This document shows positions 1-64,000 of a stretch of 64,000 bases of DNA, piece by piece. How positions within the stretch are numbered: position 1 is the first letter of the stretch; every line of letters starts with the position of its first letter. The DNA is from Echinometra lucunter (taxonomy: Eukaryota; Echinodermata; Echinoidea; Camarodonta; Echinometridae). The notes under the pieces were generated by a model. It was not told the origin of the DNA and searched no databases. It saw nothing but the letters and a program-made list of their open reading frames with translations. The position numbers and the translations under genes were made by a program. Location of the stretch: NCBI GenBank assembly GCA_029962745.1, contig CM057171.1, positions 4,203,740-4,267,739 of the forward strand, given 5' to 3'.

Positions 1-46
1 GATATTGTTGCTCTTTCTCAGTACTGTTTTTATCAAATTGTCTTAC

Positions 47-197
47 CTCGTTTGATGTTATAATTTTGAGAATATCCGCTGCAACATCCCTGGTGTTGGA
101 TATATGGCTCTTGCCGGATATGTACATATTGCTGAGGTACGTCAGGCGGTTGTCCATAAGATGAAGGTGGTGGTAGCTGCATTGCTGGTACTGGCAT
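47..197 (-). CDS. Possible first coding exon of a minus-strand gene (unidentified, partial)
   Basis: Reading the minus strand from an ATG at 197, about 50 codons stay open and end at a good splice donor (GTAAGA, complement of 41-46). The peptide is rich in Pro, Gln and Tyr (it begins MPVPAMQLPPPSSYGQPPD), followed by a CC pair, like the cytoplasmic N-terminus of some small membrane proteins. An in-frame stop lies a few codons upstream of the ATG, and a CpG-containing stretch at about 405-490 could be its promoter. The rest of the gene would lie outside the window to the left. I do not recognise the protein; chance openness of a proline-rich stretch is the alternative. Confidence 0.35.
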
Positions 198-2402
198 CGG
201 AGTTTTACTTTCGGATGAACTTTTAGTCTATAGCTTTGAAAACGCTATTAATTTTACTTCAGTAACAAGTGACCAGCCTCTCAATATAATGTCGCTTATT
301 AGCAGAAGCAGTATTTTGCTCTTTTTTTCCTGTCACTGACATTTTTTCACTCGTATTTTTGTAAGCTTACTGGTTTTGTTTATAAAGCTTTCGTTGCTTT
401 GACGTGAACGCGCGTTCAACGCTGCAAGTTAGGCAACGCAATAATAATGCGCATGGGCTTCTTTGTTACGTCACAGCTGGGGCGTCGGTCAACCCTGACA
501 TGGGGGGGGGGGGTGGCGGCAGGAAGTCAAACTAGATTCGAAAATATTAAGACAGGATAGATAAAAGTTCCCAACAAGCGAGCAAGAAAAGTGAAAAACA
601 ACCTCAATATTCACATTTTTTTTAACATTGCTGAGAGGCTTAAAATGGTCAGATTTTTTAACATTCCATCATTTTTTTTCATTTCAGCAAGCAATCAAAC
701 TAAGATCATTATTTCTTCTTATCATTATTCTCTATCTTTGTCTTCTTCTTCTCTTTCTCCACCACTTTCTTCTTTTTCCTCTTCTTCTTCTTCTTCTTCT
801 TCTTCTTCTTTTTCTTCTTCTTCTTCTTCTTCTTCTTCGTCTTCTTCTTTTTCTTCTCTCTTTGATTTTTCCTTCTTCTTTTCCTTCGTTTAAGACGATT
901 TGCCGACATATGAATTCAACCAAGGACCCCATACCCTACCCCGCCCATCTAGAGAGGAATCAGTCTTAAAACTCAGTTACCATGGTAACAGTGGTAATTT
1001 TATCTGGATGTAATCTTGTATTTTTTTTTCTTTTTTCAAAACTCTGTTTTTACCCTTCCAGGTTTTCTGCGTAGGGAACAAACCGCTGAACAACAACAAC
1101 AACAAAGCCGGCTTGGTGTAAACCAAAAAGGAAAAGGGTATCAACTATCAAAACTAGTTAATCAGTTTCTTTATGGTGCTGATTTACAAAACCCTTACAA
1201 CCAAATGAAGGAGAAGCAAGCAGAAAAAAATAAAATAAGTGATAATATACTTCTTGCACAGAAAATTGTATATTATTTATTTATTTATTTCATTTCTTTT
1301 CTTTTCTTTCATATCCCACAATTGGTATTGTTTAAAATTGCAAAAACACAGGATCCGGGGCATCGTGATCCATTGCTGATCCAGGGAGGTGGTAGAGAGA
1401 CCCTTTCCTGATTGGTCAATAATTGCCTGAGCTTATGCTTCGAAGAATAAATTATGTCGTATACAGATTTATGACTATTATGAGGAAGACTGCGGCAAGA
1501 ATTATCTCGACTTTGCACTTTTCTCCTTGACTCTGCCACGCCAGTAATCATGCTGCACACCGGCCCCCACCGCCCCCCCCCCCCGGAACCCCGCGGTCAA
1601 TATTCGAAAACGAAAAGGCGTGACCATTAAGGTGTATTGAAAATGCCATTTACTCGATGTACTCCTCCACCCGACCCCTCGAAAGATTTTATGCACCTGT
1701 TCCTGCATGTAAACATACACGTGCTAATACGCACAGCGTTGCCACTTCGGTTACTAAGTGACAACAAGATTCGTTCATTTTAAAGTAGGGGTAATAGAAA
1801 TTGTAAAGTTACATGTTGGTTTATTTGATCATTTGAATATGTAGATATAACTTTTAATGAATAATCTTGGAATGAAAAATATTCATAAAAACAGAAATAT
1901 TCCTATATATTACATTAATTTGTAATTATTTAATGAACTTACTTTCTTATGATATTATATTTCCCTTCAATAAATGAAAGAGTCCAAATCTCTTCGTCGA
2001 TTTCTTTATGGTGGTGGCCAAACCGCTTAGCTTGGCTAATATACGTACAAGCCTATGTAAGCGGATTTATGTGTTTTACAGTAAATATTTACCACAGCGG
2101 CGATATCGTTAACTTCCAATTATACACACTTCTTATCGTAGGTGTTCAGTGGTGGTAAACCTCAAGAAAATTTGACAGCTCACGAAAAGATTTGGTGAAA
2201 TTATGAGACAAGAAAGAGGAGGAGAGAGTATTCTACAAGAAGCGTGATTTGATGCTAAAATGTCATTTTGAGAAACGAAGAATTTCCGGCCGTGTGCAAG
2301 GTGGTGAATGGGAATCTCTCGCCTTCATTTTCGCCTTTTTCCATGTTTTCTACAAGTGTCAAGAAAATATTGTTGAACTTGAATTGAAGGAACATTGTGA
2401 AA
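198..2402. other. Intergenic region and putative 5' flank of the EFCAB6-like gene
   Basis: No convincing gene. It holds a CpG-rich stretch at about 405-490, a G run at 501-511, a CTT microsatellite at about 770-868, a short CAA run near 1090, and a C run at about 1568-1584. About 200 bp before the EFCAB6-like ATG the sequence becomes less AT-rich; this may contain the 5' UTR and promoter, but no TATA box or initiator stands out. Confidence 0.5.
770..868. repeat. CTT/GAA microsatellite
   Basis: Imperfect (CTT)n with TTT interruptions. It gives poly-Ser, poly-Leu and poly-Lys reading frames on both strands that are not genes. Confidence 0.95.
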
Positions 2403-5400
2403 ATGGCGACGGGTATAGTGAGTAACCAGCGGAATGCATCTGGTTTCAAGCCTCCTAATCTTCCAAACATCGAGCATCCGATGTCCCGACTTGGGGACCG
2501 AAAATCACTGAATGTTGTAGGATCCAATCGACCAGACTCGGTGATGAGCCCGAGGCAGAACTTCAACGGGAGAGAGGCGAGAACTCCCCCGTTAGCCCAG
2601 GCAGGTCGAGCCTCTGTAGTCGGTCTTCATGCATGGGATGAGCCTGACCATAATCTACCCCCATTGCAGAGGGATGGAGGGAAGGAAAATAAGCGATCAA
2701 AGAAACAAAAACACTCGAGAATGATGACATGGCCGCCAGGTAATTAATGAACATTAAACTATATTCTACATCATTGTGAATGGACAATTAAAAATATTTG
2801 AATATCCCAAATTATAGTGCTAACTGTTACATCTAACGTACACTACACTAGTCATGATTCCCTGCTGAGTTTGTAACCTGAATTTAAGTTGGACTCATTT
2901 GGAGTGAAACTGTATGAGGAAATTCCTTATTATATTTAAGATTGAAATGTACATGGCACTTCATGCTGTTTTTATATTTGTATTCATGATATTGGAAAGT
3001 TTATTACAATGTGAGAGATGAGATTATGATCAAAAGAAAACAATTATATCTTCCTGGAGTATATTATCTTCCTGGAGTATATTATGATCAGTCAAGAATA
3101 TTATTATATTCCTTCCACACCAAAAGGTTATGTCATATGACATAATTCACAATGGCAAATTGCTGTGTACAAATGGGAAGTGCTCGATTAAGTTTTATAA
3201 TTTACACACCAACGGCTCTTTTAGCTGTAACTTTCTTGTTACTTTAACAGAAAGTAGGGCAGTATATCAATTTATAATTTATGGCATTTGCCGTAGTGTA
3301 ATCTTTGATGGTAAATACACATTTTTCTACCATCAAAGAACTCCAAACCTGAAAATAGATGGAAAAGTAGATTTGGATTGGTTTTTCGCTATCAAAGTAA
3401 AAAGTAATGTTTTTTTTATCTACCCACAGCACATGAGCAGGGACCAGGAGAGAGGCGAGCTAAATCAGCCAAGGTACCAAGCAGTGCCGAGTATGTCGCA
3501 CGGTATTCAAGAGATCCTGATGAGGTAGAGTATGAGAGGAAAATCAATGGGGGTCGGGGGATCTGAGAAAAAATTCTGGCAAAACTTTAAAAAATGTCCC
3601 TTCAAAATGTATTGACAAAGAAAAGTAAGGAGGAAAGTGGAGAAAAAGAAATGAAGAGGGAGAAAGATGGTAGGCACAATTTTTGTACAGTGTCAGTAAA
3701 TCAAAGAAAGTAGATGGTTAAGGGATGATTTGCTTGTGGAACTCCGTAGGGTTGCCCCCTTTGACACAGCTGTCAGTCACATGAAGAAGAAAAAGAAAAG
3801 AGATAGGAAAAAGGAAATGAAAGAGGGAAGGAAAGTGAACTGCTAAAAATGCCCCTCCAGGACAGTTCCTGTCAATGAGCTCCAGTGCTTACATTCATGT
3901 AGTGGCATAGCTACAGTGCTTTATGCCCTACTGAACATAAAAAAAAAAACAAAAAGGAAATAGAGAGAGAAAGAGAGGGGGTAGGGGACAGGATAGATGA
4001 GAGAAGAGAGCAGAACTCCCTCCCTCACACCTCACAGTGAACATTACCGAAACACACAATATCAAATTTTGTAGTACCTACTGAAAATTCATACCTTTCC
4101 AGGTGGATGATTTTCACCGACTAATTTGCTTTCAGCCAATCAGATGCGAGTATTTTCAGTAGCTTATAACATTTGTTGGTGATTTTCACCGACAAAACTT
4201 TTCATGAAACGCTACCCTGGAGTCACAGTCGCATCATTTGTGCCGTGACAAGATTATTGATTTTGAATGTGGAATGAATGTAATTATTTTGTGGCCTTGA
4301 CTGAAAAAGGCCAGACAAGGCCATGCTATTTCATTGTAAAACCACAATAAAACCTATTAAAATCTAGCAATTAAAATTTGGCATACAGAGTTAGAATTCC
4401 CTGGTTGATATGCTATTTCTTTGAATGTGATAGGAATTACAGTGCAAGTTATATTCATATTGAATGTAGAATTCTACTAAGAAAATTTAGTCCATAAATA
4501 TTCTATACGAAAAAGTGAATTTTATTCTTGAAGAACGTTTTAGATGAATCACTAATACCTCCAGAATCAAATAATACCTTTCCGTTCTTGAATATACCAC
4601 CCAGTTGGCTGCATTGGGATAGGGCGAGAAGAGGCAAAAATCAATACATGCCAAACAATTAATTGACTCGTGGTATTCTATTCAAATGGGTCAAGCGGTC
4701 AATAAAAGCTTTCAACCCACAGTGAATAGGGGGTTCACCAAATGCTTTGTGCACCCCCTTCACTGTCTGAAGGGCAATGAAAGGTATTTACATGATGTTT
4801 GATGAGCAGACGTAAGATGGTTTCAAAGAACAGTATGCAAATATCCAGGCATGGGGAACATTGCCATAGGAATGCTCATTATGTTTTTATGTTACACCGT
4901 ACATTTCTTAAAAGCTAGCTATTCATATGCTATACCAGTATTGTACCAGTATGATGGAAGTTTAATTTTTTTTTTTAAAAGAAAGAAAATCCCACTCAAG
5001 GAATTCTTCATGAGCTACAATTTATGACTAAAATATACATAATTATACATTATCTTATTATCTAATTAAATTGTAAACTGTTTTTCAACTGTTTTGTTTA
5101 GCATTGTACATGTGGTTAAACATTTGATGCAAAATTTTAATAACTGGAAAAGATAATTGGGGGATTTTAGATCTTATTGAATTGCTTTAACGCCATCTTC
5201 AAATCCATCTTTGCTTCTATTCTTAACAGCTGATTCAGATACTACGGGTCAAACTTGTCTCAGGATTCCATGGCCTTCGTCAGATGTTCAAAGGTCATGA
5301 CCCTCAGGGCAAAGGTCGTGTGTCAAAGAGTGCAATGGGTCAGATTCTATACCCTCTTATAGGCTACATCACTCATGAAGATGTAGCAAGACTAATGCAG

Positions 5401-8400
5401 AGGTAGGAACTAATTAAGAATTATGTTTCATTTTGATACAGTTTCTAAATCATAACTTGTAGACCTACTCCAGTAAAAAAACCCCTCACTTTGATAGGGG
5501 AAGTAGGACATGCAGAGCAATATTTCATTCTCCAGATCCATTAGCAAGAACAACACCTGGGGCCCGTAACACAAAGGTTTGCGATCAATCGCAAATTTAA
5601 AACAACCATTCTGATTGGTCCAGGCTCACCTTTTTGAACGAGATGCGCATGAAACAATGGTCTTGATTGGCTGTTACAACTTTGCGATTGACTGCAAATC
5701 TTTGTGTTACGGGGCCCGGGTCAAATATACATGTTATGTAGGCCAAACCAAAAATTACATTACACACAACCATTTGAAAAAAAATTACTGGGCATTTATA
5801 AAAGTTGATTTGCATGTGTGACCGGGATGTATAATGATGAATAAATTGAAATTAAATTCAATTGAGCAATATTAGGACCATGATTAATACCTGTTTATTT
5901 CAGTGTTTTTACACTTTTGGTGTGATGTAACATATGTCATTTCCAAAAGATTAACCAGTATCAACAATGCTGTCTTAATGTACCCATGGTACAGTTGTTC
6001 ATTATTTCAGATTGCTGTAATCGGTTAATGCTCTGTTAACCCATAGCAGTACAGAGCTTTCTTGAGGTCTAAATTAATCATCTTCAATCCTCAAATTGGC
6101 AATACAAATTATTTTTTTCCACATTTACATAGCTTGAAAAAAAATAAATATGGATATAACATAAACCAAAATGAAATATAATTGTAAAATTGAATCAGAA
6201 ATTGCCAATTTGAAAACAGAAATAGTGATTATATATTATTCACTGCGTTGCCAATTTAAAGAGTTTAATGATTAGTTACACTTAAACTGCTCTAATTCGA
6301 GAACGCCGCACCATACAGTGATGGGAATGGGCTCAAATTTGTCAGGGCATTTTTCTCTTTCTGCTCATGTATGATATGTACTGCCCAACATTCTGGACCA
6401 ACAGATACTGCAAAAGCGTCTCCTAAGTGACACTGTTCCTCTATGGGTTTATATATAATGAATTTGGTGATGACTTCTTTGCAATAATGCAAAATTTAAT
6501 GAAAATACTTATTTCCTCTTCTTTCAGACTTGGCTTGGAGAAAGACGACACTCTCACATTTGATGATTTTATTGCATGCTTCAGAGATACAGAAGTAAGT
6601 TTGTTTCATTTTTTTTTTAATGTTGTTGAAAACTGGTGCTCTTTTACTTGTACTCTCGATACTGCAAGAATAAACAGAAAACCAAATTTAAAGACCTAAA
6701 TGGAAAGGGGAAAAAGCATGTGAAGATAACAGTGTCTGATGTTAGTGCACTTCTTTCCTTTAGTTTCTTTATTCTTTATGGTGTTTTATTTTTCTTTCTG
6801 TCTGTTCCTTTGCTGTACTCTGAAGAGTGCACGTTCAGTATGTATATTTTCAATGCATTCCTCTGATGTTGTAGTAGCAAACATTTTTAATTCTTGAAAT
6901 ATTTTGTTGATGTAAACTGCATGATTAAAATGACTGCAAAGAATACACCATGTTACAAAGTACCTGGGGGTGTTTCATAAAGCTGTTCGTAAAGTTACAA
7001 ATGACTTTACGAATGACTGGGATATGGCAAGCCAAATGGGATGCCCAAGGTTTTTCCTGATGCTTTAACAAAGTGACTGCATTTCCCATAACCTTGATTG
7101 AATTTTTTGCAAAAAAATATACTTTGCAATGAAAAGGTTTGTAAAACAATAATAATGTTAATTTACCTCTGCATATTTTACCTTTAGCTGATGCGATTTA
7201 TTATGATTTAGAATCCTATTTAGCTTGCCATATTCAAGTTGTTCGTAAAGTCATTCGTAACTTCACGAACAGCTTTATGAAACACTATACTGGTATAGTT
7301 TCTGAAATATTGTCATATTGTTGAAATAAATGAATAGAAACCAATGTGAATTTATATTTGATATCAGGTTGTCCAACGTGAGTGGTTAAGTCCCATCGCA
7401 AGGAAGGGTGTGGCAGCAGAAAGACGCAAGTTACACCCTGAGGAACACCTCCGAGATAAAGACCGCGCCCCTCCAGCCCAAAGATGTACCGCTGTGTATG
7501 GGAATGCATTGCTCAAAGAGAAATGCAAGCACAGGTAAATTTGAACTAGCTTGGAACAATTTAGTGCAGGGCATGGTGTGGAGGGGGTTTGGATGGTGTG
7601 CTCATCATCTCTGATGAGCAAACTAAAATTATTGGCAAAGTTGGTATTTTTCCCTTTGCCCACTGGATCTTCCTAGGTGAGCATATGTTTTAGGGCAGTA
7701 AACAGACAAAACACATTTTAAGAGGCCAATATAAATGGTTCATATATACTGTACATATAGGCAGTTCAAACTGTAAACATTTTGTTACCTCGTGAAAAAC
7801 GCTTTCCTTTACTTAGACAACAGACTTGTTATTTCTTGAATGATATAAGTTCATGGAATAAGATTGTTGGTACCAGATGCCTGATGGTTATGCTTTGTAA
7901 TTTTTGTTTTAATAGTTTGTTTGATTCATTATTGAACAGAGTTTTCTGCATCCAGTTGGTTCAGCCCTTAATAATCTCCCCGAACTGGCAGTGCTTTTGT
8001 CTAATGAGTGAGGATGGATACAAGGGTCTTTGTAACTGCAGTTGTTTTTACTGCTATTTCTGATATGATGGTTTTTATTTTCCAGTGATTTTGACCTCAG
8101 GAAGTACCTAGCACCAGCCTGTTTTGAAGCAGGAGGGAAAGTCCTTGGTCCTCAGCTCCAGGAATGTCTGTCCCTACTAGGAGCTCATCTAGATGATGAA
8201 GAGATGGAGAAATTATGGTCAAGGTATGAATTCCTATGGTGGCCCTGAAGTACGCTCAACAACAGGTCATGTGTGACATTAATTTTGCGGCCATTGGATG
8301 CGAAATTTGCGTTCCAGTCACGAAATTTGTGACCCGTGACGCAAAATTTGTGACCCATGATGCAAAATTAATGACCCAGGACACGAAATTGATGACCTGG

Positions 8401-11400
8401 GAGCGATTTTCATGACCTGGAATGTGAAATTCGTGACCCAGGACGCGAAATTCACGACTTGGGATGCGAACTTTATGTCCCAGTTGCAAAATTCATCGCC
8501 CAGGACGTGAAAATCGAGACCCGGGACGCGAACTTTACATCCCAGTCGCGAAATTCATGTCCATTGGCCGCGAAATTCGCGGCACACATGACCTGTTGTC
8601 GATTGTACTTCAGGGCCACCACACATTCCTGAAAAGATTACCCCAAGGTCATAGATCTTCTCTTGGCTCTTTATGGTATTCCCTACTTAGGTTTTTAGCT
8701 CCTCTTTTGCTGGCATTTGTGTAATCTGATAAACCAATAATTTGAGCTTCTCATGCTTGCATTGCTGTGACTGTCGATCCTTTGTTATGTCTTTTGTGGC
8801 AACCAAGGGCCGATTCAAAATTTTTTAAAATAGGGTTAAGGGTGTAGGGTGTAGCAGTTCTTAGTTCTTGACAAACAAAAGGGTCATCACATTTTCAAGT
8901 GTATTTTTGGGTGTGACATCTGATGGGGATTTTTTTCTTACTTGCTGCATGTACCGGTACAATTCGTTCTGTAAAACAGAAAGGGAGGGAGGGAAGGAGT
9001 TGGTTTTTTTAGGGGGGGGGGAGTAAGGGAGGGTTGAGCCTGGACCCCTACATGTAAATCCTTGATGGTGGCAGCAGTGGGATAAAGACGTTAACTTCCA
9101 ACCAGATACTGTTACCTAGCTCCAGCCCTAACCCTAACCTAAAACCTGACTGCAGCCATATACCTGGTTCTATAGATGTATGTCTTTGATGGAATAGAGT
9201 CTGCAGGAATTGTCGCACGATCAATTCAGAGCCATTTATTGATGCATATACTTCAGTTTCCAAGTATGAATTAATTGAATTACAGTATATGCTAATAACA
9301 AAATTTTCTCTTTATTGTAGGTATGACATTGAGAATACTGGAGCCTTGGATAGTGCCTGGTTCTTCATTCAAATAGGATTAGATGGCAACGGTCAATATA
9401 ACCCAAGAGCTAGAACAGCACCCCCTTCAAGACGGCATAAGTACTCGCAGTTGCCCTCAACAGTGAGTTGTTAATTAATGACGACTGTAACATTGTGATT
9501 TAATTCATTAAATTCAATGTTTTTATGACATGTCCACTGAAAGACTGCTAAAGCAAAGGGGGAGGAACTGGCTAAACTATTAATTTGTGTTCATCCACAG
9601 CATAGTCTTCTTTTCAGGATATCATTGAAAAATTACTTGCTTGTTTTAGCATAGTAATCATAATCAATTTTCCTCTTTTGTGAGATGGATTTTCCGCTAG
9701 GGGCTGTGGAGCCAGAATTTTAAATGTGTCTACTGCAAAAAATAATGGGGTAGGGAGTGACTGGGGAGTGCATCCCCAATCTTTTTTCGGTAGACATGTT
9801 TAAAATTGCAGCATTGAGGTTCTATGCATATTTGCATGCACCCCCCCCCCCCCCACTGTCACCCCACCGTCACAAACGACACCAGTCTTAAAGTCAGCAA
9901 GTTTGGCGAGCTCTTGCCCGCTTTCAGACAGTTTCACGTCATTTATTTCCAGTGGTGTGGTTCCAAGATAGGTAGAGCTTGGCTTTTAAGGAGTTAAACT
10001 GATTTTCTAGAATGCTCAGACTACAGGGCTGAACTTGTCATGCATGTTGGTTCAAGTGATAGAGCATTCGCCTCATGAACGGGAGGTTGTGGGTCCGATC
10101 CCCGGCCAAGTCATACCAAAGACTTAAAAAATAGGACCTTCTCCCTTCTAGCCCAGGTGCTCGGTATATAAGAATGGAGAAGGATAATAATAACATGTTA
10201 TGCAGGGCCTGCTCAAAGAGCAGCTGATAAAAGCTGAATGGGCTAAAAAGCCCATTACCTTGGGTAAATAATATGTTATGATTATTATTATTATGTAGGA
10301 GACATTGAGCAACAATTTCATTTAACTTGCATTTCTTATGGGTTTGATACAAGATTGTTATGCTTAGTCTTCGGAGGATTGATCAGTTGATCTTTCATCT
10401 CTCAACAGCCAAAGATCCAAGAGGAAGAAGAGTTAGAATTCCCTGAATCACCGAGGATTCCCACACCGCCTTCTAATGGCAGACACTTGAACAGTCGCAT
10501 GGGTCCTGCACGAGTGCCATCAGCTGATGTCGTCAGTTTTATCATGAGAAAAGTAGGTTTGCCTTTTCAGTGGAAGCAGTACTCTCACTTTGTTATGAAG
10601 AAGAAAGAAGAAACCGATGTAGTAGTTTTAGAAAATATTTTTAAAAATTTCCGGTGCTAGTGGTATAAGTGCATTTCTAATTTCAATGTAAAGGATTTCC
10701 CTTGTAGAGATATTTCTTTGTATGTCATATGTACTCTAAGAAAAGAGATCCATTCTTATAGTAATGAATCCAAGGGGAAAATGAGGTTATAATATTCTAG
10801 TTTGTTGACAAGAAAAAGTTTTGCTATTAACCTGATGCCTACAGGAACCAGGTGGTCCCTGTATTGAGTCTGTGAGAGTTAGAGAATTCAGTCATCAACG
10901 GGTTAAAGTTTGAAGTGGTCTGACATCACACAAAATATCAACCCTTTAGATTTTCATTACTTTACATGACACATGAGGATTAAGTTTCAAATTAAAGTTG
11001 TGAGAAAAGAAGGAATGTGTTTGCAAAGGTTCTTTTTGATACGACTGTTGGATGCGCAATAATCATTAAGAATTTTCTGATCATAAGATTAAATTTTCAT
11101 TGATTTAAAAAAAAAATTCTTTTCAGATGGAGCAGCCATTTGATAAGTTGATGTCATCATTCCAGATGGCAGATAACTCGGGCAATGGTCTTCTTGGAAT
11201 AGAACAGTTTAGGAAAGTGCTTGCTGAGTATGGAATCAAGATTCAATATGTTGATGCAGAAATGATGATGGAAAGGTAAGGTGTTAATTTGATTTCTCTG
11301 TAGTCATGAAAACAGAAGTAAGCAGCGGTAGGAGTAACAGCAGTGGGCCTTTGTGAGATCCAAAGCATCAAAGTATGTGCTGCTGCAATACAGAATAAAT

Positions 11401-14400
11401 GTTGTTGCTATGATTCATCGAATTACATAGGTTATCATCATTTTGAGTCATCACACTACTGTTGCCCAATGTCTGGCACACGTGAGAGCCATGTTTGATT
11501 GTTGGCCACTGCCAGGTCCTTCTCTGTGCAGGTGTCATACAGAATGTCAAATCTAAGCAAATGAACCATAGCCTGGCAGCCCTTCCTACACGATAATCTG
11601 CTGCAGTGTCTGTATATCTACATTTGAACATGTTTGCCTTTGATTGCATATTTATACTAAATTTCATACTTTTTCTATATAAAACAGTATGTTCTTTGTG
11701 ATTTGCAAGGATGATTGTGAAATAATTTGCCATAAATGGAATCATAAAACAGAGAATTTTCCAGGTTAAAAATGAGCACCTTATCAGGCTATTGACTGCA
11801 TAGATATGTGCGTCACTATACAACTTTTAAATAGTTTCTTCAGGTCTGAAGAATCGATTAATATGTAATACTAAAATTACAATATTTGCTCTTTGTGTTT
11901 TAAAAAATGCCAAGGAAGATGCTCAACATGCTCCAGTCTTACTGTTTCATGATTTTTGTCCATTTGTCCTCTTTTAGATGTGGATTGAGGAGAAAAGATG
12001 GTCGAGTGATGTACAGGGATTTTCTTTTGAAGTATATGATGAGATCAGCTAATGGCATAGCTCATAGGATTATCATGGACTCCAATCACAAGTAAGTATA
12101 CATTATACAAATAATGAATGTGTATGAGTGCAATGGACAGAATATTTCATGAGGTGAAAGTTGAAATGATCCATTTAACGAGGCGCAGCCGAGTTGAATG
12201 GATCAATAATTTCATCTTTCACCGAATGAAATATTCTGTCCATTGCACGAATGAAAAAACATTCATTATTTGTTTTATATGACACCTAAAAATAGACCAA
12301 ATCGCAATAAATCAATAGCGCTATACGCTAGCGCGCTGTTCACTGCAAATGCAAGCATTTTACGTACGTAGTGTGCCGGGCCCTCGGCCAGCGTGCAATG
12401 AGGCAAATCGTATGGATCCAAAATTGCACGGTAAATGGAGCCACTTTTGCACGATTGATGACGTCATAGTGCAATGGGACAAATGATGAATATCAAACAA
12501 CCATTCAAATGACAGGGATCTATCTAGGTGTCATATAATACTAAATATAAATCTTGAAATAGAAGGTATTCTTATTGAGATCATAATAGAAAAAAGCAAG
12601 TGGCATTGCAGAGTGAACTCAATTTTTGGCTGTGCCATCACATGATGATGGAAATGAAATAAGAGTGTCCATTTTCCATCGCTTCACTTGTCTTCTAAAA
12701 TGGACGATCACATATTGATTCTTTGCAGAGGTATTGAAGTTGGTTGGGATGATAAAAAAATTGGCTGGGAATATAAAGGTTGTAGTTTCAAGCCATGCTG
12801 TGTGTTGATGTTTACTATATTCTCACCTGAGGTGAAATGCTCTGTATGTAGATAATCATTGCTCTAGCTGAGCCGAATGATAAATTTTCTAAGCTTTTTG
12901 GATGGCATACTATTGTGCTGCTACATGTATGCAAGGGGAGAATATTATTATTTTTGATATTTTTTCTGTTCCATTTTACCCACAGGTTCAATACCCGGCT
13001 CAACACTCCTCAGGGATATTTGTGTGTGGATGAAGCTGAGGCTAAGCTTTTAGAACTTATTCATAAAGATTTCCTTGCTCTGCTGGGAATGTTCAAGTAA
13101 GTACAATAAAAATGTTCATTCAATTGTAGGAACGCCTTCTATTTACATCTTTAATCCATCTGATGGTACATGCTCTAGATTCAATTCAAGAGCTCTAATA
13201 CTGTAATTTTGTTTTAGGACTTCAAATAACTTACTTGAGTTTGTTGTTCCTGAACTGAAATTTAAGTAATTTTTCAGTTGATGATGTGTTTTACAAATGT
13301 TTGTCAAATTTCATATATATTTTATTAATTTCATGATAATGAAGCAGTTTTTGTGCAGCACATAATAACTTGTTCTCTTTGGTCTTTGAGACAGAATAAA
13401 GCACATCTGTATGCTACCACAATAGTGGTGGAGGTCATGATGATGATATACTTTACCAGCATTTTAACATACTGCTAAGATAACAATTGTAAATGAGCAA
13501 TTAGGGAAACTGAAAGGGACTTGATAGTTTAGGATTAATTTTGTGCCTCAACTTGGGATTTGAACCATGCACCTCCCAGTTAAGAGACCACTGGTTTACC
13601 ACTGAGCCATTGTGCATTATCTTTCTCTTATAACAGATCTCTTGATGTCTATAACTTGGGACTTCTGACCCAGCGAGATTTCAAAGACACTGTCGAGAAG
13701 ATCTTCAACATCCGCATGAGCAAAGACCAGTTTAATGAGATCCTCTACGAGTATGGCCAGGAAGACGGACTTGTTATGTACCCACAATTCCTTGCTGTCT
13801 TCAACAGGAAGAGGTATACTTGGTTTGACTTGGGAAAAGCTAGATCAACCGTTGACCATTTAGTTTTTGGAAAAAGTCATCAACTTGAGACATAGCATTC
13901 ATAATTTGAAGTTTTGTAAAATTAGACTCACATTATCAGACTCACACAGTAGGCCTACATTGAAGTTATTTCATTTTTTGCTTCACAGCAGGGCATAAAT
14001 TTATTTTGCCAAACTTTTAGCCTTTTAGTTTTTAATGGTAAGGTAATGAGTCAATTAGACAATTGCAGACATAAATGTGCTGTATAGATGTTGTTTGAAT
14101 AATTGTGGAAGTATGTTTTGAATTCCAAATGTGTTTTTTGTGCGTCCATTAATGCCCTTTTACTTTGTAAGCAAAGACGTGGCAAACTGATACATAATAT
14201 ACTTGTGTTGTTGATATTTTTTCTTTACCCAGGTTTATTCCTTTTCAAAACCAGTCGAAAGAACAAAACCAATTCCAGACAGGTCCTGACATCTACCGGG
14301 TCCAGGACTTGCCTATAGAAGAGGACCAGGAAAACGAGATGGGGGCGTGGCTTACACAGGGAGCAGCCAGTGAAGAAGAAGCTATGGAGACATCCAAACC

Positions 14401-17400
14401 TGTGATTGGTGGAGGCAAAACAAAGAAGCTAGAAGGCAGATATAGGCCTGTCTCTGAGGTGAATATTTATGTGAAATTGCACCCAGGGATGATGACAAGT
14501 TTTGATCGATTTTATTTTCAAACGTTGATGATATGTTAGCATTGCATTTGAATATCTTTTAATATTGTCTTTTGATACTGAATTTTGTGAAATTAAACAT
14601 CCAAAATTTTGATGAAATATATTGCATGTTTACCTATAACAAAGTAAAAAGTATAATTACCCAATTTATGTGAATATTCCCCTTTATGCTAATTCCCTTT
14701 CAAGCTCCTGCGAATCTTTGATGTTGTCTTTTTCTTGATATTATAAAGATATTTTTATTATTTTTTTATATATATTTATTTTCCACTTATGGGACAGATA
14801 AGCTCTGGTCAGCTAAGTAGCTGTTTTTCACAGGGGTAGTAAATTTATATATATTTCTGGTTATGCTTTCAATTGTTTGATGCAAACTAAAATTGGAATT
14901 ATTATTAATTACATGACAGATTGCTGCAGATGTTGAGGTACAACTGAAGAAGAAAGGGTACACGGTTCAAGACTCGTACAACAGGCTTGATCCCAAGTAC
15001 ACCGGTAGACTCTCAAAGACTCAACTACATCAGTGGCTATCAGAGTAAGTTAAGTTTTGGTGGAAAAGTGGCTTCATAAACATCGATCTGCTTAATAGTT
15101 CCTGAAACCCGGCTGTTAGAGTTGTATGATATTTTAGTGTTGCACTTGTATAGAAATCTAATAAAGTACTACCGTATATTGCTGCTCAGAGACTACTATA
15201 TATTCTGTGGTTTGAGTGTGTATTGTTATATTTTGATTTTAAGTGAAAACAAATTATGACTTGTTGGTTTGAAATCTTGCAGAAGGTTTGAAATCTTACA
15301 GAAGGTGACATATATTATTAGAACTTCATACATTTGGGAATAATCACAAGTCCCTCTCTTTTAACTTCATAAATTATTGACACATTATTAACCCTTATTG
15401 TGCCAGCCGAATATCCCTACTGTGCCAGGTTTATTGTAGGGATGCTTAAGTATGCACAAGTCAGCATGGGACTATACATGTATTTGGTAACGCTATGGAG
15501 GCTAGTGTACATGGCTTTGGCAGCTTAAGGGTTAAACGTGCCAGATAAGGTAACTATACCTTTACAGTTTATTGTGCTTTTGAGAATATATGCATGTAAG
15601 ATAACTGCTGTAAGTGTCTATAATGCATTGTGGCCAATTTTATTTCTTCAAATCAAATTTTCGACGGTGTCCTCCGTCTTCGTCAGGAGTATACAATGTG
15701 CATGTAAGATAGATATAGAACTGATCAATACTGTTATAAAAATGTAAGTTTTGTACTCATGGAATTTCATTTTTTTTTTCTTTTTTTTTTGTTCTCTGTA
15801 CAGTATGGGCATAGTTCTTCATCCCACTGAGTTACAAGATCTATGGAAAGCCATGGATGTAGCCCGGGATGGTCTAGTCCATTATGCTGAGCTCTTTGAT
15901 TTCTTCCTACATAGATCAAAGAGAAAACCTATTGCTGGTAAGTGGATGTTGTGTATATCATTTCTAAAGTAAGTGCAGTATGTGATAATTTGTATAGCTT
16001 TTTTCTTTTGTTATGGGTAGAATGTGTAATTTTTAGAAAATATGCAGATGATGTTTATTACCTGCAAAATTGATTTGTAGAGGGATGTATTCATATTATA
16101 ACTTTGTGTAACCCCTCGAGTACAATTTGATTTCAGTATAAGACCCACTTTCCATGGACCTTCACCCAAGTTATCTCAGGCTTAGTGTTCAACTGGTTAA
16201 GTTCTGGTGAGGTAAACACACCTACCTGTTTATTCCTTGCAAATCATTTTAATTTTGTGACAGACTTTGGTGAGCAGCATGTTGGATCATGCAATTGAAG
16301 GAATGACTATATCAACATGTAGGGCTTTGAGTGCCGTTGAAACGAGTTATATATCAGGGTTTTATCATATTTTCTTTTCAGATAAGGAAGCAGCTTTAAG
16401 AAGAGCCAAGGCTGCCAATCAACCTCCTGTGGTGAGAAACAGCGGTGAGATGAAGGAGATGATGGAGCTCTATAAGATACCTGTTTCAACGGTGGTCGAG
16501 AAAGTCAGACCAGATGTAAGTGATAAGGATTTTCATCATTTCTTTAAAAAAAAAAAGAGTTTACATGGGATGGGGGAGCATAGTATCTGGGTTGTTTATG
16601 TAGTATTATTATTGTTGAATGTTATAAATTTGAATAAGATTAAACATTTAAGACTGCAGAAAGGTAGATGCAAACAGACGAGTGAGTAGATATTTGAATA
16701 CTATCGGAAAAAAATGACTATATAAAAATTGAAAAGGAGGACGTGAACTAAACAATAGGAATGATGTTTTGCATAGATGATAATACATCAATGCTCAAAT
16801 GGTTTGTCATAATCAATAACGTGAAATGTAGATAATATGCCAATAATTGAAAGAACTGTGGAATGAATTCATTTGGAAAAAGAGGAGGAAGAAGATACTA
16901 AAGACAAGGGCACAGAAAGAAAATGATGATATAGGAAAGGAAAGGATGGGAAAATGCTGTTAAAGTGAAAAAGATTATTTTTAATGCTTCAGAATGATAT
17001 TATCTAAACTATATTATATGACACCTAGATAGATCCCTGTCATTTGATTGGTTGTTTGATATGCATCATTTGTCCCATTGCACTATGACGTCATCAATCA
17101 TGCAAAAGTGGCTCCATTTACCGTGCAATTTTGGATCCATACGATTTGCTCCATTGCACGCTGGCCGAGAGCCCGGCACACTACGTACGTAAAACGCTTG
17201 CGTTTGCAATGTGCACCACGAACAGCACGCTAGCGTATAGCGCTATTGATTTATTGCGATTTGATCTATTTTTAGGTGTCATATAAAACAAATAATGAAT
17301 GTTTTTTTCATTCGTGCAATGGACAGAATATTTCATTCGGTGAAAGTTGAAATTATTGATCTATTCAACTCGGCTGCGCCTCGTTGAATGGATCATTTCA

Positions 17401-19840
17401 TCTTTCACTTCATGAAATATTCTGTCCCTTGCACTCATAAACATTCATTATCTGTATACTATTTCTTTTGTCAGGTTGTGAGTAACTGGAATGGGCTGAA
17501 GGAGAGACTGAAATCTTTGGATCCACAGGGCTATGCAACAATCACCATTCCAGAATTTCAGGTAACCATGAAACTTACATCTTTATGTATCACTGACATT
17601 GTTTGGAAATATGTAGATGCAAGTAAAGCTTTTTCCTAGATTATTGGTTACGTGATTGCGATAGCTTTCCTGTAGTAGACTTTTCAAGAGAGCATCCGCA
17701 AGACCAGAAAAAAAGGGGAAAGAATGAAGGATGAGAAGGAGCAGATAAGAAATGATGACAAAGAATTGTTGAAGCTTCTGTGGGGGCCCCCTCTCTCTGA
17801 CTATTACCCTAGGGAGAATGCCTCATATGCTTATTACCTCCCCCCCCCCCCAAAAAAAAAAGACTGCACTTCCCCTTAGTTGCTTGAATTTCTCTACCGC
17901 ATTTCCAGTCTTTATTTTCTAAATATTGTAAGTAGGACTAATTTCTAAACATGCCTTTTATCTTTGATATTTTCAGAGACTAGCACAGAGGTTTCAGTTC
18001 CGGCTAAATAACAAAGAACTAGAAAGGCTTGCTCTGAGCTTTGATCACCATCAGACAGGAAAGTAAGTATTAACCCATTTGTGACAGGAATTATTTTAAA
18101 GCCTGATTTGATCAGCTTTTATTCTTCAAATTGGCAATACCAACATTTTTTCTTTTAATGCTACATTTTTCTTATTAGATGTCATGTATCTGAAATGAAT
18201 ATAAATTGACAGAAAGTATGATGAGAAGTCAAAAAGTTGCCAATTTGCAGGGAAAAACTGTGATTTTAAACTTTCCATCGCATTGCCAATTTAAGGATTT
18301 TAATGCTTATTTTCCTTTCTAGTTCTTTGTTATTTAGCCGGAACTGAAAATTTTTCAGCATCAAACAAATACTGATGCAACCAAAATGGGCACAGTACGT
18401 GTAGAATTTTTTGCTCTTTCTGCTCATGTATTTGGTATGATTTTTAGAGCTCTGCATCAAAAGTTATTAGACCAAACCACAAAATGTGGACCCTCTGTCA
18501 CAAATGGGTTAAAGGAGGAGTCAGTCCTCGTAGGTGCTGCAAGAGCGCCCCCTCCAGACAACTCAACACACTTGGAATACGTTGATTAAACGTTTGATTA
18601 TAAGCATGATTACAATCTTATAAACCCCGTCTGAATTCGTCATCTGTGGAGTCAAGATCTTGTCACTTAGAACTCACAAACTATCTGAAACAAACCAAAC
18701 AATCATAGTAGGTGCTTTCATTTGGTTATCTTGTTATTTCCCGTGTAATCAGAAAGTTGTTGTGCGAGGCGTAATTGCAACCTCCTTATTCATTAATTTG
18801 CAGCATGAACCTTCTGTGGGTCTAGCCTACCTATGAAATTAACTTTATTTTCACCAAGTTTTCTTGTATGAAAATTTTTGTGGCTTTACAGACATTTGAA
18901 AGTTTCAAGTTGATGTAAAAAAGAGAAGCATATCTCTTTAATTTTTGTTGCTTGTTGTGTGGCGTTTGGATACATACAGAGACAGTAAGGCAGGTGTAGG
19001 TTTGTCTTAACTGTGTAGTGTGTACACAATTTTGGTTTGCATGGTTGTTTTTCTGTCCAGCACTCTCCAGAAATCTTGCATTAGTGAATTTATTTTTTCC
19101 GTCTCAGCTTTCATTACATAGATTTCCTTCATCTGTTTGCGGAGAACAAGAAACCACAGCAAGGTGGACAGAGCTACCATAGAAACTTTCACAAGATAAC
19201 AGTAAGTCAAACTGGTCATTTTGTTTGCATCATTAACCCATTCATGACAGGAATTATTTAAAGCCTAATTTGATCAGCTTTTATTCTTCAAATTGGCAAC
19301 ACCAACATTTTTATTTTGTTGCTACATTTTCCTTGTAAAACGTCATGTATCTGAAATGAATATAAATTGACAGAAATTATGATGAGAAGTCAAAAAGTTG
19401 CCAATTTGTAGGGGAGAACGGTGATTTTAAGCCTTCTATCACATTGCCAATTTAAGGATTTTAATGCTTATTTTCCTTTAAAAAAATTTCAGCATCAAAC
19501 AACGAATATTGACGCAACCAAAATGGGCACAGTTTGTGTAGGATTTTTTGCTCTTTCTGCTCATGTCTTTAGTATGAATTTTAGGGCTTTGCATCAAAAG
19601 ATATTAGGCCAAACCACAAAATGTGGACCTCGGTCACGAATGGGTTAAGAAAGGTTGTGGCAGATTCAGGAATGAGAAACATTTTTGGAGCGAGATAGTA
19701 AGGTTTTGATTATTGTGGAGGAGAGCAGAAAGGGTTTTAAAAGTTATGAGATCAATATTTGCTTGGATGTGTATAATATACATGTAATATAATAATGTAT
19801 GTATATATAATTCCATCACCATGACCATAATCATCATCAT

Positions 19841-19873
<33 letters not shown>

Positions 19874-20766
19874 TATCAGCATTGATGACAGCAATAACAA
19901 CAGCAGTAGCAGCTTCAACAATAACAAAAACTGCATACACAACATTGAAAACAATACTATTGCAATATTCTACCATTTTACGGTAAGATAGCATGTAATT
20001 TTTGTAGAAGTCGGGAACTTCATGTTGCAGTTCAGTCAGTTTAAAATGATCTGAAGTGGGATGACTATAACACTGAAAATATTCCTTTTTCACCATGTTT
20101 TAGTGATTGAAGGCAAATTTTGAATGTTTCTTCCATATTGTCTAATCTCCTTACAGCATCATACAGCCAAGGGACCAGAAGAAATGACAGTAGCAGGGAC
20201 ATTTGACAAGATAGGGAGAAAGGTAAGAGAGAGAGAGCTGTTGACATTTTTTCTAAATATTTTATAACCATCCACTGGAAAGACATGAATGTATACACAC
20301 GCACGTGAAGTGGACAAAAGTTACCACATGTAGCTATTGAAATCTTGCGCAAAAATTCAGATGTTGATAAAACAAAGCAAGGCTGTTTTCATAGTAAGCG
20401 GTAGTACCTATTGTATATTTGAAATGACATATTCTTAATGTACTGTACATGTAAAAGAATTTCTGAAGGAAAAAAAAACAAGCACAAGTGCAAGTTTGTT
20501 TTCTTCAAGAAAACTCAGTTTTCCTTGATCAACACCTTTGATAACCCCAGATCCTTGGTGATTGGCGGAGCATACGACGTGCCTTCAAGAAGGCTGACCT
20601 CAACGGGGATGGTCATCTCAGTATACCAGAGTTCAGACGTATCCTTGCCAGCATGAAGGTCAAGATCGCAGAGGAGGACTTCTACCATATTATCAGCGAA
20701 ATTGATGACAATATGGACGGGAATATATCGTATGATGAGTTCCTAGCCCAGCTTATGCCAACATGA
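2403..20766 (+). CDS. EFCAB6: Multi-EF-hand calcium-binding protein, EFCAB6-like, 21 exons
   Basis: Exons joined by GT-AG sites in consistent phase: 2403-2739, 3430-3524, 5230-5402, 6528-6594, 7368-7534, 8086-8223, 9321-9462, 10409-10552, 11127-11275, 11978-12091, 12986-13096, 13637-13813, 14233-14458, 14920-15044, 15804-15937, 16382-16515, 17475-17561, 17977-18062, 19108-19201, 20157-20222, 20551-20766. The product is 993 aa. Residues 1-140 are low complexity and basic; then come many degenerate EF-hand pairs (for example DPQGKGRVS, DNSGNGLLG, DPKYTGRLS, DHHQTGN). Only the last two, DLNGDGHLSIPE (938-949) and DDNMDGNISYDE (974-985), keep canonical Ca ligands at loop positions 1, 3, 5 and 12. 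A long chain of mostly Ca-dead EF-hands with one live C-terminal pair fits EFCAB6 (DJBP), which is known from axonemal microtubule doublets and as a DJ-1/androgen-receptor partner. Human EFCAB6 is about 1500 aa, so this is shorter. The ATG at 2403 is the first in the open exon. Exon joins are firm; the orthology is less certain than the family. Confidence 0.8.
4080..4225. repeat. Dispersed MITE-like element (TTTTGTCRGTGAAAATC family) in intron 2
   Basis: It contains the pair GATTTTCACCGACTAATTTG ... GGTGATTTTCACCGACAAAA plus CAGCCAATCAGAT and AGCTTATAACA. Related copies occur in this window at about 35780-35900, 53905-54020, 39165-39260 and 58965-59075, the last two in reverse orientation and more diverged. 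It is a non-coding family. Confidence 0.7.
5559..5718. mobile_element. 160-bp MITE with about 36-bp terminal inverted repeats
   Basis: The left end (GGGGCCCGTAACACAAAGG, then TTTGCGATCAATCGCAAA) matches the reverse complement of the right end (TTTGCGATTGACTGCAAA, then TCTTTGTGTTACGGGGCCC) with few mismatches. It is non-coding and lies in intron 3 of the EFCAB6-like gene. The interior pair TGATTGG / GATTGGC extends the foldback. Confidence 0.8.
6970..7284. mobile_element. 315-bp MITE with about 45-bp terminal inverted repeats
   Basis: The left end starts GTGTTTCATAAAGCTGTTCG and the right end, reverse complemented, starts with the same 20 bases; the arms continue through AAAGTTACAAATGACTTTAC against GAAGTTACGAATGACTTTAC. 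The interior is AT-rich with no open frame. It sits in intron 4, about 85 bp upstream of exon 5. Confidence 0.85.
8238..8620. mobile_element. 383-bp MITE with internal tandem array of about 25-bp units
   Basis: The terminal repeats begin GGTGGCCCTGAAGTAC at both ends and continue to ACAACAGGTCATGTGTG. Between them lie over ten degenerate units of the type GACCCAGGACGCGAAATTC, alternating ATGACC, GTGACC and GAAATT phrases. It begins 14 bp after the exon 6 splice donor. Confidence 0.85.
10041..10297 (+). repeat. tRNA-derived SINE
   Basis: The head contains an A-box-like stretch (GGTTCAAGTGATAGAGCATT) and a B-box (GGTCCGATCCC) in tRNA spacing, that is, an internal RNA polymerase III promoter. 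A tRNA-unrelated body follows and an ATT simple-repeat tail closes it at about 10278-10296. It lies in intron 7 of the EFCAB6-like gene. Confidence 0.85.
12103..12540. mobile_element. Composite foldback element, copy 1 (intron 10)
   Basis: The first part (12103-12275) is a hairpin: GTGCAATGGACAGAATATTT on one arm and ATATTCTGTCCATTGCAC on the other, around a loop with GAGGCGCAGCCGAGTTGAAT. The second part (about 12277-12540) is bounded by TTATATGACACCTA and TAGGTGTCATATAA. The same composite occurs inverted at 17031-17456. It starts about 11 bp after the exon 10 donor. Confidence 0.85.
13540..13614 (-). repeat. tRNA-like SINE head (minus strand)
   Basis: On the minus strand the sequence reads GGCTCAGTGGTAAACCAG, then GGGAGG and GCATGGTTCAAATCCCAA. 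These are A- and B-box-like blocks with tRNA spacing. No complete cloverleaf is visible, so I call it a SINE head or tRNA relic rather than a functional tRNA. Confidence 0.6.
15389..15535. mobile_element. Short MITE with TTAACCCTTA termini
   Basis: The left end TTAACCCTTATTGTGCCAG and the right end TTTGGCAGCTTAAGGGTTAA form imperfect inverted repeats flanked by TTAA-type ends. It is non-coding, in intron 14. Confidence 0.6.
17031..17456. mobile_element. Composite foldback element, copy 2, inverted relative to copy 1 (intron 16)
   Basis: It has the same blocks as 12103-12540 in reverse order and orientation: TGACACCTAGATAGATCCCT first, the GTGCAATGGACAGAATATTT hairpin last. The right edge lies about 18 bp before the first base of exon 17, so the exon 17 polypyrimidine tract directly adjoins the element. 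Confidence 0.85.
18071..18512. mobile_element. MITE with AACCCATTTGTGAC termini, copy 1 (intron 18), carrying an inverted exon fragment
   Basis: The ends are TAACCCATTTGTGACAGG and CTGTCACAAATGGGTTAA. A sister copy lies at 19233-19647. Copy 1 additionally contains 18314-18349, an exact reverse complement of exon 18 bases 17992-18027, which copy 2 lacks. Starts 8 bp after the exon 18 donor. Confidence 0.85.
18314..18349 (-). repeat. 36-bp inverted copy of EFCAB6-like exon 18
   Basis: The reverse complement is identical to 17992-18027 in exon 18, so the minus strand encodes the same peptide FQFRLNNKELER. Sister element 19233-19647 shows the uninterrupted state (CCTTTAAAAAAATTTCAGC), marking this as an insertion into the element. 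Confidence 0.9.
19233..19647. mobile_element. MITE with AACCCATTCATGAC termini, copy 2 (intron 19)
   Basis: It is the direct-orientation sister of 18071-18512, bounded by TTAACCCATTCATGACAGG and GGTCACGAATGGGTTAA. Internal blocks such as TTGATCAGCTTTTATTCTTC and GCTCTTTCTGCTCATGT are shared. More diverged relatives appear near 6045-6425 and 31340-31400. Confidence 0.85.
19830..19880. repeat. ATC/CAT microsatellite
   Basis: An imperfect CAT repeat in intron 19; it is the source of spurious poly-Met and poly-Asp frames. Confidence 0.9.
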
Positions 20767-22640
20767 AGATACTGTGTAGGTAACAGTGCCGTGTTGTTCA
20801 AAGTAAGGTGTGGATTTTGAATAATATCAAATTTCTGACCAAAGAACAATGATTATGTAAGATTTAATGTTCCAAATTGCTGATCTGAAGGACAATGAAT
20901 ATATAACATTTAATGTTCCAAATTGCTTATCCGAAGAACAATGGTTAAAGTAAATAGAATAGGATGATGATTTTTATTTAGAATTTCTTTTACCAAATGG
21001 AAGAACAAAACAATTAAGCTATGGCTTTGGATTATAGCAGTAATTCAAAGCGGGAGGTGTGGAGTGGAAAATCCAGATTCTTTCTGCAGATTGTATCATC
21101 CGAGCATGTAGTCACTGATGTTGTTCATAGAGCAAATGTTTATTGTATTCAGTCATCTTAAAAAAATCTTTGTACTCACAGCAGCTGTCCGAATCATGTG
21201 TCAAATTAGACTATCATGATGGAAATCTATGAGATGTTCCTTGTCCTTTAGACTGTCCTGATGGAAATTATGTCTTTTTCTGGTGTTCCTTGTCCATTTC
21301 CCCTTTTTTTTTCTGCAAGTTTTACTTTTAGTGGAAAAAATATAATGCTGACTTCAATTCACTTGTACATGCATAATGATGGGTTGCATGATTGCAATAG
21401 AAGTAGTTATTTGTACACCAAATCTGCCCTTGTTAGCTGCATCTTAGGATTCTAAGGAAAAGTTGATTATTTGATAAATGCATTTCTTTGTTAGGAAGTT
21501 GTGTTTAAAGATGTGCCATATCTTTTGCTCAGTGTTATATGAGGTACTGAGTATTATTTGGATGCCAGATATTTATGAAAAAAAAAATACAGGAAGTGAC
21601 AGGAAGTGTAAATCCAAAGATGCTGCAAGTTTTTGTAATTTTTATAGAGACTTTTAAATGCATAGTTTGGATTGTGTTTGATATCTATTGATGACTGCTA
21701 GAGTGATAATGATCACAGTAAGAGAGTGAGAAAGAGAGAGAGAAAGAGAAAGAGAGTTAGAGAAGAAAGAATAAAGATAGAAGGAAGAAAAATTTTAATA
21801 AATTGAAAGAGAAACAGTAGAATTGAAAGTTGTGTGTATCAGAAGTGGGAAATGGCAGAGACTTTTTAAATAGTGAGGGAAAAATAGAGTTTTTCAAATA
21901 TATTCATGTGTTGCAATTATTTATTGATAGGATTCATTTTAAGAAATAAATAGTTTTACAAGATGACTGTCAAGGAAAAGAACACTGGTATTTCCAAATA
22001 TAATGTTATGTTTCAGTTTGGTGTCGTATAACTAGAGTGGTAGCATTGTTTCGAACAAAATTGAAAATGATCATCTTTCTATATAAGATTCACAGATTTG
22101 TTAAATTATTACATATCAGAATTTTATTTGGACAAAGATGAAAACTGATAGTCCACGCTTACCATTAACAAGAATTCCTAGAATGATCAAGCATGAATTT
22201 ATTCATTGGATCAATTGACTATTCTGAAATATGTATGATATATGGCTGACTGAAAAGGGTGGAGAATTTGATGATCCGTTATTTTTTGTTAAGAGAGTAT
22301 GAGGCAGCGCAATCACACCTTTTTGTTTCATAAGAAATAAGATTACGATTCTGCATTAACCTTTTGAAAGTTAATGTACTTTTATAATTAAGTCAAATCA
22401 TGGAATCGACACCGAGATTTTTGTTGCTGCACTTCTGCAGAATATCGCTAGATTATGTCTTCAATTACTGTATGTCTAGAGATTTTCTATGTCTATATAA
22501 TCATGTTGCCGTTTTGTGGTGAAATCTTAGATCATAGTGATTTTATATTTCCCAAGAGAGTATGAATTTATAATTATCATCTCATCTGTATATATTTCAG
22601 AATTATTACAAGGAAATAATAAACATTGTTCTTTTCTAAC
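20767..22640 (+). other. Probable 3' UTR of the EFCAB6-like gene
   Basis: The sequence is AT-rich and gene-free after the TGA at 20764-20766, with a GA-rich stretch at about 21715-21790. Several AATAAA hexamers occur; the one at 22618-22623 is followed by a T-rich stretch and then GTGTTTATTG, a plausible polyadenylation site. The 3' end is inferred, not shown. Confidence 0.35.
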
Positions 22641-23014
22641 AAACACCACCACAACTGTAAAATTATTAAGTGTTTATTGAGTAAACGGAGTGTGGTGTAC
22701 TGTTAGTTCAGTGGCTTGTTAGGCATTTTATCTTTATGTCGTTGAGCAGAAGAACATGTCAGGAACACAAAATGCAAAAATGCAAAAATCATAATGTCTG
22801 TTTTGACGTATTGGAATAGCATTTTAGCTAAGATCATGCCACAAGAAGATTGTATATCAATTTACAAGGTCTACATGCTACCCTTGAAATTATCAATCAT
22901 TGTTTGAAAAATTTGATTTTCAATCATTTTCCATTTTGCGTTCCGGATGCATTCTTTCGCAACATGACAAAAAGTTAAGACGCCTAATGTTTTGTCCTTT
23001 CATTTCACCCTGCA

Positions 23015-23590
23015 CACCACCACTATTTCTCTCTTGATCTCTCCCTGTCCTGCCTCCATTTCCTCCTCCCCCCCCCCCCCTCGCCTTCATCATCTTTCTC
23101 TCCCTTGCTCCACTTTCTATTCTCTCCCCACCTCCAATTTCTCTCTTGATCTCTCCCTGTCCTGCCCTCATCGTCTTTCTCTCCCTTGCTCCACTTTCTA
23201 TTCTCTCCCCACCTCCAATTTCTCTCTTGATCTCTCTCTGTCCTGCCCTTATCGTCTTTCACTCCCTTGCTTCACTTTCTATTCTCTCCCCACCTCCAAT
23301 TTCTCTCTTGATCTCTCCCTGTCCTGCCTCCATTTTCTCCCCCCCCCTGCCTCCATTATCTTTCTCTCCCTTGCTTCACTTTCTATCTCTCCCCACCTCC
23401 AATTTCTCTCTTGATCTCTCCCTGTCCTGCCTCCATTCCCCCCCCCCCCCCCCCCCCCCCCGGTCCATTGTCTTTCTCCCCATTGCTCCACTTTCTATTC
23501 TCTCCCCACCTCCAATTTCTCTCTTGATCTTTTCCTATCTCCATTCTCTTCTCTCTCTTCTCTTTCTCACCCCCCCCCCCCCCCTCCCTT
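23015..23590. repeat. C/T-rich minisatellite, unit about 81-110 bp
   Basis: About five tandem units contain TCCCTTGCTCCACTTTCTAT and ACCTCCAATTTCTCTCTTGA. Three successive starts at 23101, 23182 and 23263 are 81 bp apart, and later units are lengthened by C runs. There is strong strand asymmetry (almost no G on the plus strand). Open frames here are shadows of the repeat. Confidence 0.9.
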
Positions 23591-23639
23591 GTCTAATGAC
23601 CTTTATGTAGCTCTACTACATTACTACATGCATCTATTG

Positions 23640-24520
23640 ATCATACAGTCCCACCTCGCTTATCCGACTGCGTCAGGACCGGCGCCCATCCATATAAGTG
23701 AAATGGCCGCATATGAGAGTAATGTAGTGGGACACCGTTTCTGTGAAAATTTATAGGGTAGAGCGGTCTATTTGCTGTAAAATATCTATTTCCTTGGTGT
23801 TGTGGATGACTGTAAATGATCAGTAATATCTTTCTGTTTGTACGAGATGAAAATAAAATATAATTCTGTGTAAGTTGTCTTTGTGCAGTAAAGCCTGAAT
23901 GTATACAGATTTATGCAAATTATTCAAATTGCTCAAAGTTGCTGTTTGGGCAACCAAGCTGAAAATGTTCATAGACCACTTAGGATCATAAATCAGCCAA
24001 AAAACTTCAATGGAAAGAACTTTTCTTGGTTACACTGTTAGTTAAATAGGACTGTCAAACCGGCTAATATTGACATTCCTCATTATGTTCATCTCTGGGG
24101 AGGGAAACATGTCGCTTGTTCAGAGCCAGAAGGGCATTAACTATGTGTTAAAGCATATGAGTTATCAGTCTTCTGGCTCCAGACGATGTACCTTTTCCCT
24201 CTCTCATCATCTCCACCATTCTTTCCTAACCCACTTTTTACTGGAACTGAGTGATCCATGTACCTAACCCTATGGGAATTACAGGGTTCAGTAGTCAACA
24301 GTTTGATAAAAATGTAGGGTTTTTTTTTTTCATCTCTCTCCTTATTCATTAACTGTGCATAAACTGAATCTGCGGGGACCACAAAAAATAGTTTGACTTA
24401 TGCAAAATTCAGCTTAGGAAATGTAAATAACACATTTTGTACAGTTTGGTAAAAAAAAATGATTCGACTTGGGAAAAGTTTGACTTATGCGACTATGCAA
24501 GGTTAACTGTATTTTCTGCA
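23640..24520. mobile_element. Possible pogo/Tigger-like transposon relic
   Basis: The left part has ACAGTCCCACCTCGCTTATC and the right part (about 24340-24515), reverse complemented, reads ACAGTTAACCTTGCATAGTC, GCATAAGTCAAACTTTTCCC. This resembles Tc1/pogo-type termini, but the two ends match poorly and no transposase frame remains. Confidence 0.35.
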
Positions 24521-25003
24521 GTCCAGTTTGTCCCTAAACAATCTTCTCATTTTGCCTTCTAAGACAATTCTTTCGATAAAAATAAAAAACAAAAACAAAA
24601 ACCTCTTTCTCAGTCTCATGCATCCCAAATTACTCTTATAGCTTCTTAAACTCACATTCCAGCATATTTCTAAAAAGACAGAAAAAGTAATGATAAAATG
24701 TCACTTTCTTTGTACAAAATACAAAAACTGCTTTATAATGTAAAACAAACCATTTTAACAAATCTAACAAAGATAAGATCATGTACATAATGACCATCTG
24801 AGAGAAGATTTCCAAATGAATATTACTTAAGAGATATTTTCCACACTACGGTTTTGGTGGAAAAATACAAGGGCAGCATAGAAAGCAAATGATTTACTTC
24901 AATTTCTTAACAACCCTAGTGACTGAACCTTTGATTTGATTTTCTTTTGTCAGAAAACTATTCATATGTTCTTGGCATAATGTATAGAAATATCCATGAT
25001 CTA

Positions 25004-25584
25004 TATACAGGGTGGCCCAGAAAGAACGGAACACCTGTGATCCTTAATTTCAGTGAGTTGAATAACATAACGTCATAATTGTTCATTTGGTTTGAAAGAG
25101 AATTTCTTTTCCATGAAAATGACAACAAAATCATTAATTTTGGCTTATGCGTTCAGATGTTAGGGCTCATTCCGCGAGGCAATGTCATTTTCAAAATTTG
25201 CTACTTTTGGGACTGAGATCATGTGAGATGAAGGCAAAACCTTTCACGTGAGGGCATTCCATAGAAACGGCTCGCTGCCATGAAAGGAAAATCAACCACG
25301 CGTTTATTCAGGCAAGGAGCCGTTTCTATGGAATGCCGTCAGGTGAATGATTTCTTTCAAGTAACAGGAATTCGGTCGCTACAGTAGTAAATTTTGAAAA
25401 TGACATCGTCTCACCAAATGAGCCCTAACATGTAAACGTGTGAGTCAAAATGGATGATCCTGGTGTCAATTTACTGGAAAATAAATTTTCATTTGAATAT
25501 AGTAAATAATTCTCTCCTTATGTTATTCATCTCCCCGAAATTAAGGATCACAGGTGTTCTGTTCTTTCTGGGCCACCCTGTATA
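25004..25584. mobile_element. 581-bp full-length foldback element
   Basis: The outer arms are TATACAGGGTGGCCCAGAAA / TTTCTGGGCCACCCTGTATA, continuing as GAACACCTGTGATCCTTAAT. Inner matching pairs follow in order: GTTAGGGCTCATT / AATGAGCCCTAAC and GGCATTCCATAGAAACGGCT / AGCCGTTTCTATGGAATGCC. Nearly the whole element is one imperfect palindrome. It lies between the EFCAB6-like and SNRPE genes. Confidence 0.9.
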
Positions 25585-26270
25585 AATTTAAAAAATAAAT
25601 TTAAAAAAAAACCTGATTACTGAGGAAAAAAAGGGAAAAAAGGACAAAAAAATAATCATCTATATTGATGCTATAATTTTTGTTGTGCACACAAGGTTTC
25701 AAGGAATGCTCCAATCAGATATCAAATAAAATTAAAGCAAAAACAAAACGAAACAAAATCACAAAAAATAAAAGATAAAACCATACGCTAACAGTAATAT
25801 TTACAGAATACTTTTACCAGTGGAATCTTCCAAATGAATAAATGCATCAAAATTTACCCTCATATTCATGATTGTAATTAAAAGATAACTAATAATAAAT
25901 TGAAGTTCACAGAAAAGCTTACAATGGGACTTGATATTTTTAAAAAGTTATTCCTTTCCAAATTTTCATCCCCACAAGAACAATTACTCACAGAAAATGT
26001 GAAGTACAGGAAAAAGTGAACTACGTAAATTGGAAATATTTCTGGTTTCAATAATTTCCCTTTCAATTTCATAATTACATTCAACCCCCCCCCCCCCCCC
26101 CCCCCCCTCAAAAAAAAAAAAAAAACACCAACATAATTTGAAGTACATGTATAAGCAAAACAAGGAGATGAAGGTATACAACATAGGCAACATAGGTCTA
26201 CCATGTTCAGACATTATATACAAGTTTATATCATACACTGCTCAACCTGAAGAGGGCGCTGTTGATAATG

Positions 26271-26335
26271 CTATGCTGCTTGCTGCACATTCTGAATTAG
26301 CGTTATGTTGTCACCCTTTAACAATATCCGCCCTA

Positions 26336-26368
<33 letters not shown>

Positions 26369-29300
26369 ATAAATGTAGAAATAGCATACCATTCCAATAC
26401 AAATTATTATGTAAAAGCATAAGCCTTCTTGAAATTTCATGAAAAAAGAGGGTAATATATGACCCAAAAGGCATGATACATGGTTTAAATGAGTTTAAAA
26501 TGTTGGAGTTATGACAATTTTTATTATATTTCCCTTTCTGTTTCTTAATTGCATGCGTGTAACACAACAGTTTTTAGATAATCATTAAAAATTATAAAAA
26601 CAATTACTCACAGCCCTGGATTCTAATTTTATTCCAGCTTAAAGAGGATGCAAAAATGTTTATAATGTATGTCCATTTCAGAAATAAATTAACTTGCATG
26701 GTCTATGAACTTTCATATTCTTGCCATTTCAGAAAAAAAAAAGAATATGCCTACTGTACGTAAATGCAGGGATAACATTCTTGGAATAAATTTAGCAAAA
26801 GAAGTTAAAAGCAGATTTACATTTCAGAATAAATTATGTACACTTACCTAAAGGTTTTCTTGTCTTGTTTTTCTTGTGATATTCCTCAGCATCATCAAGT
26901 ACTACATTCATGTATTCATCAAAGCCCTGGACAAAAGAGATAGAGAAGTGTCAGAATGGCTCATCTGTAATAGAGCACTATACTTTCATTTTTCTACCAC
27001 TTCATCCACCCCCGCCCCCCCCCTTGCTCCGCTTCTCTCTCCTCTTTCTCATCATTTTTTAGGTGTTAAAGGCCAATAAAGGGTGTACCCAATGCTGAAA
27101 TAATGTTCCTTCATTTAAATGAGCATATATTACATACTGTACAATCTATCTAGCACGCATCAACCGCAGTGCGCGTTATCTGGGAACCCACATGTACATC
27201 ACTGCCTGTTTATCGTATATACTCAAATTCAGAGGTTAACCACGACCAAGTCACAAATAATTTGCCAAAATGCATTGATTTTGATAGAAAATCTTCCAAT
27301 TTTTAATGTTATTGTTCTTAGAATTCTATTCTTGATCATATATCAAAAAAATTCAGCCATTGTGTAATCACTTTAAGAGTCCCGGTTTGAGTACTAGCCT
27401 GCTACTCAGGGAAAAAATTAATTATTTTTTTTTCGGGGCTACTTTTTGAGCTCACCCCCCCCCCCCCAATTTTCTACATTGTATTACCGTTTACATTGGA
27501 GCCTATGAGAATTTCAGGGGCTCCTTTTTAGATTTCCAGGGCTCTTTTTGGCATTTCGGGGGCGAATTCACCCGAGCCCTCATATATTATTTTCCCTGCT
27601 GCTACTCTTACATTTATCCAAGTTTACTAGTGTCCCACCGGGTGTAATAAGTGGGCAGGACCCAGTAGGAATAAATTCCTGCTATCATGGCAGCTCTGCT
27701 ACAGCTCAGGAAATAATATGATACTTTGTAAAGTGCATGTATGAAGAGTATATTTGTATGATAGCTGTGCTATATAAATTGAATTGAATTGAAATGAAGT
27801 CAATTTTATTGATGCACCTGTCATACGAAATAACAGAAATTCTTCTTCCATTGCTTTTAAAACATAAGAAATTTCAAAAACAAAAATCGTACATAACAAT
27901 CAGGTGTACAAGTATACACAACAATATGAATCAGATATCAGAAAAGAAATTACAAACCATGTTGAACAGTAAAGTAACCCAGGCAATGAAATTTACCTCA
28001 TACTGATGCCCTCCAATTACAATAAAGAGAGAATAGAAAAAAGAAAGTTTGTGTATTATGAAATTACCCCCCCCCCCCTACATCTATCACCTCACGGTTG
28101 AACTGTTGTACAGGAGATCATTATTATTTTGCTCTACTTGATATCTTCTGCCCTACCCTACTAAACGTTCCACATCCAAACCAAATGAATACTCACAATG
28201 ATATGCCCTTCAATCCTGAGATTTGATTGGTCATACAGCCAAATCTGAACTCTTGACCTCTGAAATACAGAAACGAGAGAGATACACTACCATTTCATTA
28301 GAGTGGGGGGGGGGGGAATAACATTATACCTTGCTTTCATTTAGTCTGAATAGTGAATGTGAAGGTAAGCTCTTTTTTAAAAAAAGTTAAATTTCATATG
28401 AACAAATATTTAATGTACTGTATGATAAATAACCAACATTTACAAGGTGAGAGCTGGGCATGCTTTCAGTGCTATTTTGAAGTTGATACTCTTGGAAAAC
28501 CAAAGGTGCAGCAATTTTTTAAAAAGAATCAAGAGTTGTCACCATACAATTGTAAATGGCACAGAAATTACAATGATATAATATATATAAATCTATACAG
28601 ATTTTGAGTTTAAATGAATAAGTAATAAAAAGGAATTTGACAAATTTCATAAGGATTAAATTCTAAATTTGCAACAAGCACGAATTAGAATAATAATTTG
28701 AATTATTTGTACACATATGTATAGTTGTTTAAAAAGTGATATGTACTTACATTCTGGAGATACCTGAAAATCAAGTTCTGTTTGGATAACAAATGTTGGG
28801 AAAAATGGTCTGTTAAGGAAACTTACATACGTACATGTATTAACTTACTGCACTTGAAAAGAAAACTTTCCAACAGAAATATGACGAAATACATGTAGGT
28901 CCTGCAAAATTGGAAAATAGCATTGAACACACACATCTTGCTTCCGTCTATATTGTTTCAATTTTTGGCTTTTTATTCATTTATGTAATATACTCTGATG
29001 AGTGCATGTCGATAAGCCTAAGTACATCATGTGTGTGTGTGTGTTTGACGCTACATGTATTTTCCAAAAATATCACTAGAGACATTGAAAGAATTTGCAA
29101 AAAGACAAACAACAGTTACAGCACCCTTGCTTTTCTGAAGAGAAATTAGAAGATCAATTCCACTTCAATGGAGAAAATGACAGCAGGACACAAGATACTC
29201 AAAGCAGCATCCTAAAAAATGTGCTGGTAAGTGAACTTCTATTTCCTTCTTTTGGTGTCATTTCAATTCAGTTTCAAATGATGTTGACTCACATCATAGT

Positions 29301-30321
29301 TTAGCAATTGGCTTAGGGGTTCTGGCCTACATAGTACACGTGCAACAGGCCACAGCCAAACACTTACAAATGTTTCAACGCTGAATCTTGTACAGATCGT
29401 CCCTCTAGCGCTGGCGCTGGGCTATATGCATTTTCTTGAACACGAATGAATACAGCATGTGCTTCTGGTCCCCTATTCTCCGGGTTTGCCAATTAGGCAG
29501 TGTATACAGCCACACGCATGTCTTTTCCTTACGGCCACACAAGTGTGGCTGTATCCACAGCATCGACCTGAAGATACAGCCACACACGTCTAAATTCCAT
29601 ATAGGCTATAGGCCTACAGCACTTATTCTCTGTGCCGGGGCAGCTATCGCTAGCGCATTGCACAAGCATATTCATGTAACAGTATGTGTTGCAAAACTTG
29701 TTCACAAAGGGTTTATCTCTTGAAATTCACTGACATACAAACAATATTTTTACTTCATTGTCACCTGCTTACCGATCAGGTGAGAATGAATTCAGAGTAT
29801 TGTTTGAATGTAATATTATTGACAAATTGTAAGTGAAATGAAGACATATCTACTCCTTGGCTTTGGAAGTTTGTGAAGTTTTGCAACATGTACCGTTTGT
29901 AAAAAGATATCTACAAGTTGCAACTACAAGTAAACTGCTAGGGTGCTATTCTAAAATCAAAAGATACATCGGGGCTAATGCACTTTCGTGTCCAACTTCC
30001 ATGAAGTTCCAAGCCCGACATGCCCGACGGAATAAAGCACAGTCACACATACCACCTTCAGGACCGTGCTGTGCATGCACTACCAGCGCTTTATTCCGTC
30101 ATTCATCGGACATGGATACGAAATTGCATGAGCGCCGATACATCGATACTTGCAGTTGGATTGGATTCGCAAACCAGTCCACCCTTGTCCTCAGTCCCAC
30201 ACATGCAATTTAGATTCAATATCAAAATGAACATGACAAAGCCAGTATTAGTCAATAACCTTCAAAAGGATACAATCGGCTGCACCATCACTTTTTGCAC
30301 CTTCTGCCCTTTATACGCCAT
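26271..30321 (-). CDS. SNRPE: Small nuclear ribonucleoprotein E (Sm protein E), five exons
   Basis: Minus-strand exons: 30274-30321 ([16 protein letters not shown]), 28751-28777 (NLIFRYLQN, a 27-bp microexon), 28197-28259 ([11 protein letters not shown]...), 26848-26926 ([17 protein letters not shown]...) and 26271-26332 (ending [20 protein letters not shown] and a stop). Phases 0, 0, 0 and 1 agree and the total is 92 aa, the length of human SmE. The Sm1 block (IWLYDQ...[22 protein letters not shown]) and the Sm2 block ([13 protein letters not shown]) are both intact. SmE joins the heptameric Sm ring (with F, G, D1, D2, D3 and B) around the U-rich Sm site of U1, U2, U4 and U5 snRNAs, assembling in the cytoplasm and acting in the nucleus. 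The (GA)n at 26343-26369 serves as the pyrimidine tract of the last acceptor on the minus strand. There is no sign of decay. Confidence 0.98.
26343..26369. repeat. GA dinucleotide tract at the SNRPE exon 5 acceptor
   Basis: (GA)n on the plus strand reads (TC)n then T10 AG on the minus strand, forming the polypyrimidine tract of the last intron. Confidence 0.85.
29495..29590. repeat. Cluster of AGCCACAC motifs with internal palindrome (SNRPE intron 1)
   Basis: TATACAGCCACACGCATG, GGCCACACAAGTGTGGCTGTAT and ATACAGCCACACACG lie within 100 bp; the middle one is a palindrome. Confidence 0.6.
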
Positions 30322-30829
30322 CTTTACAATTCTGTGTGCTGACCTGCAAGACTATGGTTGTAATTCAATAGTAAAACAGCAAAATCGTTCCCGCTTCGTT
30401 TCTTGATTGCTAAAGGATTTTGTCAAATTTTCCCACATGTTAATGACGCGCATGCACCTTGCCAACAGATGGCGCTATTGACAAACCTTCCTTCGGAAGG
30501 CACACTGTGTATGATCATCTCTGTGATTGCTTTTCAAAGTCCCAGGGCCACAGAAATAGAAGACGTCTTCTATTTCTGTGCCCAGGGCTCATTTTTAATA
30601 GGCCTACAATTTCCTAACTTACTATTGTCCTTTTTGATCATTCCTTTTATTTCACAAAAATGAATTGAATACAAGCATTGAATTGGTATTGGAATTCAGT
30701 ATTCAAATCTATGATAAAAGGAAATATTCTTTCTTATTAAGGCTATCCCTCTAATTGGAACATGGTTCAGTGATTTGGGGGATTATGATTTAGTGGTATT
30801 ATTCAGTTGTAATAGTCTTCTAAATTTTC

Positions 30830-31115
30830 TTATTCAATATCTAAGGACCAAATATTACCTAAGGATAGAAGCAGAAAGTGGACTGAAATTTTTGGTATGG
30901 ATTTAAATGATGAAGAATGGACATTTGTCCACAGGATTAATCTTAAGTGCACAAATGAAACTTAATTAAGGTCATTTAAGACTTTCCATATTGGCTAAAT
31001 AGCCACTAATGATTTTTTGCATAAAATTAAGAGGTCTGATACTGAATTATGCAGTCTTTGCAGTCATTTAAATCACTCTATTCAGCATTTTATGGTTGAA
31101 TGTGCAGTTTTTAAC
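30830..31115 (+). pseudogene. LINE ORF2 C-terminal fragment, degenerate
   Basis: One plus-strand frame reads KDQILPKDRSRKWTEIFG, continues through VHRINLKC and DFLHKIKR, and ends with a CSLCS...HSIQHFMVECAVF zinc-knuckle-like block, as in the C-terminus of non-LTR retrotransposon polymerases. Two in-frame stops break it. It is followed by an AATAAA and a TATCTATTTATC-type tail. It is a dead 3' fragment. Confidence 0.65.
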
Positions 31116-31869
31116 TCAATAAACCGAATCTATCTATTTATCTTTCTATCTTTCAAATCCTCTTTGGAAATCTTTGGAAAAAAAATTTGAGTTCGAAATT
31201 GAGGACAAGGGTACAACTCTCATCCTTTCAAAGACTTTTCGGGTGTAACAAAGACCAAAAATATTATTTACGTACAAAGTTCCTTCTTCTTATATTCACA
31301 CGTTTTTATATTATCTCTGTAAATTTAGAAAAGAAAATCCTTGCATCAAACCTGCATCAAAAGTTATTGGGCCAAACCGCAAAATATGGACACTCTGGCA
31401 TGGTCCATGTGTTCATGAATGTACACCCTAAACATGCTAAAAACTATGAAAAATGTTGAATCACCATTAAAAGGGTGGAGGAGGGACTACATTTTCAAAA
31501 TGTTCGATTAATATTTTGAAAATAGTGGATATACATGCTGGATTCCAACGTTTATGGTGTTGAATCCAGCATGTTCAGAGTGTAAATCTACTTTTATTTA
31601 TTCGTTTATTTATTCTATTCTTTTGTCAGGGTAGCCCATTCACCAATAAGTGGTGGTATTCCATGGGGCCCTGAATTAATTATTATAAACATATTTACAT
31701 CAAAATGCATAACGTATATACAGAAGAGCTGAAAATAAAATTTCATAGAAAAAAAAATAGAGAGATATGACAAAGAAATAATGGACGTGACGCAAACGAA
31801 TATCATTTGCAAAGTAACCTAGCTCGACTGTACCAGTTGGAAAATATTGATTAAGCCGCAATCATGCGC

Positions 31870-32201
31870 AAAGCATGTTTATATTTTTTGCGAGTTCCAG
31901 ATTACCAATATCCTTTTTCGTCTTTTTGTAAGCCATATTTCTCTCCCTATTAATGCAGTAATTTCATTGTTCATCCACATTCGTTTTTTTGCTTCATTCT
32001 TACTTGTTTTAGAGGTGCACACTTATTAACTATTAACAAAAGCATATGTTTGAAGTTCGACCATGCCTCATTCACTTCTTTACATTCCATTAATCTGGAC
32101 CAATCGACTTGAGATAAATTTGAATTAAAATCATTTGTATTATAATTTTTCATACTTCGAATGGTTATAGCTCTGTGGCGCCCGAATAGTTCAGTTTCCA
32201 C
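31870..32201 (-). pseudogene. LINE ORF2 fragment (endonuclease-RT linker), frameshifted
   Basis: The minus strand reads METELFGRHRAITIRSMKNY, then a segment with VDWSRLME and WSNFKHMLLLIVNKCAPLKQ. After a frameshift near 31975 it continues MNNEITALIGREIW. The NKCAPLK...R(M)K...(P)WM pattern is typical of the segment between endonuclease and reverse transcriptase in CR1/Jockey-type LINEs. It is truncated at both ends. Confidence 0.65.
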
Positions 32202-33849
32202 ATTCTATGTAACTTATCTTGGGTGGCAAACAGTGCTGTATCCATAGAGATTTATGCAATTATGCAAATTGCTCAAGGTTGCTGTTTGGGCAACCAAGCT
32301 GAAAATATTCATAAACCACACAGGAACCTAAATCAATGAAAAAACTTCAACGGAAAGAACTTTTCTAGGCTTGTAAATTGTCCAACTGACTATTGCAAGG
32401 AAGTTGCAGTCAGTTGCAAATCCCCAAATCAGTCGAAAGTCCTGCGATTAAGCGATTGATTGCGAATTCAAATGAATTTGATTTCCCCCCAACTTATTTA
32501 TAATATGAAGAAATAAGGATGATAGGAGTTATGAATTGTGATTTTCTAATGATAAAGAGAGATAAACATCTTTTCAAATCTCATTTTGCAGTATTTCTAA
32601 TATTCTGAAGGACTTGTTGTGTCGTCCTTTGTCAAATCAGTCATGATAGGTTTAAAGCTGTTGATCGAACCACTGTTAGTATGGTTCATGACCGAACTAA
32701 TACTATTACAATTAATTTTAATGTTTAATCACCGATGATAAGGGTATACTTATACGGGTTAAGAGGGGGGGGGTACGTGTTCCAAAATTAAATACAAAAA
32801 AGGGGGTGGAGGGAAAGAGAGAGAGAAAAAAGGGGGGAGCATGGGCAAAATTAATATACAGATGCGACTTGAATATAATACATGTATTTCTAAACCCTGA
32901 AGCATAAACAGCATAATAGTGTGAGCGAAGCAAAGATAAATCATATAGGCTGGTGACATAAAACTTCACGATCATATTAGTGATTCAGTGGGTTTTATTA
33001 TCATAATACATGGAGTGCAATCGAACAATATCTTTTTTTCAGTACGCAACCCTGAGGGATAATAGTATGACGCCAGAGCTGTACAGTACTAGCATGACTA
33101 GTATGTCTCGAACAATGTTTACACGTTTGAAAAAAAGGAAATCCCAAACAAATATTTCAATGCTATTGCCACGAAATGATCATCTTGTGGACAGTTGACG
33201 ATCTCGTCAATAAAATCATATAAATATCTTCAAAGATAATTCACACTTAACTAATCCGAAGTCTCTTATACGAACATGGTAAAAGGTAGAAAAATGGAGG
33301 CTTCCACCTGTAATTTTGACACTTACTGTAGACCAGGGGCGACGCCCCCTCTAATGATTTTTCAAGTGAGCACAAAAAGAGAAAAGAAGAAGAAGAAGAA
33401 GAAGAAGAAGAAGAAGATGATGAAGAGCGTCCTGTATGATACTTGCCCCTTTTCTTCATAAGTATTGCAATCATAGGCGGCGACTCCGGTGGGAGGGGGG
33501 GGGGGAAGGGACATGTCCCCCTCGATTTTTAAAGCTTAATATTTTTATTTTTCTATTTTGAGTGAGGGTTCAAAATAAAGGCCTACCATTTAAACATTTC
33601 ATAGGCCTCGAGTGTATTTTGTTTGCCCCCCCCCCCCCCCCCATCAAAATGCCCTGGCACCGGCTCTGCAGTAGGCTTATACCTTGATGGTATATCGCAA
33701 TAATCGCATTTTTGGAGTTCATGTCAACGTGTATGCATCTGCATATAGCTTGGTGTCATGACATGTGCATCACAATCTTTTCCTCGGGTGCAGATCTTAG
33801 GATTTACTGAGGATTTATTAGTCTGTCTGGAAGCCGCTAGGTGAGAAAT

Positions 33850-33940
33850 AGTTTACACTGTGGTTTGTTCGTGAAGGGTCTCAATTCTCAAGTATGAGGT
33901 CCTCGGTTCGATTCTCATTTTGCGCTGTAATCCGGGGGAA
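33850..33940 (+). repeat. tRNA-like segment (possible SINE), duplicated at 41795-41875
   Basis: It contains a consensus-like RNA polymerase III B-box (CTCGGTTCGATTCTC) 45-50 bp downstream of TGGTTTGTTCGTGAAGGG. The A-box match is weak. Confidence 0.35.
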
Positions 33941-34270
33941 GGCAGCAGTCAGAAAATAATCATGGCAAACTCTTCTGACCACGGGTATTCCAAATCACCC
34001 CAAAAGAAGTTGTATCCACTGATCAAAGTCATCCTCTTTTCGATTTCTCTTCTTTTTTCTAATTTTTAAAATAATTACCCACTGAACACGTGTATACCTC
34101 TCGAACAATCGTTAAACTACTACACAACTTCACTTTTCTTGTAAATGTTTTTGCCTGTTCAGCCTGTTGACACCTGAATGCACAACGCGTTCAAAACCAA
34201 TTCAACTCCCCCGTTTTCAAGGGGGGGGGGGGGTGTTAAAATATTTGGCTGAGCTACCTCCCCCGGGACC

Positions 34271-34303
<33 letters not shown>

Positions 34304-34638
34304 GGCGATTTGTATCCAAGGACAAGGGGATTCAATATTCCATGTCTGTCCCTTCTTTCCGAAATCAAACCATCGATCGCGTCATTGTAATTCGCCGGAT
34401 ATATACTGGTCAGCTGTCTGTTTCGTTGGTACGACTGCGACTGCAGCCAACGTGATGTCACACGGTTACCATTTTGTACCAAAACAAGACCTTAATTGTT
34501 ACAGATATGACCAGCCTGGATATATTATTTGTTTTATTTCAACAGAAGAGAAGAAATTCGATTCAGTAATCAATTTCTTTAATACATTTCAATATTTTGA
34601 TCTCCCTCAGTACTCAGATCATCACGAAACAAGACAAA

Positions 34639-36239
34639 ATGAGCAAACCTGGCACATTCCAACGTCTCATGGTTTTTCTAGTCAATTTTGGAGTCCGTTT
34701 CTTTCGGTTTGGCATCACCAAATCTTACGGATTGCTCATACCGTATCTCGCCTATCAACTTGACACAAGTAATGCTATCACAGGGTTTATTGTTACTCTT
34801 CACAATGCATCTGGGTGTCTCATTTGTGAGTAAACCGTTTTTCTTTTCTCTGGTTCACACGATGTGTCGTTTAGTGACTAAAGGACAATGAAACCCTGGG
34901 GAATGTCCATTTTAATGAAAACAGAGGATAGAGAGTGGCAATTTTAAAAAAGTTCCATCAACATCGGTTACAAAATTAGAAAGATATATCATGGGAAAAT
35001 GTATTTTACAGATTGTTGAGCTCACGAAAAGAAAATCTCCTATTCTCTCCGTTATCTCAAAAGATGCTGCTTGTCTCCTTATTAGCTCAAGATATATCAT
35101 GGGGAAAATGTATTTGCCACAATGTTGAGCTCACAAAAAGACAAGCAGCATCTTTAGACATAATGGAGAAAACAGGAAATTTGTTTGCCAAACATATTCG
35201 GAGTTGTCCTTCTAAACCTGCCATTTTGAAGGAACATTGCCAATTTTAGGATCGCCCTAGAAAGTAAACTGATACTTTTCAAACTTCCATGACACTCTCA
35301 TTTTGTAACCGATTTTGAAGGAACTTTTTTAAAAATTGCTTCTTTCTGTCCTTTCTTTTCATTAAGATGGCTATTTCCACAGGCTTTCATTCTCCTCAAA
35401 CTCACATAGCAGTACAGGGTTTTTCATGAAATTTTCCCTTCTCGAATTTACAACAGGTGCTTGTAACCCCCCCCCCTCCCCCCCCCCCCCCTGGTTTGAA
35501 AATGATAAAAAAATATGTGCATGAAAACTGCAAAATCTAACAGGAAAAAAGCATAAAAATATATTGCCATTTTGGAGAGTTGCTATCAAATTATTCACTC
35601 TTATTGGTAAACAAGGCAACAAAATGCACTACAAATAGACTCAAATTTGTCTGTTAATTTTTCTCTTTCTGCACATGTTTTTATGATGTATAATGTGTTA
35701 TTCCTCGAAAAATAAGAGGGAAAATTTCAATTTGTGATTGGCAGCCAATAACTTCGGTAGTGGGAAGGTTTCGTGAAGAGTCTTGTTGGTGATTTTCACT
35801 GACTAATTTGCTCTCAGCCAATAGATATGCTAGGCTTTTCAGAAGCTTATAACAGTTGTCAGTGAAAATCATTGACAAAACTCTTCATGAAACGCAGGGG
35901 CGTCGCTAGACTTTTTTAATGGGTGGGGGATGTAAAGACCAGATTGCCGACAAAATAATGCCTCCGACTGCCGACGACCAACGTCTACAAATTTAACCAT
36001 ATAATTAAAGCCCATGAGGCATGTTCAATTGTGTGCCTCTGTCGTATGTTCCTTCTAAATTATAATTTATATTTGTTCACCTCACTTGCTGAATGTGTTA
36101 GCTTTCCGAAAACATTCTGTATCTAAATATAATACGAGCGAGGAAAAATATACACTCTCTTTCGTAGAAGTGATAGTTCTTCATCAAAATACATGATGGG
36201 CTTAAAGATATCTAAATTATATATTTGGTCACCTCTCCC

Positions 36240-36270
<31 letters not shown>

Positions 36271-36461
36271 GCATTTTGAGGTGGACTCATATTTGTGTGT
36301 ACAAAAATATGTAGGAATGGGTTAATCATCTCCCCAGGTATGAGGACCTGTGTACACTAATGATTATCATTATCATCATTATCATCACAATCATTGAAGA
36401 GCTTAATCCCAAAAGGGCTAAATCCATTTTCACCGAAAGCAAGGTATTGGAAGGATATGAT

Positions 36462-36528
<67 letters not shown>

Positions 36529-39482
36529 TTCATTCATTTATTTATTTATTAAGTCTTTATTACCCGGGGTGGCTTCATCAGTAGCCTTTTGACAAGGCCT
36601 CGCGGCTCAGATTATTTTCAGTGGCTGAGACGAGACAAGCCAGCAACGAAGAGAGATAGACATACCTCGAGTGGCCGAGCGAGCTTTCGCGATTAGTCTC
36701 ATTTTAGTCGCTCGGCGTCTGATATAAACATCACATGAGACACGGGGTCACGGGGCCTTGTCTGAAGGCTACTTCATCAGTGGTTAAAACACTCTTTTTC
36801 ATAAAGGCCTTGCACATTGATCCCGCTTAATCACATTTAAGACTGAAAATAATTGATTTGATTTGATTAGACTTGATGTTATACTTTGAAACCTACAGCT
36901 CCACTGGCCAACTATTTGATCCAACGTTACAACTACCGACTAGTTCTGATTCTTACGACCTGTATATCTAGTATTGCCCTGGTTGGTACAGCGTTTTTCT
37001 TCACTAAATGGACTGTTGTCTGCTGCATGTCTCTATCAGGTAAGGCGACCGGCCTTGGAAGACGGGGTGGGTGCATGGGGGGGGGGGGGGGGGATATGCA
37101 TGTATATGCGTTATTCTCCGCTCACGATATATCGGAGGGAGCGGTGGGGGACTATATCACGGGAGGTGGGGGACCCAACATTCACATCTCCGAAACAATA
37201 ATTTTCCGTATAAGGGGGCTCATTATCCTGATCCTTATTCAGAATGTTAAATTCATTATTCCCAAAATGCTGTATTCCGCAAGGCAGGAATTCCGAAGGT
37301 TCATAATTGCGAACACTTTTAGCATTATACTCCAAACGATATTTATTCCAAGATTTCGTTACTACAAATTTTACCTTGGTATCTGAAGGTTCATGATATT
37401 AGAATGAAAAATCATATATCATGTATACTGAAAAATGCTATATACCCCATGTTTACGGTCGCTGTGTGAATTGAACTTATGTTACTCTTGCAGGGATCTG
37501 CCTGTCACCTCTACTCCAACTGATGGTCATAGCTTTACGGCAGCACTTTGGAGATCAGTTCGCTTCTGCATTCTCTGCTTCCTACACTGGATCTATCTTT
37601 GGCACTCTCTTGATGCCTCTCATCGCGATGTGGTCTTACCAGGCTTACGGACTCCGTGGCGCCTTGCTTTGTCTGAGTGCACTAGGATTAAACCTGATAC
37701 CTCTCGGTTTGTTGGTCAGTCTACGGAGCTTCTCTGGGAATGTCATGGACTCTCGCGACAAGCCGTCTCCCGATAGAAAAGGGGGCAGGAATCAGTGCCT
37801 AAAAGTAAAGGGACGCTCTTTCACCAAGTGATCTTCAAGAATCAGAGACATCATCTGAGTCAACGCCAAAATGTTCTTTGCTGCTGCCTCCCGAAAATAC
37901 CCCCGCACAGCCTGACAGCAGCCTGTAAAGTTCGCTAGGTACTGCTACGGAAACGAAGCACACAGATTTAAGCGAACATGGAGACACTGATATTCCTGAT
38001 TACGACAGAAATAAGAAAATGACACTTAAAGAATTGTCTAACATTGCCAATAAGATCCTTGAATTTATCCGGGTGATTTCCATGTACGATACTCTCAGGA
38101 ATGAGCCTGCCTTCTCCCTAATTGTACTCCCATGTCGCTTCTTCTTGGATATAGTCTACCTAGGGTGGATCGTCTTCATGGTGTCTTACGCCCTCTCCGT
38201 CGGGACCAACAGATTCCACGCAGTGTACCTTCCAATATCAGCCTCATTAGGAGGCTTCTGTGGACGTCTGGTTCAAGGTTTCCTCCTTCATTATCGACAA
38301 AAGTGGAGTTCCATTTCTTTTGTGACGTCCATCTTGATATCTAGTGCAGCACTATGCGGACACACATTCAGTTCCTACCTCTGGAATCTTATTCTCTGTT
38401 CGCTTTAGCTGGCTTTGGTCTTTCGGTTGCAGCCTCTGTTTACTATTCTATGATGGCGGATTTGGTGGCTGAGGAGAATTTTAAGGGAGCACTGGCCGGC
38501 CTCATCTTTCGTCAATGGAGTCGGTATCTTATTATCTGGGTTCTCTGTGGGTAAGCCTATTCCATTCCTTTAATACCTCTTTTTTTTCCGTCAGACGTTG
38601 TTAGGATGGTCTCTTGATGTGGCAGGGTTTTAAAGCTAGCGGATATTTCCGAAAAAAAAAACATACCTCGATAGTCTAGAGGCGGCGGAAGGGGGGGGCA
38701 GGGCGCAGAGTTTCCCCCTCCCAATCATTCAAGGTGGGATCGATTCGCCCCGTGCTTCCCTGGCAAGGAAAGAAAGAAGAAAATCCTACCCCTTGCAGTT
38801 TTGAAATACTGAGAATGAAAAGCCTGAAATGTACTGGTACAAGGGGAGGGGTGGAGGTGCAGGGTAAAGTTGGGTCGTCATTAGGTTGACGAAATGTGCC
38901 CTAAAGAGTGCTCCCCTCCAAAAGAAAAAGGAAAGGAATCCCTCCGGCAGGCCAGCCTTATTCAAACCAGAAAGGCAGACCCTAGAACGGCAAAAGACCG
39001 AGTGCCGGAGAAAGACATAACTAATTAAAAATCGTCCAGTTGGCTAAGGATCGCCCAGGATGGATACCTTGCGGAGTCGGTTCATTTGGCGGTGATGAGA
39101 ATTCAGCATCAGACTCACCAGGACCCCGTTTAATACCACTAATTGTTATCAATAAAAAGTTGCAAAAACTGTATAAGCTACTGAAATCCTTGCATCTGAT
39201 TGGCTGAAAGCAAATTGGTCGTAAGATTGGCAGTTTTTACTGATAACAAGTTTATGGAATGGGGTCCCCTGATAACGAGTTTATTGAAATGGGGGCAAAG
39301 TTGTCCATTTCATATTTTTTTTTCTTTCCCTTGTGTTGTAGGACTCGTGTTTGACTGGACGCTGTCGTTTGTTGTCACCATACCGTTTACTTGCTGGTAT
39401 TCTAGCCGTCATCTCCGTCGTCATGACGGTATTCCTCTTAGCTCGTGGTGATCAAAAGCAATGTCCAAGTCTAGAAGAATGA
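34639..39482 (+). pseudogene. SLC16/monocarboxylate transporter-like gene, copy A, frame-disrupted
   Basis: The four exons are at 34639-34825, 36899-37039, 37494-38550 and 39342-39482, homologous throughout to copy B and with all splice sites kept. Exons 1 and 2 are open. Exon 3 carries multiple single-base differences that break the frame: an extra C near 37770, an extra G at 37781-37785, a lost A near 37814, paired changes near 37925-37940, a lost T near 38404, and an extra G near 38496. Exon 4 has an extra base near 39380. Most fall in short homopolymers, so read error or an unpolished haplotype is as likely as true pseudogenisation. If real, no full transporter is made from this copy. Confidence 0.75.
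36465..36550. repeat. TTTA tetranucleotide microsatellite (copy A)
   Basis: (TTTA)n in intron 1; the expanded counterpart in copy B lies at 55617-55760. Confidence 0.95.
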
Positions 39483-39526
39483 ACTAACATGAATTCATTT
39501 TGCCCAAAGCTAGCTTTATGTTGACA

Positions 39527-40026
39527 NNNNNNNNNNNNNNNNNNNNNNNNNNNNNNNNNNNNNNNNNNNNNNNNNNNNNNNNNNNNNNNNNNNNNNNNNN
39601 NNNNNNNNNNNNNNNNNNNNNNNNNNNNNNNNNNNNNNNNNNNNNNNNNNNNNNNNNNNNNNNNNNNNNNNNNNNNNNNNNNNNNNNNNNNNNNNNNNNN
39701 NNNNNNNNNNNNNNNNNNNNNNNNNNNNNNNNNNNNNNNNNNNNNNNNNNNNNNNNNNNNNNNNNNNNNNNNNNNNNNNNNNNNNNNNNNNNNNNNNNNN
39801 NNNNNNNNNNNNNNNNNNNNNNNNNNNNNNNNNNNNNNNNNNNNNNNNNNNNNNNNNNNNNNNNNNNNNNNNNNNNNNNNNNNNNNNNNNNNNNNNNNNN
39901 NNNNNNNNNNNNNNNNNNNNNNNNNNNNNNNNNNNNNNNNNNNNNNNNNNNNNNNNNNNNNNNNNNNNNNNNNNNNNNNNNNNNNNNNNNNNNNNNNNNN
40001 NNNNNNNNNNNNNNNNNNNNNNNNNN
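39527..40026. other. Assembly gap of exactly 500 N
   Basis: It runs from 39527 to 40026. A round 500 suggests an arbitrary scaffold join. Sequence right of it soon repeats sequence left of it, so the two contigs overlap in content. Confidence 1.
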
Positions 40027-40740
40027 AGTGCACTGCAATTCCAGGGAACGTATTGTTTTCAATGGCGTACCCCAAAATGCATTGTCCTTAATCTCCCCTG
40101 CATGCTATGCCACTTTGGCTGTTCTTTGATCCATTTTAGATTTGCAGAAGAATGATTTTCATTTCAAGGGCAACGAAGCATGCAATCTTGAATCATGCTT
40201 TGTTTGTAATTTCCAGTGCAATATGACGGTGAATTGCAAGTCGCTTGACTTAGAAAAAAAAAATGGCTGCATGTTTTAAACTTTTAATTTGGCGATTTGG
40301 AACAGTTGAATGAATGTGTTCACTCATGCATGAAACTAATTTTATGTTTACCTACCAGGGTGAAATAACACTTAAGTTTACTAATTGAAAAATTGATCAA
40401 AAATCAAATTTGAGGCATTTAGTTACTCATGTGTCAAGTCCAAATGCCATTTAGATTTTGGACTTAACAGAAGCCTGGAAAACAGAACTAGCCGAAAGAG
40501 AGATAAACAACTTTTCAAAGCTCATTTTCCAGTATTTCTAATATTCTGAAGGGCTTGTTGCGTCGTCCTTAGTCAAATCAGTCATGATAGGTTTAAAGCT
40601 GTTGATCGAACCACCGTTAGTATGGTTCATGACCGAACTACTGCAATTAATTTTAACGTTTAATCACCAATGATAAGGGTATACTTTACGGGTTAAGGTG
40701 GGGTACGTGTTTCAAAAGTAAATGCAAAAAAAGGGGCGGA

Positions 40741-40742
40741 GG

Positions 40743-40781
<39 letters not shown>

Positions 40782-40801
40782 AAAAATGGGGGGGGGGGGG
40801 G
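40741..40801. repeat. GA microsatellite followed by A and G runs
   Basis: (GA)n is followed by A9 and a G run; copy A at the same place (about 32812-32838) is shorter and impure. Confidence 0.9.
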
Positions 40802-42380
40802 GAATGAGCAAAGTCAAAATACAGACGCGACTTGAATATAATACGTGTACTTCTAAACCCTGAAGCGTAAACAGCATATAATAGTGTGAGCGAAGCAAAG
40901 TTAAATCATATAGGCTGGTGACATAAAGCTTTAAACACGATCATATTAGTGATTCAGTGGGTTTTATTATTATATTGTATTAAACATGGAGTTTTCAGTA
41001 CGCAACCCTGAGGGATAACAGTATGACGCCAGAGCTGTACAGTACTAGCATGACTATGTCTCGAACAATGTTTACACGTTTGAAAAAAAAATATTTCAAT
41101 GCTATTGCCACGAAATGATCATCTGGGGGATAGCTGATGATCTCGTCAATAAAAGCATACAAATATCTTCAAAGATATTTCACACTTGACTAATCCGCAG
41201 TCTCTTATACGAACATGGTAAAAGGTAGAAAAATGGAGGCTTCCACCTGTAATTTTGGCACTTAATATAGACCAGGGGCGAAGCCCCCTCTAATGATTTT
41301 TCAAGTGAGCACAAAAAGAGAGAAAAAAAGAAGAAGATGAAGAGCGTCCTGTATGATACCTGCCCCTTTTCTTCATAAATATTGCAATCATAGGCGACGA
41401 CTCCGGTGGGGGGGGGGGGGGGGGGTAGGGACATTTCCCCTCCCCCCTCCAATTTTTAAACCTTAATATCTTTATTTTTCTATTTTGAGTGAGGGTTCAA
41501 AATAAAGGCCTACCATTTAAACATTTCATAGGCCTCGAGTGTATTTTTTTATTGCCCCCCCCCCCATCAAAATACCCTGGCACCGCCTCTGCTGTAGGCT
41601 TATACCTTGATGGTATATCGCAGCAATCGCATTTTTGGACATGTTGGAGTTCATGTCAACGTGTATGCCATTTGCATAGCTAGGTGTCATGACATGTGCA
41701 TCACCGTGACTGTAATCTTTTCCTCGAGTGCAGATCTTAGGATTTACTGAGGATTTATTATTCTGTTTGGAAGCCGCTAGGTGAGAAATAATTTGTTGGT
41801 TTGTTCGTGAAGGGTCTCAATTCTCAAGTATGAGGTCCTCGGTTCGATTCTCATTTTGCGCTGTAATCCGGGGGAAGGCAGCAGTCAGAAAATAATCATG
41901 GCAAACTCTTCTGACCACGGGTATTCCAAATCACCCCAAAAGAAGTTGTATCCACTGATCAAAGTCATCCTCTTTTAGATTTTTTTTCTTCTAATTTTTA
42001 AAATAATTACCCAATGAACACGTGTATACCTCTCGAACAATCGTTAAACTATACACAACTTCGCTTTTTTTGTAAATGTTTTTGCCTGTTCAGCCTGTTG
42101 ACACCTGAATGCACAAAGCGTTCAAAACCAATTCAACTCCCCCGTTTTCAAGGGGGGGGGGGGGGGTGGTAAAATAATTCGCTGAGCTACCTCCCCCTCT
42201 ACGATTTGTATCCAAGGTTTGTCCCTTCTTTCCGAACCTCAAACCATCGATCGCGTCATTGTAATTCGCCGGATATATACTGGTCAGCTGTCTGTTTCGT
42301 TGGTACGACTGCGGTATAGCCGCAGCCAACGTGATGTCACACGGTTACCATTTTGTACCAAAATAAGACCTTGTGACAGA

Positions 42381-43686
42381 CAGGGGCGTCGCTAGACTTT
42401 TTTTAATGGGGGGGGGGGGGTGTAGAGGCCAGATTGCGGACAAATTATGCCTCCGATTGCCGACGACCAACGTCGACAAATTCAACTGTATAAAGCCCAC
42501 GAGGCATGTTCAATTGTGTGCCTCTATTATATTTTCCTTCTAAATTATATTTGTTCACCTCACTTGTTGAATGTGTTAGCTTTCCGAAAACATTCTCTAT
42601 CTTAATATAATACGAGCGAGCGCAGCGAGCGAGGAAAAATATACACTCTCTTTCGTAGAAGTGACAGTTCTTCATCAAACTACATGATGGGCTTAAAGAT
42701 ATCTAAATCATATATTTGGTCACCTCTCTCACATGATTCATTCGCTTTCAAAGACCATCCTAAATCGTAATATTATACGAGCGAGCACAGTGAGCAAGGA
42801 AAAAATCTATATACTCCTTATCATATAATCATTTTCATGGTAGAAGTGAAAGTTCTTCATCCAAATACATGATGGGCCTTTAAGATATCTATTTTGATAT
42901 TTTGATCACCTCTCTTACCTAATTTATTTGCTTTCAAAGACCATCCTGTATCTAAATATCATACGAGCGAGCGCAGCGAGCGAGGAAAAATATGTATACT
43001 CTTTTTATGGTTGGTGATAACTCTTCATCAAAATACGATGGGCCTCGCTTGCCGAATTCGTTTGCTTTCCCAAATCCATCTTGTATCTGAATACTGTACA
43101 AGCGAACGTAGCGAGCGAGGAAAAATACTCCTTTTCATGGTAGAAGTGAGAGTTCCTCATCAAAATACACGATGGGCCTTTAAGATACCTATTGTGATAT
43201 ATTTGGTCACCTCTCCTACCTAATCTATTTGCTTTCAAAGACCATCCTGTATCCAAATATTATACGAGCGAGCGCAGCGAGCGAGGAAAAATATATTTAC
43301 TCTTTTTTATGGTATAGAGGTGATAATTCTTCAACAAAATACATGACGGGCCCCAAAATATCTGAATTATATATTTGTTTATTTCACTTGGCAAATGTGT
43401 TTGCTTTCCGAAAACATCCTGTATCTTAATATAATACGAGCGAGCGCAGCGAGCGAGGAAAAATAGGCTCTCTTTCGTGTTACCAGTGTTATTTCGTCGT
43501 CAAAATGCACAAGCAAATAAGCCGAATATGACTCTATTTGGGCACCTTACTCATCTTTCTTTTTTCTTTTTCCCTCCTTCCTCTTCCCTCTCCTTTCTCT
43601 CTCTCTTTTTTGCCGACAGCGATCGCGAATTTGCCGACAAGAATTTTTAATGGGGGGGGGGTGTCACACCCCCCCCCACACGCCCC

Positions 43687-43736
<50 letters not shown>

Positions 43737-43752
43737 TTTAGCGACGCCCCTG
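42381..43752. mobile_element. 1.37-kb hAT-like non-autonomous element with tandem internal units
   Basis: Termini CAGGGGCGTCGCTAGA and (reverse complemented) CAGGGGCGTCGCTAAA, flanked by the exact 8-bp duplication GTGACAGA at 42373-42380 and 43753-43760. Copy A has no insertion at the matching place near 34499. The interior holds six units of about 140-185 bp, each with an ATACGAGCGAGCGCAGCGAG-type block followed by CGAGGAAAAATA (starts near 42610, 42776, 42960, 43098, 43262 and 43434), then GTGAGAGTTCTTCATCAAAA and CACGATGGGCC. No transposase. A truncated relative lies at 35896-36240. Insertion lies about 145 bp upstream of the transporter start codon. Confidence 0.9.
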
Positions 43753-43896
43753 GTGACAGATATGACCAGCCTGGATATATTGTTCGTTTTATTTCAACAG
43801 AAGAGAATAAATTCGATTCAGTAATCAATTTCTTTAATACATCATTTCAATATTTTGATCTCCCTCATTACTCAGATCATCACGAAACAAGACAAA

Positions 43897-46550
43897 ATGA
43901 GCAAACCTGGCACATTCCCACGTCTCATGGTTTTTCTAGTCAATTTTGGAGTCCGTTTCTTTCGGTTTGGCATCACCAAATCTTACGGATTGCTCATACC
44001 GTATCTCGCCTATCAACTTGACACAAGTAATGCTATCACAGGGTTTATTGTTACTCTTCACAATGCATCTGGGTGTCTCATTTGTGAGTAAACCGTTTTT
44101 CTTTTCTCTGGTTCACACGATGTGTCATTTCGTGACTTAAGGAGAATGAAACCCTGGGAATGTCCATTTTAATGAAAACAAAGGATAGAGAGTGGCAATT
44201 TTAAAAAAGTTCCATCAACATCGGTTACAAAATTAGAAAGATATATGATGGGAAAATGTATTTTACAGATTTTTGAGCTCAAAAAAGAAAATCTCCTATT
44301 CTCTCCGTTATCTCAAAAGATGCTGCTTGTCTCCTTATTAGCTCAAGATAATATATCATGGGAAAATGTATTTGCCACAATGTTGAGCTCACAAAAAGAC
44401 AAGCAGCATCTTTAGACATAATGGAGAAAATAGGAAATTTGTTGACCAAACATATTGGGAGTTGTCCTTCTAAACCTGCCATTTTGGAGCAACATTGCCA
44501 ATTTTAGGATCGCCCTAGAAATTAAACTGATACTTTTCAAACTTTCATGACACTCTCATTTTGTAACCGATTTTGAAGGAACTTTTAAAAAAAAATTGCT
44601 TCTTTCTGTCCTTTCTTTTCATTAAGATGGCCATTTCCACAGGCTTTCATTCTCCTCAAACTCACATACACTCTAAAAAAACAGGGATCATTCGTGGTTA
44701 TTTTTACGACATTTTGCCGTGGTCGAAAATTATTAACCACGTTCGCGGTTATTTTTCCTCGTAGTTTCTTCTCTTCTTCTTGAAACGACATCAATGCGAT
44801 GTTAGCCGCGCGTGGTTAAAGGATCCCGTGGTCATTTTCGATTGCGACTCGTAATTTCATTGGCTAATTGACAGATCTATACGTCATCAATGCATATTTC
44901 GCACCTCGCGTAATTTGGAAAATGGACGTTGAAGAACTATTGAGAGAGTGGAGTTTGAAGAGTATGCTGCAACGTTCAGAGGTAAGTAAAGTGTAAAGTA
45001 ATCATCTAAACTACACAAATAAATATCATAGATTATTTGTAGGTACTGTTTGTAATGACATGTGAATCGGTTGCAAAGATTGAAGTGGATTAGCACAAGA
45101 GTTTCTCGGTCGCGGGATTGTTGTGCATACGCTAGGCACTAGTACAGTATGCACGCTGCATAATACAGAATTGCCGGGGGTCGTGTGAACGGACGCTAGA
45201 TTGAAGTTTGTTTTATGAAGTCTTTTCTTTGACTTTGGATTCAACAACAACTATTTATAAAATAACACCAAACATCATCAGTGTTTGTTCTCTATTATAT
45301 ATACTATACATTATATTGCTTGTAAGTTGAATAACTTCAACTGACATTCCAGATACACATGTTCTTGTTGGACTCGGGTTGGGACACACAAAGCGACTGT
45401 GCGCTTCAATCCGGTCTCACGCCAAACGAAACAAGCACTCGCCGCCGCGCGCGGCTGGCGCTTAGCCGGCTGCGGAGATGCCTCCGCTGTACATGTGGGG
45501 TTATCACAATTCTGTGATTTAGCACAGGAGCCAAATTCCAGTAAAGCACATTCCTTGTGCAAAGTTTGGCAAAGACAAAGTTAGTCCTTGCATTACTGTG
45601 GATCGCGCCACGCATGATCCAGGCCAGGCAAGGTACCGTACTCGTCCACGAATCAGTAATCTAGACCTAGATCTAGATCTAGTGGTGCTGGCAGTATAGA
45701 TCTACTGCCAGTACCACTACACTAGGACTCTAGGTCTAGATCTACTACAGCTAGTAGGCCTACACCATTATCTCAAGAATACCTGTACAGCACTGACATT
45801 GACTGGGCTGCGAGGCTGTAGAGTGTAGTGTAGCTTAGGCCCTAGACTAACTTCTGGGTACCAGTGGCAGATCCAGGATTTACCGGGGGGGGGGGGGGGG
45901 ATGAGGGATGCATACCCCCCCCCCCCCCAGAATTTTGGGTTGGGGATGGTGTCTTCAATCACCCCCCCCCCCCCCCCCCCCCCCCCTGGATTTTGAGATC
46001 TATCAAATTGTAATTTTTTTAAAGATATAGATCTATACAAATTTAACATTATTGTGATTATTATCATCATTATTATTATCATTCTTTTTGTTATCAGTAT
46101 AATTGTCATAATGTAATTACAATACTGATGTCAGCATGTTTTAACATGAATCTGTTTGGATCTAATGGCCAATGTGAAAGTTTAGTGGTATGGATCAATT
46201 CATTTTCGATTCATTGTTAAACTGTTAAGAAAAAGTTGAAATTAGATAATAGATATTTTTTGTAGTTTGGAAGCTTTTCAAAAACTTGTTAAGACTCATA
46301 TTATTAGTCTTTCGTTTTAATATTATTAACAAAGGTTTAATATTTTTAACAAAGGTTAAAACCTTTGTCATTATTTTACTACTGATTTACTCCATCTAAC
46401 GCAATGTGCTATGTGAGTTTTCAATATTTTCTCTTCCCTCTGGTTTCTTAAAAAATATCTCTTTTTATTATAATCCTGGGGAGAGCACTCAGAACAGCAA
46501 GCACTCTGAGTAGTTTGTAACTAGATATAGCGCTTTATAAGAAATTACTT

Positions 46551-46610
<60 letters not shown>

Positions 46611-49600
46611 TTTATTATTATTATTATTATTATTTCTTGGTCCTGATTTCATCCCCAAAAATTAATTACATGTTAGGGCTTGCATCATCCCCTGATAGTG
46701 ATAATAATAGGGGGGGGGGGGGACATCCCCTCATAATTTTAGGATGTCATGATAAATCCCCAGGTTTTATGGGGGAGGGAATAGCAAACTCAAAATTAAT
46801 ACGACGTATTTTAGCAAAAAGTTAATTGCAACGAACAACAATAACAAATTAACAATAATTATACCGTTTACACTTTAGCCAATCACAGACAGTTTCTTGC
46901 AATTCTATATTCCAGTTATTTAGAGTTTCTGTAATATATTTTGGCTTGCAATGGAGAATCATGTTCGTCCACAGATTGAAGCTGCATCATGCCGCTATAA
47001 AGCACAAAATAGAGATAATTGGTATCTCCATCATGTCGGTCACTTATCACATCCACTTTGGTCTAGGATTCAACATTTTTTTAGATGTTTCCTCCTTAAT
47101 TGGTATTTCCTCCATTCTTCATGATACACTTCACACAGTGACACCACTGGCATGTCGGATTGTCTTCCTTTACCCATTTTTTTTTGTTTGTTTGTTTTTT
47201 TTGGGGGGGGGGGGAGCTGGGCGCCCTAAAGCTTAACGAAAATAGTACTTGTTTGATAAATGGCTATATTGTATTATCAACATCATGGATTGCAGCTTAA
47301 GTCCTTGAATATTATGGCTATTACACCTCCATGAATTCAGCTACTTTGTTGGTATTTTCACTTTCCTAAAGAAGAAACAAAATTGATATCAAATTACCTA
47401 ACAATTCTAAGATAAAATTGAATATTTATTTTTTAAAGGGTTAGTTTATGGGCTTGCTCGATTCACTCGCTCGCAAAATTTATTCTTAAAGATGATGCAC
47501 CCTATCCAAAATTATAAAGCCCCTCTTCTGAAATTCCGGTCCATTAGGCCACTTCAAAGTCTCACTTATATACTTATACATGTATACGATTGTGTGGGGG
47601 AGTGTGGTACATGTATACACCACATGTGTGTACATATACATCATGTACATAGGCCTAGATGAGATCATCCCCCCCCCCCCCTCAGGTTTGAGGACCTGTC
47701 TACACCCTGACTGACTAGTACTATAGTCATGTGGTACAAAGGGTGGCATACAAATATATACAGGTTGGCAGCAGTTGTGTGATTTGCTGAGCTGATTCAC
47801 ATTTTTTTTTCTTCTTTTCTTGTAGATAATGGAATAGATGGTGAAGCATTTCACCTCCTTGATGAGGCATCCATCACTCAACTATTTCCCAAACTCGGTG
47901 ATAAATTGAAGTTCTCCAAGTGCTACAAGGAGTTCAACAGATCCATGCAGGATTACAGGACTGTCACACTCAAAGAGGTACTATTTGTAATAAGTGAAAA
48001 TTCAGCATAAATGGTGCTCTTATGCTTTCGTTGTCATGAGAGTATACATGGGGGAAGCACTGAGAGCCCGATCACCTGAAAATTAGCACTCATAACACTA
48101 ACAACGTAAAGCAAAATTGTATAGATGACAGAGATGCCAACTGTTACTGTTTCAGCGTATTTGTTCTAATTTTCTTGCACTTCTTGCAGTTAACAAAGAA
48201 AATGTTAGCAGAAACCAAACAAAAATACACATTCTCCACTCCATTTTCATCTGCACAGAGCCTTTAACCCTGTCAGTCAAGAAAATATTTGAACTTTGCT
48301 AAGGAGGCTCTTTCTTCACCTGTTATGTTTGTTTTCTCAAGATCTTGGTGTGGGAGTAGGAAGCTTAGTGGTATTTCCGGATTTCTGCAGATATCATTGA
48401 AAAGTTGAAGTATTTTTGTTGCCCAGATGGCCCTCATCCTTTCACTTACAATCCAGAGCATGCAACACTCAGGATAATTGCATCTCAGTTTTATTCTCAG
48501 TGTTTAATCTCAAGTAATTATTGCATTGACATTCTATTTCTCTCAGACTCAATTCCCGAAGGGCAGATTGATGAAATGCGTTGATGGCTTCAGTACAACA
48601 TAGAGCCCAAAAGCAAAGTTGAGGAGTATACAGAGATAACATCCAGGATCCGGTTACGGGAGATATGCACTGAAGAGGCAACTACGCCTTCCATCCTAGG
48701 AAACTGGCCTCAGATGTTAGATGCACCAGGCATGGTATGTAAAAGTAGAATATTTTTGTTTTTAATGTCTCTGCCACATAATGGTGCTACAGGAATAATG
48801 GTTTTGGAATGTGTTTGTGTGTTCCAAGGTCAAATGTGAAAGGCCACAGGTCAATGTTTTTATCCTGCTTATGAGTAAAGAAAAATTTCATGAAAAGCAG
48901 GAGGCAAAATTTGTATTCAAAGGATATTACTAGATTTGATGTTAACATAACAAATATCATAACTATGATATTTGTGTCGAAAGATGCAAAAGACTTAGTG
49001 GTATAACAAATAAGTCAGAAAATTACATGGGGTGATTTGGGGGTGAAAATCGTCTAAGAGAGGCATGCCCTCCCCCCCCCCCCTCCCCCCCCCCCAAGTC
49101 CTTTTATCCATACTTCAAATCATAGAAACAATATTAAGCCTTTCTTTGTGACTGTGGTGATTGACGTGATTCTTTAATCTCAGTCCCTCTGCATAATTTA
49201 CTTCTATATATCTAACGTAAGGGAGCGAAACATTCTTTTTATTTCTTTTCTCTAGATTGAAGAAGACTTCAATACATTATTTGGCCAGCACAAGTCTGAC
49301 AAGTTAACGACAAAATGGACCCAGGAATTGGCAGGTCACGTCATGCATTACTGCGCAATGCAAAGAAGCAGTTCTGCCCTAGGAGATGTCTTCCAAAGCT
49401 TAAAAACTGGTAAATTTTGAAAGCTAGGCCAGGCCTCCTAAGTTTCAGATGGGTTTGTATTTCAGTTTGTGTGACATATATTGTTTTTATATATATCACA
49501 ATCAACAAGACACTTTCCAAATGCAACTAGAAGAAAAGTGTAATTATTTTGACCCACTTCTCCCCCTCCCTCCAATCTAAAAATGCCTCTCAACTATTGC

Positions 49601-52600
49601 ATGATTGCAACATACCCTCCTGTTATTCTTTCCTTTAAACTGCCATTGTTATGACAGCTTGGTTTCATAACTGATTGTCTGTTCACATTGTTTTCACTTT
49701 TCCCCATGTCACAGTGCATGAATGTCTGTCCATCAGGAGTTATTACAGATCAGCTGCCCACAAACAAATGAAAGACAATCCTGCAGATTTGTGACAGTCT
49801 CCATGTCAGTTTTTATATAAATGCTACAGAAATATGTGCTATAAAGAGACGATTTTCGGTTCCCCTCAGGACCCCCCCCCCCCCCATCAGTTTTTTGGGC
49901 GGCACCTTCTCATTTTTTGCCCGATTTTCATAAAATTGGTGTCAAAATGCTCAGGAGATCAAACTGCATCAAATAAGAATGAGCCTAAATTGATTTCAAA
50001 CATCACCATTTTTACCCCCCCCCCCCCCCACCCCCCCCACCCCCCCCCCCCCCCCCCCCCCACGTATAGCCTACCCCTAATCTCGGAACAAAATTAAAAT
50101 AAGGTAAAATAAGGCTGTGATCTTTCAAACACATCCCCTCATTTTTCATGCTCTCTGACAGCAATATTTAGAGGAAAGCATTTGTGAATTGGCTTTAACT
50201 ATTTCTTCTTTAACGTAGTTGTGTCCATTTACAGTTTCACACTCGCTTGCAAATCTAATTTACAAGAAAGTTTAATAGTATTTCTGTTTTTGTCACCCTG
50301 TCTATGTACATAACATCTTGATTCATGTTCAAAATGATTCATCAATCATATACCTAAGATATAAGATATTTTCTTGAATAATTTGTAATATTGTGATCCA
50401 TTTGAGTTTTGAAGCACTGAAGTGACCAAAGTTTAGTCCATGCAAATCTACATGGTGTAAAAAAAAAAAAAAAAAGAACTAGGAAGTTTATGTGATATTT
50501 AAAAAATTTTGGTGCTCACCAAATGCACAAAAGATATCCTGGCCGCAATAATTGGTAATACATGTATATGAAAATTGTTAAGATGTTGACTGAAAGTAGT
50601 TAAGGTTTACAACAAAATTATTTTATGCCTCTGCCCACTGCACAACAAAGTTGGGTGGTGAAGGCATTGTTTTCAGGTCATCTATTTGCTTGTTTTATTT
50701 ACCAGAATTATTCAATTTGTAAGTTTTCAAGAATGTAGCCCTAAAATGGCCGAGGGTGGAATCCACCGGCCCCTCCCCCCCCCCCCAATGTTTCGCGCTA
50801 TATTTCTGCAACGCGCCAAGATGTCACCGCGACACTGCATGACATTTTTCTGTAGCATCTTGCTCATTTTTAGGGACTAACTATGTGTACGCGGTTCCTA
50901 GTTACACAATATTTTGTACTCTGATCAAAAATTGCTCAAAAATGTGATTTCATGTACAAATCCAGGAAAAATTCATGAATGTATAATTATTTTTGCTATT
51001 AATTATCAAAATCAATTAGTTTTAGTCAGGTTATGATCTATTTTAGGTGTGTTCAGATATGATACGACTCTGTGCTGCCATGTACGCTAATGAACCTAAT
51101 GAACATACATCAACGCGCCAAGCCACAACAAAAGAGAGAATTTTGCCAAAACTTGCGCCAACTTTTTTATAAATTTGATCAGTATTCATTCTTTTGCAGC
51201 CAGACAGCAAACCAAAATATGTCCTGCCTCAGCTACATTTTTTTGGTCACCCTAAAACCCCTAGACCTGTACACAAAAAAATGTGGCACGAATCGGCATC
51301 ATATCTCAACGCGCCTCTTGTTTTTCATTTTTGTACAGTGTGACCCATGATATCTTGTCCATTAAATGGGGACATGAATTAAGCAAGTTATTTCTGATTT
51401 GATGGTTTTTAACTGAACGCTCGTATTATAATCTGTGAACAGAATGTGTACATTTACAATGTAATTTGTCATTGTCTCTTCTAAAACTGCATGATAAAGA
51501 ATGGACAAGAAAACTTGTGACATGGGAAACATTAAAATTGTAGAAAAAATGCAACTGTAACCCTGTCTTAACTGGGGAGGAGGGTCAAATTGACCCCCCC
51601 CCCCCTTGACATTTTTCGCGATAATTTCACAACGCGCAAAGATTTTGCCACGCGATTTCGTGACTTTTTTTTTTTAAAGTCTCCCACAAATTTTAAGACC
51701 AAATTTTGCGATGTCCGGGTACAGTGTTGTGAAGTTACTTAATATTTTGTACATGCACGTCAACCGAGAACAGCTCAAAATTGTGGTTTTGTATGCAAAT
51801 TCTGTGTTTAGATAAATTAATGTAATTTGGATTATTTCCACTTTTAATCATTGTTATTAATTTATTCTAGTGTTAAAAAACTTGAAACGGTGTCTGCAAC
51901 AAATTTTGGTTATAAATAATAAAAAAACACAAGAAATTGATTTGTTGCAGACACCTTTTCAAGCTTTTAGCAAGGGATTTTTTTTGGTGTATGTTGAGGA
52001 ATACCAATACAAAAAATTAGTAACCCTTTTTATGGAGTTATATAGGTGAAAATATGATTTCATGCATATATTTGAATAATTAATTAAAAATAGAAATCTG
52101 AATTTTTCTTATATATGACCATCCGGCTCTATGTCCAGGCAAAATTGAAGGAGGGTGGGGGTGGGGGGTCAAACTGACCCCCCCCCCCCCCCCCCCCCGT
52201 AAAAATTTGGTCATAAATAGCCCAGTTGAAATAGGATTAAGGCAAAATTAGTTTTGACGTTTATATATTCTCATGTTGTAAAGGGATTAAATGATAGTGA
52301 AATATAACATGTTTATGTATTATAATGCTTGTATTTCATTGCTGTATATATTATGTTTGACAGATGGGAATGATCATCATAATTTATTCCATTATGCATG
52401 AAGTTGAATTGAATTTCCATGCTGTATGAAATAGCATTACTGCAAAACATATGTTGTTTAAAATCAAAAGAAACCTTTAAAACATAGCAGTTCTATGTGA
52501 AAACATTCATTTTGTGCTTAAGAAAATGTTTATGTATTCTAACAATACTTTTATGCGTGTGTCAACAGATGGTGGATGCCAGAGGCATGTATTTTTCAGG

Positions 52601-54592
52601 TTGTCTGCCCGTCTATCCCTTTTTCATTGTCGCGATAACTTCAGAACCATTGAACAGCTCAACTGCATACTTGTCTCATGTATGGATATGGGAAGGACGA
52701 TGATGTCAAAGGTCAAAGGCTACATACATGAAAATGGTTGGTTCTCTCAATGACTTAGAACCATGGGATGGATAAGCTTCAAATTTGGCCGACACAGTGT
52801 CATTTGAACATAGAACCTTTGGTGTTTTTTCCCAGTTTTGATCCAGCAAAGCTGGAGGCATAGATTTCAACCACGTATACTCGAGGATTCATCCGGTCAC
52901 CATGAAAAAAAAAAAAATAGGGAATTCTATTTATGGGTCTCTTTTAGGTCAGAATATGAAAATAGAATATCTCACATTCTACCATTAAGGTCAAACCATG
53001 CATAAATATTTCTATATAACTGGAATATAATGTATAAATTACGCAAATTATTGTACCTGTATTGATAATTACATTTCTTGATGTTCGAATTAACTGTTTG
53101 AAATTTGAATAAAATTCAACTCATTTGATCAGAAAATTCATTGCACATTGTAACATTCAATTTTGTTGTCAAAAGTGACCTGATGCGTGAAAGAGTATAG
53201 AAGAATGATGAGGTTCGGACAATATCATTAATTCAACCACGGCATGAAATGACCACGTGATGACCACGTTCAAGTGTTGTATTGACCACAGAAGCGTGGT
53301 CATTTTATGACCACGTTTGGGTCATTTTATAACCACAATATGATGTTATTTGAAATGACCACGGAGAACGTGGTCGAAACGACCACGGTTGTAGTAGGTG
53401 CATAGTTGGCCCCTGTGACGTGGTTAAAAATAACCACGTCGTGGTCAATTTTTTTTTAGAGTGTAGCAGTTTTATACAGGGTTTTTCATGAAATTTTCCC
53501 TCCTCGAAATGACAACAGGTGCTTGTAACCCCCCCCCCCCCCAGTTTGAAAATGATTTTTTAAAATGTGCATGAAAACTGCAAAATCTAACAGGAAAAAA
53601 TCATAAAAATATATTGCCATTTTAGAGAGTTGCTAACAAATTATTCACTCTTATTGGTAAACAAGGCAACAAAATGCACTACAAATAGACTTAAATTTGT
53701 CTGTTAATTTTTCTCTTTCTGCACATTTTTTATGATGTATAATGTGTTATTCCTCTAATAATAAAAGAGAAAAATGGACAGATTCTTCTGAATAAAAATT
53801 ATTTATTTGTTTATTTATTTATTCATGGCTTATTTCAATTTGTGACTGGCAGCCAATAACTTCGGTAGTTTGAGGTATTCACCTATAGTCCTGGGGAAGG
53901 TTTCATGAAGAGTCTTGTTGGTGATCTTCACTGACTAATTTGCTCTCAGCCAATCAGATACTATAGGATTTTCAGAAGCTTATAACAGTTGTCAGTGAAA
54001 AATCATTGACAAAACTCTTCCCCTGAGAAGGACAGGGCAACCACAACTCCCGAAAAAAATCTATTAATTCCAAATCCAACAGTCCTTCTCAGGACTACAC
54101 CACATGGTGAATATCGCAAACCACTGAAGTTATCTCATTACCATGCAAACCGCTTTCTTCAAGGAATTCTGGCAGCCAATATGGCTGAATTGCTCACAAT
54201 AATTTGAAAATACACATATATACAATCAAAATAAGTACGACAACAGCTTACTAAAATGACTAATGAATAATCACATGAATTACTGTTGGAGGAAGAAAAT
54301 CCTTAGCATGCTTAGAAAGATATTATCATATTTATCATTTAGACATGGCTTTTGGATATTAAGTAGGCCTATTGTGATATAGCGATATTACAGGTATATA
54401 GCGATGAAAATTGTAGCAATGTATAGAAAGGAATTCAATTAACTAAAATCTCTCTATAAATGCAAATATGGGTATCCGATTCGTCAATTATCATATTGTA
54501 CATACTAAGAAATTAGGATGCCATTCTGCACCCTAATTTCTTAGTGTGTATAATATGCATCAGGCAGACCTGTGCGCTGTACAAGTAGCCAC

Positions 54593-54634
<42 letters not shown>

Positions 54635-54726
54635 CATTATTATTATTATCATTATTATTATTATCATCATTATTATTATTATCATTATTATTATTATTAT
54701 AATAATTATTATTATTATTATTATTA

Positions 54727-54766
<40 letters not shown>

Positions 54767-54774
54767 CATCATCA

Positions 54775-54817
<43 letters not shown>

Positions 54818-55615
54818 CAAATTCATATTCAAAAAGTAGGCATATGAACATATTAATTTCAATCAAAATTCACATATTAGTTATTGCTCGGAATCATATT
54901 GCACAAAAATTAGCATATTATGCTGCGCATAAGTATTATTGCTCTGCATGGATTGAACAGATTAACGAGTTATTGTTACGAGTTTCAGTAGCCTTATCAA
55001 AATACCAGCAAAATACCAGGCTCATATAGGAAAGGTAAGAAATACGACAACCCAACCATTATGTAATCGATGTTTCGTTGTAGCAGGTGTGTATAGAATT
55101 TTTTGGAGGAGACTGTAGCCTATGTTCTCTTATTCTCTTCCTTTCCGCTCTTTATTAAAAAAAAAAACGTTCTGTTTAGAACTTATAATACCCTTAGAAA
55201 CATGCCATGTCATTGATGTATTTTTCTTCTCCTTCCTCCTCTTTTTCTTCTTCTCCTTCTTCTTCTTCTTCTTCTTCTTCTTCTTCTTCTTCTTCTTCTT
55301 CTTCTTCTTTTTCTTCTTCTATTATTATCATTATCATCATCATGGGCGTAGATAGCGGGGGGATGGGGGATGCATCCTTCTCCCCCCCCCCCCCCCCTCA
55401 CACGCATTTTGAGGTGGACTCATATTGGTGTGTACAAAAATAAGTACGAATGGGTTAATCATCTCCCCAGGTATGAAGACCTGTGTACGCTAATGATTAT
55501 CACTATCATCATTATCATTTTCATCATTATCATTATCGTCACAATCACTGAAGAGCTTAATCCCAAAAGGCGCTAATTCCATTTTCACCGAAACAAGGTA
55601 TTGGAAGGACATGAT

Positions 55616-55646
<31 letters not shown>

Positions 55647-55699
55647 TTCATTCATTTTATTTATTTATTCATTTATTTTATTTATTTATTCTATTCTAT

Positions 55700-55758
<59 letters not shown>

Positions 55759-58700
55759 TTAAGTCTTTATTACCCAGGGTGGCTTCACCAGTAGCTTTTT
55801 GACAAGCCCTCGAGGCTCAGGTTATTTTCAGTGGCTGAGACGACACTAGCCAGCAACGAAGAGAGATGGACATACCTCGAGTGGCCGAGCGAGCTTTCGC
55901 GATTAGTCTCTTTTTAGTCGCTCGGCGTCTGATATAAACATCACATCAGACACGGGGTCACGGGGCCTTGTCTGAAGGCTGCTTCATTAGTGGTTAAAAC
56001 ACTGTTTTTCATGAAGGCCTTGCACTTTGATCCCGCTTTACTATTAATCACATTTAAAGGAGAATGCAACCCAGACATCAGTGTGCTTCCAGTGAATGAA
56101 AGAAGAACAAGAAGAATAAACAGTGAAAGTTTGAACAAAATCGGACAATCTGTTCAAGAGTTATGAGCTTTTAAAGTTTAAGTAAATCCTTATAATGAGG
56201 ATCCTTGAATTGGCAACTTTGCCTGCATCTGTGATGTCATTGTGGTCAACTCTCCGTTCACTTTGTACACAGAATTTAGCATTTTCTTTATTTTCAAAAA
56301 ATAATAAAAATAATTTTGATTTGTTGTTTGAGTATGACATGGCTATATCAATTCTGCAAGCATTTTGGGAAGAATTATGTTGATTCCTGACTTGAAATTT
56401 CATATGAATTAATTTTTTGAAAAATTATGTACAAAATGAATTGAGAGTTGTCCACGATGACAACACAGATGCTGGCAAAGTTGCCAATTCAAGGATCCAC
56501 ATTATAAGGATTACTTAAACTTTAAAAATTCATAACTCTTGAACAGATTGTCCGATTTTGTTCAAACTTTCACTGTTTCCTCTTCTTGGTCATCTTTATT
56601 CACTAAGAGTACACTGATGCCTGGGTAGAATTCTCCTTTAAGATTGAAAATAATTGATTTGATTTGATTAGACTTGATGTTATACTTTGAAACCTACAGC
56701 TCCACTGGCCAACTATTTGATCCAACGTTACAACTACCGACTAGTTCTGATTCTTACGACCTGTATATCTAGTATTGCCCTGGTTGGTACAGCGTTTTTC
56801 TTCACTAAATGGGCCGTTGTCTGCTGCATGTCTGTATCAGGTAAGGCGACCGGCCTTGGAAGACGGGGTGGGTGGGGGGGGGGGGGGATATACATGTATA
56901 TGCGTTATTCTCCGCTCACGATATATCGGAGGGAGCGGTGGGGGACTATATCACGGGAGGTGGGGGACTCAACATTCACATCTCCGAAACAATAATTTTC
57001 CGTATAAGGGGGCTCATTATCCTGATCGTTATTCAGAATGTTAAATTCGTTATTCCCAAAATGCTGTATTCCGCAAGGCAGGAATTCCGAAGGTTCATAA
57101 TTGCGAACACTTTTAGCATTATACTCCAAAAGATATTTATTCCAAGATTTCGTTACTACAAATTTTGCCTTGGTATCTGAAGGTTCATGATAATAGAATG
57201 AAAAATCATATATCATGTATATTGAAAAATGCTATATACCCCATGTTTACGGCCGCTGAGTGAACTGAACTTATGTTACTCTTGCAGGGATCTGCTTGTC
57301 ACCTCTACTCCAACTGATGGTCATAGCTTTACGGCAGCACTTTGGAGATCAGTTCGCTTCTGCATTCTCTGCTTCCTACACTGGATCTATCTTTGGCACT
57401 CTCTTGATGCCTCTCATCGCGATGTGGTCTTACCAGGCTTACGGACTCCGTGGCGCCTTGCTTTGTCTGAGTGCATTAGGATTAAACCTGATACCTCTCG
57501 GTTTGTTGGTCAGTCTACGGAGCTTCTCTGGGAATGTCATGGACTCTCGCGACAAGCCGTCTCCGATAGAAAAGGGGCAGGAATCAGTGCCTAAAAGTAA
57601 AGGGACAGCTCGTTCACCAAGTAATCTTCAAGAATCAGAGACATCATCTGAGTCAACGCCAACATGTTCTTTGCTGCTGCCTCCCGAAAATACCCCCGCA
57701 CAGCCTGACAGCAGCGGTAAAGTTCGCTTAGGTACTGCAACGGAAACGAAGCACACAGATTTAAGCGAACATGGAGACACTGATATTCCTGATTACGACA
57801 GAAATAAGAAAATGACACTTAAAGAATTGTCTAACATTGCCAATAAGATTCTTGAATTTATCCGGGTGATTTCCATGTACGATACTATCAGGAATGAGCC
57901 TGCCTTCTCCCTAATTGTACTCCCATGTCGCTTCTTCTTGGATATAGTCTACTTAGGGTGGATCGTCTTCATGGTGTCTTACGCCCTCTCCGTCGGGACC
58001 AACAGATTCCACGCAGTGTACCTTCCAATATCAGCCTCATTAGGAGGCTTCTGTGGACGTCTGGTCCAAGGTTTCCTCCTTCATTATCGACAAAAGTGGA
58101 GTTCCATTTCTTTTGTGACGTCCATCGTGATATCTAGTGCAGCACTATGCGGACACACATTCAGTTCCTACCTCTGGAATCTTATCCTCTGTTCGCTTTT
58201 AGCTGGCTTTGGTCTTTTCGGTGCAGCCTCTGTTTACTATTCTATGATGGCGGATTTGGTGGCTGAGGAGAATTTTAAGGGAGCACTGGCCGCCTCATCT
58301 TTCGTCAATGGAGTCGGTATCTTATTATCTGGGTTCTCTGTGGGTAAGCCTATTTCCATTCCTCTAATACCTCTTTTTTCCGTCAGACGTTGTTAGGATG
58401 GTCTCTTTGATGTGGCAGGGTTTAAAGCTAGCGGATATTTCCGAAAAAAAAAACATACCTCGATTAGTCTAGAGGCGGCGGAAGGGGGGGGCAGGGCGCA
58501 GTTTCCCCCTCCCAATCATTCAAGGGTGGATCGATTCGCCCCGTGCTTCCCTGGAAAGGAAAGAAAGAAGAAAATCCTACCCCTTGCTGTTTTGAAATAC
58601 TGAGAATGAAAAAGCCTGAAATGTACTGGTACAAGGGAGGGGTGGAGGTGCAGGGTAAAGTTGGGTCGTCATTAGGTTTGAAATGTGCCCTAAAGAGTGC

Positions 58701-59269
58701 TCCCCTCCCAAAAGAAAAAGGAAAGGAATCCCTCCGGCAGGCCAGCCTTATTCAAACCAGAAAGGCAGACCCTAGAACGGCAAAAGACCGAGTGCCGGAG
58801 AAAAGACATAACTAATTAAAATCGTCCAGTTGGCCAAGGATCGCCCAGGATGGATACCTTGCGGAGTCGGTTCATTTGGCGGTGATGAGAATTAGCATCA
58901 GTCTCACCAGGACCCCGTTTAATAACACTAATTGTTATCAATAAAAAGTTGCAAAAACTGTTATAAGCTACTGAAATCCTTGCATCTGATTGGCTGAAAG
59001 CAAATTGGTCATAGATGTGGCAGTTTTTACTGATAACAAGTTTTATGGAATGGGGTCCCCTGATAACGAGTTTTATGAAATGGGGCAAAGTTGTCCATTT
59101 CATTATTTTTTCTTTCCCTTGTCTTGTAGGACTCGTGTTTGACTGGACGCTGTCGTTTGTTGTCACCTACCGTTTACTTGCTGGTATTCTAGCCGTCATC
59201 TCCGTCGTCATGACGGTATTCCTCTTAGCTCGTGGTGATCAAAAGCAATGTCCAAGTCTAGAAGAATGA
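43897..59269 (+). CDS. SLC16/monocarboxylate transporter-like protein, copy B, four exons
   Basis: Exons 43897-44083, 56700-56840, 57288-58343 and 59130-59269 join in phases 1, 1 and 1 to 507 aa, typical for MCTs. Residues 1-185 contain about six hydrophobic helices (TM1 contains FGVRFFRFGITKSYGLLIPY). A polar Ser/Pro/Glu-rich cytoplasmic loop follows at about 187-315, then a second helical half. The halves and the long central loop fit the 12-helix MFS fold of the proton-linked monocarboxylate carriers in the plasma membrane. The hallmark DGGWGW-type motif before TM1 is absent, so this is a divergent SLC16 member and the substrate cannot be named. Intron 1 is expanded to 12.6 kb by the mobile elements described. 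The ATG in AAAATGAGC is the first in the open exon; a non-coding 5' exon is possible. Confidence 0.88.
44922..49794 (+). CDS. SAM-domain protein, SAMD3-like, five exons, with an apparent 1-bp frameshift
   Basis: The exons are 44922-44981 (MDVEELLREWSLKSMLQRSE), 47826-47977, 48594-48734, 49256-49409 and 49715-49794 (ends NPADL, stop). Exon 2 opens DNGIDGEAFHLLDEASITQL and completes a SAM domain. Exons 3-4 give TSRIRLREI, PQMLDAPGMIEEDFNTLFG and KLTTKW, matching the region after SAM in SAMD3-like proteins (PRLLDTPGL...DF..LF.....KW). The exon 1 donor is phase 0 but exon 2 needs phase 1: one extra T near 44976 would restore the expected F-x-D-N-G of the fold, so a base is missing in the genome or the assembly. 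Exon 3 also has a weak acceptor; extending it upstream meets TGA at 48583-48585. SAM domains usually mediate protein oligomerisation; function here is unknown. All exons lie inside the mobile element. About 195 aa if repaired. Confidence 0.65.
45660..45760. repeat. AGATCTA-rich foldback
   Basis: CTAGACCTAG...TAGTGGT and TGGCAGTA pair with TACTGCCAGTACCACTA...CTAGGTCTAG. It is a short hairpin in the first intron of the SAM gene. Confidence 0.7.
46556..46636. repeat. ATT microsatellite
   Basis: Nearly pure (ATT)n inside the large element. Confidence 0.95.
49795..53463. other. Gene-free right part of the 8.8-kb element
   Basis: It is AT-rich DNA with repeated C-rich modules near 49865-49890, 50010-50062, 50755-50830, 51585-51665 and 52150-52200. 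Several of these are followed or preceded by ACGCGCCAAGAT or ACGCGCAAAGAT and TTTCGCG blocks. I see no transposase motif or recognisable exon. The last 250 bp are the CGTGGT-rich subterminal region. Confidence 0.6.
54590..54820. repeat. ATT/ATC microsatellite, about 230 bp
   Basis: (TTA)n with scattered TCA; the source of poly-Ile, poly-Tyr and poly-Asn frames. It is absent from copy A. Confidence 0.97.
55230..55345. repeat. CTT microsatellite with ATT/ATC tail
   Basis: (CTT)n followed by ATTATTATCATTATCATCATC; low-complexity, with no gene. Confidence 0.95.
55617..55762. repeat. TTTA tetranucleotide microsatellite (copy B)
   Basis: (TTTA)n interrupted by CATT and CTATT; expanded relative to copy A at 36465-36550. 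Confidence 0.95.
56058..56637. mobile_element. 580-bp foldback MITE with TTAA target duplication
   Basis: It starts AGGAGAATGCAACCC and ends with the complement (GGGTAGAATTCTCCT), flanked by TTAA at 56054-56057 and 56638-56641. Copy A shows the empty site (CACATTTAAGAC, near 36832-36843). The arms are about 190 bp each and closely matched, including GTGAAAGTTTGAACAAAATC and CCTTGAATTGGCAACTTTGC. The TTAA duplication suggests mobilisation by a piggyBac- or Kolobok-type transposase. Confidence 0.92.
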
Positions 59270-61285
59270 ACTACATGAATTCATTTTGCCCAAAGCTAGC
59301 TTTATGTTGACACGAAGGATCGATACACAAGGCTACAGCACATTCTCTATATCTCTGAACATACTGAAGGTCAAAATAATTTCAGCTACCTCCTCATGAT
59401 ATAAGCACCAACTAATTTTGTCCATAAATGTCTATAGTAGTCATGTTGCAGTAGTAATGGCATATACAGGAATCGGCCAATAACTGGTTTAAATGAAATG
59501 ACCAACTTTGTGCTTGTTTAGTCTTCAAATAACAGACACCAAACATTGATTTTTATTTTCATTATTTATTCTCATAAATGAATAATCTCATAGTGCAATC
59601 AGCAATACCAATCTGAGGGAACAATCAGTTTTATATTGGGGACCTGTTATATGAAAATTATTTGCCAAAATAATTAACCCTAAAATACCCAGGCTATTTC
59701 TGGTCTAGTTATTCCCCCCCCCCCCCCGGGGGGGGGGCATTATGGCCCCCCTATAATCTCGGCCGTGGATCACCTGATCGGCACGAAAATTGGCATGGGG
59801 GTAGAGAATGATGTAATCTACAAGGCCATATAGTTAGATTTTATCAAATCGTATTGTTTTATTTTATATGAATTAATTTATGCTAATTTATGCGAGAAAT
59901 CACAGTTTTGGCTATATCTCACTGAATAAAGCTTTAGGAGCAATGATTTTTGGTAGAAATGTTTTTCATAACATTCACATCGACCATTTACTAAAAAAAT
60001 GAGTTATCTTTTTTTTTTGTTATGTATTCTACTGTTTTACAAATTCCTTATGTATTTCTTTGTTTTTTAAAAACGTCTTTGTGTGGGTGTGTGGGTGTGT
60101 GTGTGTATGTAAGAGTGTGTGTTTGATGTTTCTCACTATTTTAGAGAGAGTAATTATTCTTTCCTGCCAGTATTCACATAATTTTGAAAAGTTTCTGATT
60201 TTTCCCATAGGTTTGTACACAGTCATATACAGAAATAGTGAAATTGTAACGACTTGGTATCAAAACGTACGGGAAGGATCAGAGAAAAAAGTTATTGAAT
60301 CTCAGATCGATACATCTAGTCGTTGCGGAGTACAGTCGAAAATTCAACAGGGGGGGGGCATTATGGTCCCCCCGGATATATTATGTTTAAGGGATATTAC
60401 CAGTCCCAGAAGTTTGGGACGGGCAAACTTGAAAATTAATTTTAGAAATATTCATGCAGGTCTTTATTATTCATTCTTATTTGTTTCAAACTCAATTGAT
60501 ATTCGTAATTATTCTTATTCTTGTTGTTATTGTAATGTTATTACTATCATCAATTTTGTAGATAAATGTGTTATTTCAAAAAGATATAAGAAATGTACTT
60601 TTCAATCAATTTGCTGATATTGATTCATGTACGCAACTTTATGGGGCTAACCCCGATTAGCACATGCTATTTGTTAGTTCCCTTTACCAAGATGTATATA
60701 TCATTGTGATTTTTTTTTTCAAAATGTATGTATCATTGTCATTTGGGTTAATGAATAAATCCATTCATTCATTCATTCAAAAGAACATTACTTGTAATCA
60801 TGTCCTTTTGGTTTTCCCCCTGCATACTTTGATTGTGTTTTGTATGGCCGCTTGCCACAAATTTTCATGCGACAGGTATCCGTTTATTGTGTACTCTTTC
60901 CAATCGATGTGTTCTTTTTGAAACATTTTTTTAAATGCTACACTTTACAAAAGGAAACATAACCTTTTAAATTGATGATTTTTTTTATAGCTAGATCCTT
61001 GTTAAACTTGAACAAAAGTTTAGCAGATACTGCCACAACATTGCTTATACCAAATTTTACTTTAGTAAAGATGTCAAGTACCTTCTGATACCGTCTGTTT
61101 AAGGTCAAAGTCTCTGTAATAAAAATATTTCTAAAATGCCTTTGAGCTTGTTGTGACTTTTTTGTGCACTGGCACGACCCTGTTCACGCATGCATTCATT
61201 GTGATTGATAGCTTGTGATCCTTCAACAGATATTATGCATTTCTAAATGTATGATCATGTGAAGAGAGCAACTTGAATCCTCGAG

Positions 61286-61388
61286 CAGTGGCGTATGTAG
61301 GGGGAGGGCAAGGGGCACGAGCCCCGGGTGCCCCTTTTGGGGGGGCGAAAAGGAGAAGAAGAAGAAGAAGAAGAAGAAGAAGAAGAAA

Positions 61389-61465
<77 letters not shown>

Positions 61466-61680
61466 AAAGAAGAAGAAGAAGAAGAAGAAGAAGAAGAAGA
61501 AGAAGAAACCATCCTGACCAACCAAAGAAAGATTTCACATTTCAAGGTTTTCGTTGTTGTTGTTGTTTGTGTTCATTGACGTCAGAAGTTGAAAGAGGGC
61601 GCAATTTTAGTGGTTGCCCCAGAGCCCTAATCAAGGGCTCTGGCTTGCCCCGGGTGCAGTTTTCCCTTGATACGCCACTG
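61286..61680. mobile_element. hAT-like MITE containing GAA/GTA microsatellites
   Basis: The ends are CAGTGGCGTATGTAGGGGG and CCTTGATACGCCACTG. The flanks TCCTCGAG and CCCTCGAG form a near-perfect 8-bp target duplication. The interior is (GAA)n(GTA)n(GAA)n plus a TGCCCCAGAGCCCT / AGGGCTCTGG pair. Confidence 0.85.
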
Positions 61681-63774
61681 CCCTCGAGGCAAGACTTACC
61701 AGTTAGATTTGCCTCATTGTGTTAAATCGCAATTTCCACAGCTCACCGATGGAATTACTGTTCTGATCTTTTATGTTTGAGAAAAGGGTCGATTAAGGTA
61801 GGTTATAAAGTCACAGTTGAATGGAAAATAGGGAGAGAATTGGAAAGGAATTTCAATTATCTAGGTTATAGGTAACCAAAAAAAAAAAAAAAAAGGGGGG
61901 GGGGGGGCAAGAAAGAAAGAAAGAAAAAAAAAACACAAATAGAGCTACCACCAGCTCAATTCAATCTAGAATATGCTCTTAGTATCAGTACAATCATAAA
62001 CTGTATTTCAAAATGAGATGTGGCCCAAAGTTTAGTTCATACTTCAACTTTAAAGCATTTAGATCTTTCTCCTGACTTCTCTCTATTTCTTTTTAAAGTT
62101 TTCCATTCCTATGACATGTATGATGTCTCTACCTTCGCTTGGTAAAAAGGGCATCTGCTTTACGATTAAACTCGTCTGTACACATACAACAGTACGATGT
62201 TCAACTGTGTTTCTTGAGTAATCCACTTTTTGTCACGTTACCAGTTGATTTGTTTATACTTTTGTTGTCTATATCTATATTTCTCTATGTTGTTGTTGTT
62301 GTTGTTTTTTTTTTTTTTGCTGTTATCGGTTTAATTGATGATTGTTGATTGTTACTGAATAGCATTATCACTAAACAGGGCCTCATGAAAGGCCACCATT
62401 ATTTGTGAAAATTTCAAACCCTGCATAAATTCAGATATAAATAAATACATGAATAAATAAACAAACAAATAAATAAATCATAAATAACAAATCAATACAT
62501 CTTCAGTGATCATTCAGTCAGTCAATAAAAATTCCCGCATCAATACATCAGCCAATAGATCAGTCAGTCACCCGGTGTTGTCACTCTGTGTTGACTTCGT
62601 GTACTCATTCTTCGTTCGAAGTTTCGCGTAAAAAGGGGTCTTTAGGGGGGACATGTTCGCGATTTCGAAAAAAAAAAGGTTGTTTTCATGAGCGTGCACT
62701 CGAAATTGAAAAAAAATGATTTTTTTCTGACCCTTGTTTGCAAAAAGTGTACTTGGAATGCGAAAAATTGGGGTGTTTCACAAAGGCCGATTTGTACCCG
62801 TTTTGTACCAATTAGGGGTAAAATGGCTGAAAATGTACTTTAAACACCGCGAAATAGGGGTCAAATTCTGGGTTGTCGAAATAAGTTCCCCCTAAAACAT
62901 ATCACTGTATTTTAGCGATCAAGAACCTTTGGTGAAATCGCGGGAAAACATAATCATGTAGCTACAGTTCTCAGCTACATTTCCTGCAAAATTCAGCATG
63001 TTCAGGGCAAACCCCTCTGTCACGCTTCATTGAACACAACAAATATGCAAAATTGTCATTTTTTGAAGTTCACAAGCCTCGTGTCATGACTTTGATGCAA
63101 TGATATCGGAACATACTTTAAGTTTTCTGCGTTTGAAGGCATGGAAAATAAATTTTATTCGTTACCAAACATGCCAAATGAGTTGTGCACCAAATTTCAT
63201 GCTTGAGTGAGCAAGAGGTGAAAATGGCAAAAAGTACAGTTTTGACATCTTTCGCGCTGTGAAATTGATCAAATGCAGAGGAATTCATGTTTTGGAAGGG
63301 TGTTTGCAACTTTTGCAATTGATACCTATCAATTCACGGTTGAATGAACACATGATCAAAAACAAAATATTACCATGTTGAAATTATTGCCTTCTTTTTT
63401 GTGCACTAAAAATCTTACTGATAACATTTTTAGCATGTTTCTATGAGCCGTGTACATGTATCAGTGATCTCATGGCATTTAATTGAAAGTTTACGCTTCA
63501 CTGAGCACGTGGGACTCGAAAAGCTCTTTTTTCACTTATCGGCCAAAATTCAATTGCTTAATATGGTTAATCGTCTTCTTGGAGAGTTCCTCTGATTCGA
63601 TTTTCATCGAAATCCCGATCTCTTACGTTTCAGTGAGCAAAAGAGACAAGAAAATTATGCAAATGAGCAAAACGTTTAGGGCGTTGTCTCTGCTCCGTGC
63701 CGCGTCGGATACTTAATTTAGTGCAATATCCTGTTAGTGAATGACCTCCCGAAGATATGTGCCAATTTTCATGA

Positions 63775-63953
63775 AATAACTCCCAGTAGAATGAACAATA
63801 ATCATCGATGAAAATAAGCCAAGTTTCACTTTTGTTAAAATTCTGCTCCCTAACTATACATATAGCGTCAATGGGACCTCTTGGGAGGGGAAATAAGAAA
63901 TGAAATCTGGCCTATTTTCATCGATGATTATTATTCATTCTACTGGGAGTTAT
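63775..63953. repeat. Hairpin with about 41-bp arms
   Basis: ATAACTCCCAGTAGAATGAA followed by CAATAATCATCGATGAAAATA pairs with TATTTTCATCGATGATTATT followed by ATTCATTCTACTGGGAGTTAT, around a loop of about 95 bp. Confidence 0.85.
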
Positions 63954-64000
63954 TATTGTTGTTCTACTGCAAGTTTTTTCATGAAATTTGGCAGATACTG

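Follow-up and report, generated by a model that had tools for sequence, protein, structure and literature searches.

A deleted CACTA-type element of the sea urchin Echinometra lucunter and its full-length relatives, in which a SAM-domain gene enclosing the transposase is most likely the element's own

The 8.8-kb element in the window (the whole 64,000-nucleotide stretch of Echinometra lucunter DNA analysed here, C21:4203740-4267739 of a 743-Mb assembly of 2266 contigs) is an internally deleted, non-autonomous member of a CACTA family whose full-length copies measure about 20 kb. In the full-length form a SAM-domain gene encloses a transposase with a predicted RAG1 fold, and we consider it probable that the two make up a unit that works like maize En/Spm.

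The element spans 44669-53463 and its termini, CACTC...GAGTG, can be read directly from the window: the left end, at 44669, is CACTCTAAAAAAAC, and the right end, closing at 53463, is ...TTTTTTTTTAGAGTG. The CACTA-like CAC...GTG ends are thus present, with C rather than A as the fifth base. The terminal inverted repeat is free of mismatches over its first 13 bp and looser beyond (82% over 39 columns), and the subterminal arrays reach at most 164 and 228 bp from the ends. Counting CGTGGT/ACCACG in the terminal 300 bp on each side gives 16 occurrences in all; 2000 randomly chosen pairs of 300-bp pieces from the window outside the ends average 0.085 and never exceed 2. The features of the two ends are as follows.

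44667-44668, no strand: target duplication TA, left (from the sequence)
44669-44681, plus strand: left terminal inverted repeat CACTCTAAAAAAA, matching the right end over all 13 bp (from the sequence)
44693-44832, no strand: left subterminal array, 5 CGTGGT/ACCACG (enrichment against random pieces)
53236-53445, no strand: right subterminal array, 11 CGTGGT/ACCACG (enrichment against random pieces)
53451-53463, minus strand: right terminal inverted repeat (from the sequence)
53464-53465, no strand: target duplication TA, right (from the sequence)

Direct reading and the motif count accordingly agree with an earlier, sequence-only reading of this DNA, which had described the inverted ends, the flanking TA, the CGTGGT arrays and an empty counterpart. 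That reading had also proposed a mobile, multicopy element of the EnSpm/CACTA type carrying SAM exons, and this is borne out by the end searches and the 2-bp duplications. It had named ends found nowhere else in the genome as an observation that would speak against it; a genome search with both 300-bp ends showed that they recur. The left query gave 13 match rows, representing 12 left ends (that of C18 is split in two), and the right query 11 close and 4 weak matches. From the close matches there are at least 15 copies, at least eight of them with both ends. Two of the copies, C2a and C2b, have their right flank in common and are probably, judging from these flanks, duplicates of a single insertion. 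At C21:21377998-21379106 two right-end-like stretches (82% and 81%), lacking GAGTG, lie about 1 kb apart in opposite orientation and perhaps represent a decayed related element.

The two-ended copies are flanked by TA, TT, CA, TA, TA, TG and TG, plus one mismatched pair (C18). Since matching dinucleotides that vary stand in different flanks, the duplication is one of 2 bp that is not bound to TA: the TA duplication claimed earlier holds for the window copy, but not as a fixed target. A 2-bp duplication in seven of eight two-ended copies fits the animal TRC elements (2 bp) and not the 3-bp rule of plants. Membership in ESTA, a fungal EnSpm-like group with TA duplications, was considered. The CMC-type transposase and the TA of the window copy are points of likeness (excerpt of PMC12730594), but four of the seven perfect pairs listed above are TT, CA or TG, and the assignment was rejected.

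The empty counterpart, actcacaTAgcag at 35400-35412, lies in the same window, where one region is present twice (32554-39526 and 40495-59312), on either side of a 500-N gap.

35407-35408, no strand: uninterrupted TA of the empty counterpart (from the sequence and comparison of the region copies)
39527-40026, no strand: 500-N run separating the empty from the filled copy (from the sequence)

The empty copy (A) and the filled copy (B) are 86-97% alike piecewise and 94.2% over 1240 columns around the site. They also have transporter-like exons in common (37929-38408 and 57269-58396), which by eye are those of a monocarboxylate transporter. A and B may be un-collapsed haplotypes of one locus or else a tandem duplication; the intervening 500-N gap, together with the degree of likeness, makes two haplotypes a possibility, in which case the insertion would be polymorphic. 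Unless it was precisely excised from A, the insertion postdates the split between A and B.

Whether other copies hold SAM exons or a transposase was a question raised by the sequence-only reading, and the full-length copy C418 (19,946 bp) has both. Two further copies, C736 and C1787, are full-length but truncated by contig ends; C418 is 98.7% identical to the former over 18.1 kb and 98.8% identical to the latter over 17.4 kb. These copies exceed the window copy at two places.

48049-48063, no strand: main internal deletion junction, about 8.3 kb relative to C418, with 15 bp common to both edges
49823-49825, no strand: second internal deletion junction, about 3.4 kb relative to C418, with SAM exons 8-9 gone

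The stretch around the main junction was placed in 13 copies (C591 and C2a, whose fetched parts were of insufficient length or too divergent, were left out). It is contiguous in nine, lies in two distant pieces in the three full-length copies, and is represented by its first part only in C12. An in-frame stop in SAM exon 6 accompanies the main deletion in nine of nine copies and occurs in none of the three full-length ones. From the common deletion and the common stop, these copies form a single non-autonomous subfamily that resembles the deletion derivatives of Spm. C12 has a deletion of its own, and other frames that look transposon-like are nested within this copy: open frames of 339 and 345 aa at the equivalent of window positions 45653-45703 (L027/L028). 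They seem to belong to a second transposon and look by eye to be of the YqaJ and DDE_Tnp_4 types.

In C418 the SAM gene has nine exons with GT-AG introns and consistent phases and encodes an open 483-aa protein, whose SAM domain reaches the Pfam cut-off (SAM_2, 20.5 bits). The same exon joins are found in C736, with a frameshift in exon 3; the first SAM exons of C1787 are absent from the fetched contig. The following exons remain in the window copy.

44922-44981, plus strand: SAM exon 1, out of frame here and lacking one base relative to C418 (alignment to C418)
47826-47977, plus strand: SAM exon 2, end of the SAM domain (152 nt and splice sites as in C418)
48547-48734, plus strand: SAM exon 6, with an in-frame stop at 48582-48584 (188 nt as in C418)
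49256-49409, plus strand: SAM exon 7 (154 nt as in C418)

The SAM gene of the window copy is therefore broken: exon 1 is out of frame, exon 6 carries a stop, and exons 3-5 and 8-9 are absent. Its exons had been said to start about 250 bp from the left end, which is accurate, the exon 1 ATG lying 253 bp from that end in the window copy, 250 bp in C418 and, with a tentative end, 258 bp in C121, a member of a second family; from this spacing a promoter within the left terminus is plausible. Two other statements did not stand. The SAM exons are not the only recognisable coding trace, as the first 18 codons of the transposase persist, and the SAMD3 label found no support, the name being absent among the 18 and 20 proteins returned when the roughly 8000 best word-sharing candidates were scored.

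Intron 2 of the SAM gene of C418 contains the transposase as an open reading frame of 841 aa that continues the frame of SAM exon 2; the other two full-length copies have broken transposase frames. The window copy retains the beginning of the transposase.

48008-48010, plus strand: stop before the transposase ATG, reached in one frame when SAM exon 2 is read through its donor (13 of 13 copies with the stretch)
48011-48064, plus strand: transposase remnant, first 18 codons (tblastn of the C418 transposase)

Past the exon 2 donor, every copy with this stretch has ten codons, the single stop and immediately the transposase ATG; the stop is TAA in the window copy and TGA in the 12 others. In C121 and in the gene model P0048 the stop is missing, leaving an open frame from SAM exon 2 into the transposase, and at two further loci one stop (C12:56117) or two (C14:2059250) intervene. 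A SAM domain also precedes the transposase in the models P0048 and P0096, which were among the profile seeds, and in P0089 and P0077. The SAM end is in one frame with the transposase in P0077 (E 1.8e-4) and weakly so in P0057 (E 0.019), and by eye only it precedes the transposase in P0067 and P0098.

The lone stop within a single frame, its absence from C121 and P0048, and the joining of all three parts in model P0048 could indicate one protein, that is, a SAM-transposase fusion made by stop read-through, in which the downstream SAM exons form a C-terminal extension of the transposase. We regard this as quite unlikely, given that the transposase frame closes with a stop of its own, that exon 2 joins exon 3 in phase, and that proteins with the SAM domain and the C-terminal part without the transposase are predicted in other organisms (for example P0122, P0125, P0130 and P0131). 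Two proteins from one nested gene unit remain our preferred reading.

The enzyme is of the DDE type, and between its second D and the E stand C(2)C and H(3-4)H, invariant in 12 aligned proteins, as in the CMC signature motif defined in an excerpt of PMC12730594. The predicted model of a relative 54% identical to the C418 transposase displays the RAG1 fold, a feature of RAG1 and Transib, and the element's own transposase is predicted to have this fold as well. When the C418 transposase and P0001 were compared with Pfam, no CACTA model was reached, Transposase_21 (tnp2) included for C418. Transposase_21 matched eight of 55 relatives at E<=0.01, P0012 exceeding the curated cut-off. Residues 688-823 of P0001, at the C-terminus of the modelled transposase, resemble a BAH domain, and this tail is a possible chromatin reader. 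As compared with RAG1, BbRAGL (ProtoRAG) and Transib, the element here has CACTC ends, a 2-bp duplication and a SAM partner, and its transposase has N-terminal zinc fingers and the C-terminal BAH-like domain.

The sequence-only reading had inferred a gene-carrying, possibly gene-spreading element of a kind that can capture host genes; the SAM gene would then be a captured host gene spread as a passenger, as in Pack-type elements. The window copy by itself, with SAM exons and almost no transposase, gives that impression. Yet the SAM gene is intact in full-length C418, where it encloses the transposase, and the same exon order recurs in C121, a family whose transposase shares 35% identity with the C418 enzyme (exons 1, 3 and 4 of its SAM gene are weak matches, and the last exon is duplicated). 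A Pack-type gene would be absent from autonomous copies and other families; this one is present in C418 and C121. Furthermore, downstream SAM-gene exons belong to the same predicted protein in five of the 120 transposase relatives listed (two from Holothuria and one each from Apostichopus, Lineus and Trichonephila, hence sea cucumbers, a nemertean and a spider), these being automatic gene models that show genomic linkage rather than a fused protein.

Within the genome, scoring 88 out of 326 candidates gave at least 34 divergent SAM last-exon loci that do not belong to the family, with identities of 36-50%, and scoring 54 out of 279 gave at least 49 transposase loci. Four of the 34 are located within 25 kb downstream of a transposase on the same strand, where 0.028 would be expected under uniform placement. 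A conserved single-copy SAM locus lacking the element's ends had been named as evidence against the earlier reading: the SAM exons occur in many places, but 30 of the 34 loci have no transposase partner among the matches listed, which could also be held to favour capture. Of 16 further transposase 5′ ends that were fetched, three have SAM exon 2 directly upstream and 13 have none within about 700 bp (7 different sequences by eye, C1976 with only about 100 bp upstream), so that the SAM gene is not a close companion of every such transposase. Two groups of near-identical 5′ ends have no SAM exon in reach, C7/C9/C705/C1979/C13 (L046, L047, L053, L057, L059) and C639/C941 (L051, L054); from their sequences they appear to be other young CACTA-type families of this genome. 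At seven loci (C121:20866-21747 and six similar ones) the last SAM exon is present as two successive copies spaced by about 0.6 kb, which suggests a further family with a doubled C-terminal part.

Our conclusion from these sequence comparisons is that the SAM gene has been handed down within a subset of these elements and is not the cargo of one. Its intact nesting in C418, the repeated exon order in C121 and its linkage in the models of other animals make it, in all likelihood, a second gene belonging to the element itself; capture from the host we hold to be very improbable.

In maize En/Spm, as described in excerpts of PMC2613891, intron 1 of tnpA houses the transposase ORF and one unit yields both proteins, TNPA binds the subterminal repeats, and neither protein suffices alone, the pair working in trans on copies with deletions. 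The sea urchin family resembles that system in its CACT ends, its subterminal arrays, its deletion derivatives and the nesting of the transposase in an intron of the second gene, an arrangement seen in both C418 and C121. Contrary to maize, with its 3-bp duplication and intron 1, the duplication here is of 2 bp, the transposase occupies intron 2 in frame with a SAM exon, and the partner has a SAM domain. The two families differ in their end motifs, as plant families do (excerpt of PMC2613891): CGTGGT here and, in C121, GTTGTTYAAA. Of the 14 matches to the latter in 23 kb, 11 lie in the 400 bp that precede the tentative right end and only one in the left 260 bp. This motif difference and the En/Spm-like anatomy suggest, by analogy, that the SAM protein is a TNPA-like partner.

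A single promoter in the left terminus would then serve the whole unit. Use of the exon 2 donor would give the 483-aa SAM protein; were the donor left unused, the message would cross one stop to the transposase ATG, with re-initiation or read-through, and relatives without that stop would produce a SAM-transposase fusion. The SAM protein may bind or organise the CGTGGT arrays in the role of TNPA, its SAM domain perhaps helping the partners to assemble, and together with the transposase it could work in trans on shortened copies like the one in the window. Domain searches of the SAM protein recognised no DNA-binding domain, which speaks against this role.

Alternatively, the SAM protein may belong to the element without binding its ends, as an accessory factor acting on host chromatin or against silencing. 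The solved SAM domains nearest to its own are, weakly, those found in L3MBTL3 and SAMD1, both chromatin proteins (E 0.006-0.13). The likeness of the modelled transposase C-terminus to BAH chromatin readers would suit such a role, and the zinc fingers of the transposase could equally read family-specific arrays. That the end arrays differ between the two families examined is, however, what would be expected of a family-specific reader protein, and we think the accessory role unlikely.

SmTRC1 of Schistosoma, as presented in excerpts of PMC1636069, shares with the family an animal CACTA-type transposase and the 2-bp duplications of animal TRC elements, and messages with and without the transposase have been cloned from it. 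It differs in its CCC ends, as compared with CACTC here, and its second proteins are reported as not detectably conserved, the SAM domain going unmentioned in those excerpts. The 20.5-kb soybean CACTA element Tgmt* is similar in size, in its subterminal arrays and in having one complex gene that combines the transposase with a presumed end-binding function; it is a plant element with a 3-bp duplication, and the excerpt describing it does not mention a SAM domain (PMC2613891).

It is tempting to speculate, though only tentatively, that these elements represent an ancient, animal-wide CACTA lineage, in which a single unit encodes a RAG1-fold transposase with a chromatin-reading BAH tail and a partner coating the end arrays specific to its family, the two having in common a SAM domain for oligomerisation by which they dock, and in which the stop and the splice choice set the ratio of the two products. 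A search of the open-licence literature (subscription journals and Repbase reports lying outside its scope) found no report of a SAM domain in CACTA, EnSpm or DNA transposons, and only unrelated work on SAMD3 together with a transposon. If the proposed reading is correct, a conserved SAM protein would supply a partner of the kind that was not detectably conserved in SmTRC1 (excerpt of PMC1636069). The family would be an animal counterpart of the two-protein Spm system of maize, making two-protein transposition testable in animals, and would offer a comparison for how RAG1-like enzymes gain partner proteins. It would also serve as a warning that some annotated animal SAM-domain genes are transposon genes.
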